64,000 bases of DNA, taken from the NCBI GenBank assembly GCA_030425285.1, contig JAUIAY010000011.1:1-64000 (forward strand). Direction: 5' to 3'. Numbering within the stretch: position 1 is the stretch's first letter; each line of letters starts with the position of its first letter. The notes beneath the pieces are model-generated. The model did no database searches, was not told the origin of the DNA, and was given only the letters and a program-made list of their open reading frames with translations. Made by a program: the position numbers and the translations under genes. Shown here piece by piece: positions 1-64,000 of this stretch. The stretch is from Bacteroidia bacterium. Its GTDB lineage: Bacteria; Bacteroidota; Bacteroidia; Flavobacteriales; Flavobacteriaceae.

Positions 1-24
1 ACTTCAGTGCCCCGAACGAGGGCG

Positions 25-56
25 CAAATATAACACCCTTTTCCTTTCCCAAACAA
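25..56 (-). promoter_or_regulatory. Divergent promoter reading out of the window
   Basis: On the minus strand there is TAtaTTTG (25-32) preceded by TTG (54-56) at 21 bp spacing, which matches the Bacteroidota sigma-A consensus TTG-N17-23-TAnnTTTG. Transcription would start near position 18 and leave the window at once, so the target gene is unknown. The rest of 1-211 holds only this element and the thrS promoter. Confidence 0.5.
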
Positions 57-152
57 ACTTTTTGCAACATTTTTTTTAAACAAATTTAACCATACCTTAA
101 TATCAGATAGTTAGAGGGGAAATTTATATTTTCATTAACTAATCATTATATA

Positions 153-183
153 TTGTACATAATTATTTATACCATTATCTTTG
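153..183 (+). promoter_or_regulatory. thrS operon promoter
   Basis: TTG at 153-155, then 20 bp, then TAtcTTTG at 176-183 is a full match to the Bacteroidota consensus. The thrS ATG lies 28 bp downstream, so the leader would be about 20-25 nt. Confidence 0.65.
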
Positions 184-211
184 CCCATTCAAAATAATAT
201 ATACGTATATA

Positions 212-2149
212 ATGATAGATATCACTTTACCTGACGGTAGCATAAAATCAGTTGAGAAAAATTCCACTCCCATGGATGTGGCTAAATCAATTAGTGAAGG
301 ACTAGCAAGAAATGTTATTTCTGCAAAATTTAATGACACTACGGTTGAAACCAAAACACCATTAACCGAAAACGGTAGTCTTATATTATATACATGGAAT
401 GATGATGAAGGCAAAAAAGCTTTCTGGCATTCTTCAGCACATATTTTGGCGCAAGCCATTGAGGAATTGTATCCTTCCGCTAAACTGTGGGTAGGTCCTG
501 CCATTGAAAACGGTTTTTACTATGACATTGATTTAGGTGATGAAACAATCTCTGACAAAGATTTTAAGCGCATAGAAGATAAAATGTTGGAAATAGCCAG
601 AGGCAAACATGAGTTTACTATGCGTGCTGCCTCAAAAGAAGAAGCTCTATCTTATTATAGTGACAAAAATGAATACAAAGTTGATCTAGTGAACAACCTT
701 GAAGATGGCACCATTACATTTTGTGATCATTCTACTTTTACAGACTTATGTCGTGGTGGACACATTCCGAATACAGGCATAGTAAAAGCAGTTAAAATAT
801 TGAGTGTAGCAGGCGCTTATTGGAAAGGCGATGAAAACAACAAACAGCTTACTCGAGTTTACGGTATTTCGTTTCCTAAACAAAAAGAGCTTACTGAATA
901 TTTAGAATTACTTGAAGAAGCAAAAAAGAGAGACCACAGAAAGTTAGGCAAAGAACTGGAACTGTTTACCTTTTCACAAAAAGTAGGACAAGGACTACCG
1001 CTTTGGTTACCTAAAGGAGCTGCATTGAGAGAACGCCTTGAGAACTTTCTTAAACAAGCTCAAAAGAAAGCAGGTTATGAAATGGTAGTAACACCTCATA
1101 TTGGTCAAAAAGAATTATATGTAACTTCAGGACATTATGCAAAATATGGAGAGGATAGCTTCCAACCTATTCACACCCCTAAAGAAGACGAAGAATTTTT
1201 ATTAAAGCCGATGAACTGTCCCCACCATTGTGAAATATACAAAAGCAGCCAATGGTCTTACAGAGATCTACCTAAACGTTTTGCTGAATTTGGTACTGTA
1301 TATAGATATGAGCAAAGTGGTGAACTGCATGGATTGACAAGAGTTAGGGGATTCACTCAAGATGACGCGCACTTGTTTTGTACACCAGACCAATTGGACG
1401 AAGAATTTAAAAATGTCATTGATTTAGTTCTGTATGTATTTGGTTCATTAGGTTTTGAAAATTTTACAGCTCAAGTGTCTTTAAGAGACCCTGAAAATCC
1501 AGATAAATATATAGGTAGTGATGAGAATTGGGAAAAAGCAGAGGCCGCCATACTTAATGCCGCAAAAGACAAGGGTCTCAATTATGTAGTTGAAACTGGC
1601 GAAGCAGCATTTTATGGTCCAAAATTAGATTTTATGGTCAAAGATGCTTTGGGAAGACAATGGCAATTGGGTACCATACAAGTTGATTACAACCTTCCTG
1701 AACGTTTTGATCTAACCTATGTTGGAAGTGACAACCAAATTCATAGACCTGTTATGATACACCGAGCGCCATTTGGAAGCATGGAGCGGTTTGTTGCTAT
1801 TTTACTAGAACATACAGCTGGAAACTTCCCTTTATGGTTAGTTCCTGAACAAGTTATCGTCTTATCTATAAGCGAGAAATACGAAAAATACGCTAAAAAA
1901 GTTTTAAATTTGTTAGAAAATCACGAAATTCGCGCCCTAATTGACAATAGGAACGAGACCATGGGTAAAAAAATTCGGGAAGCCGAAATGAAAAAAATCC
2001 CATATATGATTATTGTTGGTGAGAATGAAGAACAGGAAAATATGATATCTGTTCGTCAGCATGGTGGTGAAGATCTTGGCATGATACGTGTTGAAGAATT
2101 TTCGCAAATAGTAAAAAATGACATTAATAAATCATTAAAACAATTTTAA
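212..2149 (+). CDS. thrS: Threonine--tRNA ligase
   Basis: Class II aminoacyl-tRNA synthetase that charges tRNA-Thr in the cytoplasm. The 645 residues are full length for the family. An N-terminal TGS domain (about 1-60) is followed by the editing/SAD domain with HSSAH and CRGGH metal-binding motifs. The catalytic core has MNCPHH, a DDAH motif and [11 protein letters not shown], which supply the zinc ligands Cys-His-His and motif 3. A C-terminal anticodon-binding domain covers roughly the last 100 residues. The ATG at 212 follows a consensus promoter directly. The gene heads the conserved thrS-infC-rpmI-rplT translation operon. Identification is secure. Confidence 0.98.
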
Positions 2150-2179
2150 AAAAGTAAGTTAAACTAAAATTTTATAGCC

Positions 2180-2734
2180 ATAGCAATACGTAGAAGAAAA
2201 CAAGCTCCAAGGCGAGTAAATCAAGAAGATCAGCACAGAATCAACTCTAAAATTAGAGCTGAAAAAGTGCGCGTAGTAGGTGATAATGTTGAAGTAGGTA
2301 TCTACTCAACCAAACAAGCATTAGCCATGGCTGATGAGCAAGGTTTAGACCTTGTAGAAATTTCACCAAAAGCCGATCCGCCTGTATGTAAAGTAATGGA
2401 TTACAAGAAATTTCTTTACGAGCAAAAGAAACGTGAAAAAGCTCTAAAGGCCAAAGCTTCTAAAGTTGTTATCAAAGAGATTCGTTTTGGTCCGCAAACC
2501 GATGATCATGATTACGAGTTTAAAAAGAAGCATGCTGAAAAGTTCTTGAAGGAAGGTGCCAAATTAAAAGCCTTTGTATTTTTTAAAGGACGATCTATTG
2601 TTTTTAAAGAGCAAGGCCAAATATTGTTATTAAGACTTGCTCAAGATTTAGAAGAGTTTGGCAAAGTTGAACAAATGCCAAAGTTGGAAGGAAAACGAAT
2701 GACTATGTTCATTGCTCCTAAAAAAACGAAATAA
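2180..2734 (+). CDS. infC: Translation initiation factor IF-3, probable AUA start
   Basis: IF-3 binds the 30S subunit, keeps subunits apart and proofreads initiator tRNA and start codons. An ATG/GTG/TTG-only start gives a frame from a GTG at 2267 (155 residues), which cuts off the conserved N-terminal region. The same frame continues upstream without a stop to 2168 and encodes a basic start, [12 protein letters not shown], followed by [19 protein letters not shown], which is typical of IF-3. No ATG, GTG or TTG precedes this segment. ATA at 2180 (then GCA ATA CGT) gives 184 residues beginning (M)AIRRRK; ATA at 2174 is a less likely alternative. Non-AUG starts are known for infC (AUU in E. coli) and allow autoregulation by IF-3 itself. 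The C-terminal domain with [17 protein letters not shown] is intact. It lies 30 nt after thrS. The function is certain; the exact start is inferred. Confidence 0.9.
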
Positions 2735-2788
2735 CACCTATATTTAGGTTTAAAATAATAAGCGAAGTAAATTAAACTAGGAAGAAAG

Positions 2789-2986
2789 ATGCCTAAAATG
2801 AAAACCAAATCTAGTGCCAAAAAGAGATTTAAAATCACAGGTACTGGTAAGATTAAAAGAAAGCACGCTTTTAAAAGTCATATCTTAACAAAGAAGTCTA
2901 AAAAGCGTAAGTTAGCATTGACTCATAGTACTTTGGTACATGATAATGATGTTAACAGCATTAAGGAACAATTACGTTTAAAGTAA
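2789..2986 (+). CDS. rpmI: 50S ribosomal protein L35
   Basis: Small, very basic 65-residue protein beginning [20 protein letters not shown], the canonical L35 N-terminus, with the [11 protein letters not shown] core. It is a structural protein of the large ribosomal subunit. It lies 54 nt after infC and is followed by a 90-nt spacer before rplT, in the standard infC-rpmI-rplT order. Length and motifs are full and normal. Confidence 0.97.
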
Positions 2987-2990
2987 TAAA

Positions 2991-3058
2991 GTTCGGTTAA
3001 ATTATTTATAAACCCTGGAGTTAGGCTCATTTAAAGTATTGGAAACAATCGCCTACTA
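2991..3058 (+). promoter_or_regulatory. Putative structured RNA leader upstream of rplT (L20 autoregulation)
   Basis: The rpmI-rplT spacer folds by eye into two elements. The first is a GGTT/AACC helix (2995-2998 with 3011-3014) around an AT-rich loop. The second is a TAGGC/GCCTA helix (3022-3026 with 3051-3055) that encloses ATTG-GAAA-CAAT (3038-3049), a hairpin capped by a GNRA tetraloop, with an asymmetric internal loop between. L20 represses its own operon by binding leader mimics of its 23S rRNA site in other phyla, and rplT-associated RNA motifs have been described in Bacteroidota. That this one binds L20 is inference. Confidence 0.5.
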
Positions 3059-3076
3059 CAAAAAACAATTAAAATT

Positions 3077-3421
3077 ATGCCAAGATCAGTAAATTCTGTA
3101 GCAAAAAGAGCCAGAAGAAAAAAGGTTCTTAAACAAGCAAAAGGTTACTTCGGACGTCGTAAAAACGTTTGGACAGTAGCAAAAAATGCGGTTGACAAAG
3201 CGATGCAATATTCGTACAGAGACCGTAGAAACAAAAAGAGAACATTCCGTGCTTTATGGATAACCCGTATTAATGCTGGTGCCAGACAACATGGTATGTC
3301 TTATTCGCAATTTATGGGTAAATTAAAAGCTAATAATATCGAATTAAACCGTAAGGTTTTAGCCGATTTAGCTATGAACAATCCTGAAGCATTTGCGGCT
3401 ATTGTAAACAAAGTAAAGTAA
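3077..3421 (+). CDS. rplT: 50S ribosomal protein L20
   Basis: Large-subunit protein needed for early 50S assembly, and in many bacteria the repressor of its own operon. The 114 residues start [20 protein letters not shown] and contain the [10 protein letters not shown] signature, with a globular C-terminal domain holding [15 protein letters not shown]. Family length is normal. It is the last gene of the thrS operon, followed 35 nt later by a strong hairpin terminator. The 90-nt upstream spacer has a plausible structured leader. Confidence 0.97.
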
Positions 3422-3456
3422 GGCGTTTCGCCTATTGTAAAACATATTTCGCTTAT

Positions 3457-3487
3457 AAAAAAACCGACTCGTTTGAGTCGGTTTTTT
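3457..3487. terminator. Bidirectional terminator between rplT and the minus-strand gene
   Basis: Hairpin CCGACTC-GTTT-GAGTCGG (3464-3481) flanked by an A-run on the left and a T-run (3482-3487) on the right. It can therefore end both the rplT transcript (+) and the convergent gene that stops at 3500 (-). Confidence 0.85.
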
Positions 3488-3499
3488 CATGTTTTGCAT

Positions 3500-4756
3500 T
3501 TAGGTTTTTTGCTTTTTCTTTTTAGCAGCAGGGAATAACACGTTATTCAAAATCAAACGATAACCTGGTGATGTAGGGTACAAATCCAATTCGGTTTTTG
3601 GGTCACCTACCCTATGCGTATAATCTTCAGGATCATGTCCACCATAAAAGGTGAAAAATCCCTTCCCTTTTATCCCGTGAATATATTTTGCCTCACCATT
3701 GGTCTTATTTTCTCCCATAACCAAAACATTAGATTTAATCTCGTCCCTTGTAAAGGAAGTAGTTTGTCCCATAAATCCTTTAACCAAAGCTGTGTGATTC
3801 TGACAAAGCATCGTGGGAATTGGATCCCATTTAGCTGAAAAATCCATTAATGTAAAATAATCGGTCATTTTAGGAATATGACGCTTTTGGGTCATGTCAA
3901 TTGAAGAAAACTCATAAACCATTGGATTTCTTTCTAATGTAAAATCCTTAAAAGCAAACGTACGGCTATAATCAATTCTTGATTGATAGTTTGGATCACT
4001 CCCATCACCATCAAACATGGGTTCGCAAATATCAACACCATCAGCGGATAAGGCAATATCGAAACTATCTGTTGCACTACACATAGCAAACATGAAACCG
4101 CCTCCTATAACATAATCACGAATCTTTTTTGAAACAGCTAATTTTTCTTCAGAAACCTTATTATACCCTAATTTGGTAGCTAATGCTTCAGCTTCTTTCT
4201 TTTCTTCAATGTACCAAGCGGCTGTTCTGTAACTGCCATAAAACTTCCCATACTGCCCTGTAAAATCTTCATGATGTAGATGCAACCAGTCAAACAACAA
4301 TAGACCATCGTTTAAAACTTCTTCATCATAAATAGTTTCGTAGGGGATTTCGGCATAGGTCAAAACCATTGTTACAGCATCATCCCAAGGCAATTTCCCT
4401 TTAGGCGTGTAAACTGCAATTTTAGGAGCTTTCTCCAAAACCACAGCTTCCATATTTTTGCTTGGACTACTAATCTCTTCTAAAATGGACTCTGCTTTAG
4501 CATTAGAAAGAACTTCAAAAGAGACACCTCTTATCTGACATTCCCTTTGAATACGTTCTGAATCTGGCAATAAAAAGGAGCCTCCTCTATAATTCAATAA
4601 CCATTTGACTTTTAATTGTTGTTCCAAAGTCCAATAAGTAATTCCATAGGCCTTTAGATGGTTCTTTTGACTTTCTGCATCCATGGGGATTAGAATATAG
4701 GAAGCAAACGTTTGGAATGAAACAAGTATAAAAAATGTGAACAATATCTTTTTCAT
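3500..4756 (-). CDS. Secreted protein of unknown function with glutamine-amidotransferase-like features
   Basis: 418 residues with a clear N-terminal signal peptide (MKKILFTFFILVSFQTFAS), so probably periplasmic. I do not recognise a characterised function. Homologues in related genomes tend to carry the label asparagine synthetase B, but no N-terminal-Cys amidotransferase or PP-loop synthetase domain is visible here. The segments GGGFMFAMCSATDSFD and FFTFYGGHDPED resemble the nucleophile elbow and Gly-Gly-His loop of class I amidotransferase or ThuA-like folds, with Cys as the candidate nucleophile. That resemblance is inference. A basic KKKKQKT tail ends the protein. It is a single gene, convergent with rplT across a shared terminator, and 68 nt downstream of the AI-2E-type permease gene. 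Confidence 0.75.
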   Translation of the reverse strand: MKKILFTFFILVSFQTFASYILIPMDAESQKNHLKAYGITYWTLEQQLKVKWLLNYRGGSFLLPDSERIQRECQIRGVSFEVLSNAKAESILEEISSPSKNMEAVVLEKAPKIAVYTPKGKLPWDDAVTMVLTYAEIPYETIYDEEVLNDGLLLFDWLHLHHEDFTGQYGKFYGSYRTAAWYIEEKKEAEALATKLGYNKVSEEKLAVSKKIRDYVIGGGFMFAMCSATDSFDIALSADGVDICEPMFDGDGSDPNYQSRIDYSRTFAFKDFTLERNPMVYEFSSIDMTQKRHIPKMTDYFTLMDFSAKWDPIPTMLCQNHTALVKGFMGQTTSFTRDEIKSNVLVMGENKTNGEAKYIHGIKGKGFFTFYGGHDPEDYTHRVGDPKTELDLYPTSPGYRLILNNVLFPAAKKKKQKT

Positions 4757-4824
4757 AATGGAAATATACTCAAAAAATATACCTTATAACAGGTTTTAAA
4801 ACAATTTTAACCTGATTAAAAAAG

Positions 4825-5844
4825 TTACTGTTTACCAGATAAGATACTAGCTATAACTTTTGTGTTTGGAAACTGTTCCAACATAATCTTGAGGAAAACA
4901 GTTATTGGAATAGACATAATCAAACCTGGAACACCCCAAATATAGCCCCAAAGCATCAGCATAAACAATACTGTAATCACATTCAACGAAAAGGATTTAC
5001 CCATAAAAATTGGTTCCAGTATTGAACCAAATAATACTTGAACACCAGTTATGGCGACAATAAAAAAGAACAAGGTGCTTGTTGGTTCCAATTCAATAAA
5101 CGCAAAAGCAGACAACAAAACCACAGTAATAATTGAACCCACCATTTGAACAAAATTGATAACAAAGGCAAATAATCCCCAAAATATTGGGAAGCTCACA
5201 TCGAAGAATAAACAGGCAAGCCCAGTTCCTATTCCTGTTGCCAAACTGACTAAAAACTTTACTTTTATAAACGTGATTAAATCCTTTTCAATTTTCATAA
5301 AGGCCTTTACTGACGTGTGCTTTTGCTTTAATATGGTACTATTTAAAACTTTTTGGATATTAATGGATTCTGCTAACCACAGCACAACAAAAAAGGCAGT
5401 CATCAGTATCATGGTTACAAATTTTCGGACAAATTCAATAGTTACCGAAATATCTTCCTTATGAATAAATTCCTTCATAAATGTCCGCTTGTTTTCAATT
5501 TGGAATCCAAACGTTTCTTGAGCCGTCATTAACAAACTGTCAAATTTTTCTTCGGCTTTAACAAAGAAATCGGTTTCAGAGTTTAGGATTTCTCGGCTTG
5601 AAATTTGGATCAATTCTGCTCCTATTTTTAATCCTCCAATAATGAGTAAGACTACTATGATTATACTTAAAGGTTTAGGAACACGCTTTTTTCCCAACCA
5701 TCGCATCAAAGGCAAAAACAATAATGCAATGAACATGGAAAATATTAGTGGAATAAAAATAAAGGATAGAGTTTTAAGTAGGTAAAACACCAAAGGAATA
5801 ACTATTACCAATAAAAGTATGTTGGTTGTACGTCTTTGATCCAT
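4825..5844 (-). CDS. AI-2E family transporter (PerM/UPF0118-type permease)
   Basis: A 339-residue multi-spanning inner-membrane protein. Two or three helices lie in the first 75 residues, followed by a soluble stretch of about 60 residues, and then five or so further helices. This is the standard topology of the AI-2E exporter / PerM family. The segment near the end, MLWGYIWGVPGLIMSIPIT, is the conserved family signature (W/G..G..lsiP). Substrates in the family vary (autoinducer-2, ions), so none is assigned. It starts 32 nt after dnaB and is probably co-transcribed with it. Confidence 0.85.
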   Translation of the reverse strand: MDQRRTTNILLLVIVIPLVFYLLKTLSFIFIPLIFSMFIALLFLPLMRWLGKKRVPKPLSIIIVVLLIIGGLKIGAELIQISSREILNSETDFFVKAEEKFDSLLMTAQETFGFQIENKRTFMKEFIHKEDISVTIEFVRKFVTMILMTAFFVVLWLAESINIQKVLNSTILKQKHTSVKAFMKIEKDLITFIKVKFLVSLATGIGTGLACLFFDVSFPIFWGLFAFVINFVQMVGSIITVVLLSAFAFIELEPTSTLFFFIVAITGVQVLFGSILEPIFMGKSFSLNVITVLFMLMLWGYIWGVPGLIMSIPITVFLKIMLEQFPNTKVIASILSGKQ

Positions 5845-5876
5845 GATTCAGAGGTATAATAAACTTTTAAGGATGA

Positions 5877-7415
5877 TTAAAAAGGCACATCGTTGTCCTC
5901 ATCCGGTGAACCAAATGCTTCATTGGCTGATGGGAAATTATCCGGTTTAAAAGTATCATCATTAGCCGCTGCATTCATCTTGGAGTGGAATTCATGTCCA
6001 AATGGGGAGTCGAAATCATCTAAATTATCGAACTTTCCTAAATGACCAATAAACTTTAATCGGATGTTATCTAAACCACCGTTTCTATGCTTGGCCACAA
6101 TAAATTCGGCTTGACCCTCGGTTGGTGATCGCTCTTCATCATCCCATTCATCAATCTTGTAATATTCAGGACGATAAATAAAGCTTACGATATCAGCATC
6201 TTGTTCAATGGCTCCTGATTCACGCAAATCGGATAGCAAAGGTCTTTTACTTCCACCACGTGTTTCAACAGCACGGGATAACTGGGACAGCGCAATTACC
6301 GGAACGCTTAATTCTTTTGCTAATGCTTTTAGGTTCCTTGAGATTGTTGAAATTTCTTGCTCACGATTACCACCTTTTTGACTACCTCCAGCAGTCATTA
6401 ATTGCAAATAATCAATAACTATCAATCGGATACCGTGTTGCGAAGCCAGTCGCCTAGCTTTTGCTCTTAAATCAAAAATAGAAAGTGATGGTGTGTCGTC
6501 AATAAAAAGCGGTGCTTTTTCCAAACCTTTTACCTTAACATTTAATTGTTCCCATTCATGCTTTTCTAATTTACCTGTACGTAGTTTTTCTGAAGACAGT
6601 CCTGTTTCACTGGAAATCAAACGTGTGATTAATTGTACTGATGCCATTTCCAAAGAGAAAAACGCTACTGGAATATTTTGGTCCACTGCAATGTTTCTGG
6701 CCATAGATAAGGTTAATGCCGTTTTACCCATACCTGGACGTGCTGCAACAATAATCAAGTCACTGTCTTGCCAACCGGATGTTAATTTATCCAATTTTGA
6801 AAATCCTGTTGGGATACCACTTAAACCTTCCTTATTTGAAATTTCCTCAATTTTCTTTTTTGCTTGAATGACCAAACTTTGAGCAGTTTCACTGGATTTT
6901 TTAATATTTCCTTGAGTAACCTCGTATAATTTGGCTTCAGCTTTATCCAGTAAATCAAAAACATCCTGCGTCTCGTCGTAAGAATCTTCAATAATTTCAG
7001 ATGAAATTTTAATTAGACTTCGCTGAATAAATTTCTGCAAAATAATTCTGGCATGAAACTCAATATGAGCTGAAGAAGATACTTTTTGAGTAAGTGAAAT
7101 CAAATAAAAATCACCTCCTACCAAATCCAACTTCTGATTCTTCTTAAGTTGGCTAGAAACGGTTAATAAGTCAATAGGCTCACTGTTTTCAAACAGCTGA
7201 AATATTGCTTCAAAAATATATTGGTGGGCTTCCTTGTAAAAAGCTTCTGGACTTAAAATATCGATAACCTCATCAACACCCTTTTTGTCAATCATCATTG
7301 CACCAAGAACAACTTCCTCTAAATCAAGAGCTTGAGGCGGTATTTTTCCTTTTTCAAGATTAATCAGAGTACTTTTATCTACTTGATATCCTTTAATTTG
7401 GTTTGGTTGTTTCAT
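5877..7415 (-). CDS. dnaB: Replicative DNA helicase DnaB
   Basis: Hexameric helicase that unwinds DNA ahead of the replisome and recruits primase. The 512 residues are of family length. An N-terminal helical domain (about 25-130) and a linker precede a RecA-like core with Walker A ARPGMGKT (225-232) and Walker B LIVIDYLQLM (331-340). The SDLRESGAIEQDAD motif and the KHRNGG arginine-finger region follow. The C-terminus is an acidic, disordered-looking tail. No intein or insertion is present. The upstream 168-nt gap holds an inverted repeat (7469-7489) and the accA terminator. The AI-2E-type permease follows in the same direction. Confidence 0.97.
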   Translation of the reverse strand: MKQPNQIKGYQVDKSTLINLEKGKIPPQALDLEEVVLGAMMIDKKGVDEVIDILSPEAFYKEAHQYIFEAIFQLFENSEPIDLLTVSSQLKKNQKLDLVGGDFYLISLTQKVSSSAHIEFHARIILQKFIQRSLIKISSEIIEDSYDETQDVFDLLDKAEAKLYEVTQGNIKKSSETAQSLVIQAKKKIEEISNKEGLSGIPTGFSKLDKLTSGWQDSDLIIVAARPGMGKTALTLSMARNIAVDQNIPVAFFSLEMASVQLITRLISSETGLSSEKLRTGKLEKHEWEQLNVKVKGLEKAPLFIDDTPSLSIFDLRAKARRLASQHGIRLIVIDYLQLMTAGGSQKGGNREQEISTISRNLKALAKELSVPVIALSQLSRAVETRGGSKRPLLSDLRESGAIEQDADIVSFIYRPEYYKIDEWDDEERSPTEGQAEFIVAKHRNGGLDNIRLKFIGHLGKFDNLDDFDSPFGHEFHSKMNAAANDDTFKPDNFPSANEAFGSPDEDNDVPF

Positions 7416-7468
7416 ATAGGCGAAAGTAATTAAAACAACGCTATAAATGAAGCGCTGAAGAAGCTACG

Positions 7469-7489
7469 TTGTTAACTGCGAGTTAACAA
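7469..7489. repeat. Inverted repeat upstream of dnaB
   Basis: TTGTTAAC and GTTAACAA (8-bp arms) are separated by TGCGA in the dnaB upstream region, with further GTTAA-type words just beyond. It could be an operator. No regulator is identified. Confidence 0.35.
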
Positions 7490-7526
7490 TCTAACTGTTA
7501 ATAAGTTAATTTTATTGTTGATAAGC

Positions 7527-7560
7527 ACAAAAAAATCTGAAACGCAACATTTCAGATTTT
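7527..7560 (-). terminator. accA terminator
   Basis: An 11-bp stem (7532-7542 with 7550-7560) around a CGCAACA loop, followed on the minus strand by a T-run from the A-tract at 7529-7535. It lies 24 nt after the accA stop. Confidence 0.75.
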
Positions 7561-7583
7561 AATGTACATTGATTTTAGGGAAG

Positions 7584-8537
7584 TTACCCTTTATAGACAC
7601 CCATTTCCAAATATTTTTCCATCCTGTTGGATACTAAATCTTTTGGTGATAAGTTTTTTAACTCATCTAGGGTTTTTAAAATAGCATCTCTAACTGTTAA
7701 AAATGTTTTCTCTCGATCACTATGAGCTCCTCCTATTGGCTCTTTGATTATCTCATCTACCAATTTGAGTTTTTTCATATCATTAGCAGTTAATTTAAGC
7801 GCATCAGCAGCTTGTTCTTTATATTCCCAACTTCTCCAAAGGATTGATGAACAAGATTCTGGAGAAATGACAGAATACCAAGTATTCTCCAACATTAACA
7901 CCTTATCTCCTACTCCTATTCCAAGTGCTCCCCCTGAAGCGCCTTCACCAATAATAATGGTAATGATAGGCACTTTTAAGCGTGTCATCTCTAAAATATT
8001 TCTAGCTATAGCCTCGCCTTGTCCTCGCTCTTCAGCTTCAAGTCCTGGGTAAGCACCAGGTGTATCAATAAATGTGATTACAGGAATACCAAACTTTTCG
8101 GCTGATTTCATAAGGCGTAACGCTTTTCTATACCCTTCAGGATTAGCCATACCAAAGTTTCGGTATTGTCTGGTTTTAGTGTTATATCCTTTTTGCTGAC
8201 CAACAATCATAAAACTTTGATCGCCAATCTTACCCAAGCCGCCAATCATAGCCTTATCGTCTTTGACATTTCTATCGCCATGTAACTCCAAAAAAGAATC
8301 ACCACATAAAGCTTTGATATAGTCTAATGTATAAGGTCTATTAGGGTGTCTAGACATTTGAACACGTTGCCAAGGTGTCAAGTTTTTATAAATTTCTTTT
8401 TTAGTTGCTGTTAACTTCTTTTCAATTTGCTTGCAGGTCTCTGTCACATCCACATCACTTTCCTCACCTATGATTTGACATTTCTCAAGCTGCTCTTCCA
8501 GTTCTTTTATAGGTAGTTCAAATTCTAAATATTCCAT
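7584..8537 (-). CDS. accA: Acetyl-CoA carboxylase carboxyltransferase subunit alpha
   Basis: With AccD it transfers the carboxyl group from biotin to acetyl-CoA, giving malonyl-CoA for fatty acid synthesis. The 317 residues are full length. Visible family features are an N-terminal helical coiled region, the [19 protein letters not shown] segment, the [16 protein letters not shown] motif, [18 protein letters not shown], and the glycine-rich oxyanion-hole region [15 protein letters not shown]. It appears monocistronic: a candidate -7 element lies 30 nt upstream and a hairpin terminator downstream. accD is not in the window. Confidence 0.97.
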
Positions 8538-8567
8538 AGAAATTTGTTATTAAATTTAGTTAGTGTA

Positions 8568-8575
8568 CAAATATA
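8568..8575 (-). promoter_or_regulatory. accA promoter, -7 element
   Basis: TAtaTTTG on the minus strand, 30 nt before the accA ATG. No TTG is found at the expected -33 distance, so this rests on the -7 box alone. Confidence 0.4.
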
Positions 8576-8597
8576 AAAACTTTAAACGTTTAAAATG

Positions 8598-9494
8598 TTA
8601 TGACCGTTTTCTTTTTAGCTTTTTTGAGTTTTTGAGAATGCCATTAAATAAAACAACTACAATAATTATTGTAGCTCCTAAATAAAAATTGGGACTCATT
8701 GTTTCCTTTTCTGGAAATAATAAAATAGCGAGTACTATTCCATAAATGGGTTCCAAATTATAGGTCAACACAACAGTATAAGGACTAATATACCTCATAA
8801 CATAAACCGAAGCAATAAAAGCATAAGCCGTGCACACCGAAGCCAACAACAATAAATAGACTACATCTGAAGTGCTTAAACTAAAAAAGGCCTTTGAAAA
8901 TCCTGAATCAGCAAAAAACAAATACAAACTAATGAAAAGGACACCACTTATAAATTCATAAAAAGTAATGACTGTCGCCGAATAGGTTTCCAAAAACTTT
9001 CCGTTAAACACTGCGAAAAGTGATGCTAGAAAAGCCGAAACAATACCTAAAATGATTCCCAATAAGTATTGAAGTTCGCTTTGGGTCACGATATAAACAC
9101 CCATAATTACCAAAAAACCAAAAACCAATTCGTACCAAATAACCTTTCGTTTATAGATAATGGGTTCAATCAAGGAGGCAAAAAATGCACCTGTTGAAAA
9201 CATTACCAACGCTATAGAGATATTAGCTGCTTTAATAGAACCGAAAAATGTAATCCAATGTAATGCAATAATGACACCGGCAAAACTTAATTTTAAAATT
9301 GCCCTACTCGAAATATTAACTTTTGCCTTTGAAACAAATGCAAAAACAGTAATAAGAACCAAAGCAAATACCATACGGTACCAAACTAATGGAATAGCTT
9401 CTATGGAAATAAGCTCACCCAAAATTGCCGTAAATCCAGCAATAAAAACTAGAAAATGTAAATGGAGATAGTTCTTAAATTTAGCGCTTGGCAT
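8598..9494 (-). CDS. EamA/DMT-family transporter
   Basis: 298-residue inner-membrane protein with about ten hydrophobic helices arranged as two EamA repeats, each ending in a polar loop, typical of drug/metabolite transporter superfamily exporters. A short basic tail (KNSKKLKRKRS) is cytoplasmic by the positive-inside rule. The substrate cannot be told from sequence. Its ATG overlaps the end of the upstream LptF/G-like gene by 14 nt, so the two are translationally linked in the tgt-lptF/G-eamA operon. Confidence 0.88.
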   Translation of the reverse strand: MPSAKFKNYLHLHFLVFIAGFTAILGELISIEAIPLVWYRMVFALVLITVFAFVSKAKVNISSRAILKLSFAGVIIALHWITFFGSIKAANISIALVMFSTGAFFASLIEPIIYKRKVIWYELVFGFLVIMGVYIVTQSELQYLLGIILGIVSAFLASLFAVFNGKFLETYSATVITFYEFISGVLFISLYLFFADSGFSKAFFSLSTSDVVYLLLLASVCTAYAFIASVYVMRYISPYTVVLTYNLEPIYGIVLAILLFPEKETMSPNFYLGATIIIVVVLFNGILKNSKKLKRKRS

Positions 9495-10557
9495 TATACA
9501 GCAGGTATATAGCTAATATACCAAATAAAACATTTGGAAACCATACGGCCACTAATGGTGGGAAATCGGATTGGGATGCCAATACCCCAAATATTTTATC
9601 AAAGAATACAAAAACCATGGCAATACAAATACCAAAAGCCAAGTTCACACCCATACCTCCTCGGCGTTTAATTGAAGAAACCGCCACTGCAATAATGGTC
9701 AAAATAAATACTGAAACAGGTAAACTCCATTTTCGATATTGAACCAATTTATAACGACTTATGTAGGAAGACCCTCGCTTTTCTTCCTTTTCTATAAACC
9801 TATTAAGTTCTCCATAAGGAAGTGTTTCGGCAATGTATTCAACTGGTGTTAAATCTTCAAGATCAAAAGAAAACAATGTATCCTTTCTTCTTGCATTTTC
9901 AATAATATCTTCGTCTTCTTTTATAGTTCGCTTAACATAATTGATTAAACGGTAACTCGTGTCTTGTTCACGGTATCTAATGGACATGGCACTAATTTTA
10001 TAAACCAATTTATCGTTCTCAAAATGCTCCAGTGTAAAATTTTGGCCCAAACTCTGCGCAGCATCAAAACTACTTACGTAGATATAGTCATTATCATTGA
10101 TTTGCCTGTATACATTTTGATTATCAACAGCACTTTTATTATTCTTCAGGTATTTATAATTAAAGTCATTAAATCCCTTACTGGCCATTGGTGCCAAATA
10201 CAAACCTAAAGCCAAAGCCAAAATTGCTACAATAAAGGCTCCAAACATATATGGTCTTAAAAACCTTGAAAATGAGACACCTGAACTTAAAAAGGCAATG
10301 ACTTCGGTGTTGTTGGCCAATTTGGAGGTAAACCATATAACCGATAGAAATAGGAACAATGGAAATAACAAATGAGCAAAGTAGATGGTGAAATCATAAA
10401 AATAGAGCATCACTTCTCCAAAAGGCACTTCATTTTCAAGAATTTTACCAATTTTTTCAGCTAAATGAACCGTAATGCCTATTGGTATAAAAAGCAATAG
10501 CATTACAAAAAATGTAAACAAATAACGCTTTAATATGTACCAATCTAATATTTTCAT
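9481..10557 (-). CDS. LptF/LptG-family lipopolysaccharide export permease
   Basis: 358 residues of the YjgP/YjgQ family. These inner-membrane permeases work with LptB to extract LPS from the membrane and pass it to LptC/LptA. The topology fits: a first helix after MKILDWYILKRYLFTFFVML, two more helices by residue 120, a soluble beta-jellyroll periplasmic domain (about 125-265), then three C-terminal helices. The start motif LDWYILKRYL is typical of the family. LptF and LptG are not distinguishable here. It lies 4 nt after tgt and overlaps the downstream eamA gene. Confidence 0.92.
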   Translation of the reverse strand: MKILDWYILKRYLFTFFVMLLLFIPIGITVHLAEKIGKILENEVPFGEVMLYFYDFTIYFAHLLFPLFLFLSVIWFTSKLANNTEVIAFLSSGVSFSRFLRPYMFGAFIVAILALALGLYLAPMASKGFNDFNYKYLKNNKSAVDNQNVYRQINDNDYIYVSSFDAAQSLGQNFTLEHFENDKLVYKISAMSIRYREQDTSYRLINYVKRTIKEDEDIIENARRKDTLFSFDLEDLTPVEYIAETLPYGELNRFIEKEEKRGSSYISRYKLVQYRKWSLPVSVFILTIIAVAVSSIKRRGGMGVNLAFGICIAMVFVFFDKIFGVLASQSDFPPLVAVWFPNVLFGILAIYLLYNAKR

Positions 10558-10561
10558 TTTG

Positions 10562-11692
10562 CTACAAACGCTTGTCCATTTGTTTTACCATTTTATCTTT
10601 CCATTCCCTAAAATTGCCTGCCAATATATGCTTCCTTGCTTCTCTTACCAACCACAAATAGAATCCTAAATTGTGAATAGTGGCTATTTGGGCTCCCAAT
10701 CTTTCGTTGACACTAAACAAATGTCTCAAATAGGCCTTACTATAATCCGTATCAACAAAAGTTATTCCCATATCATCAACTGGCGAAAAATCGGCTTCCC
10801 ATTTCTTATTTTTGATGTTTATAGTACCATGGGCGGTAAACAGCATACCATTTCTGGCATTTCTGGTTGGCATCACACAATCAAACATATCGATACCCAA
10901 AGCAATATTTTCCAAAATATTAATCGGTGTACCAACACCCATTAAATAACGCGGTTTATCTTCTGGAAGGATATTCGTAACCACTTCGGTCATAGCATAC
11001 ATTTCCTCTGCTGGCTCTCCTACAGACAAACCGCCTATAGCATTTCCAACTGCTCCTGCATTAGCAATATATTCTGCTGATTGCTCTCTCAAATCCTTAT
11101 AGGTACTTCCTTGAACTATTGGAAAAAACGCTTGATTATAATCATACTTTAATGGCGTTTTCTCTAAATGATTGATACATCTATCCAACCATCTATGGGT
11201 CATGTGCATAGAACGCCTGGCATAATTATAATCACAAGGATAAGGCGTACATTCATCAAAAGCCATAATGATATCAGCTCCAATGGTTCTCTGAATTTCC
11301 ATGACATTTTCAGGAGTGAATACATGGTAGCTACCATCTATATGCGATTTAAACTTAACCCCTTCTTCTTTAATTTTTCTGTTTGCAGAAAGCGAATACA
11401 CTTGATAACCTCCAGAATCGGTCAAGATATTCCGATCCCAATTCATAAACTTATGCAAGCCGCCAGCTTGCTCCAAAATACCGGTTTGAGGTCTTAAATA
11501 TAAATGATATGTGTTACCCAATATAATGTCAGGGTTAATATCATGCTTTAATTCACGCTGATGAACCCCTTTAACAGATGCTACTGTTCCAACAGGCATA
11601 AAAATAGGTGTTTCAATAGTGCCGTGATCAGTGGATATAACTCCAGCTCTAGCTTTTGACTGTAAATCCTTTCCTTTTAAATCAAATTTCAT
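10562..11692 (-). CDS. tgt: Queuine/preQ1 tRNA-guanine transglycosylase, zinc-cysteine motif missing
   Basis: Exchanges guanine-34 for preQ1 in GUN-anticodon tRNAs, on the queuosine pathway. The start is ATG 11692 (376 residues, MKFDLKGKDLQSKARAG). A longer frame from TTG 11716 would run into the promoter -7 box and is rejected. Catalytic features are present: DSGGYQVYSLS, ADIIMAFDECTPYP, GGLSVGEP and DCVMPTRNARNG. However, the usual CxCxxC zinc motif before the YS.AYL.H helix is replaced by MGITFVDTDYSKAYLRH with no cysteines, while the His of TIHNLGFY remains. This is an odd, possibly lineage-specific, zinc-free variant. It is first in an operon with lptF/G and eamA. Confidence 0.95.
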   Translation of the reverse strand: MKFDLKGKDLQSKARAGVISTDHGTIETPIFMPVGTVASVKGVHQRELKHDINPDIILGNTYHLYLRPQTGILEQAGGLHKFMNWDRNILTDSGGYQVYSLSANRKIKEEGVKFKSHIDGSYHVFTPENVMEIQRTIGADIIMAFDECTPYPCDYNYARRSMHMTHRWLDRCINHLEKTPLKYDYNQAFFPIVQGSTYKDLREQSAEYIANAGAVGNAIGGLSVGEPAEEMYAMTEVVTNILPEDKPRYLMGVGTPINILENIALGIDMFDCVMPTRNARNGMLFTAHGTINIKNKKWEADFSPVDDMGITFVDTDYSKAYLRHLFSVNERLGAQIATIHNLGFYLWLVREARKHILAGNFREWKDKMVKQMDKRL

Positions 11693-11713
11693 ATCAGAAT
11701 ATTCAACCGGCGA

Positions 11714-11748
11714 CAAAGATAATTAACTGAACAATTTAAGCAGTACAA
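11714..11748 (-). promoter_or_regulatory. tgt operon promoter
   Basis: TAtcTTTG on the minus strand (11714-11721) with TTG at 11746-11748. The 24-bp spacing is slightly long. The -7 box overlaps the TTG that would start the longer tgt frame, which supports ATG 11692 as the true start with a leader of about 15 nt. Confidence 0.5.
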
Positions 11749-11831
11749 TTGTAATTAAATTAACTTATTAACAATAGCACTACCTTTTTAACAATACAAT
11801 TTATTTTCTTTTATAAGCTATGATAAAAGCA

Positions 11832-11839
11832 TATTTTTG
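11832..11839 (+). promoter_or_regulatory. Transketolase operon promoter, -7 element
   Basis: TAttTTTG lies 26 nt before the ATG at 11866. No TTG sits at the expected -33 position. Confidence 0.4.
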
Positions 11840-11865
11840 TGCCCATAAAAAACTAAATAGCAATC

Positions 11866-12711
11866 ATGGCAAATATCCAACAGTTAGAAGATTTAACAAC
11901 CCAAGTTCGTAGGGACATTTTACGCATGGTCCATAAGGTAAATTCCGGCCATCCTGGAGGTTCTTTAGGTTGTGCCGAATTTTTTGTTTCACTCTATAAT
12001 GTTATTATGGATCGCCATGATAATTTTGAAATGGACGGTATTGGTGAAGATATTTTCTTCCTTTCTAACGGTCATATTTCACCTGTTTACTACAGTGTTT
12101 TGGCGCGTTCTGGATATTTTTCCGTAGATGAACTGAACACCTTTAGACTTATCGATTCGCGTTTGCAAGGTCATCCAACGACCCACGAAGGTTTACCAGG
12201 CATTCGAATTGCATCAGGTTCTTTGGGACAAGGTATGTCAGTGGCTTTAGGAGCAGCACAAGCAAAAAAATTAAATAACGATTCCCATTTGGTATATAGT
12301 CTTCATGGTGATGGTGAGCTACAAGAAGGTCAAAACTGGGAAGCTATTATGTATGCCGCTGGAAATAACGTAGATAACATTATCGCTACCATAGATTTAA
12401 ATGGTCAACAAATAGATGGTTCAACCGATCAGGTTTTACCTCTAGGAAACGTAAAAGCCAAGTTCGAAGCATTTGGATGGACGGTTGTTGAAATTAATGA
12501 GGGCAATAACATTGAAGCTATTTTAAATGGTATGGCTGAAGCCAAATCTAAAACTGGACAAGGAAAACCTATTTGTGTATTACTAAAAACCGTAATGGGT
12601 AATGGGGTTGATTTTATGATGCACACTCATGCATGGCATGGTAAGGCTCCAAACGATGAGCAATTGGCTATTGGATTGGCACAAAACCCAGAAACATTAG
12701 GCGACTATTAA
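11866..12711 (+). CDS. Transketolase, N-terminal (TPP-binding) subunit
   Basis: 281 residues corresponding to the first third of transketolase. Visible motifs are GHPGGSLGCAEF, the HGDGELQEGQNWE thiamine-diphosphate and magnesium-binding motif (GDG...N form), and the MMHTHAWHGKAP loop. It is paired with the C-terminal subunit 19 nt downstream, a split arrangement known in several bacterial groups. Together they transfer two-carbon ketol units in the non-oxidative pentose phosphate pathway. A 1-deoxyxylulose-phosphate synthase role is less likely because the spacing and motifs match split transketolase. Confidence 0.94.
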   Translation: MANIQQLEDLTTQVRRDILRMVHKVNSGHPGGSLGCAEFFVSLYNVIMDRHDNFEMDGIGEDIFFLSNGHISPVYYSVLARSGYFSVDELNTFRLIDSRLQGHPTTHEGLPGIRIASGSLGQGMSVALGAAQAKKLNNDSHLVYSLHGDGELQEGQNWEAIMYAAGNNVDNIIATIDLNGQQIDGSTDQVLPLGNVKAKFEAFGWTVVEINEGNNIEAILNGMAEAKSKTGQGKPICVLLKTVMGNGVDFMMHTHAWHGKAPNDEQLAIGLAQNPETLGDY

Positions 12712-12730
12712 TATTACTGAAAATTAAGCA

Positions 12731-13684
12731 ATGAAAACATATATAAACACAGGAAGTAAAGACACCCGTTCAGGATTTGGAGCAGGATTAACCGAATTAG
12801 GAAAAACTAACGAAAATGTTGTTGCCTTATGTGCGGACTTAATTGGTTCTTTAAAAATGGACGAATTTAAAGCCAATCATCCCGAACGCTTTTTTCAGGT
12901 TGGTATTGCCGAAGCCAATATGATTGGTTTAGCTGCAGGAATGACCATTGGTGGCAAAATTCCTTTTACGGGAACCTTTGCTAATTTCTCAACTGGCCGT
13001 GTCTACGATCAAATACGCCAAAGTGTTGCCTACTCTGGAAAAAATGTAAAAATTTGTGCTTCTCATGCTGGATTGACTCTAGGTGAAGATGGTGCTACAC
13101 ACCAAATACTTGAAGATATTGGACTGATGAAAATGTTGCCTGGTATGGTTGTCATTAACCCTTGTGACTTTAACCAAACTAAAGCGGCAACTATTGCTAT
13201 TGCCGACCATGATGGTCCTGTGTATTTACGCTTTGGGCGACCAAAAGTTGCTAATTTCACTCCAGAAAATCAAACTTTTGAAATTGGTAAAGCCGTACAT
13301 TTAATAGAAGGTACTGACGTAACTATCGTTGCTACTGGTCATTTAGTTTGGGAAGCTTTGGAAGCTGCCAAAGAACTTAATGAAAAGGGTATTTCTGCGG
13401 AAGTTATTAATATACACACCATCAAACCTTTGGATAAGAAAGCTATTTTAGACTCTGTTGGTAAGACAGGATGTATAGTTACTGCGGAAGAGCACAATTA
13501 CCTCGGTGGATTGGGAGAAAGTGTAGCTAGAGTGTTGGCAACCAATAAACCTACTCCTCAGGAATTTGTGGCAACCAATGACACCTTTGGAGAATCTGGA
13601 ACTCCAGCTCAACTTATGGAAAAATATGGCTTAAATGCTGATGCTATTGTAAAAGCTACCGAAAGAGTCATTAAAAGAAAATAA
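12731..13684 (+). CDS. Transketolase, C-terminal subunit
   Basis: 317 residues covering the pyrimidine-binding and C-terminal domains of transketolase. It carries the glutamate-bearing segment FFQVGIAEANMIGLAAGM that activates the TPP cofactor, the FANFSTGRVYDQIRQSVAY segment, and a Rossmann-like C-terminal domain with TAEEHNYLGGLGESVA. It lies 19 nt after the N-terminal subunit, in the same operon, and the two must act as a complex. Both halves are complete, so this is a genuine split gene rather than a frameshift. Confidence 0.94.
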   Translation: MKTYINTGSKDTRSGFGAGLTELGKTNENVVALCADLIGSLKMDEFKANHPERFFQVGIAEANMIGLAAGMTIGGKIPFTGTFANFSTGRVYDQIRQSVAYSGKNVKICASHAGLTLGEDGATHQILEDIGLMKMLPGMVVINPCDFNQTKAATIAIADHDGPVYLRFGRPKVANFTPENQTFEIGKAVHLIEGTDVTIVATGHLVWEALEAAKELNEKGISAEVINIHTIKPLDKKAILDSVGKTGCIVTAEEHNYLGGLGESVARVLATNKPTPQEFVATNDTFGESGTPAQLMEKYGLNADAIVKATERVIKRK

Positions 13685-13733
13685 AAACTTAAGTATCTCG
13701 TTTTATAGTTGTAATCAAAAAACAACAACAATT

Positions 13734-14318
13734 ATGAGGTATTTAGTTTTAAGTCTTTTGACTTGTCTATTATTTTCTAACCAACTATGCGCTCAAACTG
13801 CCAATGGCTTTGGTTTTAAAGGCGGTATTAATTACAATGCCAATGGTGATTACTTTGAATCCATTAATACTAACGCCAAAAATCCGGATAGGAACGTTGG
13901 TTTTCATTTTGGTATTTTTGGTAAGGTAGGTAAGCAGGTTTACTTTAAACCCGAATTGGTTTATACTCACACAAAAAGTGATTATGACAACGACAGTTTT
14001 AAGATGCAAAAGTTAGATGCGCCTCTTTTAGCTGGTATAACCTTTTTCAAGCATTTAAATGTATTTGCTGGTCCATCACTTCAATATATTCTTGATACGG
14101 AATTTGACGGTATATCAATTAGCGAAGTTGAAAACGACTTTACAGTTGGCATTAACTTTGGCGTTGGTTTCAGTTTAAAAAAGTTAGGTATTGATTTGCG
14201 CTATGAACGTGGTTTTTCAGAAAATGAAGCCACATTTCTTAACAACAACGGAGTAGGTGTTAGTAGAATTGACACAAGACCAGATCAATTAATTTTAAGT
14301 TTATCATTAATTCTTTAA
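13734..14318 (+). CDS. Outer-membrane beta-barrel protein (PorT-like)
   Basis: 194 residues with a signal peptide (MRYLVLSLLTCLLFSNQLCAQ, cleavage after AQ). The mature part is dominated by alternating hydrophobic strands, starts with GFGFKGGINYN and ends in an amphipathic strand, LILSLSLIL. This is the outer-membrane beta-barrel (PorT/OmpW-sized) family that is abundant in Bacteroidota. It probably forms an eight-stranded barrel. No specific function can be given. It lies 49 nt after the transketolase gene and is closed by a strong terminator. Confidence 0.8.
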   Translation: MRYLVLSLLTCLLFSNQLCAQTANGFGFKGGINYNANGDYFESINTNAKNPDRNVGFHFGIFGKVGKQVYFKPELVYTHTKSDYDNDSFKMQKLDAPLLAGITFFKHLNVFAGPSLQYILDTEFDGISISEVENDFTVGINFGVGFSLKKLGIDLRYERGFSENEATFLNNNGVGVSRIDTRPDQLILSLSLIL

Positions 14319-14321
14319 TAG

Positions 14322-14356
14322 AAAAGCCGCTGATCAATTAGACCAGCGGCTTTTTT
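14322..14356 (+). terminator. Terminator after the outer-membrane protein gene
   Basis: GCCGCTG (14326-14332) pairs with CAGCGGC (14344-14350), followed by TTTTTTA. The left A-run makes it usable from the minus strand as well, for the convergent gene that stops at 14374. Confidence 0.85.
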
Positions 14357-14373
14357 ATCTTTAGAAATCACGC

Positions 14374-15438
14374 TTATTCTGGAATGGTATTTTTGTCTAA
14401 ATAATCTGGAGTACCGTCTCCATCCGAATCTGTTATGATAACAGTATTCAATGTAAATGTTCCATCATTATTGTCATCAATACTTTTAAAAATTTCATTT
14501 GGCAATGCGTTAGTATCAAAATAATTTTGTGCATCTTCTTTAGACATAAACGGTGTCATAGTTTCATCTTCAGTATATGAAGCTAATTCTATTTCGTCAG
14601 CAGTAAAATAACCATCCCCATCATCATCGTTGTCAATAAAATCTGGCCCAAAATCCCCATCGGTATCATCATCAAAAACATCTGAATCACCATTTAAATC
14701 TTCTAGGTACGAAGGAATATTATCATTATCATGATCTCTAATAACGCGTTCAAAAACATTAAACTTAAAAATTAGAGGTGAATAACTTGCTACACCAACC
14801 AATGGTTGCGAGAAATATCCTAATCCTGAAGGAATAAAAACTACTCCTATCCCATGATTATGATATGAAATAGTACCATTTCCATTATCAGTATAGTTTG
14901 TGCTAGTTTTAAACTCAATTAATCCTTGTTGGAAACCTGTAACAACCCCTGCTTCGGAACCAACCGTAATTAAATTAAACCCACTCGGAGAAACAGCACT
15001 GTCAAAAACATATCCAGTAGTTAAACCACCCTCATAGGTAACAAAAGCTTGGTCGCAGAAGTGTACTACATTTCCATCACCTTGCCTCACATTTAAATAG
15101 TAAAGCTTATAATCAACTCCTCTATCCTCAACAATTTTATAAAGGAGTTCAGGTCTATCCATTAAGGGATCCTTATCATCATTAACACCCTCGATAATTG
15201 TGTCAAAAACCACCTCAAAAGTATCATTTGAAGGGTTTGTATAAAGATTTTCAAAATCAAAATCTTCATAATTATAGGTATGTGTCCTAAGGAACTCTTC
15301 TATTTCGGCTATATCTTCTTCATATACCTCACCTCTAGGCCTATCAGGAATAGCATCAAAACCATCATCATCGTCATTACATCCTGCCAAGATTACAAAA
15401 CCTAATAATAATGATAGGGTTAATTTTCTTAAATTCAT
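14374..15438 (-). CDS. FKBP-like peptidyl-prolyl isomerase lipoprotein with calcium-binding acidic repeats
   Basis: 354 residues. The N-terminus MNLRKLTLSLLLGFVILAGC is a lipoprotein signal, with lipid attachment at the Cys followed by an Asp-rich NDDDDG linker. Residues of about 120-240 show FKBP-type features: GDGNVVHFCDQAFVTYEGGL, VFDSAVSPSGFNL, VVTGFQQGL, and a GIGVVFIPSGLGY segment like the usual vPs.LaYG. After residue 245 come DHDNDNIPSYLEDLNGDSD, DNDDDGDGY and DSDGDGTPDYLD, which resemble thrombospondin type 3 / EF-type calcium-binding loops. It is probably tethered to the outer membrane and assists folding of secreted proteins. Catalytic activity is uncertain because the domain is divergent. 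Confidence 0.82.
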   Translation of the reverse strand: MNLRKLTLSLLLGFVILAGCNDDDDGFDAIPDRPRGEVYEEDIAEIEEFLRTHTYNYEDFDFENLYTNPSNDTFEVVFDTIIEGVNDDKDPLMDRPELLYKIVEDRGVDYKLYYLNVRQGDGNVVHFCDQAFVTYEGGLTTGYVFDSAVSPSGFNLITVGSEAGVVTGFQQGLIEFKTSTNYTDNGNGTISYHNHGIGVVFIPSGLGYFSQPLVGVASYSPLIFKFNVFERVIRDHDNDNIPSYLEDLNGDSDVFDDDTDGDFGPDFIDNDDDGDGYFTADEIELASYTEDETMTPFMSKEDAQNYFDTNALPNEIFKSIDDNNDGTFTLNTVIITDSDGDGTPDYLDKNTIPE

Positions 15439-15450
15439 AATTGCTTATTT

Positions 15451-15484
15451 TTGTGCAGCAAGATACAATATTTAAATAATTTTG
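15451..15484 (+). promoter_or_regulatory. Promoter of the S4-domain gene
   Basis: TTG (15451-15453), 23 bp, then TAatTTTG (15477-15484), 35 nt before the ATG at 15520. The spacing is at the upper limit of the consensus. Confidence 0.45.
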
Positions 15485-15519
15485 CGCAACAACATTAACG
15501 TTGTTTTTAGAGGAATTGT

Positions 15520-15894
15520 ATGCGAATAGACAAGTATTTATGGTGTGTTAGGTATTATAAGACCAGATCTTTAGCCACGGCAGCCTGCAAGAAAGGTCAT
15601 GTTAGAGTGAATAATGACATTGCTAAACCCAGTCGCGATGTTTACGCCACTGACAAAATTCAATTGCGCAAGAATCAAATAAACTACTCGCTAACTGTTA
15701 ATGACATTCCTCCAAATCGTGTCGGAGCTAAATTAGTAGATATTTACAGAACAGATACGACTCCCAAAGAGGCTTTTGAAGCCCAAGAACTTCTTAAATT
15801 CTCAAAGGATTATTATAGAAAAAAGGGTACTGGTAGGCCTACAAAAAAAGATAGACGGGATATAGAAGATTATACAGACGAATTTGACAATTAA
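15520..15894 (+). CDS. S4-domain RNA-binding protein (Hsp15/HslR family)
   Basis: 124 residues opening with MRIDKYLWCVRYYKTRSLAT, a textbook S4 RNA-binding fold as in Hsp15. In E. coli Hsp15 binds stalled 50S subunits carrying nascent chain and tRNA. The S4 segment (ACKKGHVRVNNDIAKPSRDV) spans about residues 1-60. A basic, Lys/Arg-rich C-terminus (KKGTGRPTKKDRRDIEDY) probably adds RNA affinity. It is followed 49 nt later by a phosphoribosyltransferase gene with its own -7 box. The family is clear; the cellular role is by analogy. Confidence 0.88.
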   Translation: MRIDKYLWCVRYYKTRSLATAACKKGHVRVNNDIAKPSRDVYATDKIQLRKNQINYSLTVNDIPPNRVGAKLVDIYRTDTTPKEAFEAQELLKFSKDYYRKKGTGRPTKKDRRDIEDYTDEFDN

Positions 15895-15920
15895 ATTTAT
15901 GCTACTAATAATTTCTCTTT

Positions 15921-15928
15921 TATCTTTG
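15921..15928 (+). promoter_or_regulatory. Promoter -7 element before the phosphoribosyltransferase gene
   Basis: TAtcTTTG ends 15 nt before the ATG at 15944, so the transcript would have a very short leader. No -33 TTG is seen at normal spacing. Confidence 0.4.
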
Positions 15929-15943
15929 GAAAAACTATAGGAA

Positions 15944-16450
15944 ATGAAGACAATTGATAAAAATGTAATCCTCAATCATGATGAAATCTCTCATAAAATA
16001 CGACGGATAGCTTATCAAATTTATGAAAGTAATGTTGATGAAAGTGAAGTGGTTTTAGCAGGAATAGATGCCAATGGTTATATTTTAGCTAAAAAACTAA
16101 AAACGATTTTATCAAAAATATCTCCTATATCCCCTATACTCTGCCGAGTTGAAATTGATAAAAAAAATCCTCGAAATACTATTAATACATCATTAAAAGT
16201 AGAAGAATACACAAATAAATCTGTTGTACTAATTGATGATGTACTTAATTCTGGAACTACTTTAATTTATGGGGTGAAACACTTTTTGGACGTCCCTTTA
16301 AAACGATTTAAAACTGCCGTGCTTGTTAACAGAAACCATAAAAAATATCCTGTAAAAGCCGATTTTAAAGGTATCTCTTTATCAACATCCTTGCACGAAC
16401 ATGTAGACGTTGTTTTAAGTTCAAAACCCTATGAGGCTTTCTTAAAATAA
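15944..16450 (+). CDS. Phosphoribosyltransferase family protein (PyrR-like)
   Basis: 168-residue type I phosphoribosyltransferase fold. The 13-residue PRPP-binding motif is seen as VVLIDDVLNSGTT near residue 95, and there is an N-terminal hood with AGIDANGYILAKKL. Size and motif match PyrR-type uracil phosphoribosyltransferase/regulators and hypoxanthine-type enzymes, but the specificity loop is not diagnostic. No pyr genes are nearby, so an attenuator role is unsupported. Its 3' end overlaps the convergent aroK stop by 9 bp. Confidence 0.85.
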   Translation: MKTIDKNVILNHDEISHKIRRIAYQIYESNVDESEVVLAGIDANGYILAKKLKTILSKISPISPILCRVEIDKKNPRNTINTSLKVEEYTNKSVVLIDDVLNSGTTLIYGVKHFLDVPLKRFKTAVLVNRNHKKYPVKADFKGISLSTSLHEHVDVVLSSKPYEAFLK

Positions 16451-16960
16451 TTGAAGGACAATTTCTTCAACCACATCTTTCGGTTTTTTATTGGCATTGA
16501 TAATGATATCTGCTTGGTTGTAGAAATTTATCCTTTCAAATAGATGCTTTCCAACAAACTCATCCATATCATTTTTTGAGTCAATAAACTTTAACAACGG
16601 TCTATTAGATCTATCCTTTAAAAGCCTATTGGATAATTCTGAAACACCAACATTCAAATAGATACTTTTAGCGTTGTTAGAGCTTTTTATCAATTGTATG
16701 TTATTGCCATAACAAGGTGTGCCTCCACCTAATGATACAATGGAGTTAGACACAGTATCCAACAATTCTTTCAAATATAAACTTTCAAGCTTCCTAAAAT
16801 GAATTTCTCCTTTCGTCTCAAAAATATTGTTTATAGATACTCCTTCTCGTTCCTCAATGAAGCTATCAAAATCTACAAAATCCAGATTTAAAGCTTTGCT
16901 CAATTCCTGACCAATCAATGACTTTCCGGATCCCATATACCCCATTAAAATAATATTCAT
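16442..16960 (-). CDS. aroK: Shikimate kinase
   Basis: Phosphorylates shikimate at the 3-hydroxyl on the way to chorismate and aromatic amino acids. The start is ATG 16960 (172 residues, MNIILMGYMGSGKSLIG). A longer frame from TTG 17008 adds a 16-residue non-homologous extension and is rejected. Key features are the P-loop GYMGSGKS, the shikimate-binding DFDSFIEEREG with a downstream HFRKLE arginine, the Gly-rich LGGGTPCYG, and the lid-region arginines RSNRPLL. The length is normal for the family. It is convergent with the phosphoribosyltransferase gene, with a 9-bp overlap of the 3' ends. Confidence 0.95.
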   Translation of the reverse strand: MNIILMGYMGSGKSLIGQELSKALNLDFVDFDSFIEEREGVSINNIFETKGEIHFRKLESLYLKELLDTVSNSIVSLGGGTPCYGNNIQLIKSSNNAKSIYLNVGVSELSNRLLKDRSNRPLLKFIDSKNDMDEFVGKHLFERINFYNQADIIINANKKPKDVVEEIVLQLF

Positions 16961-17036
16961 AAACGTGTTTGAAATTGGTAAATTATTTAGTGTCAATTTG
17001 TTCAACAAAAAAACAAAAATTTATCTAAAAAAAGTA

Positions 17037-17066
17037 TTGTTTTATTAATTAAACATTTTATATTTG
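17037..17066 (+). promoter_or_regulatory. tRNA-Lys/tRNA-Leu promoter
   Basis: TTG (17037-17039), 19 bp, TAtaTTTG (17059-17066): a near-perfect Bacteroidota promoter. The tRNA-Lys 5' end is 25 nt downstream. Confidence 0.7.
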
Positions 17067-17090
17067 CACCCTCATTAGAGAGGTCTAATA

Positions 17091-17163
17091 GACCGGGTAG
17101 CTCAGTTGGTAGAGCATCTCCCTTTTAAGGAGAGGGTCCTGGGTTCGAGCCCCAGCCCGGTCA
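17091..17163 (+). tRNA. tRNA-Lys (anticodon TTT)
   Basis: 73-nt cloverleaf. The acceptor GACCGGG (17091-17097) pairs with CCCGGTC (17156-17162) and the discriminator is A. The D arm is GCTCAGTTGGTAGAGC. The anticodon stem TCTCC/GGAGA holds the loop CTTTTAA, giving anticodon TTT. The T arm is CTGGGTTCGAGCCCCAG. CCA is not encoded. It is followed by a hairpin terminator. Confidence 0.96.
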
Positions 17164-17164
17164 C

Positions 17165-17197
17165 AAAAAAAGTTAAGCAATTGCTTAACTTTTTTTA
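17165..17197 (+). terminator. Terminator between tRNA-Lys and tRNA-Leu
   Basis: A perfect 20-bp palindrome (AGTTAAGCAA/TTGCTTAACT, 17171-17190) is flanked by an A-run and followed by TTTTTTT. It sits directly after tRNA-Lys, so tRNA-Leu depends on readthrough or on its own promoter. Confidence 0.75.
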
Positions 17198-17214
17198 TTT
17201 TTACCAAAATTTAA

Positions 17215-17300
17215 GCGCACGTGGCGGAATTGGTAGACGCGCTGGCTTGAGGGGCCAGTGACCGTTTTAGGTCGTGGAAGTTCGAGTCTTCTCGTGCGCA
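17215..17300 (+). tRNA. tRNA-Leu (anticodon GAG)
   Basis: 86-nt class II tRNA with a long variable arm. The acceptor GCGCACG (17215-17221) pairs with CGTGCGC (17293-17299) and the discriminator is A. The anticodon stem CTGGC/GCCAG holds TTGAGGG, so the anticodon is GAG. The variable arm is TGACCGTTTTAGGTCGTG and the T arm GAAGTTCGAGTCTTC. CCA is not encoded. Confidence 0.95.
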
Positions 17301-17309
17301 CATTTAGAA

Positions 17310-17876
17310 TTATTCTTTTTTTAAGAGGTCTTCCAATAAAGATCTTACCGATTTACTGTTCCAATTGGCTGCACCAGTTTTTTCTATGACGATATTTCCA
17401 GATTTGTCAATCACATAAGTTTGCGGAATACTTGATGCATTCAATGCATTCGGTTCTTCTGATAACGGATTATAAAACTTGAAATCATAATCATTTTTTG
17501 AAACAAAATCTAAAACCGTTTCTTTATTTTCGTATGTCACTAAAAGAAAAACAACTTGATCCTTATAGTCGTTATAAAGATTATTAATACTTGACATCTC
17601 TGCTATACATGGTGGACACCAAGTAGCCCAAAAGTTTATAAAGACCACCTTCCCTTTTGCTTCGTTAAAATTATAAATAGTAGCATCACTACCTTGTAAA
17701 TTCCAATTGTAATTTGATAAGGTTCTTTGATTAGATTCTTCGACTATTGAAGGACTTATTAGTGCCAATCCCTTATGGATAAAAACTTGAATGGGTTTAC
17801 GCGTAGTTGGAACAATCAATAAAATGATAACGACCAAAAATAAAATATTACGGAACTTGACTTTTAAAAACTTCAT
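17310..17876 (-). CDS. TlpA-family thioredoxin-like protein
   Basis: 188 residues. One N-terminal membrane anchor (about residues 8-25, ILFLVVIILLIVP) places a thioredoxin-like domain in the periplasm. The active site is FWATWCPPCIAEM with a CxxC pair, followed by VFINFWATW-type beta structure and the cis-proline loop SIPQTYVID. It belongs to the TlpA/ResA group of membrane-anchored disulfide reductases, which serve cytochrome maturation or reduction of periplasmic thiols; the partner is unknown. It lies downstream of a duplicated-domain lipoprotein gene and is separated from it by a strong inverted repeat. Confidence 0.88.
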   Translation of the reverse strand: MKFLKVKFRNILFLVVIILLIVPTTRKPIQVFIHKGLALISPSIVEESNQRTLSNYNWNLQGSDATIYNFNEAKGKVVFINFWATWCPPCIAEMSSINNLYNDYKDQVVFLLVTYENKETVLDFVSKNDYDFKFYNPLSEEPNALNASSIPQTYVIDKSGNIVIEKTGAANWNSKSVRSLLEDLLKKE

Positions 17877-17884
17877 AGAACAAT

Positions 17885-17920
17885 TTAAGGTATAGTTTCT
17901 TTGACAAAACTATACCTTAA
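17885..17920. repeat. 14-bp perfect inverted repeat between the lipoprotein and TlpA-like genes
   Basis: TTAAGGTATAGTTT (17885-17898) and its exact complement (17907-17920) are separated by 8 nt. It forms a strong hairpin just after the lipoprotein gene on the minus strand but lacks a good T-run. The minus-strand word TAgtTTTG (17905-17912) overlaps the right arm, so it may be an operator over the TlpA-like promoter or a terminator. Confidence 0.55.
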
Positions 17921-17950
17921 AACTTACAAAATATATGTGCTATTAATAAA

Positions 17951-18832
17951 TTATCTTGTTACTGTACCAGATAGTGAAACAGTTGGACCTTCATTCATAG
18001 TAATTGCTGAATGTACCATCGCATCATTGGGAACCATGTGAGCTAAAGGTTTTAAAGTAAATGGCATTGGACTATTGTCTGGATATGGTTCAACCGATAT
18101 TACAACTGTAGTTCCCCTTAAATCAGTTGGAAAGCTTAAACCTGTTGGAGCATTTTGCAAATAATCCTCTCCAGGAAAACTTGGTCCATTACCTGAATCA
18201 CCTTTATATGGTGACGTTTCGGCATTATCATCAAAATCCATAACAGATGTAAAAGTACCTGTGCTAACTGGCATGCCGTCTATGACTGCCCAGCCTTCAT
18301 ACTTCCATCCGTTTTGAAGTTCTGGTAAACTTAAACCCGTCATTGGACTACCACTTGAATTATCTAAAAACCAAACACCACTGGCTTCATTAGTGTCATC
18401 CATATCTGTAGGAGTAGCCAAAATATAAGTCCCTGAAGAAGAGCTAAAATCACCAACTATACTATTACTATCAACCTGTGCTGAACTTCCGGAAAAAACT
18501 CCCGCTAAAATTTTAGTTTCTGCTGGAGCTGGGTCAATATCTATAGCAGGTTCGATTGAAAGCACAAACATAGTTGCAGAAGTCAATTGACTCCTATTCA
18601 CCGAAAATGTTTGTGGAAATGTTACACTTGAAAAAGTTCCTGTAGAAATAGGCTCTCCGTTAACAATAATCCAACCCTCATAAACATAATCACTACCCAA
18701 AGGTTCTAATCCGCTTAAATTTAAGGTTAGTTCTGAATTTGTTGGTACAATAAAATTATTGTCATCATCGCTACTGCAAGATGTCAGTAATACCATAAAA
18801 ACCATTGTCGAAAAAATTACTTTTTTAATCAT
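17951..18832 (-). CDS. Lipoprotein with two RskA-like repeats
   Basis: 293 residues with a lipoprotein signal (MIKKVIFSTMVFMVLLTSCS). The mature protein holds an internal duplication. VYEGWIIVNGEPISTGTFSS (about residue 50) recurs as KYEGWAVIDGMPVSTGTFTS (about residue 180), and each copy is followed by an I-S-V/I-E-P segment (VLSIEP and VISVEP). The pattern resembles the C-terminal extracytoplasmic domain of anti-sigma-K (RskA) proteins, but there is no cytoplasmic sigma-binding part, so an anti-sigma role is unlikely. It may be a surface or periplasmic binding protein. No function is assigned. It lies between the crp-like and TlpA-like genes. Confidence 0.78.
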   Translation of the reverse strand: MIKKVIFSTMVFMVLLTSCSSDDDNNFIVPTNSELTLNLSGLEPLGSDYVYEGWIIVNGEPISTGTFSSVTFPQTFSVNRSQLTSATMFVLSIEPAIDIDPAPAETKILAGVFSGSSAQVDSNSIVGDFSSSSGTYILATPTDMDDTNEASGVWFLDNSSGSPMTGLSLPELQNGWKYEGWAVIDGMPVSTGTFTSVMDFDDNAETSPYKGDSGNGPSFPGEDYLQNAPTGLSFPTDLRGTTVVISVEPYPDNSPMPFTLKPLAHMVPNDAMVHSAITMNEGPTVSLSGTVTR

Positions 18833-18857
18833 TGCATTTTATTTTTAAATTATTATT

Positions 18858-18865
18858 CAAAAATA
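18858..18865 (-). promoter_or_regulatory. Promoter -7 element of the duplicated-domain lipoprotein gene
   Basis: TAttTTTG on the minus strand, 25 nt before the ATG. The nearest TTG is too close (14 bp), so only the -7 box supports this. Confidence 0.35.
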
Positions 18866-18880
18866 TTTTATCACAATGAC

Positions 18881-18902
18881 AAAAAATGTTAGCTAGCTAA
18901 CA
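18881..18902 (-). terminator. Terminator of the Crp-family gene (16-bp perfect palindrome)
   Basis: TGTTAGCTAGCTAACA (18887-18902) directly follows the regulator's stop codon and is followed on the minus strand by TTTTTT. It would form a 6-bp stem with a CTAG loop. As a perfect palindrome it could also be a protein-binding site. Confidence 0.6.
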
Positions 18903-19574
18903 CTAAACAGCATTTTTATAAATTCTAATTTCTTTTCTGGAAAAATTGAGATAATTTTCTTCCTTGAGCTCTTTCATTAAAATATTAAGAGTAGGTCTTG
19001 AAGTACCAATAAGTGAAGCCATATCTTTTTGTGTATATGGATGTTTGACAACATGGTCTCCAGTCTTTTCACAGTTATATCCATAATCTTCACAAAGTTC
19101 CTCCAAAAACTCCATTAACCTAGTTTTGGTATCTTTAAACAATAATAACTGTAAGCGTCTTTCGAGTTTTTTAAACTTTAGCCCTATGAATTTATAAATC
19201 TTAAAACTGAAAGTTTTATTGTCCCTCATTAAATCATGCATTGTTTGAACACCAATAGGACAAATAGAGGTTGTGTTTTCTAAAGATTGAGCAAATTCAT
19301 CCCGTTTAGATTCTCCTAAAATAGCCTTTTCTCCAAATAATTCCCCTTTTGTCAATATAGCCTTGACAACTTCATCACCTTCATCACTATAATAACCAAT
19401 TTTTACTTTCCCTTTTTCTATTAAATATATCTTATTAGAAACATCCTCTTCAAAATAAATATAGTCTTTCTTTTTGTAAGCATTAAAACTGTGTGTTTTC
19501 TTATAAGCCTTAAACTTATGAGGGCATAGCACTTTAAATAAATTAACGTCTTCGAAAAACCAAATTGAACTCAT
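18903..19574 (-). CDS. Crp/Fnr-family transcriptional regulator
   Basis: 223 residues. A cyclic-nucleotide-binding-like beta-roll (about 20-130) contains IYFEEDVSNKIYLIEKGKVKI and GELFGEKAILGE. A dimerisation helix follows, then a winged helix-turn-helix (about 170-220) with YTQKDMASLIGTSRPTLNIL as the recognition region. No Fnr-type N-terminal cysteine cluster is present, so it is not an obvious iron-sulfur oxygen sensor; the ligand is unknown. It sits immediately downstream of the exopolysaccharide kinase gene, which makes control of that locus a reasonable guess. A long imperfect inverted repeat precedes its start. Confidence 0.9.
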   Translation of the reverse strand: MSSIWFFEDVNLFKVLCPHKFKAYKKTHSFNAYKKKDYIYFEEDVSNKIYLIEKGKVKIGYYSDEGDEVVKAILTKGELFGEKAILGESKRDEFAQSLENTTSICPIGVQTMHDLMRDNKTFSFKIYKFIGLKFKKLERRLQLLLFKDTKTRLMEFLEELCEDYGYNCEKTGDHVVKHPYTQKDMASLIGTSRPTLNILMKELKEENYLNFSRKEIRIYKNAV

Positions 19575-19575
19575 A

Positions 19576-19626
19576 ATGTAAGTGATAGTTGTATTAGATG
19601 TCGTAATAATCTAATCAACATTACAT
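19576..19626. repeat. Imperfect inverted repeat upstream of the Crp-family gene
   Basis: Nested complementary arms: ATGTAA/TTACAT (19576-19581, 19621-19626), GTTG/CAAC (19588-19591, 19616-19619) and ATTAGAT/ATCTAAT (19593-19599, 19609-19615). It abuts the ATG of the regulator and could be an autoregulatory operator, or a terminator for the kinase gene upstream. Confidence 0.45.
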
Positions 19627-19677
19627 AGAGCTTTAGAATATTGTTATTGCAACTGCTTCTTTATAGTAAAGAAAATA

Positions 19678-22014
19678 CTAGCTTTCTTCACTGTAACCAT
19701 AACCATAACCGTAATTATAACCATAGCCACGAGATTTACTAGAACCGACACTGTTGACAACGTAAGCCATATTTTTAAGCTTACCTGTCTCATTCAACTC
19801 TTTCGAAAATTCCAATAAACTCTTTTCCGTGAAATTTGCTTTCACTATATACACATTTGTGTCAGCTAAATGCGAGATAAGCATTGTATCAGTCACTAAA
19901 ATTGTAGGTGCCGTATCTACTATAATGTAATCATAAATCCCTTTAGCTTCTTTAATCAACGTTTCAAAACGGCCATTAGTTAATAAATGTGCTGGATTAG
20001 GTGGTATTGATCCAGAAAGTAAAACATCATGGGTTTGATGGTTTTTAAAACCCTTAATCAACATACCTTTCCAATCCAAATCAAAATCATGAAGGTAATT
20101 AGATAAGCCTGCAGCATTTTTATCTTTTGTAGAATATGAATGAATTTGCGGATTTCTTAAATCAGCTCCAATCAGTAATACTTTCTTGTTCAAGCTAGAC
20201 AAAGCTAATGACAAGTTAATACTAACATATGTTTTTCCCTCTCCCTTTATGGTTGAAGTACAAAAAATAACTTGTCCATCATCACTATCTTTTCTAGGCA
20301 ATACATACCTCACGTTAGAACTTAAGATTCTAAATGATTCAGCCAATATTGATCGGTCACTTGGGTTTTCAAAAACCAGCTTAACTTTTTCTTTCACTTC
20401 GGGTATTTGACCTATAATAGGCACATTTCTAACTGCGTTCTCTATATCTTTCTTATCATGTACTTTTGTATCTAGCATGAAAATCAAATAAAATATCCCG
20501 AAAGGAATCAAGAGTCCGCCCAATAAGGCTGCAGCATAAACAATATTTGATTTAGGTGATATTGGTCCTGAGCCTGACAAGGCTTTTTCTACTACCTTAA
20601 CTGAATGTCCTGTATTAGCTATATTAATAGCTGCTTCTTCACGTTTTTGTAACAATAACAAATAAAGACTCTCTTGAATATTCTGTTGTCTTTCTATCTC
20701 TCGTAATTCCTTTTCTTTTTCTGGAAAACTTCCAATCTCTCCACGAAAAATGGAGTTTCTAACACTCAACTGTTTTCTTGACAAATTCAGTTGATTACTA
20801 TAACTCTCAATAGATTTAGTTATATTATTTCGCAAGTCAGATATTGTCGCCTTTAACTGTTGCACCATTGGATTGTTTGCTCCTCCGCTTGTGACATACT
20901 TGTCATGATCCAAAACAGCAGTATTGTATTGACCTATTAATTCATTAATACTTCCGTTTTCAATACCAACATTTGATGGCAAAAGACCTGATTGATTTTC
21001 AATATCGTCCAAGGCATTCTTAACTAATTTAGTCAGTTCAATTTGATTTTCAATTCTAAAAAGTTCATCTTCAGACTGCGTACGTTTTTGAAGCCCCAAC
21101 TCTGCATCGCTAGGTAAAAACACTAAATTATTATCTTGTTTGAAATCCTTTTTGTTTACTTCTATAGAATCAAGTTTTTTGGCAAGAATATTAAATCGAT
21201 TATCTATAAAATCCAACGTGCTAATTGAAACCTGTTTCTTGTCATTTATTCCATCTTCATCAAAAACTCGAACAAGTGTATTTAGTACATTTTCAGACCA
21301 TTGGGTACTTTCAGAATTAATGGTCAGTTTGAGTAAATCACTCTGTTCTCCAATGGGTTCAATTTTAACTTTAGACTTTAATCTTAAAGTTTCAGACTTT
21401 AAAGGTGTAAATCTAACGATGTACTTATTTCCCACTAAAGAGTTTAAAAGTGACGTGTTCTTTAACTTAATATCAAACGGTAAGTTATGAGTACGACTAT
21501 AAGAATCGTGATTTTCAAATAATTCAATTTGACTGGTTTTCACATCTCTTACTTCAAAATCTTTCTCATTAACCAAAATCTCAAATTGAAGGTTACTAGG
21601 TATACTATCAGATTCTACATGCTGGTCAAACTGAAAAGGAAGTTGGGCTATTAAGGTTGTCTGAATCTGTCCTTCTTGCTGAAAAATAGTATTTAGCTTT
21701 AGTTCTCTAACTACTTGTTCAATTATATTATAAGAGGTGAGTATCTCAATCTCATTTTCTAAATTAATATTGGAACGCTTAAAAACGAAAGCAGAAGAAG
21801 GCAACTCCAAACCATCTGATTCATCTAAAATTTTAATTTTAGTACTAGTTTGATAAATCCTTGGAGAAAACCTTAAATAAACGTAGGCAATAGAAAATGA
21901 CAATCCAATAGCAAATAAAAACCAAGGCCAAAACCTGAAGTATTTTTTTATTTCCTGCTTTATATCAATTTGATTTTCATCTTGTTGAAAGTAATTACTA
22001 GGGTTGTTATCCAT
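19678..22014 (-). CDS. Polysaccharide co-polymerase / tyrosine autokinase (Wzc-like)
   Basis: 778 residues. A Wzz-type chain-length domain has a first membrane helix at about 30-50 and a long coiled-coil periplasmic part (about 270-480), and a second helix lies near 500. The cytoplasmic BY-kinase domain has Walker A STIKGEGKT (about 590), Walker A' VLLIGADLRNP and Walker B YDYIIVDTAP. The C-terminus is a tyrosine cluster (GYGYNYGYGYGYSEES), the usual autophosphorylation tail. It controls chain length and export with the Wza-like protein encoded 2 nt upstream. In Walker A' the first Asp of the usual DxD is Gly. Confidence 0.94.
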   Translation of the reverse strand: MDNNPSNYFQQDENQIDIKQEIKKYFRFWPWFLFAIGLSFSIAYVYLRFSPRIYQTSTKIKILDESDGLELPSSAFVFKRSNINLENEIEILTSYNIIEQVVRELKLNTIFQQEGQIQTTLIAQLPFQFDQHVESDSIPSNLQFEILVNEKDFEVRDVKTSQIELFENHDSYSRTHNLPFDIKLKNTSLLNSLVGNKYIVRFTPLKSETLRLKSKVKIEPIGEQSDLLKLTINSESTQWSENVLNTLVRVFDEDGINDKKQVSISTLDFIDNRFNILAKKLDSIEVNKKDFKQDNNLVFLPSDAELGLQKRTQSEDELFRIENQIELTKLVKNALDDIENQSGLLPSNVGIENGSINELIGQYNTAVLDHDKYVTSGGANNPMVQQLKATISDLRNNITKSIESYSNQLNLSRKQLSVRNSIFRGEIGSFPEKEKELREIERQQNIQESLYLLLLQKREEAAINIANTGHSVKVVEKALSGSGPISPKSNIVYAAALLGGLLIPFGIFYLIFMLDTKVHDKKDIENAVRNVPIIGQIPEVKEKVKLVFENPSDRSILAESFRILSSNVRYVLPRKDSDDGQVIFCTSTIKGEGKTYVSINLSLALSSLNKKVLLIGADLRNPQIHSYSTKDKNAAGLSNYLHDFDLDWKGMLIKGFKNHQTHDVLLSGSIPPNPAHLLTNGRFETLIKEAKGIYDYIIVDTAPTILVTDTMLISHLADTNVYIVKANFTEKSLLEFSKELNETGKLKNMAYVVNSVGSSKSRGYGYNYGYGYGYSEES

Positions 22015-22016
22015 CG

Positions 22017-22778
22017 CTATCTTGTTACTAAAATAATGACACTTAAAATCACAGATGTTAACCCTAATAAAGTTGCTATGTCACCTACATAACCAGCGGA
22101 AGTTACTTTTGGCGGGTTTTGATTAATAACTATAACGTCATTTGGTTTAACATAATAAAAGGGGCCTTCCAACCAATCAGAAGTCGTTAAATCTATATGT
22201 GTTATTTTTCTAACACCTCCAATCTCTCTCATAACAAGCACATCGTCACGCTTTCCTCGAATTGTCAAATCTCCTGCATAACCTATCGCTTGTAATAAGG
22301 TAATGCTCTCTTCAGTAAAAGAATAAGTTCCAGGTTTATTAACCTCACCAAGCACAGTTACTTTAGCATTGAGAATACGTATAGTTACTGACGGTTGAAG
22401 TAAATGTCCTTCATCAGATAATCTTTTCTTTAAATAGACTTCTAACTGTGAAGTGGTTTTTTCTTCGACTGAAACCTTACCTAAATTTGGAAAGTCTATT
22501 GTATTGTCTTTTGATACCAGATATCCTTGCAATTTAATTAACTCTATCGAATTTGAATTCACATTACCACTAAAATTTCTATTATAAGGGATTGCTGTTT
22601 CAGGAACCAACGCTCCTACGGATATGTTCAAAATATCGTTTGGTTGTATTGTAATATCAGAATAAGCAATTGGATTATCGTTATAATCATCTGCATCTTG
22701 AAGATAAAAAATTTCTTTTTTTGAAACACAGGAACTTAAAACTGCTAAAAGCAAGATTCCAATAAAATTTATTTTCAT
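22017..22778 (-). CDS. Polysaccharide export lipoprotein (Wza-like, SLBB domain)
   Basis: 253 residues with a lipoprotein signal (LLLAVLSSC, Cys16). The polysaccharide export domain begins at IQPNDILNISVGAL, and an SLBB-type ligand-binding domain follows (VTVLGEVNKPGTYSF, LLQAIGYAGDL). The C-terminal hydrophobic helix (about 230-250) fits the outer-membrane helix seen in Wza-type translocons. It would form the outer-membrane exit channel for the polysaccharide. It is two nt upstream of the Wzc-like kinase, and a consensus promoter precedes it. Confidence 0.93.
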   Translation of the reverse strand: MKINFIGILLLAVLSSCVSKKEIFYLQDADDYNDNPIAYSDITIQPNDILNISVGALVPETAIPYNRNFSGNVNSNSIELIKLQGYLVSKDNTIDFPNLGKVSVEEKTTSQLEVYLKKRLSDEGHLLQPSVTIRILNAKVTVLGEVNKPGTYSFTEESITLLQAIGYAGDLTIRGKRDDVLVMREIGGVRKITHIDLTTSDWLEGPFYYVKPNDVIVINQNPPKVTSAGYVGDIATLLGLTSVILSVIILVTR

Positions 22779-22804
22779 TTAGTTTTGATTACTATTTGTG
22801 TCTA

Positions 22805-22834
22805 CAAATATAGTTGCTATTAAAAGAATAGCAA
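22805..22834 (-). promoter_or_regulatory. Promoter of the wza-wzc-like pair
   Basis: On the minus strand TTG (22832-22834), 19 bp, TAtaTTTG (22805-22812), 27 nt before the export gene ATG. A second word, TAccTTTG, lies at 22832-22839. The export/kinase pair can therefore be expressed apart from the sugar operon. Confidence 0.65.
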
Positions 22835-22856
22835 AGGTATTTTATGGCAATAAAAT

Positions 22857-23972
22857 TTAATCGGATGTCTTAAAATCGAGATTACTTAATCGTTTTCTCA
22901 TAAGAACAAATGGTAATGCATACAGAATACTACCATAAAAAAGCAGCAAAGCGATTTGAGTATTTAAATTAAGATGGAGTAAATTGAAAGCGATCCCAAC
23001 TATTGCTACATTAATTACAATGATTATTGCCGTAGTTACAGCATGACTAAACCCAAAATTCAACAAACAATGATGAATGTGGTTTTTATCTGGCTTAAAT
23101 GGGTTACCCTTCAATATCAGCAATCTAACCAAAACAACCCTTAATGTATCAATAAGAGGGAAGAACAATATGGAAATTACTAGAGCTGGTGAAGCTTTAT
23201 GATATTGCGAATCGACATTAATTTGAGATTCAGAAATAAAACTTATTGCAAAAAAAGCCAACAAAAAGCCCACTATCATTGAACCCGTGTCTCCCATAAA
23301 AAGTTTGTTTTTACTAGAGAAATTAAGTCTCAAAAATGCAATTAAAGCACCCATTAAAGCAATAGAAATTGTAGCCAGACTATATTCATCTGCTTTTATA
23401 AATAAAACTGAAAAAACAGAACAAGCAAAAAAAGCAAATGAGCCTGCCAATCCATCCACACCATCAATTAAATTATAGGCATTGATTATTAAAATATAAA
23501 CAAATAACGTAAAGCCAATAGATACCCAATAAGGCAAAGTCTCAACATCCAAAATTTTTGAAAAACCTATAATTCTAGTATCAGTAAAAACAATCAATAA
23601 TAATGCAGCAAATAGCTGTCCTACAAACTTTTTTCTAGCAGAAAGTACTGTTAAATCATCTTTAAGCCCCAGAAAAAAAAGAATCGTTATGGCTCCTAAA
23701 ACCAAAAGTAGCACTTTAGTGTTTAGAAACGCTCCTGTTATCGTCATAACCACCACCAAACTAATAAAAATCCCAATCCCACCTAAAGTTGGAATATTAT
23801 GAGAGTGAATACTTCTTGAGCCTGGTTTATCAACCAAATGCTTCTCTTTTGCTACATACAATATTGTAGGAAATGTACTATAAGCAATAAAGAAAGCCAT
23901 TACAAACGCTGAAACCAACCAAACAACAAGATGGTCTTCAGGGTTAAACAACTCTATAAAAGATTCAATCAT
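22857..23972 (-). CDS. Undecaprenyl-phosphate N-acetylhexosamine-1-phosphate transferase (WecA/TagO-like)
   Basis: 371-residue polytopic protein of the MraY/WecA family with about ten membrane helices. Hallmarks are KPGSRSIHSHNIPTLGGIGI, the Asp pair replaced by LKDDLTVLSARKKF, NAYNLIDGVDGLAG, FMGDTGSMIVGFLLA and the cytoplasmic KPDKNHIHHCLLNFG (HIHH) motif. It would load the first sugar phosphate, probably GlcNAc, onto undecaprenyl phosphate to prime the polysaccharide repeat. It lies between the 2-epimerase and export genes, with 105- and 78-nt gaps. Confidence 0.93.
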   Translation of the reverse strand: MIESFIELFNPEDHLVVWLVSAFVMAFFIAYSTFPTILYVAKEKHLVDKPGSRSIHSHNIPTLGGIGIFISLVVVMTITGAFLNTKVLLLVLGAITILFFLGLKDDLTVLSARKKFVGQLFAALLLIVFTDTRIIGFSKILDVETLPYWVSIGFTLFVYILIINAYNLIDGVDGLAGSFAFFACSVFSVLFIKADEYSLATISIALMGALIAFLRLNFSSKNKLFMGDTGSMIVGFLLAFFAISFISESQINVDSQYHKASPALVISILFFPLIDTLRVVLVRLLILKGNPFKPDKNHIHHCLLNFGFSHAVTTAIIIVINVAIVGIAFNLLHLNLNTQIALLLFYGSILYALPFVLMRKRLSNLDFKTSD

Positions 23973-24077
23973 GTTAATACTTAATTAATAATGGTTTATG
24001 CAAATATCCATCAATTAATTGAACTTTGCACATAAAGAGATTTATAATTACAATTTTTTAATATTTAAATAGGCTCG

Positions 24078-25175
24078 TTAACTCTTTGGAAATCCCAACA
24101 TTGCTTTAACAATTCTATTCGAAGTTTTTCCATCCCAAAGTGGGATACCTTGGTTTTGTTTCCAAGTGCCTGAAAACAATTTTTCAAGATAAGGCTTGAT
24201 GTTTTTAGGGTTAGTACCAACTAATTCATTGGTGCCCAAAGTAATTGTTTCAGGGCGTTCTGTATTATCACGAAGAGTCATACAAGGCACATTCATAATA
24301 GAAGCTTCTTCCGTAATACCTCCAGAATCCGTGATAACGGCTTTGGCGTTTTGAACAAGACAATTAAATTCAAGATAGCTTAATGGAGCAATGGTATGAA
24401 GTCGATCATGTTTAATATTCAATTTCTCAAGAATTTTTGCCGTTCTAGGGTGTACTGGAAAAACAATTGCCGCATCTTTAGTATTAAGCATGATCTCATC
24501 AATCATGGACTTTAATTGATTTTCTTCATCAACATTAGCAGGACGATGCAGGGTCATAACAATGTACTCTTTTGGTTTCAATGACAATTCATTCCAAACG
24601 AAAGGCTTTTTAAAATTGGGCATTTGTTTCAAAAGTGTATCAATCATAGTATTACCTACAAAAAATATTTGATGGTCTTTTACACCACTTTTCTTGAGAT
24701 AGTCATTTGCCGTATCTGAAGTTGTAAAAAAATAATTCGTAATACTGTCGGTTACCAACCTATTGATTTCTTCGGGCATAGTCCAATCGTTAGATCGAAT
24801 ACCTCCTTCTACATGAGCCACTTTTGTATGTAATTTTTGTGCTACCAAAGCACAGGCCATAGTTGATGTTACATCTCCTACCACTAAAACTAAATCTGAA
24901 GGATTTTTCATCAAATCCTTTTCAAAGGCAACCATTATGTTTGCTGTTTGTTCCGCTTGGGTTCCACCACTACACTCTAAATTTACATGTGGCTCTGGAA
25001 TTTGTAATTGCTCGAAAAAGTCTCCAGACATGTTTTTATCGTAGTGCTGTCCAGTGTGAACCAACCTAAAATCAATATCATTTCCCTCTTGCTTAGCCTT
25101 TTCAATTTCATGGATTATTGGTGCTATTTTCATAAAATTTGGTCTTGCACCAGCAATAATGGTTATTTTGTACAT
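24078..25175 (-). CDS. wecB: UDP-N-acetylglucosamine 2-epimerase (non-hydrolysing)
   Basis: 365 residues. It interconverts UDP-GlcNAc and UDP-ManNAc in the cytoplasm. The family motifs are complete: GARPNFMKIAPI at the N-terminus, HTGQHYDKNMSGDFF, HVEGGIRSNDWTMPEE, TLHRPANVDE, and the C-terminal ITDSGGITEEAS and RDNTERPETI nucleotide-binding signatures. No UDP-ManNAc dehydrogenase gene is present, so ManNAc itself is the likely donor sugar, consistent with the adjacent WecG/TagA-like transferase 14 nt upstream. It is the last gene of the tight operon. Confidence 0.95.
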   Translation of the reverse strand: MYKITIIAGARPNFMKIAPIIHEIEKAKQEGNDIDFRLVHTGQHYDKNMSGDFFEQLQIPEPHVNLECSGGTQAEQTANIMVAFEKDLMKNPSDLVLVVGDVTSTMACALVAQKLHTKVAHVEGGIRSNDWTMPEEINRLVTDSITNYFFTTSDTANDYLKKSGVKDHQIFFVGNTMIDTLLKQMPNFKKPFVWNELSLKPKEYIVMTLHRPANVDEENQLKSMIDEIMLNTKDAAIVFPVHPRTAKILEKLNIKHDRLHTIAPLSYLEFNCLVQNAKAVITDSGGITEEASIMNVPCMTLRDNTERPETITLGTNELVGTNPKNIKPYLEKLFSGTWKQNQGIPLWDGKTSNRIVKAMLGFPKS

Positions 25176-25189
25176 ATAAGAAAACTATT

Positions 25190-25888
25190 TTAGTATCTAT
25201 TCAAATGCAAATTAACAAAGAATTTCACCAAATGTATTTGCCTTTTTATTCTTGAGGGCTGATTAATTAATCGATACGTCCATTCCAAGTTATTTTTAAC
25301 CCACCATTCAGGAGCTCGCTTGACATTACCAGTATAAACATCAAAACTCCCTCCCAACCCTTGATATACAGCTTCATGCTCATTTTGAATCCGTTCCATT
25401 AGTAATTCTTGCTTTGGAGAGCCCATAGCCACAAAAACAATATCAGGCTTATGCTTTACTATATCAGCAATCAGTCCATCTTCTTCAGTTTCTGATTTTA
25501 TGTAACCATTTCTAAAATTACAGATGTTGATTCCACTGAAATCTTGCTTTAACTTTTTAACTGTCTCTTCAATAACTTCTTGTTTTCCTCCAACAAGATA
25601 AAATGATTTTTCTTTGTAAAATCTATGAACAATATCCAGCCATAATTCACAACCTGGTATTTTCACAACGGATTGATGGCCTTTTTTCTGTAATGCCCAA
25701 ACCGCTCCAATACCATCTGGGTAACCAAGGTTTCTATTTATTAAATCACGACTTTCACTAGTAGCGTGTAATATTTTTTCTGCATTAACCGCAATCATGA
25801 TGTTTTTATGCCTCATGGCATAATCCATTAATTCTTCCCTTGAATTAGGAGCGTAGGTTTTTATTCCATTAAGTTCTTCAACAATCAT
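25190..25888 (-). CDS. WecG/TagA/CpsF-family glycosyltransferase
   Basis: 232 residues of the GT26 family. The signature runs IMIAVNAEKI..., GYPDGIGAVWALQKKG, FYLVGGKQEV, PDIVFVAMGSPKQELLM and GLGGSFDVYTGNVKRAPEWW. These enzymes add ManNAc or ManNAcA to a lipid-linked GlcNAc. With the 2-epimerase next to it, transfer of ManNAc onto the WecA/TagO-made GlcNAc-PP-lipid is the simplest role. The stop of the upstream toroid gene overlaps its ATG by 4 nt (ATGA). Confidence 0.93.
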   Translation of the reverse strand: MIVEELNGIKTYAPNSREELMDYAMRHKNIMIAVNAEKILHATSESRDLINRNLGYPDGIGAVWALQKKGHQSVVKIPGCELWLDIVHRFYKEKSFYLVGGKQEVIEETVKKLKQDFSGINICNFRNGYIKSETEEDGLIADIVKHKPDIVFVAMGSPKQELLMERIQNEHEAVYQGLGGSFDVYTGNVKRAPEWWVKNNLEWTYRLINQPSRIKRQIHLVKFFVNLHLNRY

Positions 25889-27096
25889 TTACTAGAATTA
25901 ATTTCAAAATTATAATGCGCCATAGCGTTAAACATAAATGCATTACTCCATCGCATGTAAGGTATTTTTGAACTAATACCCTGTTTTAATTGGTAGTAAA
26001 AGTAACCTTTTCTGTGCTGCATATTATCCACTGTCCAGTCTAAAACCTTTTCTAACAAATTCTGATGTTTTTGAAAGACTTGTAATTTTGAAGCCGTCAC
26101 TATTATTTGTGCAGGACAATGTATATCTATTGGGTATGTTTTATTATGATAATATTTTGGCATCCCATTTTCTTCAAAGAAATTATTAACATAATAATCC
26201 ATTCCCTTACTTATATAGTCTTGGAAAGATTTATCTTCTGTGTTTTGCTGATAAGTCTTAATAGCATCTAAATTAAAACCTGTATGAAAACTGTCTTTCC
26301 ATGATTGAATAGGTAATAATCCATATATCCAAGAACCATCTTCCTCTTGTAATTCACATGCTGCAAGTACTGCCTGTTTGGCTAATTTTAAATGCTCATT
26401 GTTTTGGCTATACTTATACGAATAACTTAAAATTTTAGCTCCAAGAAGCGACGCATTTATTACAGTGTTATTACCATCTTTTACACTATAAGAAAATAAA
26501 AATCCTCCACCACATTGCGTTCTGGACAAATCATTTGTCACAAAATCCGCTGCAGTTAAAGCCTGTCTTAAAACTGTTTCATTTTTTGTAATCTTATAAC
26601 TCTCTATCAGTGCCTCTACACAAAAAGCAGTAGCAACAACGGTTGGTGTATGTTTTTTGAACAAAAACAATCGTCTTGCTTGCCAGTCAAAATTATATCC
26701 CCAACAAGAGCCTGAGTAGCCCTTTGACGACATGTCCAGTAACAAACTAGTTAATTCATTGATTTTATTGAGTAAATCATTACTACTTCCACAAGAACTA
26801 TCTTCGTTTAAAGAAGCTTGATATAATTTGCAGTATCCTAATAAAAAAAGTGCAACGCCTTTAGCATTATGTTCCTTTGGCACCAACAATAGCTTCCTAA
26901 AATTAATAGGACTACGTTTAAATCCCTGTATCCAAGCCAAGCGCGCTAAATCCCAATGCTTTAAAGGTAGTGATTGAAAAATTCTGGAGTTTAAACCGTC
27001 ATAGGGATCCCAGCCCTTGAAGTTTTCTGTTTCACAGTAGGTTTTTAATTTTAAAAAACTGGTTTGAAATTTAGATTTCAATTTGTTTGCCTCCAC
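25885..27096 (-). CDS. Alpha/alpha-toroid protein of unknown function in the polysaccharide operon
   Basis: 403 residues without signal peptide, so cytoplasmic. Repeated amphipathic helix pairs with aromatic Gly-rich turns (SGSCWGYNFDWQARR, EEDGSWIYGLL, FHTGFNLDAIKTYQ, IDIHCPAQIIVTASKL) suggest a six-hairpin alpha/alpha-barrel as in glycosidases, lyases or sugar epimerases. No catalytic signature is recognised. It is translationally coupled to the fused oxidoreductase upstream (26-nt overlap) and to the TagA-like gene downstream, so it probably acts on a nucleotide sugar or lipid-linked intermediate. That is inference from context. Confidence 0.75.
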   Translation of the reverse strand: MEANKLKSKFQTSFLKLKTYCETENFKGWDPYDGLNSRIFQSLPLKHWDLARLAWIQGFKRSPINFRKLLLVPKEHNAKGVALFLLGYCKLYQASLNEDSSCGSSNDLLNKINELTSLLLDMSSKGYSGSCWGYNFDWQARRLFLFKKHTPTVVATAFCVEALIESYKITKNETVLRQALTAADFVTNDLSRTQCGGGFLFSYSVKDGNNTVINASLLGAKILSYSYKYSQNNEHLKLAKQAVLAACELQEEDGSWIYGLLPIQSWKDSFHTGFNLDAIKTYQQNTEDKSFQDYISKGMDYYVNNFFEENGMPKYYHNKTYPIDIHCPAQIIVTASKLQVFQKHQNLLEKVLDWTVDNMQHRKGYFYYQLKQGISSKIPYMRWSNAFMFNAMAHYNFEINSSK

Positions 27097-29209
27097 GTTT
27101 TATTGATTCAATAATTGCAAAACAAGTTTTAGTCACAGCAACAACCTCATCAAAAGATATTGGTGTTTTTCCATCATTTAAGAGACCATTAATATATGCC
27201 TCAACCATTTCTTTTTGCCCCTTGTTTTGATTCAATAATTTTTTCTTTTTTGGCTTACCTTTCCCATATAATTTTAACTCCTTAAAATCATGAATAACAC
27301 CTGAAACCCCAGATGAAAATACTTCAATGTATTCTTTAGTCAATGATTTTGAACCATTTGAATAATAAGCAATTACGCCTGTAGATCCATTAGCAAATTG
27401 AAGTAACACATTAAGTGTATCGTTTAACTGATTAGCATCGGGTATTGCGTGTGCGGAAACCTTTGTTGGCAAGCTCCCATTTATAAAAGTTAGATAGTCA
27501 ATAAAATGACAAACTTCCCCATGAATTCGTCCGCCACCAATCTCCATATCCTGAATCCAATTATCCTTTGGAATTGCCCCAGCATTAATTCGGTAAATCA
27601 TACTTACAGGGTTATTACCCAAAGACTTTTTAAGTTTTTTTGTAAGTGGTGAAAAGCGTCTGTTAAAACCAATCATCACCGTCTTATTAGATTTGTTTTT
27701 TAACTCAACTATATTATTAAGCTCTTCCTCTTTTAAGCACAAAGGTTTTTCAACAAATACATGTTTGTCTGATTGTAATGCTTTAAGAACATAAGGACCG
27801 TGTGAATCATGTCGAGTGGCTATAAAAACAGTATTGGTATTTTCGTTTAGAATATCGCTTTCTTGGCTAGCACAAAACTGGAACTTAAACTTTTCGGCAA
27901 CGCGTTTAGATGTTGTACCAGTATTTGTTAGAACCCCTATTTTTTTCACATCTTTATGCTCTGGAATATTAGGCAACAAATTCCCTTGAGCATAACTTCC
28001 TGCCCCAATAAAAGATATATTGACTTCGCCAAGGCTTTCGGATTCTGATGTCTTAATTATTCTTTTGGAAGCTGATTTAGAGGTGTCATACTTCAAAGCA
28101 ATACCCGTGTAAGGTTCTGACTTTTCAACCACCAAATCAAACGCTTTTTTGGCATCGTTAAAATCAAACTCATGAGTTGTCAAATAATCGATGTTTATTT
28201 TCTCTGAAGATAAAAGTGATTGAAAGGCCTCCATATTCCGCTTTTCAGTCCATCTCACGTAAGCAACAGGGTAATCAATTCCTTTTTCTTCATAGTTCAA
28301 GTCATAACGCCCAGGACCATAAGAACAAGCCATTTTGAGCTCCAATTCTTTTCTATACCAAAACGGATCGCGATCAAATCCGGTAGGGACAGCACCCAAA
28401 ACAACCACTTTACCTCTTTTTCGAGCTATAGCCCCTGCAAAATTTATGGGATCTAAACTGGAAGTTGCTGCTGCAATAATAACCGCATCAGCACCAATAC
28501 CATTAGTAGCATTTAAAATTTGTTCTTCGATGCCTGCTGCATTTCTTGTAAGTCCAATATCTACAGCATGGTTATCCACAGCTTGTTTAACCGCTGAATC
28601 CGAAACATCAATCCCAATTACAGTGACACCTGAAGCCTTCAATATTAAGGAGGCTAATTGTCCTAATAGTCCCAAGCCTATAACTACGCATGATTCCCCT
28701 AGCCTTAAATCAGCTTGACGGACACCTTGCATGGAAATCGCTCCAAGCGTATTATAGGCAGCATTTTTCATATTTGAATTTTCGTCGAGTTTCACGCATA
28801 AGTTAACAGGTATAGCAACAATTTCAGCATGATTTGCATAACCTGCACCAGCACAAGCCACTTTATCACCCACTTCGAATTCGGTAACACCCTCTCCCAC
28901 TTCAACAACTTCACCTGCACAACTGTAACCTAATGGTGAGTATGCATCTAACTTTTTCATTACAGCCCTGTAGGTCTGAATGGGACCTTGCTTTTTTAAG
29001 GTATCAATAACCTGTTTAACTTGCTGCGGTCTTTCTTTTGCTTTCCCAATAAGGCTTTTACGGGCAGCTTGTACGGTAGAACCTTCAGTTCCCGCACTAA
29101 TTATTGAGAAGTGGTTTTTTACAATTACCATTCCTTTACCCAATTGCGGATAAGGAACCTCTTGTATTACCATATCTCCCGAACCGAGCTTTTGTGTGAG
29201 TTGTTGCAT
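27071..29209 (-). CDS. Bi-domain oxidoreductase: medium-chain dehydrogenase fused to Gfo/Idh/MocA
   Basis: 712 residues. The N-terminal half (1-370) is a medium-chain alcohol-dehydrogenase-like domain with GYSCAGEVVEVGEGVTEFEVGD and a Rossmann segment VIGLGLLGQLASLILKASG. The structural-zinc cysteine cluster is absent: the region reads AGAGYANHAE. The C-terminal half (about 395-712) is a Gfo/Idh/MocA-type NAD(P)-binding domain (SFIGAGSYAQGNLLP) with the EKPLCLKEEE motif and GGGRIHGEVCHFID. Both halves are complete, so this is a true fusion. It is probably a sugar or nucleotide-sugar dehydrogenase providing an unusual residue for the polymer; the substrate is unknown. Confidence 0.9.
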   Translation of the reverse strand: MQQLTQKLGSGDMVIQEVPYPQLGKGMVIVKNHFSIISAGTEGSTVQAARKSLIGKAKERPQQVKQVIDTLKKQGPIQTYRAVMKKLDAYSPLGYSCAGEVVEVGEGVTEFEVGDKVACAGAGYANHAEIVAIPVNLCVKLDENSNMKNAAYNTLGAISMQGVRQADLRLGESCVVIGLGLLGQLASLILKASGVTVIGIDVSDSAVKQAVDNHAVDIGLTRNAAGIEEQILNATNGIGADAVIIAAATSSLDPINFAGAIARKRGKVVVLGAVPTGFDRDPFWYRKELELKMACSYGPGRYDLNYEEKGIDYPVAYVRWTEKRNMEAFQSLLSSEKINIDYLTTHEFDFNDAKKAFDLVVEKSEPYTGIALKYDTSKSASKRIIKTSESESLGEVNISFIGAGSYAQGNLLPNIPEHKDVKKIGVLTNTGTTSKRVAEKFKFQFCASQESDILNENTNTVFIATRHDSHGPYVLKALQSDKHVFVEKPLCLKEEELNNIVELKNKSNKTVMIGFNRRFSPLTKKLKKSLGNNPVSMIYRINAGAIPKDNWIQDMEIGGGRIHGEVCHFIDYLTFINGSLPTKVSAHAIPDANQLNDTLNVLLQFANGSTGVIAYYSNGSKSLTKEYIEVFSSGVSGVIHDFKELKLYGKGKPKKKKLLNQNKGQKEMVEAYINGLLNDGKTPISFDEVVAVTKTCFAIIESIKRGGKQIEI

Positions 29210-30436
29210 TTAATTTTTCTTAATAAATAAATCATTTTTTAGTAATAACAGTCCTATTATGCCCCATACTAAAATATTATAATAATAATAAACGCCTGGA
29301 ACTAACCCTATACAATCAATAAAATACATACCAAAAAACATTAGGGCAAAAACAAGAACATGTCTTGGGGCTTTAAAAATTCTTTTTAGCATGGCGACTG
29401 CAAAAGTAACCAATAATATCAAGCCTATTATACCATTGGCAAGTAAAACTCTTAAAAATTCGTTATGAACTGGTCTCATCAAACCATCACCCATCCATTG
29501 AAAAAAGACCGTCTGTCTAGTGGTCCAAAACTCCCAAGCTCCTTCCCAAATATAGCCTCTACCTGCCAAAGTATAGCGTGCATCTTTTACCTCACCAGAA
29601 TCGTAGCCAATTTCTTTGCTAAATAATTGTTCTAAATTATCATAAAAGACATCTCCAAAAACTAAAAAGATTACTGACATACCTAAAACCAGAGAGAAAC
29701 CTTGATTTATTTTTGATTTAGAAAACAATAACATTAAAACAATCCACAAACCAATTATTCCAACGGCTGCCTTACTAAACACCAAATAAATTGAGAAAAA
29801 AGCTCCCATACTTATTAAAACCATAAAGAGTTTTAGAAACAATGAGTTCTTCTTAAAAAGTGTTGTATGTATTAATACAGCCATTAAAGTCATTAAACCA
29901 TAAAAACGCACCGGAAAGGCATCATGATAAAATCCAACATAGCGTATCAATCCTACAGTTTCTCTTTGTTGAAATATAACTCCTGTTTGAAACTGATAAA
30001 CACTAACTAATATTGGAAATATCCCACAAACCATAATTGCGAGCAATAATTTTTTAAGCTTTGATTGATCGGAAACTACCATTGGGATTAAAAAAAAGCC
30101 TAAATAAGCATTAAAACTTAAAAAAACATTCTCAATAGCACCAATTGGCTTTTCAACAAAACCCCATACTAATCCAAAAGACATAGCTAGAAAATAAATA
30201 CTTGCTATCCTCAACCAACTTTTAGGGAATAGCTTTTTCTTTTTTAGAACATCAAAAAACAAAACAGGAACCAACACTCCCTGAAGTGACAACATTGAAA
30301 GTGGCCCTAATTTAAATTCCCAAAATGCATCAACTATTGATTTTGTAGCAACAAATACAATTAGAGCTGCAAAAACACCCTTCTGAAGCCTCACAATCAC
30401 TATTGTAAGCAAAATAAGAAGCGGAATAATAATCAT
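29210..30436 (-). CDS. O-antigen ligase/polymerase-like membrane protein (Wzy-type)
   Basis: 408-residue polytopic membrane protein with about ten to twelve helices and a large periplasmic loop around residues 255-330 (RYTLAGRGYIWEGAWEFW and MRPVHNEFLRVL). The H-N-E-F-L element and a preceding GRG..W segment are typical of Wzy/WaaL-type polymerases and ligases. In a locus with a flippase, Wza and Wzc, the polymerase role fits better than ligase, but sequence alone does not decide. It starts directly at the end of the acyltransferase gene (4-nt overlap). Confidence 0.87.
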   Translation of the reverse strand: MIIIPLLILLTIVIVRLQKGVFAALIVFVATKSIVDAFWEFKLGPLSMLSLQGVLVPVLFFDVLKKKKLFPKSWLRIASIYFLAMSFGLVWGFVEKPIGAIENVFLSFNAYLGFFLIPMVVSDQSKLKKLLLAIMVCGIFPILVSVYQFQTGVIFQQRETVGLIRYVGFYHDAFPVRFYGLMTLMAVLIHTTLFKKNSLFLKLFMVLISMGAFFSIYLVFSKAAVGIIGLWIVLMLLFSKSKINQGFSLVLGMSVIFLVFGDVFYDNLEQLFSKEIGYDSGEVKDARYTLAGRGYIWEGAWEFWTTRQTVFFQWMGDGLMRPVHNEFLRVLLANGIIGLILLVTFAVAMLKRIFKAPRHVLVFALMFFGMYFIDCIGLVPGVYYYYNILVWGIIGLLLLKNDLFIKKN

Positions 30437-30891
30437 TCTACTGATTTATGTTTTTTTGGTAATGGCCTGTAAGGTTTAGGAACCTCTTTTAATATTTTTA
30501 CAGGGTTTCCTGCCGCAACTACCCCTTCAGGAATATCCTTATTAACAACTGAACCTGCACCAATAATGGCATGATTTCCTATTGTTACATTTCTCATTAC
30601 TACTGTATTGACTCCAATAAAAACATCGTCTCCAATAGTTACGTATCCAGAACCTGAATCGTTATCATCCAATACATGCGCTGCTCCATCATGAGATAAT
30701 ATATAACAGCCATGTGTGATTAAGCAATTATCACCAATACTTACTTTACCGCGTCTTACATCTATTTTCGCTCCCAAGCTAATCATGGTATTCTTACCAA
30801 TTTTAGCACCAGAAGCCCTCAAAAAAGACAAGTGAAAAAACCTTAAAATATTTCCGAGGTAATGAACCAATTTCCTTACAATTGTTTTCAT
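30433..30891 (-). CDS. Hexapeptide-repeat acyltransferase
   Basis: 152 residues of left-handed beta-helix repeats (IGKNTMISLGAKIDVRRG, IGDDVFIGVNTVV, IGNHAIIGAGSVV) ending NKDIPEGVVAAGNPVKI, the signature of maltose/galactoside O-acetyltransferase-like enzymes. It probably acetylates a sugar hydroxyl or amine using acetyl-CoA. The gene is coupled by ATGA-type 4-nt overlaps to the GT4 gene upstream and the polymerase downstream. Confidence 0.92.
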   Translation of the reverse strand: MKTIVRKLVHYLGNILRFFHLSFLRASGAKIGKNTMISLGAKIDVRRGKVSIGDNCLITHGCYILSHDGAAHVLDDNDSGSGYVTIGDDVFIGVNTVVMRNVTIGNHAIIGAGSVVNKDIPEGVVAAGNPVKILKEVPKPYRPLPKKHKSVE

Positions 30892-32054
30892 TGAGCTAAT
30901 GTTTTAGAAATAATATTTTTAAAATAATTCACGATGGTTTCAACAGAAAAACTTTCAACAACATATTGTCTATTTGTCTCACCTATCTTCAATCTTTGAG
31001 ATTCATCTTCAAATAAATTAACCAAAGCATGTCTCATTTCTTCCAAATTACCTGGTGTAAACGAAAAACCATTTATAGTATCCTTAAAAACCTCACGATG
31101 AGCACCTACTGGTGTATAAGCTATTGGCTTGGCAACAGCCATTGCCTCCAACAAAGATCTTGAAAAACCTTCTGAATAAGATGCTGTCAAAAATACATCA
31201 GCGGTTCTTAAATGCATCATTTTATTATCACCACTTATTATTCCTAGATTGATATAATTATCCTTAAATTTAGAATTCAAAATTGTGTTTTCAGCTTCAA
31301 AAGGATCCTCATACAGTATCTTTTCACCTGTAAGCTGGTTATAAAACACACCTCGTTCCCCACTTCTAATATTACCAGCAAAATAAAATTTCACAAAAGG
31401 ATACTGTTGACAAATTTCAGGAATTATTTTTAAAATGTCCGTATAGCCTTTGGCTTTTGTCATATGGCCCATGACAAGCACCTTACCCTTTTCAATTGAA
31501 GTCTCATTATTTGGAGAAAACTCTTCAGTATCCATAGCCTGATAAAGCACAGACATATTCTTTTCTGAAATAAAAGGCTGAAACTGATCTTTCAAATATT
31601 CAGCCTGAACAATACCACAATCAACTCTTCTTAAACTAAATCCTACTAATTTTTTAATAGCTGCATTAAAGTTTTTAAAATTCAGCTTAAAATGGCTTCC
31701 TCTTAAATGAATGATAATTTTAGCTCCAAACAATTTGCTCAAGAGTATGGTCCAAACATCACGACCAATCCAACCAACTTGAGTAGGCGTTATGGGATAG
31801 TATACACAATTAGGTCTGAACGATAATAACAACCCAATTAGTTTATAAAAAAAACTAAAGAAATTCTTAACCATGGAAAAATCCAATTTCCCTTTCTTGG
31901 TATTATCGGTTCTAAAATTGGTTTTAAGGAATTTTATATGAAACGCCTCATTTAAGGTTTCAGAGTCCAAAAATTGTTGCATACTCAATTCAGGACCTGA
32001 ATAAGGAGGTGGTGTAGGACCAATAAATAATATTTTTGGTTTTTGTTTAGTCAT
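30888..32054 (-). CDS. Glycosyltransferase family 4
   Basis: 388 residues, GT-B fold. The N-terminus IGPTPPPYSGPELSMQQF is the typical acceptor-domain glycine-rich start. The C-terminal donor domain has VLVMGHMTKAKGY and the EX7E motif SEGFSRSLLEAMAVAKP. It is a retaining transferase using a nucleotide sugar. Sugar specificity cannot be read from sequence. The start overlaps the preceding GT gene by 8 nt. Confidence 0.92.
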   Translation of the reverse strand: MTKQKPKILFIGPTPPPYSGPELSMQQFLDSETLNEAFHIKFLKTNFRTDNTKKGKLDFSMVKNFFSFFYKLIGLLLSFRPNCVYYPITPTQVGWIGRDVWTILLSKLFGAKIIIHLRGSHFKLNFKNFNAAIKKLVGFSLRRVDCGIVQAEYLKDQFQPFISEKNMSVLYQAMDTEEFSPNNETSIEKGKVLVMGHMTKAKGYTDILKIIPEICQQYPFVKFYFAGNIRSGERGVFYNQLTGEKILYEDPFEAENTILNSKFKDNYINLGIISGDNKMMHLRTADVFLTASYSEGFSRSLLEAMAVAKPIAYTPVGAHREVFKDTINGFSFTPGNLEEMRHALVNLFEDESQRLKIGETNRQYVVESFSVETIVNYFKNIISKTLAQ

Positions 32055-33147
32055 GCATCAAACTAGTCTTTATTTGATTAACCCAGTTATGAACTGAAAG
32101 TTGTTTTCCCGTCTCATTAGCCTTACCACAGAAACTCTGCAGTTTATCTTGGTCATTCAACAAATCGCAGATAACATTAATATTATCTTCAAAATCACCA
32201 TCTAAAATATAACCATTTTCATTGTTATCAATATAATCTACTTCGGGAGCATGACTTGGCCCTTGCAATGTTATATAAGGTCTTCCATAGGAAAAAGCAT
32301 GATTCACTGATAAACCTGAATGACCAGGAACAAACACAAAACTTGCCCGTTGCATAATAGGTGCAATCTCTTGTTCATCTGTCAAGGTTCCATGACAAAT
32401 TATGCCTTTGTTTTGTTTACAAGCTTGTTTAAGAATTGACATATCAGGCCCATCACCTATTACTTCTAAACTTAAATTAAGATTAGGCAATTTTTCTTGT
32501 AAGGTCTCAAAATATGTAATTAATAAGTCAACACGTTTTGAAGAAATCAATCTACCAATAAAAACTATTGTTTTAGGGTCTTGTGGTGGTAGAGAAAAAC
32601 TAGAATATTTGCTTATCTCATCCGTATCAATAGTGTTATTAGCCCAAAAGGCTTTATCCTTTTTTATAAAATTATTCTCTAAAGCCCATTTGTAACTTTC
32701 CTTGGTATAGAAGATTACTCTATCTAATTTTTTAAAATAAAATCTAGTTAACCATTTGTCTAAAAAGGTTATTCTACCGTTTCCAGATTTTAATATTGGG
32801 TGATTATAAGAAAATAGCTTTGTTCCTGCCGATTTCTTTTTTAAAGAAATTGCATAAAGAAATAACATAAGGTTTTTCTTTTCTGCTGGGATTAATATCC
32901 AATCAAATTGATTAAAGTGCTTTTTTAAAAATTGTCGCACTACTTTTGATTTGCCAAAATCCTTCTTGGACACGGATAACTTAACCTCCTCAAACTCCCA
33001 ATTTTGCTTAATTTCACCGTCACCCATGTTCTTTCGACCAGTACCAGAAAGTATAGTCAATTCAATAGCCTTCTCTTTCGCTAAATGATTTAAAAATCTA
33101 GCTTTATAATGATTGAAATTAGGTGCTAGCCAAAGTATTTTCATCAT
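32047..33147 (-). CDS. Glycosyltransferase family 4-like, variant motif
   Basis: 366 residues. The GT-B fold is recognisable from MKILWLAPNFNHYKARFLNH and FIGRLISSKRVDLLITYFE. In the donor domain, where GT4 enzymes carry EX7E, this protein has PGHSGLSVNHAFSYGRPYI with no first glutamate, so the catalytic motif is altered. Similar GLSVNHAFSYG variants are seen in related loci. It overlaps both neighbours by 4-8 nt. Confidence 0.87.
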   Translation of the reverse strand: MMKILWLAPNFNHYKARFLNHLAKEKAIELTILSGTGRKNMGDGEIKQNWEFEEVKLSVSKKDFGKSKVVRQFLKKHFNQFDWILIPAEKKNLMLFLYAISLKKKSAGTKLFSYNHPILKSGNGRITFLDKWLTRFYFKKLDRVIFYTKESYKWALENNFIKKDKAFWANNTIDTDEISKYSSFSLPPQDPKTIVFIGRLISSKRVDLLITYFETLQEKLPNLNLSLEVIGDGPDMSILKQACKQNKGIICHGTLTDEQEIAPIMQRASFVFVPGHSGLSVNHAFSYGRPYITLQGPSHAPEVDYIDNNENGYILDGDFEDNINVICDLLNDQDKLQSFCGKANETGKQLSVHNWVNQIKTSLMHD

Positions 33148-34145
33148 AATAAAGCATTAATTAAACTGTTCCAATTGGCTGTAAAATATGTAAGATCATA
33201 TTTACTAGCAAAGGTAAATCCAGTTTTCTTATAATAGTCAGGATTTAGTAAAACAGCTTCAACTACTTTATTTAAATTATCTAAATCAGTAACTATAGGC
33301 TGCCCTCCTTTCTCTAGCAACTCCATCATGCCACCAGAACCCGAGCCAATCACTGGAGTTTTAGCCAGTAAAGCCTCATGAGCTATTCTATTCCAGCCTT
33401 CGGGCATAGTTGACATACACAATACCAAATCACAAGAGGCTAAAAACAGTCTAAACTCATCATCCTCAAAAAAATGAGTCTTTACCATTGGGTTTGGGTG
33501 CTTTGTATTACCAGTAACGACCAAATGATAATCACCTTTAATTACATTTAACACCTCATCTACACCCTTCCCACGGCTATTTGGACCAATATAAATCAAA
33601 GGTTTGCCAGTTGTAAATCCATACCTTTCCTTAAATATCATTCTTTCTGCTTCAGAAAACACATATTTTGACGTGTCAAAAGCGTTGTATATTACTTTAA
33701 TATTTTTTACGCCTTTTGATTCGAGCTCATTTTTCCAAACTTCTGAAACCGTTACAACAGCATCCATTTTTTTTAAATTTCGAAATAAATTATTGTAAAA
33801 AAGTTTAGATACTATTACGTTTCCTAAAGATTTTTCATCTATATGATGAATAATAGCAATATTCTTCCTTTTCGAATCAAATTTTCCGAGAGCTATTATA
33901 TAAGGATCCAGTACACATATATCTCCTTGAATTTTACTTTTATGATTGAATAAAACATATTCAAAAAAATTGTTTCTTTTTACATAATAAGGATTCAAAG
34001 AAATTTTATATGATTTTTTAAGAAGTTCAATAGCCTGTATTTCATACAATCTACCTCCTCGCACAGAAATTTCAGAGGAACCTTCCAAAAAATCATACAT
34101 GCTCAACGATTTAGTAAGCCATTCAATTTTAATGGTTGAAGTCAT
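33144..34145 (-). CDS. Glycosyltransferase family 4
   Basis: GT-B protein with EX7E motif PEGWNRIAHEALLAKTPVIG and donor-site lead YIGPNSRGKGVDEVLNVIKG. I place the start at ATG 34145 (333 residues, MTSTIKIEWLTK). ATG 34181 is possible but would overlap the upstream sulfotransferase gene by 53 nt, against 17 nt here and 4-16 nt for most junctions in this operon. The N-terminal half is divergent. Confidence 0.88.
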   Translation of the reverse strand: MTSTIKIEWLTKSLSMYDFLEGSSEISVRGGRLYEIQAIELLKKSYKISLNPYYVKRNNFFEYVLFNHKSKIQGDICVLDPYIIALGKFDSKRKNIAIIHHIDEKSLGNVIVSKLFYNNLFRNLKKMDAVVTVSEVWKNELESKGVKNIKVIYNAFDTSKYVFSEAERMIFKERYGFTTGKPLIYIGPNSRGKGVDEVLNVIKGDYHLVVTGNTKHPNPMVKTHFFEDDEFRLFLASCDLVLCMSTMPEGWNRIAHEALLAKTPVIGSGSGGMMELLEKGGQPIVTDLDNLNKVVEAVLLNPDYYKKTGFTFASKYDLTYFTANWNSLINALL

Positions 34146-34920
34146 ACCCAATTTGTTTAGCAATTGGCCCGCATATATCATGGAAGCTAGCCCTCATTTC
34201 AGTTGTCCATTCTGAATAAGCACCTATAGTTTCTATTTGAGCCTCTTTCATTGTTAAAACTGACTTCAGTTTTTTTCTAAATATAGCTTTTTTGGAAGTA
34301 TTCTTTGGTTTTGATATTTCATGTTTCCAAAGCGATTCTGGCACTGTTGGAATTCCCAAATAGCCTACCGTGTCTGAAAAAACGCGATAATCTGATACTA
34401 AATCTTCAAACTTAACACATTTCTCAACAGCATTCAATAACATATCATTGGTATGTGACCAATACCAACAAATTTTTTCAAATCTATTCATCATATGCCA
34501 TTTTTCCGCATATGGACTGTTGTTTTTAGGTACAATATCAAGATGAGAACTTCCTTCCTTATATACGTTTCTGGCATAAATCGATGGCACCACTTTTTTA
34601 GGGTCTCTAACAATATGAACTACACGAGCTTTTAAATTATCTTGCAACCATTGAGTGTTATAACGCAATAATGAATTAACCTCACCATAGTAGTTATATT
34701 TTGGATGCTCTGAAAGTTCGTTTTGAACATTTTGAAAACGTTCACGCAAGTTACTTTCAACTACCTTTAACTCCGGACTGTAATATGATAACGGTAAGTT
34801 ACTATAATCTTGCCTATAGGGCTCATGATAACACAGAACTTCATCGCTTGATTGGTTTATAAGATTAGCAAAAAACTTCGTTCCAGATCGCCCTAGGGAC
34901 GTTATAAAAAAATACGTCAT
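34129..34920 (-). CDS. Sulfotransferase family protein (first of two)
   Basis: 263 residues. The 5'-phosphosulfate loop FFITSLGRSGTKFFANL at the N-terminus and the 3'-phosphate motif VVHIVRDPKKVVPSIYARN are the two PAPS-binding hallmarks. It would transfer sulfate from PAPS to a sugar hydroxyl or amine on the cytoplasmic side, before flipping. A His/Glu catalytic base is plausible in CYHEPYR but unproven. It overlaps the GT genes on both sides. Confidence 0.88.
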   Translation of the reverse strand: MTYFFITSLGRSGTKFFANLINQSSDEVLCYHEPYRQDYSNLPLSYYSPELKVVESNLRERFQNVQNELSEHPKYNYYGEVNSLLRYNTQWLQDNLKARVVHIVRDPKKVVPSIYARNVYKEGSSHLDIVPKNNSPYAEKWHMMNRFEKICWYWSHTNDMLLNAVEKCVKFEDLVSDYRVFSDTVGYLGIPTVPESLWKHEISKPKNTSKKAIFRKKLKSVLTMKEAQIETIGAYSEWTTEMRASFHDICGPIAKQIGYDFNH

Positions 34921-36077
34921 AAATAAGTATTAGTTGTGTTCAGGAAATGATCTGTCATGGTAGTAACAGAATGGTTTTTTTTAGCATAATCCCTAACGTA
35001 ACTTGACATTTCCAAATACATTTTCTGATCGTTTAACAAATCTAGCAAAATAGATTTAGCCTGACCCGATGAAGACGCAACAAATCCAACTTTATTATTT
35101 GTGAGTACCTGATCTGGATTAAAGCCATAACTCAATATAGGCACACCACGCATCCAACTTTGGATAAACGTATTTGGGAAACCGTCGCCTCCTGGCGCAG
35201 ACGTATTGACAAACACTAAAGCCTTTTCAAAATAACGCAGCGCTTCATCAAAAGACAAGTGCCCTGTGACTGTTACGTTTTTGGGCTTATCTTGTAAAAG
35301 CTGGTTTACATAAGCTTTATCGGCATGACCACCAACCATCACAAATTGGTAAGGTGTGCCCTGCATTTGTCTTGCCAATTCGATAAACAATTCTGGACGT
35401 TTGTGCTTTCCAAAATTGGCACACCATAAAATATGGGTGCGTTCTATTCCCTCTATTTTTTTATCTGGACATGGGTGTCCAGAAATCATAAACGCACTCG
35501 TCTTGCCAAAGTTACGTTTTAGCTCTGTCTTTTGAAATGTGTTTTGAGACAGTACCAAATCCACTTGTCTCATCGCTTTGTTTCTTAACAGGTCACTTAA
35601 TACAGCATTGGCATAAAACACATGGTACTTAAAATAACCAACTGTTTTTTTATCATTACGATCCTTATAACGCCTTCTAAAGAAATTCTTGAAAGGTGCC
35701 AAGTTATCTGTACAAATCCATATCAGTTTAGTAAGGTGCGCTTTTCTATATCTTGCAGATGCCATTAAAATAGGTGACGAGTTTCGCTGTATAATAACAT
35801 CCGGCCGAACTACTTTTAGTTTCCTTAAAAAGGGGTTAATATTCATCCACGCAAACTTTGGCGCTGCTTTAAGCCAATGGATTTCAACACCATCAATTGT
35901 CGTTGTTGTCTCTATTTTTACAGTTATCGTTGTTTGACACACATAGGATACTGAAAATCCCCTGTGAGCCAACTCTTTCGCAAGGTAATTGGCCTGTACC
36001 TCGGCACCTCCTCCGCGTTCGGAAATATGCCAAGGCATTACAAATGCGATCTTCGAGTTTTTATCCACGACCTTCAA
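34917..36077 (-). CDS. Glycosyltransferase family 4 (paralogue of the next gene)
   Basis: 386 residues. The start KIAFVMPWHISERGGGAEVQ is the GT4 acceptor-domain loop. The donor-site motif reads DGFPNTFIQSWMRGVPILSYG, so the usual EX7E is DX7Q, shared with the gene just upstream (36061-37203). Shared segments (ILWCANFGKHKRPE, VTGHLSFDEALRYF) suggest the two arose by duplication. It overlaps the upstream gene by 17 nt and the sulfotransferase gene by 4 nt. Confidence 0.9.
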   Translation of the reverse strand: MKVVDKNSKIAFVMPWHISERGGGAEVQANYLAKELAHRGFSVSYVCQTTITVKIETTTTIDGVEIHWLKAAPKFAWMNINPFLRKLKVVRPDVIIQRNSSPILMASARYRKAHLTKLIWICTDNLAPFKNFFRRRYKDRNDKKTVGYFKYHVFYANAVLSDLLRNKAMRQVDLVLSQNTFQKTELKRNFGKTSAFMISGHPCPDKKIEGIERTHILWCANFGKHKRPELFIELARQMQGTPYQFVMVGGHADKAYVNQLLQDKPKNVTVTGHLSFDEALRYFEKALVFVNTSAPGGDGFPNTFIQSWMRGVPILSYGFNPDQVLTNNKVGFVASSSGQAKSILLDLLNDQKMYLEMSSYVRDYAKKNHSVTTMTDHFLNTTNTYL

Positions 36078-37203
36078 ATATGTTAAGATAAGACTTTAGG
36101 ATTTTAGGGTCTGAAAATTGTGCTTTCGCAAACATTTGAGCGTTCTGACTCATTTTCGAGAGTTGTTCAGGGCTGTCTATCAATTCTTGTAATTTTATTA
36201 TCAATTGATTCAAATCGCCTTCAGAGCAATACCCAATATTCTGTTTTTCCATCCAATTGTTGGGATTATGGTGCAATGATAAAACGACTACACCATTTAA
36301 CCAACTTTGTATGTAAGCATTTGGTAAACCATCGGCAAATGGTTTGCTTGTATTAATATAGATTTTCGCTCTTTGGTAATATTGAAAAGAATGTTCAAAA
36401 TCTACTTTGCCAATCATCTTAATAGCATTGGCTCTAGCCAATTCACCAATCGTTTCTTCATAAGTTTTGTCTTTAGAACCACCAGCTATTTCAGCCTTCC
36501 AATCTTTCAAATCACACTTTTGAATAGTTTCAATAAAACACTCTGGCTGTTTAGCTATAGATAAATTGGCAAACCATAGCACAAGGTTTTCTTTGCCAAC
36601 AACTGTTTTAGAAGTATTAAAAAAATAGCTTGGAAGTACCTGACCTGATTTTCTCAAATTATTTTTAGTGGCTTGCCGCTGTTGCTCCGACTGATTAATC
36701 ACTTTATGCGCCATTTTCATACCTTTATTAATGAAACGGTCTTCGTAAGATTTAAGAGGTGTTAATGTCAACTTCTTTAAGAGGTTCTTGTTAGAGCTCC
36801 ATATACGCTTGGTATTTTTATAAAATTCAGCACTATCCTCTCCATTGGTTCCCCAAACATAAGTCACCTTATTGGATTTAGCATAGATACCAGCAACATA
36901 TTGTAACACACTTCGTCCCCTTACATAAATGGCATCAGGTTGTATTGTTTCAAGAATCGTTTTGTAATTGGTCATTGTTTTTTTCCAAGCCAACATCCCT
37001 TTTTTAGACGGAATCCAGTGAAAATTAATACCGTCAACAACTTGCGTAAAAGGTTTGGAACGGTCTTTAGTTTGGGCGACATAGTGCACTTCAATCCCAA
37101 TGGAACTAAATCCGTGGGTTAAATTGTGTAATTGTACCAAAGTCCCATTAATTGGCGCTGTTTTATCAAGAAGATAGGCCTGAGCCAAAATAGCAAGTTT
37201 CAT
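36061..37203 (-). CDS. Glycosyltransferase family 4 (paralogue)
   Basis: 380 residues of GT-B type starting MKLAILAQAYLLDKTAPING. The donor motif DGLPNAYIQSWLNGVVVLSL has Asp and Gln in the EX7E positions, as in its neighbour. LVLWFANLSIAKQPECFIE and MIGKVDFEHSFQYYQRAK align by eye with the neighbour's equivalents. Specificity is unknown. A 22-nt gap separates it from the second sulfotransferase gene. Confidence 0.9.
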   Translation of the reverse strand: MKLAILAQAYLLDKTAPINGTLVQLHNLTHGFSSIGIEVHYVAQTKDRSKPFTQVVDGINFHWIPSKKGMLAWKKTMTNYKTILETIQPDAIYVRGRSVLQYVAGIYAKSNKVTYVWGTNGEDSAEFYKNTKRIWSSNKNLLKKLTLTPLKSYEDRFINKGMKMAHKVINQSEQQRQATKNNLRKSGQVLPSYFFNTSKTVVGKENLVLWFANLSIAKQPECFIETIQKCDLKDWKAEIAGGSKDKTYEETIGELARANAIKMIGKVDFEHSFQYYQRAKIYINTSKPFADGLPNAYIQSWLNGVVVLSLHHNPNNWMEKQNIGYCSEGDLNQLIIKLQELIDSPEQLSKMSQNAQMFAKAQFSDPKILKSYLNIFEGRG

Positions 37204-37225
37204 GTTAAACTTTAATTATTTAGGA

Positions 37226-38299
37226 TTACATCCTTTTCAAAATATACTTATGGAACAACAGTTTGAAGGTTTTAAAAACCCCAATAACTGGTGCGAACGA
37301 CAAAAATATATTTATTATATAATTCAAGGAATGTTTATAGCTATATTTTAGGTTAAGATTTTTTAAATTTATTGTTGTTGACTTTTTATCAGTCGCTTTT
37401 GATAATTCTTCGCCGTAAACATTTTCAATAGTTTCTACAAACTGATCAGACATTAATGACTTGTATTTATTCACATTATTGACCAAGAGCTCATTGGCTC
37501 CTTTTTTAGTACCTGATTGACTTTCCTTGATTCTTAACTTCGATAAATCAAAATTATCATCAATATTCAGAAAGCTAGACACCTTTTTGAAAAAGCTATT
37601 AGAATCTCCTAAAACCTCTTCATAGTTCACCTCTATATAATCAATGTCTTTCTCTTGAAATACGTGTCGCGTTTTTGTAATATTCTTGATACACACACCA
37701 ACTCGTTTCAACAACAACTGATTGTCTTTTTTACTAAAACGTTTCCAGGCCTCATTCAATTGGGTTTTGGAAATAAAGTTATAATGCCTAAATGTGAATT
37801 TATCTTGAGATAATGCAATATCGATAGGATGACGTGTCAATAAAATATACTTAGCTTTCGGGAAGTGCTTTATCAGCAATTTAATGTCATTGATATGTTG
37901 AGGCGATTTATCTCCTAACCATTTTAGGTCTGCATCCGATTTTCCAAAAACTTTAGCATGATGATAAAGTAATCCTGTATAAACCGATTGAAAATCATAA
38001 GCATCAAGACTCTCGAACCATTTGGACTCCTCCAGTTTTGAAATGTCAGCATTTTCAAATCCGCCTTTACGAAGATCCAATGTTGTTAGATTCTCGTGAG
38101 TATTATAAAATCGTTTAAAGTTTTTCCGATTGCCAAGATTACCAAATGCATCAACGTTTTTTAGTACCGATAACAAAGAACCATATTCACGTTCAGGTAT
38201 GCCGATCGCTTTATGTGTATTCAACATTTGCCGTAACATGGTACTTCCAGAACGTGCATTACTGATAATGAAAACTAAATTATTCCTATTAATTGACAT
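37226..38299 (-). CDS. Sulfotransferase family protein (second of two)
   Basis: 357 residues with the PAPS 5' loop FIISNARSGSTMLRQML and the 3'-phosphate motif YILLTRHPIDIALSQDKF, plus an intervening helical segment typical of cytosolic and Golgi-type sulfotransferases. It is not closely similar to the other sulfotransferase of the locus, so the polymer is probably sulfated at two positions or on two sugars. The last 50 residues are hydrophobic (YIINIFLSFAPVIGVFKTF) and may associate with the membrane. Confidence 0.88.
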   Translation of the reverse strand: MSINRNNLVFIISNARSGSTMLRQMLNTHKAIGIPEREYGSLLSVLKNVDAFGNLGNRKNFKRFYNTHENLTTLDLRKGGFENADISKLEESKWFESLDAYDFQSVYTGLLYHHAKVFGKSDADLKWLGDKSPQHINDIKLLIKHFPKAKYILLTRHPIDIALSQDKFTFRHYNFISKTQLNEAWKRFSKKDNQLLLKRVGVCIKNITKTRHVFQEKDIDYIEVNYEEVLGDSNSFFKKVSSFLNIDDNFDLSKLRIKESQSGTKKGANELLVNNVNKYKSLMSDQFVETIENVYGEELSKATDKKSTTINLKNLNLKYSYKHSLNYIINIFLSFAPVIGVFKTFKLLFHKYILKRM

Positions 38300-38313
38300 G
38301 TACTGATTGGTAT

Positions 38314-39267
38314 TTAATTTTGATTTGTTCGCTTTAAAATCTTCAAAATATCCCCTACGAAAGTCTGGCTAAAGACTTTAGAACCTTCAGCGTTTAAATG
38401 TGTTGCATTATGAAACCAGTCGATTTTTGAATTGCCATACCAATTAGTGTAATCCAGAAAATAAACATGATTGTATTTTGATGCAATGACTTCCATATTA
38501 GTCAGAATTTTTTCCTTGCCTTCAATAATGTCATTAGCACTATCATGTTCTGGTGCATAAACTACGCACAGCACTTTCCCAAACTCTTTTGCCATTTCAG
38601 CTTCTTCTTCAATGTAGGTTGTTGCATTATTTATATCCGCTTCGGAAATTGTTTTGGATTCAATAGCAATGTTTCCATCCCATACACTTTCGAAAGCTCT
38701 AAAGCCTTTATATTTGGTATAGTCATCTTCTGAATGCGATACATTAGACATCCATCCTTTTAAGGCATATTTATAATAGCCATGAAATTTATACAATGGA
38801 ACATATCTATCTTTCCAGAGGTTTTCATCCAATGGCTTTAAGTTTGAAAACACAGCTTCATTTTTCAGATAAGGAAAAAACTTATACTTTTTGAAAATTC
38901 CATCATTACGCTTTGAAAATTCCAAAGCACCAATAACATGTACAATACATTCCACATTATCTTGAGACGATATTGCAGGTTCCCACAAAGCACGTTGCAT
39001 GATATAATCGGCTCCTGAAAGTCCGACAACTCTTGTTTTCAGATTAGTAAGGGACTCTATCTCCTTTACGTCAAAATGATTCCACGCTCTGGATGATCCT
39101 AAAACGAGAAGTTTCTCATCTAATTTTTGATCATATAATAGATTTAAATCTTTGTAATCGTCATCATTCAATGTTGAAAGCCCTCTTAAAGCCAGCATAT
39201 CCAACACCAGGAAAACCACAGATAAAACTGTGACAAAAAGAGCGGTATGGATTATAAATCGTTTCAT
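38314..39267 (-). CDS. Membrane-anchored SGNH-like protein paired with MBOAT acyltransferase
   Basis: 317 residues with an N-terminal transmembrane anchor (about 5-28) and a periplasmic domain. LLVLGSSRAWNHFD contains the G-S-S nucleophile region of SGNH/GDSL-like hydrolases, and DWFHNATHLNAEGSKVF contains the Asp-x-x-His and the later His block. Such proteins, like AlgJ/AlgX/DltD, accept an acyl group from an MBOAT partner and place it on the polysaccharide. The MBOAT gene is 3 nt upstream. The assignment rests on motif and pairing. Confidence 0.82.
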   Translation of the reverse strand: MKRFIIHTALFVTVLSVVFLVLDMLALRGLSTLNDDDYKDLNLLYDQKLDEKLLVLGSSRAWNHFDVKEIESLTNLKTRVVGLSGADYIMQRALWEPAISSQDNVECIVHVIGALEFSKRNDGIFKKYKFFPYLKNEAVFSNLKPLDENLWKDRYVPLYKFHGYYKYALKGWMSNVSHSEDDYTKYKGFRAFESVWDGNIAIESKTISEADINNATTYIEEEAEMAKEFGKVLCVVYAPEHDSANDIIEGKEKILTNMEVIASKYNHVYFLDYTNWYGNSKIDWFHNATHLNAEGSKVFSQTFVGDILKILKRTNQN

Positions 39268-39270
39268 CTC

Positions 39271-40701
39271 TTAAAATTGAAAGTAAATGAATGAATTGGC
39301 CTCATTTGGCATAAATAAAATTATAAGCAATACAATAATACCATAAAAAATCTGCCTAACACTTCTTGGCCAAATCATTATAGCTTGCAGCGTATGTACA
39401 CGTTTTCTTCCAAACCATTCCATCATTACCAATCCCAAAATCAGTATGATTAAGATTATAGGATAAAGTATTTCTCCTGAATTAGCACTGCCAATTAATG
39501 TGATATAGTTCAAACTGTCAGCTAATGAATTTGATCTAAAAAAAATCCAAGCCAAGCACGTTAGCACAAAGGTCAATCCTATCTGTAAAAACTCCTTGAG
39601 ATTAGGCAATCTCTTATTGTATGCTACAATTTCGATATGGTTTCTATTATTGCTCGTAAGCAACAAAGGCAAAAAAAACAGAGCATTTAAGAAACCCCAA
39701 ATCACAAAGGTCCAATTCGCACCATGCCAAAACCCACTAACCAAAAAAATGATAAACGTGTTTCTTACCTTCATCCATTTACCACATCTACTACCACCTA
39801 AAGGAATGTAAAGATAATCTCTAAACCAGGTTGATAATGAAATATGCCAACGTCTCCAAAATTCAGCAATATCTCTTGAAAAATAAGGCGTTGCAAAATT
39901 CTGCATCAAATTGAATCCGAAAAGTTTAGCTGTTCCAATAGCGATATCAGAATATCCTGAAAAATCGCCATAAATCTGAAATGCGAACAAAACCGCCCCA
40001 AGGATTAAAGTCGGACTGCTATAATCTTGAGGTGCTTCAAAGATTTGGTTTACATAAACCGCACAATTATCAGCAATGACCATTTTTTTGAATAAGCCCC
40101 AGAGTATTTGACGCATGCCATCTGTAGCCAAATCATAACTGAATTTTCGTTTAACCTTGAATTGCGGCAATAAGTTTGAAGCCCTTTCTATTGGTCCAGC
40201 AACCAATTGCGGGAAGAAGCTAACGTACGCAAAAAACTGAATCCAATTATGTGTGGGTTTCATTTTCTTCCTGTAAACATCAATAGTGTAACTCATGGTC
40301 TGAAACGTATAGAAACTAATCCCTACCGGAAGAATAATCTGCAACGATGAGATTTCCATATGGATACCAATGGAATCAAATGCAGCCTTAAAGTTTTCGA
40401 TAAAAAAATTGTAATACTTAAAATACCCTAAAAAGCCAAGATTTACCAATACGCTGGCCATTAAGAGTAATTTTCGTTTGCGCTTTTCGGTTGCTTTGTC
40501 CAGTAACAATCCAATGTTATAATCGATAAGCGAGCTGAAAACAATAAGACTTAAAAAACGCCAATCCCACCAACCATAAAATACATAGCTTACAACCAAT
40601 AATAAAATATTCTGTAACTTAAGGTTGTTATTGAACACAAACCAGTACAGTACAAATACGGTTGGTAAAAAGATTAAGAATTCAAAGGAATTAAATAACA
40701 T
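39271..40701 (-). CDS. MBOAT family O-acyltransferase (AlgI-like)
   Basis: 476-residue polytopic membrane protein of the AlgI/DltB type. The conserved blocks PVGISFYTFQTMSYTIDVYR, VAGPIERASNLLPQF, FSGYSDIAIGTAKLFGFNL, FWRRWHISLSTWFRDYLY and the catalytic-His segment VSGFWHGANWTFVIWG are all present. It would move acyl groups, usually acetyl, across the membrane for polysaccharide O-acylation by the SGNH-like partner encoded 3 nt downstream. Length and motifs are complete. Confidence 0.95.
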   Translation of the reverse strand: MLFNSFEFLIFLPTVFVLYWFVFNNNLKLQNILLLVVSYVFYGWWDWRFLSLIVFSSLIDYNIGLLLDKATEKRKRKLLLMASVLVNLGFLGYFKYYNFFIENFKAAFDSIGIHMEISSLQIILPVGISFYTFQTMSYTIDVYRKKMKPTHNWIQFFAYVSFFPQLVAGPIERASNLLPQFKVKRKFSYDLATDGMRQILWGLFKKMVIADNCAVYVNQIFEAPQDYSSPTLILGAVLFAFQIYGDFSGYSDIAIGTAKLFGFNLMQNFATPYFSRDIAEFWRRWHISLSTWFRDYLYIPLGGSRCGKWMKVRNTFIIFLVSGFWHGANWTFVIWGFLNALFFLPLLLTSNNRNHIEIVAYNKRLPNLKEFLQIGLTFVLTCLAWIFFRSNSLADSLNYITLIGSANSGEILYPIILIILILGLVMMEWFGRKRVHTLQAIMIWPRSVRQIFYGIIVLLIILFMPNEANSFIYFQF

Positions 40702-40703
40702 AC

Positions 40704-41855
40704 TTATAAAATATCTTTGTACACTTCTAAGGTTTGCTTTGCTATATTATGCCAAGTAAGTTGTTTCACTGAAGCTTTCACCTCGTCGCTTTTCGTTTTA
40801 ATACTCTCACGGCTATTGTAAAGCTCTATAATTTGGTCGGCTATTGCTTTTGGTGTTTCATTGTGCATAATCCAACCCGAATTGCCTTCTTTTATAATAT
40901 CAATAACGCCGTGTTTTTTTCCTACAAAAATTGGTATCCCACAAGCTAAAGCATCTGCAGCTGCATTTCCAAAAGATTCCACATAAGATGTTGATACATA
41001 GACATCACTGCTTCTGTAAGCATTAATAAGTTCTGAATATGGTTGAGGCATGTTAAAATTAGCCTTATTGGGTATTCTTCCAGCTAAAATCACACGTTCT
41101 GAAACATTAAATTTTTCAGCTAGTTGTCCAAGATTTTCTTTTGGGCCAACACAAAGGCATTTGATCTTCTTAAACTCTTTTAAATGCTGTAAGGCTTCAA
41201 ATAAAAGCTCCATACGCTTAATAGGACGATTTCTACCTACAGTAATCAAAACAAAATCATCTGGTGCTAGACCAAGTTTGGATCGTAAATCTTGAAAAGG
41301 TACGGCATTGATTTCATCTACAAAAATCCCATTTGGGATGACTTTTATATGCTCTTCTTTTGCTCCCAATTGCAATAAATCATTCTTGTTGATTTGACTA
41401 ACCGCAATGATTTTATTCGCTTTGGCAATTGAAATATCAAGCTTCTTTTTAGTTTCCTGTTGCAATTGAGCACCATAACCAATAGACTCTACCACTTGCA
41501 CATCAGACCCTCTTGAATGAACTACAACAGGCAAGTTGAATTTTTCGGAGAGTTGTACGGCCTCGTAACCTCCACCATGCAACATTGGCCCATGTAACAC
41601 ATTGATCCTGTTATCTTTAATCATTTTTTTTTGATTCTGTTGTATCAAAAAAGGTGTAAAAACAGAAAAGCTTTTAGCACGATGACAAGGATACGGATAG
41701 CTAAAGTTTTTTGGTATTTCAGGCATCGTACTACAAGCTACCGCAGAAGACACATTTTCTAGTTTGTGCAACTCCTTTGCCAAGTTATGCACAGCGATTT
41801 CCATGCCTCCTAAACGTGGGTAATGATTAGCCGTTATGAAACCAACATTAATCAT
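40704..41855 (-). CDS. Glycosyltransferase family 4
   Basis: 383 residues, GT-B. The acceptor loop GFITANHYPRLGGMEIAVHN and the donor-domain segment LITVGRNRPIKRMELLFEAL are canonical. The EX7E region reads YVESFGNAAADALACGIPIF, with Asp at the last acidic position. It overlaps the deacetylase gene by 8 nt and lies 2 nt before the MBOAT gene. Specificity is unknown. Confidence 0.92.
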   Translation of the reverse strand: MINVGFITANHYPRLGGMEIAVHNLAKELHKLENVSSAVACSTMPEIPKNFSYPYPCHRAKSFSVFTPFLIQQNQKKMIKDNRINVLHGPMLHGGGYEAVQLSEKFNLPVVVHSRGSDVQVVESIGYGAQLQQETKKKLDISIAKANKIIAVSQINKNDLLQLGAKEEHIKVIPNGIFVDEINAVPFQDLRSKLGLAPDDFVLITVGRNRPIKRMELLFEALQHLKEFKKIKCLCVGPKENLGQLAEKFNVSERVILAGRIPNKANFNMPQPYSELINAYRSSDVYVSTSYVESFGNAAADALACGIPIFVGKKHGVIDIIKEGNSGWIMHNETPKAIADQIIELYNSRESIKTKSDEVKASVKQLTWHNIAKQTLEVYKDIL

Positions 41856-42840
41856 CTTGAACTATGTTTTTAATTTCTGAAAGTCCGACAGAATAAGAAC
41901 TCTCTAGAGATGTAAACCACTTGAAATAGGAATCCAATCTTGAGAGCATGGTTTCAATAGCTGATGCTTCCAAGCTATACGGACTAGCCCCTAATTCAAA
42001 TTCATTACTATGGAACATCATACACAAAAACACATCTTTCCCTTGTGCCTTTTTTATCAGGGCTTCGGTAATCGCTTTCATCGTCCCAAAATTGGCATAG
42101 GTTGGCCGTAACCAAATCGGTTTTGAAAAATTTGTAGTATAATTAAAAAGAATATGTTGGTAAGATTTCTGAAGTTTAATCTTCCGCTTTAACCCTAGCG
42201 GAACGTTTAGAAGTTTCTTGTTGTATATGGTTACTGGAACCTGTAAGACATTCATATCCCCTTTTTTCCGATAGTCGGTTTTGGAGGGAAAATACGGTTG
42301 ATAAGGCGCTCCAAAATAATTCACATGTGTTTTGGCTTTACTATGACTGTGGCTGTTGTCAGGGGTCACTGAACTATCTACCCAATAGCCTAAATTTTCC
42401 AAAAAACTCAAAGAATGTTCACCAATTCCGAAGCGACCAGCTCTAAATGATCTTGGTTGATACCCAAAAGTTGTTGTAAAAAGTTGTGTCAGATTCCGTA
42501 ACTTTTCGCACTCTATTTCTGGCTTGTAATTACATTGGAATGCCTTGGTATTGTCGGTGTCAAAATCGGCTTCGGGTTCTATGAACTCAGCATGTAAATG
42601 TGTTCCTAATTCGACACGATCTCCAAAACTCTTGAGTATTTGCACCGACTTTGTATCTGAAATGACTTCAGGACTCAATAAATAGGTTGGTCTAATTTGA
42701 TAAGTATCGAAAAGCGGTTGTAGCTTATTGACCAATCCATTATACATATTTTCGAATTGCAATGGTTGCTTGACCTTCCATTTTGCACCTTTATCACATT
42801 CGGTATCAATTGTAACTGCAAGATGTAACTTTGATGTCAT
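41848..42840 (-). CDS. Polysaccharide deacetylase-like (NodB-fold) protein
   Basis: 330 residues without signal peptide, so cytoplasmic. The NodB-homology features are the opening LHLAVTIDTECDKG (catalytic Asp-Thr), VELGTHLHAEFIEP with the H-x-H pair in the place of the zinc-binding H-x3-5-H, and SFRAGRFGIGEHSLSFLENL as motif 3. It may deacetylate an N-acetylated sugar on a lipid-linked or nucleotide form, which could expose an amine for the sulfotransferases or acyltransferases of the locus. That link is inference. Confidence 0.82.
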   Translation of the reverse strand: MTSKLHLAVTIDTECDKGAKWKVKQPLQFENMYNGLVNKLQPLFDTYQIRPTYLLSPEVISDTKSVQILKSFGDRVELGTHLHAEFIEPEADFDTDNTKAFQCNYKPEIECEKLRNLTQLFTTTFGYQPRSFRAGRFGIGEHSLSFLENLGYWVDSSVTPDNSHSHSKAKTHVNYFGAPYQPYFPSKTDYRKKGDMNVLQVPVTIYNKKLLNVPLGLKRKIKLQKSYQHILFNYTTNFSKPIWLRPTYANFGTMKAITEALIKKAQGKDVFLCMMFHSNEFELGASPYSLEASAIETMLSRLDSYFKWFTSLESSYSVGLSEIKNIVQDD

Positions 42841-42843
42841 TTC

Positions 42844-43836
42844 CTATTCATTTTTATCGATTCGCATATAATGCATTCGGTGATTGATTTCTTCTGGAAC
42901 TTTAAAACTTAAATCAATAATATGAATCATTGCACTTGATGTTGACTCTGATATTTTATAGCCATTAGCCACAAATACTGGAGTTAATTCTCCAAAATTA
43001 TTATGAGTACAATTGATCTTATATAATGAAGAATCGCTAACCACCAATTTTGTAGCATATTTCAACATCTTGTCTGCATATTCGTTAGAATTTTCTGCAC
43101 AAATCAAATCAACAATAAACAATTTATCTTTTTCATATTTAATTACCATGACCCCTTTGATAGACTTGTTACTATCGAAAGCGCCATATATATAATAATC
43201 GCCTGTGGTTTCAGCCAACCTCCACGACATATATTCTTGTGATTTACAAAAAAAAATCTTTGGTTTTGTATTCTCTTTTTTCAGAAAAAAGCAATATTCA
43301 TTTATTGTTATTTTTTCAACATTAAGGTTTTGGGGCAATTTAAGATTTGTAATTTTTTTGATAAAAAAATTATATACTCCAGTCAATTTGTGATTATACT
43401 TTATTTTCTTCACAGCCTTATAGGCATAAAAAAAATCGTCAAATCCAAGTTTAATAAATGCCTTTCGAGATTTGCTATTACCAGTCCCATAATAAAAAGC
43501 AATGTTTGATTGTATGCAAAAAACACTGATGTGTTTAAGTAATTTTTCAAACAGACCTAATCGCCTGTAATCTTTATGGGTAGCGCCATCAGCTAGTAAA
43601 GCCGTTCTATACACTTTGCCATTTATTACCATCTCATTTATTATAATTTGCAATGTAGAAATGCAAATGGTATTATCAAAAATACAGAACGTATATTCCT
43701 CTATATTTTCGGATTGCTCAATGTTGTGCTTCCAATGGTAATATTCATAACCCTTATTGAAACTTGTCTGCAGTAAGTCTAAAACACTTTGAATTTCAGT
43801 TTCAGAGCTCTTATCAAGCAGTTTTACGTTATACAT
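42844..43836 (-). CDS. GNAT-family N-acetyltransferase-like protein
   Basis: 330 residues. The N-terminal half is a GNAT fold with the acetyl-CoA-binding segment ALLADGATHKDYRRLGLFEKL (R-x-x-G-x-x-like) and FYYGTGNSKSRKAFIKLGF. The C-terminal half is a second divergent domain that may be another GNAT lobe. It probably acylates an amino sugar. Neighbours lie 3 nt away on both sides. The segment is especially rich in A/T-ending codons compared with the GT genes beside it. Confidence 0.8.
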   Translation of the reverse strand: MYNVKLLDKSSETEIQSVLDLLQTSFNKGYEYYHWKHNIEQSENIEEYTFCIFDNTICISTLQIIINEMVINGKVYRTALLADGATHKDYRRLGLFEKLLKHISVFCIQSNIAFYYGTGNSKSRKAFIKLGFDDFFYAYKAVKKIKYNHKLTGVYNFFIKKITNLKLPQNLNVEKITINEYCFFLKKENTKPKIFFCKSQEYMSWRLAETTGDYYIYGAFDSNKSIKGVMVIKYEKDKLFIVDLICAENSNEYADKMLKYATKLVVSDSSLYKINCTHNNFGELTPVFVANGYKISESTSSAMIHIIDLSFKVPEEINHRMHYMRIDKNE

Positions 43837-43839
43837 GGT

Positions 43840-45279
43840 CTATGATTTTATTTTTTTCAATTTTATTTTTTCTAACAGACTAAAAAACAACTCTTTTTTA
43901 ACGGTTCTAAACAACACTATAAAAACTATAGTACCTACAACCATTTGTATAATAAGACCTAAATAAACGTTAATTGGTAGAATATTTATACAATAGACAG
44001 GAACAAAAATTATTATAGTCATCATCATGGCTTCTTTAATAGCCTTATATGCAGCATGTTTTTGTTCTAAAATGATATTGTAATGGTAAGCTGTATAGAC
44101 CCATCCGAAAAGTGCCCCAACCAAATAACCTATTATAAGTCCATAAATTCCATAAGGCTCCATAAGAAAACACATTAAAGGCAACGATGCTATCACCTCT
44201 ACAATTACAGATACAAATATAACTTTTGATTCTCCTTTAGCTATGATTGCACTGCGTAGAATATGAGCCAACCCTCTTAACAAACCTACAACTGCCAATA
44301 GCATAAGGTATTTCCCTGCTTCTTGCCACTTCTCTCCATAAAACGCTGGAATGAGGTTCTGGCTAATAGCTATTAACATAGCCATAAAAGGCAAAAATAA
44401 AAGCGATGTGAGATGTAAGGCTTTGGTTGAATTCAACCTGAATTTTTCTTTGTCATATTGTATTTTTGACATTCCGGGTGTTAACACATTGGTTAATACG
44501 GATTGTATTTTTGTTGCTGGCACTATGGCTAAATTGAAAGCTATGTTGAACAGCCCCATTATTTCTTTGCCTAAATATCTACCTGTGAGTAGTCCAATCA
44601 TATTTTCAGCAAAAAAATATACCATATGAGCACCTAGCATATTCATACCAAATTTAAAAAAGGGCTTTATTCCTGAAAACTGTGGTTTGGACGGTAGCCA
44701 TTTCCCATAATAAAAAGAAAGTAATCCAAAAATAGAACGCTGTAAAATTAAACGCCAAACCAATGACCAGACTCCAAAACCTGTATACGCCATCATAATA
44801 GCAATAATATTTGCTGACAACATAGACCCTATTTCTGCCAATGAAAAACCTTTAAAGTCCATGCGCTTTCGCATTAAAATATTTGGAAACTGAAATGTTT
44901 GAAGCAAAATAACAAAAGCTAAAGTTTTAATAAGCGGAACAAGTTCTGGTTCTTCAAAAAAAGAAGCTGCCAACCCAGCACCAAAAAAAACTACGGCAGT
45001 AAGTACTGTATTTAATGCAAATTGGATATAAAAAATGGCTGAAATCTGCGCTTTAGTAATTTCCTGACTTTGAATGATTGCAGAACCAAAGCCAATACTG
45101 GTAATGGCTTTAACAAAACGATTTACAATGAGAGCCATGGCCACCAGGCCAAAATCAGCTTTTGTTAAAAGTCGTGCTAAAATTATAGTAAATATAATTT
45201 GAAGGACTTGTTGTATAACATCTGAGCTGCCTCTCCATGCTAAACCACTAAAAACTTGCTTTTTTAAAGTTTTTTGCAA
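43840..45279 (-). CDS. Polysaccharide flippase (Wzx-like, MATE/MOP superfamily), probable TTG start
   Basis: Polytopic membrane protein with about 12-14 helices. SGLAWRGSSDVIQQVLQIIF and TIILARLLTKADFGLVAMA are the standard N-terminal signatures of polysaccharide transport proteins. The longest frame starts at TTG 45363, but that TTG is the -33 box of a consensus promoter, and the -7 box lies at 45332-45339. No ATG precedes the conserved domain. TTG at 45279 (479 residues, start MQKTLKKQVF) follows the inferred transcription start by about 45 nt and is preferred. It is the first gene of the main operon and flips the lipid-linked repeat unit. Confidence 0.9.
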   Translation of the reverse strand: MQKTLKKQVFSGLAWRGSSDVIQQVLQIIFTIILARLLTKADFGLVAMALIVNRFVKAITSIGFGSAIIQSQEITKAQISAIFYIQFALNTVLTAVVFFGAGLAASFFEEPELVPLIKTLAFVILLQTFQFPNILMRKRMDFKGFSLAEIGSMLSANIIAIMMAYTGFGVWSLVWRLILQRSIFGLLSFYYGKWLPSKPQFSGIKPFFKFGMNMLGAHMVYFFAENMIGLLTGRYLGKEIMGLFNIAFNLAIVPATKIQSVLTNVLTPGMSKIQYDKEKFRLNSTKALHLTSLLFLPFMAMLIAISQNLIPAFYGEKWQEAGKYLMLLAVVGLLRGLAHILRSAIIAKGESKVIFVSVIVEVIASLPLMCFLMEPYGIYGLIIGYLVGALFGWVYTAYHYNIILEQKHAAYKAIKEAMMMTIIIFVPVYCINILPINVYLGLIIQMVVGTIVFIVLFRTVKKELFFSLLEKIKLKKIKS

Positions 45280-45331
45280 AGTTATTTGGTAGATTTTTTT
45301 TTGAAAATTTAACTTTCTTGATAAACTTGAA

Positions 45332-45363
45332 CAAAGATATCTTAAAATCAAAACCAATAACAA
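45332..45363 (-). promoter_or_regulatory. Promoter of the main polysaccharide operon
   Basis: On the minus strand TTG (45361-45363), 21 bp, TAtcTTTG (45332-45339). It lies inside the longest open frame of the flippase and so helps set its real start. It would drive about 21 kb of tightly packed genes to 24078. Confidence 0.65.
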
Positions 45364-45427
45364 GCTATTGCACGTATTTTTTTAACTAATATTCTTACAT
45401 TTTTTTTTTATAATCAGGCACTTTTAC

Positions 45428-45435
45428 TAACTTTG
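45428..45435 (+). promoter_or_regulatory. Promoter -7 element of the T9SS protein gene
   Basis: TAacTTTG, 67 nt before the ATG. No TTG is at the -33 position. The leader contains an inverted repeat, TTTGATATC (45449-45457) / GATATCAAA (45477-45485). Confidence 0.45.
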
Positions 45436-45502
45436 AGCCAGCTATTAGTTTGATATCAATCATAAATAAAACGCTAGATATCAAATCACTAAATCTAAAA
45501 TC

Positions 45503-48500
45503 ATGAAAAAAAAATACTTATTGTTGTTGACTTTAGGCTTGTTTTTGACTTCTTTTGCCCAAAGTCCCATAGTAACAATTGATAGAGAGAACATTACAGG
45601 ACCAACAGCCACTGGGAACGCTGCTTCTATTTCTTCTGTTGGTTTAACAAGAGGAAATGGTGTTATTCAAAGAAATGGGAATGACTTTTCTGCGCGTGAC
45701 TGGATGGGAACTTCTCAAGCGACTGCCGAAAGCAATGAAGACTATTTAGAATGGTCTGTAACGGCCAATGTTAATTATGATATTGAAATTACTGAAATTG
45801 ATGTCAGATTACGAAGAAACCTTGATGGCCCAACTAATTGGCAATTATTTTATAGTACAGATAATTTTACCACTGCTGGTATTTCGGTTAATACAGCGGA
45901 GACATTGGCTGCCAACAGTAATGTCATTTTTAACTTGAATGGGTTAAGTATTAACTCGGGAACTTCTGGTACTATTACTTTTAGATTATATGCATGGAAT
46001 GCAGCAACAGCTAGCGGGTGGCTTCGTGTGAGACGATTAGCTGCATGGTCTGATTTTGGGATAGCATTGCCTGGAATTAGACTTACGGGAAATATTACAA
46101 CTTCCTCAAGTAATAGTAGTGAGTCAAACATAGTAAGCTCTATAGTCTTCGACCCTTCAGACAACATTAATTACCAAATGTATAGTGCAACATCTGGATT
46201 GACTACCGGTAATTCCTTAAAAATAGGTGAATTCACTATCCAAGATGGTGGTGATGATTTGACTGATAGTGACGCTCTTAGTACAATTCTCAATGATATT
46301 TCATTTTCAGTTTTAGGAGATCCTAATATAGCAGCCCTTGCTATTTTTGATGGTACAACAAATATTTCCGAAGTAACTTCAGTTACACCAACAACCCTTT
46401 TCTCTGCAATCAATGGAGGAAGTGGTTTAGTAGCTTCTGATGGTGCATCTAAAACATTTGATGTTTATGCTACTTTCAATACAAACGTTACAGATAATCA
46501 ACAAATTCAACTTACAGTCAATTCTGCCATACCAGATGCTTCAGGTTCTACTTTTGATGCTTTTGATGCTGGTGCAGCTAGCACTTCTGTAGCTGGAGAT
46601 GATAACAGACTGGAAGTTACTGCTACAGCAATTACCTTTGCCCAAGAACCATCTGATGTCAACAGATTTGAAACCATGACACCTTACCCAACTATTAATG
46701 CAATAGATAGCAACAGTAATTTGGATTTAGATTTCAATGATTCAGTTTCAATTTTATCTAACGGACCATTAGATCCGCCATCCAGCAATTACAATTTTAT
46801 TAATGGCGAAGCTGTTTTGGATAATATCATGTTTTCTGATGAAGGCACTGACTTTTACCTATTAGCTATTACATCTGGATTTTTAATAGATGCTAGTGCC
46901 GTTTTTGATGTTGTAGGCCCAATTGTTACTATAGCCGTTCAAGATTTTGATTCTTCTTCTCCTGAATGGACATATACCAACGATATTTTATTCTTTGATA
47001 ATGGCTGGGGAACAGACGGATATTATGGCATTATAGATAGTTCAGTAGCTGCTCCTTTAGATTATACTTTTTTTGAGAACAATATATTGGGTGAAAATGA
47101 TTTAAATGATGAAGGTGACAACGGAACAACTGGCTGGGCTACTATTCAATTTGACGATGTGGATATTAGCGGTGTTTCTAATGTACAAGTACGATTTGAT
47201 TGGCAAGTTATAGGCTATGTCAATAACAATGATAATGCTCAATACCAATTATTTTATGATGGTGTAGGACAAGGCCAAGTTTTCCTATTCGATGGTGATA
47301 ATGGTTCTAGCATTAATGATGGGTCGGGTTCAATAGTATTAGATATTCCTGATGTTGTAAACACGGTTAGTTTAGCTATACGCGTTCGTAATAATGGCCC
47401 TGCTGGCTTTTCAGGTTTTGACAACTTTAAAGTTATAAGTGTTTTTGATGGGCTTATTTATACTGACAATGCTTGGACGCCAAATCCTCCTTCTGGCTCT
47501 ACTGGTTCTGAAAACGCTTTAATTAAAGATGGTAATTATATTGTAGGCGAAAATATAGCCTTAAACAACTTGTTCATTGAAAACGATGCTACAGTGACTG
47601 TTGCCCAAGGGCAATCTATCCAGATTAATGGTGATTTGCACAATGCAGGTGTTCTTGAACTTAATTCAGTATCCACAAGTTACTCAAGTCTAATTATTGA
47701 AGGCAAGTCTAACGGAGAGGTTGTTTATAATAGACATGTTAATACTAATGCTGAAACAGGGGGAAATGATTTAGTTTCAGCTCCAGTAACTGGTCAGACA
47801 TTTGGTGATTTTGCGTTAAACAATCCCAATTTATTTTCCAATCCATCGAATCCAACCGAAAAACTATTTGGACCTTTTGACAAAGCTACTGACACTTATT
47901 TAACTTATGATACCGCTATTCCTGCTGAAGCTAGTGTTGTCTTAAGTCCAGCAGTTGGCTATAGAGCTGCTTCATCAGATGGTGGCACACTTGCTTTTAC
48001 TGGAGAAGTTAATACTGAAGATGTAGATATAGCTATAGTTTATACTGGACCAACAAACACGGAATGGAATCTAATTGGAAACCCTTACCCATCGTACATA
48101 TCGTTATCTGACTTTTTAAGTGTTAACAATTCAGTAATGGATCCTGTAAGTTCTGGAGTTTACGGATATGATGGTGATGCGTCAGATGGATGGACTATTT
48201 GGAACCAAGCATATTCTGATGCCAACCCTGGAGCCGTTATTACTCCTGGCCAAGGATTTCTTGTTGCTTCTGTAGCTGATGGCGGAACTGTTTCTTTCTC
48301 AACTAGCATGAGAAGAACAGGAACAACTGATGATTTTATTAGTGGTAGAACCTCAAATAATTCTTTGATTGAGCATCTAAAGCTTGAATTATCAAGTTTA
48401 AATGACTCTTATAATACAGATTTCTATTTTACTGATAATGCCACATTAGGTCTTGATCCTGGATATGACGCCAGCATCTATTCAGGTGTTGCTCCATCGT

Positions 48501-49057
48501 TCTCCATTTATTCACATTTAATTGAAGATAATCAAGATAGAGATTACGCTATCCAATCTTTGGACTACAACGCAATTTCTGATGTTACTATTCCGTTGGG
48601 AATCCACGCTAATCAAAATCAAGAAATTACAGTATCAATTGTCGAATCAACCTTACCTGAAGATATAGATGTTTATCTTGATGATATCGTTGGCAATACT
48701 TCAACACTATTAAACAATGACCCTTTCATCATTACTCCTGATAGTGATTTAAGTCAAACAGGACGTTTCTTTTTAAGATTTTCTGGTTCAGCTCTTTCTA
48801 CTGAAGAGCACATAGCTAATAACAACGTTCAAGTTTTTGCAACGATTACTCCTAAAAGTCTATTTGTTAAAGGTAATTTAGACAGTTTAACAACTGTTAA
48901 AATACATGACTTGCAAGGGCGTTTGGTGTTAGAAACAAATTTAGATTCAACTAGCACTAATAATCAAGTTGACCTTTCTAATATAGTTTCAGGAGTTTAT
49001 ACGGTTTCCTTAACTAACAAAACTCTCTCTAAAACTCAAAAAGTAATCATTAAATAA
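45503..49057 (+). CDS. Large secreted surface protein with T9SS type A sorting domain
   Basis: 1184 residues. The signal peptide is MKKKYLLLLTLGLFLTSFAQ. The body is beta-rich and Asp/Asn/Ser/Gly-rich. Residues of about 25-200 resemble choice-of-anchor-like sandwiches (SVTANVNYDIEITEIDVRLR), and a further jellyroll-like segment lies near 490-650 (FDWQVIGYVNNNDNAQYQLF). A region with NLIGNPYPSYISLSDFL is common in flavobacterial cargo proteins. The last 80 residues (TVKIHDLQGRLVLE, DLSNIVSGVYTVSL, KVIIK end) form the type IX secretion C-terminal domain. No catalytic motif is recognised. It is likely a surface-anchored adhesin or structural protein, divergent from the polysaccharide operon. Confidence 0.88.
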   Translation: MKKKYLLLLTLGLFLTSFAQSPIVTIDRENITGPTATGNAASISSVGLTRGNGVIQRNGNDFSARDWMGTSQATAESNEDYLEWSVTANVNYDIEITEIDVRLRRNLDGPTNWQLFYSTDNFTTAGISVNTAETLAANSNVIFNLNGLSINSGTSGTITFRLYAWNAATASGWLRVRRLAAWSDFGIALPGIRLTGNITTSSSNSSESNIVSSIVFDPSDNINYQMYSATSGLTTGNSLKIGEFTIQDGGDDLTDSDALSTILNDISFSVLGDPNIAALAIFDGTTNISEVTSVTPTTLFSAINGGSGLVASDGASKTFDVYATFNTNVTDNQQIQLTVNSAIPDASGSTFDAFDAGAASTSVAGDDNRLEVTATAITFAQEPSDVNRFETMTPYPTINAIDSNSNLDLDFNDSVSILSNGPLDPPSSNYNFINGEAVLDNIMFSDEGTDFYLLAITSGFLIDASAVFDVVGPIVTIAVQDFDSSSPEWTYTNDILFFDNGWGTDGYYGIIDSSVAAPLDYTFFENNILGENDLNDEGDNGTTGWATIQFDDVDISGVSNVQVRFDWQVIGYVNNNDNAQYQLFYDGVGQGQVFLFDGDNGSSINDGSGSIVLDIPDVVNTVSLAIRVRNNGPAGFSGFDNFKVISVFDGLIYTDNAWTPNPPSGSTGSENALIKDGNYIVGENIALNNLFIENDATVTVAQGQSIQINGDLHNAGVLELNSVSTSYSSLIIEGKSNGEVVYNRHVNTNAETGGNDLVSAPVTGQTFGDFALNNPNLFSNPSNPTEKLFGPFDKATDTYLTYDTAIPAEASVVLSPAVGYRAASSDGGTLAFTGEVNTEDVDIAIVYTGPTNTEWNLIGNPYPSYISLSDFLSVNNSVMDPVSSGVYGYDGDASDGWTIWNQAYSDANPGAVITPGQGFLVASVADGGTVSFSTSMRRTGTTDDFISGRTSNNSLIEHLKLELSSLNDSYNTDFYFTDNATLGLDPGYDASIYSGVAPSFSIYSHLIEDNQDRDYAIQSLDYNAISDVTIPLGIHANQNQEITVSIVESTLPEDIDVYLDDIVGNTSTLLNNDPFIITPDSDLSQTGRFFLRFSGSALSTEEHIANNNVQVFATITPKSLFVKGNLDSLTTVKIHDLQGRLVLETNLDSTSTNNQVDLSNIVSGVYTVSLTNKTLSKTQKVIIK

Positions 49058-49063
49058 TTACAT

Positions 49064-49129
49064 ATCAACACATTAGCTTATCAAATTGAATATCATAAAA
49101 TAAACTAATGTGTTGATTATTTAATTTTT
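49064..49129 (+). terminator. Hairpin terminator after the T9SS protein gene
   Basis: ATCAACACATTAG (49064-49076) and its perfect complement (49105-49117) with a 28-nt loop, followed by TATTTAATTTTTA. It separates the big surface protein from the peptide cassette. Confidence 0.55.
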
Positions 49130-49172
49130 AGCTATTAAGCTCATATTATTTACTTATTTTTAAAATGATTTA

Positions 49173-49180
49173 TATATTTG
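49173..49180 (+). promoter_or_regulatory. Promoter -7 element of the peptide cassette
   Basis: TAtaTTTG ends only 4 nt before the first ATG (49185) and 16 nt before a second in-frame ATG (49197). Either the mRNA is leaderless, or translation starts at the second Met. No clear -33 TTG is seen. Confidence 0.5.
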
Positions 49181-49184
49181 CAAT

Positions 49185-49376
49185 ATGAATAAAAAAATGT
49201 CCGAAAACCAAATAACACGTAAGGAAGCGTTAAAAAAAATGGGGAAATACGCAGCAATAACTGCGGTGGGTACATTTTTAATTTTAAGCCCTAAAAAAGC
49301 CCATGCCACTTCTCCACCTGATCCAGGCGGAGGCTTTGGAAGAGAAAGTAATCCAGAAGAATTATTTGAAGGATAA
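49185..49376 (+). CDS. Small exported peptide / candidate RiPP-like precursor
   Basis: 63 residues (59 if the second Met is used). A basic N-region with TRKEALKKMGKYA is followed by a hydrophobic stretch (AAITAVGTFLILS) and an A-H-A site typical of signal peptidase I. Cleavage there would release a 22-residue tail, TSPPDPGGGFGRESNPEELF plus EG, rich in Pro, Gly and acidic residues, with Thr42, Ser43 and Ser55 as its only hydroxyl residues. There is no twin-arginine motif and no cysteine. It is directly followed by an HPr-kinase-like and a nucleotidyltransferase gene, whose relatives act in peptide-modification loci, so it may be their substrate. That role is inference; the reading frame and signal are seen. 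Confidence 0.65.
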   Translation: MNKKMSENQITRKEALKKMGKYAAITAVGTFLILSPKKAHATSPPDPGGGFGRESNPEELFEG

Positions 49377-50499
49377 TTTGACTCTTTTAGCTCCAAATTT
49401 AGTACGCAAGATAAATGGAGTTTACATTTTGTGGTTTAAAAATTCCAATAATTATATTTTATTGGATGATATTAATTATTCATTATTAACACTCTGTATT
49501 TCAAGTTTAAATGAATTAGATTTTTTTAATTCAATATCAAGATCTGACTTGAAAATTCATGAAATACCTAAAAGTGTTTATAGAGAATTGCGTCAACTAC
49601 TTTTAGACTGCAACACTCCCACTAATCAAATAGAATCAAAGACAAAAGATGTTAGATTTTTTCAGTACACTGAAAGTGCTATCTATAAAATAAATGAAAA
49701 GACTTTTCGGATTAATTTTTATGACAACTACGTAAAACAATTAATTCACCCTCAATTTAAACATTTACAATTAGACTCCCCTTTTTTAATAGAAGACTTT
49801 ACTTTTCATATTTCGTTGGATAGTGAACAATTATATTTGTTTACTAATAAAAAGTTTAGCGGTACGTTTAAAAAATCCAGTTATCATTTACTTCAAGGTA
49901 AGTTTGCTATAGAGTTACTTTGTGCACTTACCAACACTCATGAAAATGATTGGCTAGGGACTTTTCATGCCTCAACGGTTTCTAATAATAAAGAAGCTAT
50001 CATGCTGGTTGGGGAATCTGGTAAAGGTAAGAGCACTTTATCTGCGCTTCTAATGGCTAATGGTTTTAATTTGGTTGCAGATGATTTTACACCAGTTCAC
50101 GCAAAATCCAAATGTGTTTATAGTTACCCTTCAGCTATTTCCATAAAGGAAGGTGCTTTTAAAGTTATAAAATCCCATTTTAAGGATTTTGATATGATCA
50201 ATACTTCAAAGAAAAGCACTTCAAAGGGAGGTATAAAGTACATAGCTCCGACCAATATGGCAAAAAGGTCTCTTCCTTGCAACAAAATTGTATTGGTGAA
50301 TTATAAAAAAAATGCATCAACTGTTCTAGAAGAAGCGACTATTGAATCAGTCTTAAAAATACTAATACCAGATTCTTGGCTATCACCAATACCAGAAAAT
50401 GCAGAATATTTTTTAAATTGGTTAGAAGAAATTACTTTTTATAGACTAACTTATTCAAATACTTCTGAAGTAGTTGAAGCTTTTAACAAGTTGTTTTAA
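49366..50499 (+). CDS. HPr-kinase-like protein with PqqD-like N-terminal region
   Basis: The C-terminal half resembles HPr kinase/phosphorylase: WLGTFHASTV, P-loop VGESGKGKSTLSALL (Gly at residue 216), FNLVADDFTPV (Walker B-like), and YSYPSAISIKEGAF. The N-terminal 90 residues (LVRKINGVYILWF, YILLDDINYSLLTL) loosely recall PqqD-type peptide-binding domains, with low certainty. The only ATG upstream (49303) lies inside the peptide gene in another frame and would overlap it by 74 nt. TTG 49366 (377 residues) or TTG 49378 is more likely. HPr-kinase relatives phosphorylate lasso-peptide precursors such as paeninodin and also occur in exopolysaccharide loci. A neighbouring small peptide and nucleotidyltransferase gene support such a role. 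Confidence 0.8.
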   Translation: MKDNLTLLAPNLVRKINGVYILWFKNSNNYILLDDINYSLLTLCISSLNELDFFNSISRSDLKIHEIPKSVYRELRQLLLDCNTPTNQIESKTKDVRFFQYTESAIYKINEKTFRINFYDNYVKQLIHPQFKHLQLDSPFLIEDFTFHISLDSEQLYLFTNKKFSGTFKKSSYHLLQGKFAIELLCALTNTHENDWLGTFHASTVSNNKEAIMLVGESGKGKSTLSALLMANGFNLVADDFTPVHAKSKCVYSYPSAISIKEGAFKVIKSHFKDFDMINTSKKSTSKGGIKYIAPTNMAKRSLPCNKIVLVNYKKNASTVLEEATIESVLKILIPDSWLSPIPENAEYFLNWLEEITFYRLTYSNTSEVVEAFNKLF

Positions 50500-50546
50500 A
50501 ATTCATTGAGTTTTTAAAACTCTATAGCTATAACAAAAATATCTCA

Positions 50547-51578
50547 ATGACATCATTGCATCAAACATATTCAACACTTGCAAACATTTTAAGTGACAAA
50601 AACAACATTGATGAACTCCTTAATGATATTAAAAAAGATCAAATTGATTGGGTTAACCTTGTAAAAGTATCCAGCGAACATCTTGTTTTAACTACGGTAT
50701 TTTGTAAGCTAGAAGAAAAAGAACTTCTGCAATTAATTCCAAAAGATTTAAAAGATTATTTGCAAGAGCTTACGGCTATCAATAGGAATAGGAATCAAGA
50801 TTTGCTAAATGAAATTAAAAACATCGCTTTATTATTTAACGAGAAAAACATTGATTATGTCTTCTTAAAGGGTGCTGCGCTACTAACTCTAGGTTACTAC
50901 AATGATTTAGGTGAAAGAATGGTGGGTGACATTGATGTTCTAATAGAAGAGAGCCAAATACCTATCGCCAAAATTGCTTTAGAACACAATGGTTATAAAA
51001 GTGTCAAGCCACGATTAAGTGACAAATATTTAGAAAAGAGGCACATCCCTAGGTTAGTCAATAAAGAAAAGCTTGCAGCTGTAGAAATCCACAGCCAACT
51101 TCTCAAAAAAAAACACGCTACCAAATTAAAACCATCAACAGTATTAACTAACAGTCAAAATGTTGGCGGTATTTTGTTTCCAAACGATATAGATTTATTA
51201 AAGCATGCTATTTTGGGCTTTCAGATTAATGATTTGGGTAATTATTTCAACTCTATTCATTTTAAACATATATATGACAGTCTCATCCTCATCAATAGAA
51301 ACGGAATATCAGCCTTAGCCATAAGTTCAATAAACAAAAAACATTTTATTTATGGTTCAATTTACTTTGATGATTTTAGCATGACAAAGAGCAATTTAAA
51401 AGATAAAGTATGCAAGAATTTGTTCCGTTTCAGAATGAAGCATCAATTAATCAATAAAATCTGGAATTACTTTTTAAGAAAAATTTGGTATTTAATGACA
51501 ATAGTTAATAGAACACAACTGTTTATTATGAACAGTGATTATAGAAAAGACGTTTTACTATTACTCAAAAAAGTATAG
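50547..51578 (+). CDS. Nucleotidyltransferase family protein (NTP_transf_5-like)
   Basis: 343 residues. IDYVFLKGAALLTLGYYND followed by RMVGDIDVLIEESQI gives the KGAALL...DIDVLI pattern, with the D-x-D metal-binding pair of an uncharacterised nucleotidyltransferase family. VEIHSQLLKK supplies a further conserved block (E-x-H). These proteins recur beside HPr-kinase-like and PqqD-like genes in lasso-peptide and exopolysaccharide loci. They may nucleotidylate a phosphorylated substrate, but this is not established for this protein. It starts 47 nt after the kinase gene in the same direction. Confidence 0.85.
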   Translation: MTSLHQTYSTLANILSDKNNIDELLNDIKKDQIDWVNLVKVSSEHLVLTTVFCKLEEKELLQLIPKDLKDYLQELTAINRNRNQDLLNEIKNIALLFNEKNIDYVFLKGAALLTLGYYNDLGERMVGDIDVLIEESQIPIAKIALEHNGYKSVKPRLSDKYLEKRHIPRLVNKEKLAAVEIHSQLLKKKHATKLKPSTVLTNSQNVGGILFPNDIDLLKHAILGFQINDLGNYFNSIHFKHIYDSLILINRNGISALAISSINKKHFIYGSIYFDDFSMTKSNLKDKVCKNLFRFRMKHQLINKIWNYFLRKIWYLMTIVNRTQLFIMNSDYRKDVLLLLKKV

Positions 51579-51688
51579 CCCTAATAAAAAAAAGACCTAT
51601 CAAATATTCTTTTTTAAGTCTTATTTATTCAAAATTTAATTTGTTAATGTTTTAATTAATCTTATTTTTACTCCTAAATTCATCATTT

Positions 51689-52267
51689 ATGAATAGATAT
51701 ATTTTTATTGGATTATTTTTTATATCCTCATTAGTCTCTTCCCAAAATTTCGATTTGGACACTGATGTGCCCTGGACCATTGGTGTAGGTGTTAATATTG
51801 TTGATAATGACGGATTTCGGTTTGACAAGCCTTTCGATACCGATAATTGGAATTTTAAAAATCCTTTATCAATAAATGTTGAAAGAAAATGGCGAGATTA
51901 TTTTTCAACAAATCTTGCAATCACTCTAAACAAACTGACAAAGGACAATAAGCAAAACAATGGTTATTTAACTGAATCAAGTAATTTGTTTGCTATTGAT
52001 TTAACAGGACGTTTTATTTTTGACCAATTTATTTGGGAACAAAACCCAAGAATAGATCCTTTTGAGGGCTATGTCCTTGCTGGTTTTGGATATACTTCTG
52101 TTTTAGACACAGACAGCATTATGTTTGATGTTGGTTTAGGTTTTAATTTTTGGTTGTATGAGGATATAGGTATCCGATTGCAAACTATGGGTAAATTTGG
52201 ATTTAATGATTATCAATACCTAAAAAATTACATTCAACATACAGCAGAATTTATTTTTAGATTTTAA
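51689..52267 (+). CDS. Outer-membrane beta-barrel protein
   Basis: 192 residues with a signal peptide (MNRYIFIGLFFISSLVSSQ) and repeated amphipathic strands (PWTIGVGVNIVDND, GYVLAGFGYTSVL, IMFDVGLGFNFWLYED), ending in HTAEFIFRF. A terminal Phe is the usual barrel-assembly signal. It is probably an eight-stranded outer-membrane barrel. It lies 110 nt after the nucleotidyltransferase gene; membership in the peptide cassette is possible but unproven. A strong terminator follows. Confidence 0.8.
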   Translation: MNRYIFIGLFFISSLVSSQNFDLDTDVPWTIGVGVNIVDNDGFRFDKPFDTDNWNFKNPLSINVERKWRDYFSTNLAITLNKLTKDNKQNNGYLTESSNLFAIDLTGRFIFDQFIWEQNPRIDPFEGYVLAGFGYTSVLDTDSIMFDVGLGFNFWLYEDIGIRLQTMGKFGFNDYQYLKNYIQHTAEFIFRF

Positions 52268-52291
52268 TTCTCTAAATAAACTATTACAAAT

Positions 52292-52327
52292 AAAAAAGCT
52301 CTTGAAATTTCAAGAGCTTTTCTTTTT
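52292..52327. terminator. Bidirectional terminator
   Basis: A perfect 26-bp palindrome (52295-52320; AAAGCTCTTG stem) with A-rich left and T-rich right flanks. It ends the outer-membrane protein transcript (+) and the convergent aconitase transcript (-). Confidence 0.85.
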
Positions 52328-52350
52328 ATATTAATATTTGTTTGGAATTA

Positions 52351-54621
52351 TTAAACAACATTTTGCTTTTTGATCAAGTTTAATGCCGATCCTTCTTTAT
52401 ACCAATCAATTTGAGCTTGGTTATAAGTATGATTAACTTTAATAACATCTTTACTACCATCTGTATGAACAAACTCTATATTTAGAGGCTTATCTGGTGC
52501 AAAGCTATCTAAATCCAAGAAGTTAATAGTATCATCTTCCTGAATCAAGTCATAATCATTTTCATTGGCAAAAGTCAATCCTAACATACCTTGCTTTTTA
52601 AGGTTTGTTTCATGAATTCTAGCAAACGATTTTACAATCACAGCTGCAACACCCAAGTGTCTTGGCTCCATAGCAGCATGCTCACGAGAAGACCCTTCAC
52701 CATAATTATGGTCACCAACAACTATAGAATAGATACCTTTAGCCTTGTACTGTCTGGCAACATCTGGCACGCCTTCATAATCACCTGTTAATTGGTTTTT
52801 AACAAAGTTGGTTTTCTTATTGTAGGCATTAACAGCACCTATCAACATATTGTTAGAAATATTATCCAAATGTCCACGGAAACGCAACCAAGGTCCAGCC
52901 ATAGAAATATGGTCTGTAGTGCATTTCCCAAAAGCTTTTATCAATAATTTAGCTCCTTTTATTGTATCTCCAATAGGCTCAAAAGGCGTCAATAATTGTA
53001 GACGCTCTGAATCTGGACTAACATTAACCTCAACATGGCTACCGTCGGCTTCTGGAGCTAAATAACCATTGTCATCAACTTCAAAACCTTTTGGCGGCAA
53101 TTCCCATCCTGTCGGTTCATCCAACATAACTTCTTCACCATTTTCATTGATAAGCTTATCGGTTAACGGATTAAAATCCAACCTACCCGCAATAGCTATA
53201 GCAGCAGTTAATTCTGGAGAAGCTACAAACGCATGTGTATTTGGATTCCCATCCGCACGTTTAGCAAAGTTTCTATTAAAGGAATGTACAATACTGTTTT
53301 TAGGTGCATTTTTAGGGTCTTCATAACGTGCCCATTGTCCTATACAAGGACCACAGGCATTTGTAAAGATTTTAGCATCCAATTTCTCAAAAACCTGAAG
53401 AATCCCATCACGTTCAGCTGTAAACCTAACTTGTTCTGAACCAGGGTTAATACCAAATTCAGCCTTTGTTTTTAAATTTTTATCTAAAGCCTGTTGCGCT
53501 ATTGACGATGCACGGGACAAATCTTCATACGATGAATTAGTACAAGAACCTATTAATCCCCATTCAACTTTCAACGGCCAATCATTAGCTTTTGCTTTGT
53601 CGTTCATTTCTGTACCAACTGGAGTCGATAAATCTGGTGTAAATGGACCGTTTAATAATGGCCCTAATTCAGATAGATTAATCTCTATAACCTGATCAAA
53701 ATATTGCTCTGGGTTTGTGTAAACCTCTGCATCACCAGTTAAATAGTCTTTAATAGTATTGGCGGCTTCAGCAACATCAGCTCTATCAGTAGCTTTTAAA
53801 TAACGCTCCATAGACTCATCGTAACCAAAAGTTGATGTTGTAGCACCTATTTCGGCTCCCATATTACAAATGGTACCTTTTCCAGTACAAGACATCGCAG
53901 TTGCTCCAGGTCCAAAGTATTCAACTATGGCACCTGTCCCTCCTTTTACGGTCAGTATTTCAGCAACTTTTAAAATAACATCTTTTGGTGCTGTCCAACC
54001 AGATAATTTACCCGTTAATTTGACACCTATTAATTTAGGGAATTTTAACTCCCAGGCCATTCCGGCCATAACATCAACAGCATCAGCGCCTCCTACTCCA
54101 ATGGCAACCATTCCCAATCCACCAGCATTAACGGTATGAGAATCGGTACCAATCATCATCCCTCCTGGGAATGCATAATTCTCCAAAACAACCTGATGAA
54201 TAATTCCTGCACCAGGCTTCCAAAAACCAATACCATATTTATTGGATACGGATTCTAAGAAGTTAAAAACTTCGTTACTGGTATTAAGCGCGTGTTGTAA
54301 ATCTTGATTAGCACCAACTTTAGCTTGAATTAAATGGTCACAGTGAACCGTTGTTGGAACCGCAACTTTATCTTTACCAGCTTGCATAAACTGCAATAAA
54401 GCCATTTGGGCAGTCGCATCTTGACATGCTATACGGTCAGGTGCAAAATCTACATAGTCCTTACCTCTAACAAAAGCTTTGGTGGGATTTCCATCCCATA
54501 AATGCGCGTATAAAATCTTTTCTGAAAGTGTTAATGGTTTACCAACAACTTCACGTGCTTTATCTACACGCTCGGCCATATTAGCGTAAACCTTCTTTAT
54601 CATGTCAATATCAAATGCCAT
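52351..54621 (-). CDS. acn: Aconitate hydratase (mitochondrial type)
   Basis: 756 residues. Interconverts citrate and isocitrate in the TCA cycle with a [4Fe-4S] cluster. Cluster ligands are in [12 protein letters not shown] and [13 protein letters not shown]. Substrate-binding segments include [24 protein letters not shown] and the C-terminal swivel-domain block [19 protein letters not shown]. Length and start ([20 protein letters not shown]) resemble mitochondrial-type aconitase rather than E. coli AcnA or AcnB. It appears monocistronic, with a -7 box upstream and a strong terminator downstream. Confidence 0.97.
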
Positions 54622-54674
54622 ATATAATATTTAATAAGTTTACAATTAATCAATAGTCCTATTTATAGGAATTG

Positions 54675-54682
54675 CAAAAGTA
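54675..54682 (-). promoter_or_regulatory. Aconitase gene promoter, -7 element
   Basis: TActTTTG on the minus strand, 53 nt before the ATG. Just downstream lies the hairpin word TCCTATTTATAGGA (54657-54670), near the expected transcription start. No -33 TTG is visible. The remaining gap to 54857 holds a nested inverted repeat (54742-54793) and nothing else seen. Confidence 0.4.
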
Positions 54683-54857
54683 CAAATTATTAAGAAGATT
54701 TAAAAATGTGTAATAAAATAGAATTAATCGTAAAATATTTTCAATAAAACGACTAATATTAGTAACTATTTTAATGAATCGTTAATTTTATTGTTTAAAA
54801 AATAATAAATTAACAAATAAATAAGCTTAAATAGAATTGAAAATAATTTAGAACGAA

Positions 54858-55811
54858 TTAAAATAAACTCTTAATTATTTGTTCATCGGAAATGCCTTCG
54901 GCTTCGGCTTTGTAATTCTTAATCACACGGTGTTTAAAAATAGAATAGGCTACGGCCTGAACATTTTCAATATCAGGCGAAAACTTACCGTGAATAGCCG
55001 CATGGGTTTTGGCAGCCAAAATTAAATTTTGTGAAGCTCTTGGTCCTGCTCCCCAATCTATATAGTTTTTTACTAGATCGGTTGCTTCAGGACTATTGGG
55101 TCTTGTTTTACCGGTCATTCTAACAGCATATTCAATGACATTGTCAGCAACTGGAATACGACGAATTAACTGTTGAATATCAATAATTTCCTGGGCCGTA
55201 AAAAGTGGATTCACCTTACTCACCATATCAGTTGTCGTTGATTTCACAACTTGCACTTCTTCTTCGAAGGTTGGGTAATCTAAATTAACCGCAAACATAA
55301 AACGGTCCAATTGAGCTTCTGGTAAAGGATATGTCCCTTCTTGTTCAATAGGGTTTTGTGTAGCCAATACAAAATAAGGCAGACTCAATTTATAGTGGTG
55401 ACCAGCAACCGTTACGGCACGCTCTTGCATGGCTTCCAATAAGGCTGCTTGGGTTTTAGGTGGTGTTCTGTTAATCTCATCGGCTAAAATGATGTTAGAA
55501 AAAACAGGTCCCTTTATAAATTTAAAATTTCTGTTTTCATCCAATATCTCACTGCCCAAAATATCACTTGGCATTAAATCTGGCGTAAACTGAATACGCT
55601 TGAAATCCAAGCCTAAAGCTTGTGAAATAGTATTGACCATTAAGGTTTTTGCCAAACCTGGAACTCCAATTAATAAGGCGTGGCCACCTGAAAAAATAGC
55701 AATCAATATTTGGTTGACAACATCATCTTGACCAATAATTACCTTGGCGATTTCAGTTTTTAATGATTGATACTTTTTTACAAATCCCTCAATAGCAGCT
55801 ACGTCCGACAT
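54858..55811 (-). CDS. MoxR-family AAA+ ATPase
   Basis: 317 residues. AAA+ chaperone-like ATPase: Walker A GVPGLAKTLMVN, Walker B ILADEINRTPPKTQAALLEAMQE, sensor-1 region LATQNPIEQEGTYPLPEAQLDRF, and a C-terminal lid. MoxR proteins help assemble or mature protein complexes and usually stand next to DUF58/VWA (Bat) genes. Here those are absent downstream, and the gene ends an operon of SurA-like chaperones, starting 2 nt after the last of them. Confidence 0.94.
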   Translation of the reverse strand: MSDVAAIEGFVKKYQSLKTEIAKVIIGQDDVVNQILIAIFSGGHALLIGVPGLAKTLMVNTISQALGLDFKRIQFTPDLMPSDILGSEILDENRNFKFIKGPVFSNIILADEINRTPPKTQAALLEAMQERAVTVAGHHYKLSLPYFVLATQNPIEQEGTYPLPEAQLDRFMFAVNLDYPTFEEEVQVVKSTTTDMVSKVNPLFTAQEIIDIQQLIRRIPVADNVIEYAVRMTGKTRPNSPEATDLVKNYIDWGAGPRASQNLILAAKTHAAIHGKFSPDIENVQAVAYSIFKHRVIKNYKAEAEGISDEQIIKSLF

Positions 55812-55813
55812 AT

Positions 55814-57256
55814 TTATTTTTTTAACCAGTTTCCAGTAAATTCACAATCTCTATACTCGCCATTAATCTTTATATAGGTATCCATAATTTTTTCTTCCTG
55901 CCATTTGTCTATAGCCCTAAAACGCTTTTCATTTAAGGCCAATTCCTTGATTTTTAAATAATCACGAGCATAATCAGCAACATGCTCGTCTACTCGGTCA
56001 CTTACTTTCAGAATTTGAAATTTAACGTTTCCAGTTTGTCCGTGGTCGGTTTGTACCAGGCTAATTTCATCTTCTTTTAGATCCTGTATCAGCCCATAAA
56101 GTTCCGGATCCATCTTGGTAAGTTCAAAATTATAACCTTCGTTAACCGGATTGATTAAATAACCACCTTCACTTCTGGTTTCTTTTTCATCACTAGACTC
56201 TCGAGCAGCATCCTCAAAGCTAATGTCTCCATCAACTATACGCTGTCTTATTTTTACAAGTTTTTCTCGTGCTTCTTTGATAGCATCTTCGGAAACTTTG
56301 GGCATCAAAAGAATGTGCCTTACATCATATTCTTGGCCTCTGATTTTTTCCAAGTAGATAATGTGGTACCCAAAGTCTGTTTCAAACGGATCGGATATTT
56401 CACCTTCTTGCAATGAAAAAGCAACTTCACGAAATTCCTTAACCATTCGTGGTTGCTTTCTGTTCAAGGTGTAAAGTCCACCCTGTGGAATAGAAGCTTT
56501 ATCATCCGAATACAAAACCACTTTTGATCTGAAACTGGCGCCGTTTTCCATAACATCTGCCTTAAATTGTTTCAGTTGGTCAATAACACGTTGTTTTTCT
56601 TCATCAGAGACTTTAGGTTCAATAACAATTCGGGAAACTTTTAATTCGGTTCCAAAAGTAGGTCTCTCATCTTTAGGAATATTATTAAAAAACTGTCTAA
56701 CCTCTTCAGGAGTCACTTCTATCTCATCAATAATCTTATTTTGCATTTCGCTAGCAAGCTTATTGCTTTTATTTATTTCATACATTTCATCTCTAAAGCT
56801 TTTTTCATCCGGCTTATTATAAAAAGCTAATAACTCTTCCATTGATTTTCCAGATTGGGCCAAAAATTGCTGGATTTGGTAATCCACATTAGAACGAATT
56901 TCAGCATCAGAGACTTCTATACTATCCTGAATGGCATGGTGTGCATACAGTTTATCTTCCAAAAGTTTACCAAACAACTGGCATCTGGTAACACCCTCCA
57001 GTGAAGCTCCTTGCGCCTTCAACTGAATAATGGTTCGATCGATATCTGAATCTAAAACCACGTAATCACCCACTACAGCTGCAACACCATCTAGTTTCTG
57101 GGCTCCGGAAGTTAAAACGCTATCTACCTTTTTAGGTGCCGATTTCGTCTCTTCTTCAATAATCTCTTGGGCACTCAACACTTCAGGCAACATTAGTATT
57201 ACTGCCAATAGAACAGTTCTAGTTATATATTTCAAATTGTTTGTTTTTGATAGCAT
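55814..57256 (-). CDS. SurA-like peptidyl-prolyl isomerase with two parvulin domains
   Basis: 480 residues with signal peptide (ITRTVLLAVILMLPEVLSAQ). A SurA N-terminal chaperone region (VAAVVGDYVVLDSDIDRTI) is followed by two parvulin domains: LKVSRIVIEP...SDPFETDFGYHIIYLE (about 200-305) and YDVRHILLMPKV onward (about 310-415). It folds outer-membrane proteins in the periplasm. ATG 57256 overlaps the upstream gene by 38 nt. TTG 57235 (MKYITRTVLLAV) would give a more usual signal peptide and a 17-nt overlap, so the start is open. Confidence 0.92.
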   Translation of the reverse strand: MLSKTNNLKYITRTVLLAVILMLPEVLSAQEIIEEETKSAPKKVDSVLTSGAQKLDGVAAVVGDYVVLDSDIDRTIIQLKAQGASLEGVTRCQLFGKLLEDKLYAHHAIQDSIEVSDAEIRSNVDYQIQQFLAQSGKSMEELLAFYNKPDEKSFRDEMYEINKSNKLASEMQNKIIDEIEVTPEEVRQFFNNIPKDERPTFGTELKVSRIVIEPKVSDEEKQRVIDQLKQFKADVMENGASFRSKVVLYSDDKASIPQGGLYTLNRKQPRMVKEFREVAFSLQEGEISDPFETDFGYHIIYLEKIRGQEYDVRHILLMPKVSEDAIKEAREKLVKIRQRIVDGDISFEDAARESSDEKETRSEGGYLINPVNEGYNFELTKMDPELYGLIQDLKEDEISLVQTDHGQTGNVKFQILKVSDRVDEHVADYARDYLKIKELALNEKRFRAIDKWQEEKIMDTYIKINGEYRDCEFTGNWLKK

Positions 57257-58076
57257 CCGTAGTTATATCTTTTTCTAATTCTTTTATGAGTTCTAATTTT
57301 CGCTTGTTTATGACTATTTGGTCAATGGTAGGTTTGACATACTCCAGTGGCGCCAAACTATTTCGCTCAAGCACATCTTTTATTTGCATCAAATATAATC
57401 CTAATGAATCTTTGAGTTGTATAAAATTAGATTTTTTTAACAATTCATTTTTGTTTTCAGTAGTAATCACTGGAATTTTGTCAATGGCTTGCGTTACCTT
57501 AATCCAAATGGAATCGTTCAAAGAATAAGATTTGAACTGTATTGCAATAGAATCCAACTCTTTCCTATCGCCTTCATTGAAACGGGTAAATTTTGTTTTT
57601 AAATCTTCTAGTTGAAACCTGTTTTCGTCAATATTAACGTATCTGAATTTTATGAGATCTTCGTTAAGTTTGAATACATCCTTGTTTTCATTATAATAGG
57701 ATTCAGCCTCCAACCAAGATACCGCAGTATCAATGTTTCTAGTCACCAAAGCCTCAAGATAGGCTGTTGAATACAATTCATTTTTATACTGGTTGGCCAA
57801 ATCATCAAAACGCTTGAGTTTTTGATCATTTAAGTTTCTCTTGGCGCCATCTACCAACAACTGCTCTGCAGCCCATTTATTAATGAAATTCGTTAATCTG
57901 ACAATACTATCTTCTTCTGATATATTCTCGGTAAACAAATGGGAAACATCATCTTGATAAAGATAGTTTTCATTAACACGTGCCAATGGTTTCCTATCAT
58001 CTTCCTGCTTATAAAAATAATCGCATGAAGTTGCTAAAACAGCTAACAATATGACTAGAAAACCTGATTGTTTCAA
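57219..58076 (-). CDS. SurA-like periplasmic lipoprotein without a recognisable isomerase core
   Basis: 285 residues. A lipoprotein signal (FLVILLAVLATSC, Cys18) precedes LARVNENYLYQDDVSHLF, similar to the SurA N-terminal chaperone region, and a long helical body (ESYYNENKDVFKLNEDLIKF). A canonical parvulin GxxGxF.../HILL block is not visible, so it is probably a chaperone without isomerase activity. It lies between two genuine parvulin-domain genes, 0 nt after the upstream one and overlapping the downstream one. It may form a complex with them. Confidence 0.83.
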   Translation of the reverse strand: MKQSGFLVILLAVLATSCDYFYKQEDDRKPLARVNENYLYQDDVSHLFTENISEEDSIVRLTNFINKWAAEQLLVDGAKRNLNDQKLKRFDDLANQYKNELYSTAYLEALVTRNIDTAVSWLEAESYYNENKDVFKLNEDLIKFRYVNIDENRFQLEDLKTKFTRFNEGDRKELDSIAIQFKSYSLNDSIWIKVTQAIDKIPVITTENKNELLKKSNFIQLKDSLGLYLMQIKDVLERNSLAPLEYVKPTIDQIVINKRKLELIKELEKDITTDAIKNKQFEIYN

Positions 58077-60020
58077 TTATTGCTTTATTTGATTTTTTAC
58101 TTTCGTAAGAACGTCCTCGTTAATAACAACAGGGTATTTTGTCTTTAAATCCTCCAACCAAAGTGATTCTTTATAAACCTGGTAATCACTTATAATTTGC
58201 CCTTTGGCATCTTCATAAGCTTTAGCCTCTTTAGGTAATACCGCTTTAACAAGAGTCACGATGTAAGCATCATTATGCGGGTATATTTTTGAAACACCTG
58301 TCTTGTACTCAAAATCTTGCGGCAAGGCTTGGTGTTCTTTATCCATGACACCAGATGTAAAAATAACATGTACTGTTTCGTCGGAATTCAGTGCGCCTTT
58401 AATGTCGTCTTCAGATTTACCATCTTCAAGCATCTTTTTAACCTTTTTAATAGTGCTTTTACTTGATGAAGAAGCTACAAGGGCATCTACACGCTCGTTC
58501 CAAAAATAAGTATTCTTGTTTGCTTGATAAAAATTCTCCAAACCAACAGAATCCGATTTTGAAGCATTCCATATCTCGGTTTCCATTAAATCAAACAATA
58601 ACAACCCATCACGATACTCTGCAACGATATGGGCAAAGTCCTCATTTTCATTTTCTAAATTTTCTTCTTGGTATTGTATTAAATTAGAATCTAAAAATTC
58701 TTTGTATTTTTCTTCAACCAGTTTATCCAATGGTTTTTTGGCTATAGCTTTTCGTTGGCTTTTAAGTAAAAACTGTCCGAAATCATTATAACTAAACTTT
58801 TTATTGTCAATGGACACAAGGTCTTTTTCTCCTTGAAAATCATTAGGCAAAATCCATCTTCCAACAAAATAGTCATTACTTAATAGCGATTCAAAATAAG
58901 GTAAAGCTGGTTGCTCATAGCTAACATGATAACGCTCCATAAGATTATTTACCAACGATGTGTTAATTAACTGGGATCTAGAATCTTTCTTGACTTTAGC
59001 TTCTAATTCTGGCTTCATGGTTTCAAAAGACTCAACACTTTTCTTATCGAGCAGTTTGATGATATGCCAACCAAATTCAGTTTTGAATGGTTTAGAAACA
59101 TCACCCATTTCCTTTAAAGCAAATGCTTGTTCCTCAAACTCGGTTGAGCTTAACTGTCCGCCACTAAAGGGAGATAATTTACCGCCATTTTTTGCCGAAC
59201 TTTTATCATCGGAAAACTGTTTAGCCGATGACTCAAACGGCTCTCCTTGTTGTAATTTATTGTATATGTCGTTTATGCGTGTTTCTGCCAAGATCGGATC
59301 TTCTTGGTTTTCGCTTACCATAATGTGAGCAACGGTACGTTCTCCTCTGGATTTTCTCACATCGTTGACAATCACTATATGATAGCCAAATCTGGTTTTA
59401 AAAGGCATGGAAATTTCACCAACAGGCGTGTTATAGGCGGCTGTTTCAAACGGGTAAACCATCTTGAATCCTGAAAAATATCCAAGGTTTTCTGCATAAA
59501 TAGTTTGTCCGTTATGAATATCTTTTTGAACAGTTTCAAAACCTTCATTAATCACACGCTCCCGAAACTTCAGGAGCTGGTTATAGGCCGCCAACGTATC
59601 TTCTGGTGTTACACTTTCATTAAGCCTGATTAAAATATGATCGGCATTTACCTCATTTGACACACGCTCATAAGCTTCTGAAACCAATTCATCAGTAACT
59701 TTGGAATCGGTTAAGTAGTTTTTAGCTAATTGCTTTTTGTAATTGCTCAATTCCCTAACATAAGATGGTTTTTCATCAAGACCTTGTGCCTTTGCTTCCT
59801 TAAGCTTAAGCTTGTAATTCACAAAAAGCTTTAAATATTCGTCAACATCCTTCTGGGATTCATCCTGTACTAAATCCAGGTTCTTATTAAAAATCCTTAT
59901 AAACTCCGAAGCGTAAACAGGTTCTTTATCTACTGTAAACAGAACATCGCCTTCAGTTGTTTGTGCCTGCACACTGCACAAACCAAACACTAATAGAATA
60001 GTGTACAAATATTTAGTCAT
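58077..60020 (-). CDS. Periplasmic peptidyl-prolyl isomerase with two parvulin (PpiC) domains
   Basis: 647 residues; signal peptide MTKYLYTILLVFGLCSVQAQ. It starts the mature part with VLFTVDKEPVYASEFIRIF (SurA-type N-terminal). Two parvulin domains follow: NADHILIRLNES...MPFKTRFGYHIVIV (about 120-220) and RTVAHIMVSENQ...KPFKTEFGWHIIKL (about 225-325). A long C-terminal helical region of about 320 residues may be extra chaperone surface. It is first in the four-gene operon ending in MoxR and is preceded by a consensus promoter. Confidence 0.92.
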   Translation of the reverse strand: MTKYLYTILLVFGLCSVQAQTTEGDVLFTVDKEPVYASEFIRIFNKNLDLVQDESQKDVDEYLKLFVNYKLKLKEAKAQGLDEKPSYVRELSNYKKQLAKNYLTDSKVTDELVSEAYERVSNEVNADHILIRLNESVTPEDTLAAYNQLLKFRERVINEGFETVQKDIHNGQTIYAENLGYFSGFKMVYPFETAAYNTPVGEISMPFKTRFGYHIVIVNDVRKSRGERTVAHIMVSENQEDPILAETRINDIYNKLQQGEPFESSAKQFSDDKSSAKNGGKLSPFSGGQLSSTEFEEQAFALKEMGDVSKPFKTEFGWHIIKLLDKKSVESFETMKPELEAKVKKDSRSQLINTSLVNNLMERYHVSYEQPALPYFESLLSNDYFVGRWILPNDFQGEKDLVSIDNKKFSYNDFGQFLLKSQRKAIAKKPLDKLVEEKYKEFLDSNLIQYQEENLENENEDFAHIVAEYRDGLLLFDLMETEIWNASKSDSVGLENFYQANKNTYFWNERVDALVASSSSKSTIKKVKKMLEDGKSEDDIKGALNSDETVHVIFTSGVMDKEHQALPQDFEYKTGVSKIYPHNDAYIVTLVKAVLPKEAKAYEDAKGQIISDYQVYKESLWLEDLKTKYPVVINEDVLTKVKNQIKQ

Positions 60021-60048
60021 AGGTATCTATTGATTTTATCAATTCATG

Positions 60049-60078
60049 CAAAAATAGGAATAATAGCCTATAATACAA
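60049..60078 (-). promoter_or_regulatory. Promoter of the SurA-like/MoxR operon
   Basis: On the minus strand TTG (60076-60078), 19 bp, TAttTTTG (60049-60056), 29 nt before the ATG at 60020. It is a good consensus match. Confidence 0.6.
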
Positions 60079-60180
60079 GGTGTAAAACTAACGGCTTATA
60101 AAGTTTTTTAGTATTAAAAGGTCAAAGCCAAAATAAAACTCAAAAATAATGTATCTTTAAGTTTCTCTAATAGCATAATT

Positions 60181-60639
60181 ATGAAATATACAACTGAAAT
60201 AATTGTCAACGTTCCGCTTAAGGAATTCATTGAAAAGCTTGATAATCCCGAAAACATCAAACATTGGCAACGCGGCCTTATAGATTATGACTATATTTCA
60301 GGTACTCCAGGCGAGATTGGCTCTAAAATGAAACTCATTTACAAAATTGGAAAACGGGAAATGGAACTCATTGAAACCATCACCTTTCAGGATTTACCCC
60401 ATGCCTTTCATGTAACCTACGACACCAAAGGCATGCACAATCTACAGGAGAATTTCTTTGAGGAACTGGACGAAAATACAACCAAATGGACTTCTAAAAG
60501 CGAATTCCTTCCAACCAGCTTCATGTTACGTATGATGACATTATTGATGCCAGGTGCCTTTAGAAAACAATCCAAAAAGTATTTGGAGGATTTTAAAAAT
60601 TTTGCCGAAAAAGGCATTTCAGTAGCTCCAAAAAAGTAA
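60181..60639 (+). CDS. SRPBCC (START/Bet v 1-like) family protein
   Basis: 152 residues. The opening MKYTTEIIVNVPLKEFIEKL, the LDNPENIKHWQRGL segment and alternating strands (GSKMKLIYKIGKREMELIET, NTTKWTSKSEF) with a long C-terminal helix fit the SRPBCC polyketide-cyclase/START-like fold, which encloses a hydrophobic cavity for small ligands. No catalytic role can be assigned. There is no signal peptide. It lies 78 nt before spoT and may be co-transcribed. Confidence 0.85.
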   Translation: MKYTTEIIVNVPLKEFIEKLDNPENIKHWQRGLIDYDYISGTPGEIGSKMKLIYKIGKREMELIETITFQDLPHAFHVTYDTKGMHNLQENFFEELDENTTKWTSKSEFLPTSFMLRMMTLLMPGAFRKQSKKYLEDFKNFAEKGISVAPKK

Positions 60640-60717
60640 CCAACTTACATCTTAAAAATTTAAATTTTTGCCAGCCAAAACCGTTGTAGGTTTATTTTGT
60701 TTTAGTAATTTTAAGAT

Positions 60718-62931
60718 ATGACAGAAATAGATATTGAAAAGGAAAATGCGGCTATTGCACAAGCGTACAAAGAATTACTGCGCGTCAGTTATCGTACACT
60801 TTCTGCAAAGGATAAAAAACAAATACGAAAGGCATTTGATGTTGCTGTAGACGCCCATAAGGACCAACGCCGAAAATCTGGCGAGGCCTACATATTCCAC
60901 CCAATAGCCGTTGCCAAAATAGTGGCTCAGGAAATTGGCTTGGATGCTACGTCTATTACGGCAGCACTACTCCACGATGTTGTTGAAGATAATGATGATT
61001 ATACGCTCAAGGACATCGAAGATATGTTTGGCGAAACGGTGGCCAGAATTGTTGACGGTCTTACTAAAATTTCGTCGCTTAAAAAGGATATGGATGTTTC
61101 CTTACAGGCCGAAAATTTTAGAAAGATGCTTTTAACCCTTAACGATGACGTAAGGGTAATCATCATCAAAATAGCCGATAGGTTGCACAACATGCAGACC
61201 ATGGATTCCATGAGACCTGACAAGCAAGTAAAAATCGCATCGGAAACATTGTATATCTATGCACCTTTGGCTCATAGAATTGGTTTGTACAACATCAAAA
61301 CTGAACTCGAAGATTTAGGATTAAAGTACACAGAGCCTGATGTCTATTACGATATTTTAAATAAAATTAAGGAGAGTAAGGAAGACCAAGATAATTACAT
61401 CAAGGAATTCAGTAAGGTTATTTCAACCTCATTAGATAAAGAACATTTGGATTATGAGATTAAAGGGCGTCCTAAATCCATTTTCTCCATTAGAAGAAAG
61501 ATGCTCAATCAAGGGGTATCATTTGATGAAGTTTATGATAAGTTTGCTGTAAGAATCATTTACAAAAGCGACCCTGAAAACGAAAAATTTCTGGCTTGGA
61601 AAATTTACTCCATCGTTACTGATCATTTTAGACCCAATCCAACAAGATTACGCGATTGGATTTCGTCTCCAAAATCCACTGGTTATGAAGCGCTACATAT
61701 CACCGTTGTAGGCCCTAAAGGCCGTTGGGTTGAAGTCCAAGTACGTAGCGAACGCATGAATGAAATAGCCGAAAAAGGTTATGCAGCTCACTATAAATAC
61801 AAAGAAGGCGGAGAAGCCGATGATAGTATCGATATGTGGATTGCCAAACTGCAGGAAACATTGGAAAACCCTGAAATTGACGCCGTAGATTTTGTAGAAC
61901 AATTCAAACTCAACCTTTACTCCAAGGAAATATTTGTATTTACACCCAAAGGCGATTTAAAATCCTTGCCAAAAGGTGCTACACCTTTAGATTTTGCCTT
62001 TAGTATCCATACCGAAGTGGGCATGCGAACCCGAGGAGCCAAGGTAAATGGTAAATTGGTACCCTTAAGCCATGTCTTAAAAAGTGGTGATCGTGTTGAT
62101 ATTTTAACGGCTGAAAATGCCAAACCTAATGCCAACTGGCTCGATTATGCCACAACTGCTAGAGCTAGAAGTAAGATTAAATCGGCTTTAAAAGAAGACA
62201 AAAAAGAAATTGCCGAAGAAGGCAAGGAAATTTTACGCCGAAAACTCAAACAGCTTAAAATAAATCTAGACGAAAAGTCTGTAAATGAAATGGTAAATCA
62301 TTTCAAACTCAAAACAAGTCTAGACCTCTTTTATCGTGTTGGTGTGGGTTCTATTGATAACACCATGCTCAAGGAATTTGCTTCATCCAGAAGTAACGCC
62401 TTAATGAGTTATATTAAGAATAAAATCTCCCGAAAACCTTCTATTCCAAAAGAAGAAATCGATAAGGACGAAATTACGTCTAAATACGATATGCTCGTTT
62501 TTGGCAAGGAAGAAGAAAAATTGGATTACAAGTTTGCCAATTGTTGCAATCCCATTCCTGGCGATCCCGTGTTTGGTTTTTTAACCATTAATGACGGCAT
62601 TAAGGTGCACAAAAAGAACTGTCCAAATGCCGTGAGTTTACAATCCAACTACGCCTACCGTATTATGCAGGCGAAATGGATTGATTCGTCTCAACAGGAG
62701 TTTGCCGCGCAAATAAAACTATCGGGTATTGATAATTTAGGGTTGGTCAACAACATCACCAAGGTCATATCATCAAACATGCATGTAAACATGAAAAGCA
62801 TTAGTTTTGAGAGTGACGATGGTATTTTCTCGGGAAAAATCAATGTGGTAGTCAAAAACAATAACATGCTCAAAAAACTCATGGACAACCTAAAAAAAAT
62901 TAATGGTATCGATAAAGTGTCTAGAGTTTAA
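60718..62931 (+). CDS. spoT: Bifunctional (p)ppGpp synthetase/hydrolase (RelA/SpoT homologue)
   Basis: 737 residues, full length. The HD hydrolase domain has FHPIAVAKIVAQE and LLHDVVEDNDDYTL with the HDxxED residues intact. The synthetase domain has GRPKSIFSIRRKM, YDKFAVRIIY and SPKSTGYEALHITV. TGS (FVFTPKGDLKSLPKGATPLD, about 395-455), a Cys-containing conserved region (FANCCNPIPGDPVFGF) and a C-terminal ACT domain follow. Both activities are predicted from these residues. It is the stringent-response regulator for amino-acid and stress signals. A Fur-family regulator gene follows 27 nt downstream. Confidence 0.97.
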   Translation: MTEIDIEKENAAIAQAYKELLRVSYRTLSAKDKKQIRKAFDVAVDAHKDQRRKSGEAYIFHPIAVAKIVAQEIGLDATSITAALLHDVVEDNDDYTLKDIEDMFGETVARIVDGLTKISSLKKDMDVSLQAENFRKMLLTLNDDVRVIIIKIADRLHNMQTMDSMRPDKQVKIASETLYIYAPLAHRIGLYNIKTELEDLGLKYTEPDVYYDILNKIKESKEDQDNYIKEFSKVISTSLDKEHLDYEIKGRPKSIFSIRRKMLNQGVSFDEVYDKFAVRIIYKSDPENEKFLAWKIYSIVTDHFRPNPTRLRDWISSPKSTGYEALHITVVGPKGRWVEVQVRSERMNEIAEKGYAAHYKYKEGGEADDSIDMWIAKLQETLENPEIDAVDFVEQFKLNLYSKEIFVFTPKGDLKSLPKGATPLDFAFSIHTEVGMRTRGAKVNGKLVPLSHVLKSGDRVDILTAENAKPNANWLDYATTARARSKIKSALKEDKKEIAEEGKEILRRKLKQLKINLDEKSVNEMVNHFKLKTSLDLFYRVGVGSIDNTMLKEFASSRSNALMSYIKNKISRKPSIPKEEIDKDEITSKYDMLVFGKEEEKLDYKFANCCNPIPGDPVFGFLTINDGIKVHKKNCPNAVSLQSNYAYRIMQAKWIDSSQQEFAAQIKLSGIDNLGLVNNITKVISSNMHVNMKSISFESDDGIFSGKINVVVKNNNMLKKLMDNLKKINGIDKVSRV

Positions 62932-62940
62932 AAATAAGTG

Positions 62941-63411
<471 letters not shown>

Positions 63412-63423
63412 CCAATTTCACAC

Positions 63424-64000
63424 ATGGCAGTAGACTTACTACTAGGATTACAATGGGGCGATGAAGGCAAAGGAAAAATTGTCGATGTTCTAACCTCCAA
63501 ATACAATATTATTGCACGTTTTCAAGGTGGACCAAACGCAGGCCACACCCTTGTATTCAATGGTATGAAACACGTACTTCACACCATCCCTTCGGGTATT
63601 TTCCATGAGGATGCCATTAATTTGGTGGGTAATGGCGTTGTAATTGACCCTGTGATTTTCAAAAAGGAATTAGATAAGTTGGCCGAACAGCATGTAGACT
63701 ACAAAAAGTCATTGTACATTTCCAGAAAAGCCCACATCATTTTACCAACGCATCGTTTATTGGATGCAGCCAGTGAAACAGCCAAAGGAAAAGCTAAAAT
63801 AGGTTCTACCCTTAAAGGTATTGGCCCAACATATATGGACAAAACCGGTAGAAATGGCATTCGTGTTGGTGATTTAGAATTAGCCGATTGGAAAGAAAAA
63901 TATCGTGCCTTGGCCAACAAGCACGAAGCCATGATCAACTTCTACAATGTTGAGATTCAATATGACTTAAAGGAATTGGAAAACGAATTCTTTGAAGCCG
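63424..64000 (+). CDS. purA: Adenylosuccinate synthase (5' part, runs off the window)
   Basis: The first 192 residues, starting MAVDLLLGLQWGDEGKGKIV, continue open to the window edge. The GDEGKGK phosphate loop, RFQGGPNAGHTLV (catalytic-region His), GNGVVIDP and STLKGIGPTYMDKTGRNGIR motifs identify PurA. It joins IMP and aspartate with GTP, the first committed step to AMP. The gene lies 12 nt after the Fur-family gene. About 230 further residues are expected beyond position 64000. Confidence 0.96.
   Translation, partial: MAVDLLLGLQWGDEGKGKIVDVLTSKYNIIARFQGGPNAGHTLVFNGMKHVLHTIPSGIFHEDAINLVGNGVVIDPVIFKKELDKLAEQHVDYKKSLYISRKAHIILPTHRLLDAASETAKGKAKIGSTLKGIGPTYMDKTGRNGIRVGDLELADWKEKYRALANKHEAMINFYNVEIQYDLKELENEFFEA

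Follow-up and report, generated by a model that had tools for sequence, protein, structure and literature searches.

A small exported peptide gene beside an RRE-HprK-type kinase in Flavobacteriaceae, paired with T9SS cargo genes: a candidate linear phosphopeptide pathway

The window analysed here, the whole stretch of 64,000 nucleotides of contig JAUIAY010000011.1 from a Bacteroidia bacterium of the Flavobacteriaceae, carries five genes on the + strand between 45503 and 52267, encoding a T9SS cargo protein, a small peptide, a kinase, a PF14907 enzyme and an outer-membrane barrel. Their positions and those of the associated elements are as follows.

45503-49057, + strand: T9SS cargo protein, 1184 aa, with a C-terminal sorting domain (PF18962 1e-8; TIGR04183 2.2e-9); genetic partner of the peptide
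49064-49117, + strand: terminator-like hairpin between the T9SS gene and the peptide (-17.4 kcal/mol, z -5.2), graded strong
49173-49180, + strand: TATATTTG, candidate Bacteroidota -7 box of the TAnnTTTG type
49185-49376 (alternative start 49197), + strand: precursor peptide, 63 aa, with a leader/export signal, ITRKEALKKMGKYAAITAVGTFLILSPKKAHA, followed by TSPPDPGGGF...
49311-49313, + strand: codon of Ser43, the predicted phosphorylation site, at +7 from the proline of LxP
49366-50499, + strand: RRE-HprK-type kinase, 377 aa, with a probable TTG start, overlapping the end of the peptide (TIGR04352 2.1e-22, under its cutoff)
49366-49641, + strand: predicted RRE (PqqD-like) domain at the kinase N-terminus, residues 1-92 (hhalign to PqqD; structure matches at modest scores)
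50547-51578, + strand: PF14907 nucleotidyltransferase-like enzyme with DxD at D128/D130 (PF14907 NTP_transf_5 2.6e-33; GDIDVLI)
51689-52267, + strand: outer-membrane beta-barrel protein (PF13505 under cutoff; cluster c3, in 16 of 36 kinase loci, once on the opposite strand)

A sequence-only reading of this DNA had described a 63-aa peptide, a kinase with the motifs GESGKGKST and LVADDF and a nucleotidyltransferase with DIDVLI, and all three were confirmed, the last by its match to PF14907. The same reading had placed a terminator and a -7 box ahead of the peptide. The hairpin held up by its folding energy and z score, but the box does not serve as evidence alone: TAnnTTTG, whose consensus we take to represent the Bacteroidota -7 box, was observed 124 times in the window against 106 expected, and the motif by itself is weak evidence for a promoter. 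Among the relatives, 13 of 29 kinase-side peptides had a TAnnTTTG box in the 120 nt ahead of them. None of the 10 peptides lying at most 43 nt behind the upstream gene had a box in the preceding 120 nt, and 13 of the remaining 19, with a gap of more than 43 nt, did. The distance from box to start was 25-31 nt in 10 copies, and the box stood at -12 in five, including the window's copy, where it lies 12 nt ahead of ATG 49185. The choice between ATG 49185 and ATG 49197 as the peptide start is unsettled, and the membership of the outer-membrane beta-barrel gene in the cassette is uncertain.

Comparison of the peptide with a same-genus copy gave a dN of 0.027 and a dS of 0.579 (dN/dS ~0.05), indicating that it is selected as a protein; the other two reading frames of the region contain 5-6 stops each. 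The longest kinase ORF in the window (398 aa, opening at ATG 49303) shares 88 nt with the peptide, which would fit a small ORF that is no gene of its own or only a piece of the kinase. Such an overlap occurs in the window's genome only; of the 26 kinase-side loci tested, all 25 others have an in-frame stop that caps the overlap between kinase and peptide at 7 nt or less. A kinase reading through the peptide frame, which the sequence-only reading had named as a possible objection to itself, was rejected by these stops. Because of them, and because many kinase homologues begin with LKxxL.P at their N-termini, TTG 49366 is the likely kinase start. With a low dN/dS, conservation across genera and stops between the frames in other loci all standing against it, we regard the probability of a spurious ORF as negligible.

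To follow the distribution of the system, a kinase search of the same taxonomic family was performed, which found the kinase in 36 of 397 genomes. A peptide adjoining the kinase was present in 27 of these 36: a motif scan gave 26, and the last, in G004, lies on the far side of the nucleotidyltransferase gene. A profile built from these 27 kinase-side peptides, G004 included, detected the peptide in 39 of 395 genomes, and 34 genomes carried both kinase and peptide. As the profile was trained on kinase-side copies, re-finding those copies is not independent support. Independent support comes instead from the near-absence of the peptide from genomes without the kinase and from the nine kinase genomes without a recognised kinase-side peptide, in eight of which the profile found one: elsewhere or on other contigs in five (G123, G320, G067, G149 and G371), at two contig edges in G055, 3 kb away in G324, and adjoining the kinase in interrupted form in G151. 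Two kinase genomes had no profile match, namely G048, in which the kinase begins at a contig edge, and G395, in which a peptide was seen by the motif scan. At the level of genera (237 in total), the kinase occurred in 25 and the peptide in 25, with 24 common to both (Fisher 1.3e-30, computed with no phylogeny correction and, the genera being related, not a strict probability). The sequence-only reading had held that lack of a conserved small ORF upstream of homologous kinases would tell against it; such an ORF does accompany the kinases, and the reading stands on this point.

Five genomes carried a peptide and no kinase match. The copies in G283, G295 and G315 (89-92% complete) are degenerate, showing respectively no usual start together with a Ser-to-Tyr change, two internal stops, and a frameshift; G136 (84% complete) has an intact copy, and G275 (82% complete) has one intact copy and one without the usual start. 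Mismatches in the other direction were seen too: in G151 an intact kinase lies beside a peptide with a premature stop ahead of the Ser, and in G040 the peptide is intact and the kinase frame is split. In a draw of 395 genomes across the phylum, kinase and peptide were each found in five, the identical five, of which four were known before and one, G692, with six peptide places, was new; none outside the window's own family was among the matches listed, which is weak evidence of absence. A Bacteroidales MAG (L034) had the kinase and the nucleotidyltransferase and no peptide match. The genome search found neither kinase nor peptide in G385, a genome of the same genus as the window, and none of the five cassette proteins had a match in 18 kb beside its aconitase gene; as the other flank is absent too, no insertion boundary was drawn. 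Collectively, these data support the peptide at 49185-49376 as belonging to a genuine gene family under selection, whose distribution follows that of the kinase. Pfam and NCBIfam hold no family for the window's peptide, and other copies gave only scattered weak matches. One copy weakly matches a formate-dehydrogenase-region TAT model, at 0.035.

The peptides share a conserved leader (ITRKEA..KMGKYAA..) and a serine placed seven residues after the proline of LxP in 48 of 49 copies. These 49 comprise 30 kinase-side peptides and 19 others, including four that are incomplete or broken but readable (L108, L110, L111 and L114); broken copies in G151, G197 (second copy) and G295 and the six places in G692 were left out. 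The sole exception is L113 of G283, which lacks a start and comes from a genome where no kinase was detected. In 34 of the 49, a strict A-x-A has its last residue two positions ahead of the Ser; the others show variants such as SQA, AQT and AQE. After the Ser comes a Pro/Gly-rich core, often S-P-x-x-P-G-x-G-F/W or S-P-P-D-P-G-G, which is short and common to many genera, and then a variable tail. Ser43, directly after a signal-peptidase-like site, is the likely phosphorylation site as judged from these alignments. The sequence-only reading had proposed phosphorylation of the peptide tail; a phosphorylated residue is still predicted, now refined to Ser43, and the C-terminal end is dropped as its position. 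In the copies read, the conserved Arg of the leader is followed by K, N or T. A canonical Tat substrate was rejected, as the leader has RK and no RR, and for the same reason the export route is left as Sec or atypical Tat. The window's genome carries TatC and a signal peptidase I gene.

In HprK-type kinases, the Walker A motif, an upstream His and a DD pair have established roles. The Walker A motif, H201, D239 and D240 were invariant in 25 of 25 aligned kinases, consistent with an HprK-type enzyme, although the score for TIGR04352 (HprK-related kinase A), 79.6 bits against a cutoff of 200, leaves it outside that family. Single-sequence Pfam scans of 25 kinases found the kinase domain, and PqqD was absent among the 25 families listed. 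A profile of kinase residues 8-92, however, aligned by hhalign with 26 Bacteroidota PqqD domains over 59 columns (P 77%, E 2e-5), whereas the negative controls, taken from the central and catalytic regions of these kinases, gave 0.3 and 0.2%. A tblastn search against plasmids returned 19 distant matches, mostly alphaproteobacterial, of which four were inspected. A Methylobacterium plasmid homologue (L135) carries PqqD above the Pfam cutoff and an HprK domain below cutoff in one chain, and a Sphingomonas plasmid (L136) encodes PqqD, kinase and PF14907 as separate neighbours. AlphaFold modelled the 92-residue domain with a pLDDT of 72 as a bbb-aaa winged fold; the full-length kinase model (pLDDT 54) was too poor for a structure search. 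Foldseek ranks 1-8 consisted of TbiB1, a second lasso B1 protein and a sactipeptide synthase at E 0.25-1.0, none at 0.001 or below. VIA-align gave Z scores of 6.8 for 6jx3 (the second lasso B1 protein), 6.4 for TbiB1, 6.1 for the sactipeptide synthase and 5.2 for MccB, with winged DNA-binding domains ranking below the RREs at Z 4.3 and down. The matches to the sactipeptide synthase and MccB presumably fall on their RREs. The separate lines of sequence and model evidence are moderate and jointly make a convincing case that the kinase N-terminus is probably an RRE (PqqD-like) domain. A role in anti-phage defence was considered and rejected, PADLOC giving only weak P-loop matches for the kinase and none for the peptide or the PF14907 enzyme.

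The peptide is paired with a T9SS cargo gene. The window's cargo scored 35.8 bits with PF18962 against a cutoff of 27, which assigns a type A sorting domain; this model was run on the window's gene only, and other partners were judged by our own HMM and by sequence. Homologues of the window's cargo, with C-termini alike (cluster c2), were present in 28 of 36 kinase loci, and for 26 of 29 kinase-side peptides (27 of 30 with G004) the first gene met upstream on their strand, at most 420 nt away, was a c2 gene, the exceptions being G338, G197 and the second tandem copy in G013. We then scanned an HMM of the C-termini of the kinase-side partners over the loci of peptides away from the kinase, counting each gene once and omitting the G151 copy because it adjoins the kinase. 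The sorting domain was found in 12 of 18 genes upstream of these peptides versus 3 of 121 other genes. The six upstream genes without it belong to L101, L108, L112, L114, L117 and L118, of which L114, L117 and L118 have broken peptides, and three further peptide copies at contig edges have no upstream gene. A cargo paralogue in the window's genome (54% identity, contig C7) had no peptide in the genome search, so the pairing is a rule for the peptide and not for the cargo. This pairing of peptide and T9SS cargo gene is a new element relative to known phosphopeptide systems.

Further neighbours were examined for what they might say about the product. The PF14907 gene adjoins the kinase in 30 of 36 loci. 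Beyond the T9SS gene of the window lies a polysaccharide cluster (10 genes scanned) with glycosyltransferases, a sulfotransferase, an MBOAT acyltransferase and a flippase, and at least 14 of the 36 kinase loci have polysaccharide marker clusters (epimerase, UDP-sugar dehydrogenase, NusG-like and flippase, one member of each checked by Pfam) no more than 7 kb away. With these markers so near, and with the peptide following T9SS genes even away from the kinase, the peptide could be a small exported or membrane peptide that stays unmodified and aids the T9SS cargo, the kinase and nucleotidyltransferase acting elsewhere, for example on a surface-polysaccharide precursor. We consider this unlikely, given that an RRE domain implies a peptide client and that the near-invariant Ser and the genome-wide co-occurrence tie the peptide to the kinase. 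The recurrent neighbours also include ftsZ or ftsA, in 11 of 36 loci, and a putative zinc peptidase, PF06167 (M90), on the opposite strand in 10 of 36; the recurrent clusters read contained no other peptidase. We regard these as mere neighbourhood, although the peptidase may have a role. That peptidase gene, the RiPP-like enzymes and the variable tail would suit a secreted linear bacteriocin or signalling peptide with an incidental T9SS neighbour. This is very unlikely, however, as the recurrent neighbour clusters read in the 36 loci held no transporter or immunity family, many genera share one short core, and T9SS-type genes precede peptides away from the kinase far beyond their share among other genes.

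Several known systems resemble the locus. The linear polyphosphorylated peptides (LPP, Popov et al. 2026), described as restricted to Bacillota (PMC13381572), likewise combine an RRE, an HprK-like kinase, an NTP transferase and a linear peptide with polysaccharide loci nearby; the same paper reports LPP and paeninodin clusters near capsule loci and states that the biological role of both kinds of peptide is not known, although their kinases are characterised (PMC13381572). Their kinase LppK is reported to phosphorylate core residue S3, within the sequence AQSNWK next to the SpI-type cleavage site (PMC13381572), so that the phospho-Ser comes just after that site (AQS); here a conserved Ser occupies a like position and its phosphate is predicted only. 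LPP differ in having a discrete RRE protein, whereas here the RRE is assigned to the N-terminal domain of the kinase, and in having an SpI-like peptidase and an MsbA-like transporter in the cluster, neither of which was found here in the five genes at 45503-52267 or in the recurrent neighbour clusters read in the 36 loci. The LPP leader, given there as YxxPxVLxHQxIxFETxxS, is lacking in the consensus of 27 peptides, which have a signal-type leader instead; the Flavobacteriaceae leader also has no YxxP, the RRE motif present in leaders of LPP and lasso peptides. T9SS pairing is not a feature of LPP in that description.

Paeninodin and pseudomycoidin systems also pair an HprK-type kinase with a nucleotidyltransferase; the lasso kinases phosphorylate Ser and the pseudomycoidin nucleotidyltransferase adds hexoses to the phosphate (PMC8498205). 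Paeninodin-type clusters have a B2 protease and a macrolactam cyclase, which are absent from the cassette genes scanned here, bearing out the earlier statement that this is not a lasso cluster, and the candidate Ser is not at the C-terminus. The HPr-rel-A system (TIGR04352 with a PqqD chaperone, e.g. Sphingomonas L136) shares a PqqD-like unit, an HprK-related kinase and an adjoining PF14907 gene, but its PqqD unit is separate whereas that predicted here is fused, and the kinase falls well below the TIGR04352 cutoff. By these analogies, the Flavobacteriaceae system would work like the LPP and paeninodin kinases, but it is no LPP member. LPP is the closest known system found; an uncatalogued peptide family, the putative RRE-kinase fusion and the T9SS link set the present system apart. 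In the open-licence PMC literature, the scope of our search, we recognised no description of the Flavobacteriaceae peptide family or of a T9SS link. The RRE domain, the cargo pairing and the adjoining polysaccharide locus are additions to what the sequence-only reading had covered.

In our judgement a leader-guided linear phosphopeptide pathway is the best explanation of the locus, and probably the right one. The RRE would bind the conserved leader, and the kinase would place one or more phosphates on Ser43, to whose phosphate the PF14907 enzyme would then attach a sugar (or nucleotide). Doubling as export signal, the leader would be cut by the housekeeping signal peptidase near A-x-A, export and cleavage perhaps being gated by the phosphate, and the short Pro/Gly-rich phosphoglycopeptide thus released would act at the cell surface with the T9SS protein encoded upstream. 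We infer this chemistry (phosphorylation, elaboration and cleavage) and the function from analogy. The earlier idea of a candidate peptide-modification system is in this way supported, the modification itself being a prediction. Within the same pathway, the PF14907 enzyme might transfer a nucleotide, not a sugar, to the phosphate or to the Ser, as its Pfam label of uncharacterised nucleotidyltransferase family and a DxD (D128, D130) invariant in 30 of 30 enzymes would suggest; the hexoses added in the one characterised case considered (PMC8498205) point the other way, and we hold the nucleotide variant to be unlikely. In heterologous expression of LPP, deletion of the nucleotidyltransferase left the detectable products unchanged (PMC13381572). 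This weighs against the pathway, as do the modest RRE scores, the RK leader lacking YxxP, the broken or unpaired copies in G151, G040, G136 and G275, and the peptide-less L034.

A more speculative extension, which we rate as a long shot, is that the exported peptide serves as a ribosomally made anchor. PorU would join the C-terminus of the partner cargo to the freed N-terminal amine of the peptide, with the phosphoglycosylated Ser next to that amine, and the Ser-phosphate would form the connection between this surface protein and the neighbouring polysaccharide. The idea is drawn by analogy from the linking sugars on T9SS cargo. There the cargo C-terminus is amide-bonded to a sugar bearing a seryl or glycyl group, and the amino acid is attributed to the Wbp/Vim pathway and not, as in the anchor suggested here, to a ribosomal peptide (PMC7468200, PMC13086638). 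If true, a gene-encoded, leader-programmed linker would stand in place of the seryl-sugar linker of Porphyromonas gingivalis.

In summary, the leader-guided phosphopeptide pathway proposed here would offer an uncatalogued substrate family, a small pathway in which the RRE is fused to the kinase, and a prediction at a single residue, Ser43. With a substrate gene repeatedly tied to T9SS cargo, such modification would be connected to a defined surface pathway, and gene deletions in Flavobacteriaceae that can be cultured would then allow its function to be tested. The usual place of the peptide gene, behind that of a large surface protein, suggests a possible new means of building or labelling the cell surface.

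At 11 of the 36 kinase loci examined in the family, ftsZ and/or ftsA is found no more than about 8 kb from the cassette, and these surroundings are apparently an ancestral neighbourhood. A gene for a PF06167 zinc peptidase was likewise observed near the cassette at 10 of the 36 loci. In the window itself, a scan of 10 genes of a minus-strand polysaccharide cluster revealed four glycosyltransferases together with the following features:

29210-45363, minus strand, polysaccharide cluster (10 genes scanned)
37226-38299, minus strand, sulfotransferase
39271-40701, minus strand, MBOAT acyltransferase
43840-45363, minus strand, flippase

Two genomes, G320 and G692, each have a single kinase match against six peptide matches, and in G320 a T9SS-type gene precedes the peptide at all six. 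Degenerate peptide copies were found in G283 (L113), G295 (L118) and G315 (L114), three genomes in which the kinase was not detected; in the G283 copy, the conserved serine is replaced by tyrosine. At L059 (G151), the kinase is intact and the adjoining peptide is broken by a stop upstream of the serine; at L055 (G040), the kinase frame is split and the adjoining peptide is intact.

At L056 (G324) and L062 (G055), the gene downstream of the kinase belongs to a different nucleotidyltransferase type (cluster c29; Pfam family PF00483, seen in L056), and both genomes encode a similar 64-residue ORF (MGYxHxNSKGKTY...) 5' of the kinase on the same strand. On the Methylobacterium tardum plasmid pMt-1 (L135), PqqD and HprK are fused, and the nucleotidyltransferase gene that accompanies them is divergent. 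In the Bacteroidales MAG UBA12170 (L034), the kinase and a homologous nucleotidyltransferase gene are present, a peptide profile search of the genome returned zero matches, and this kinase may act on a substrate other than the peptide family.
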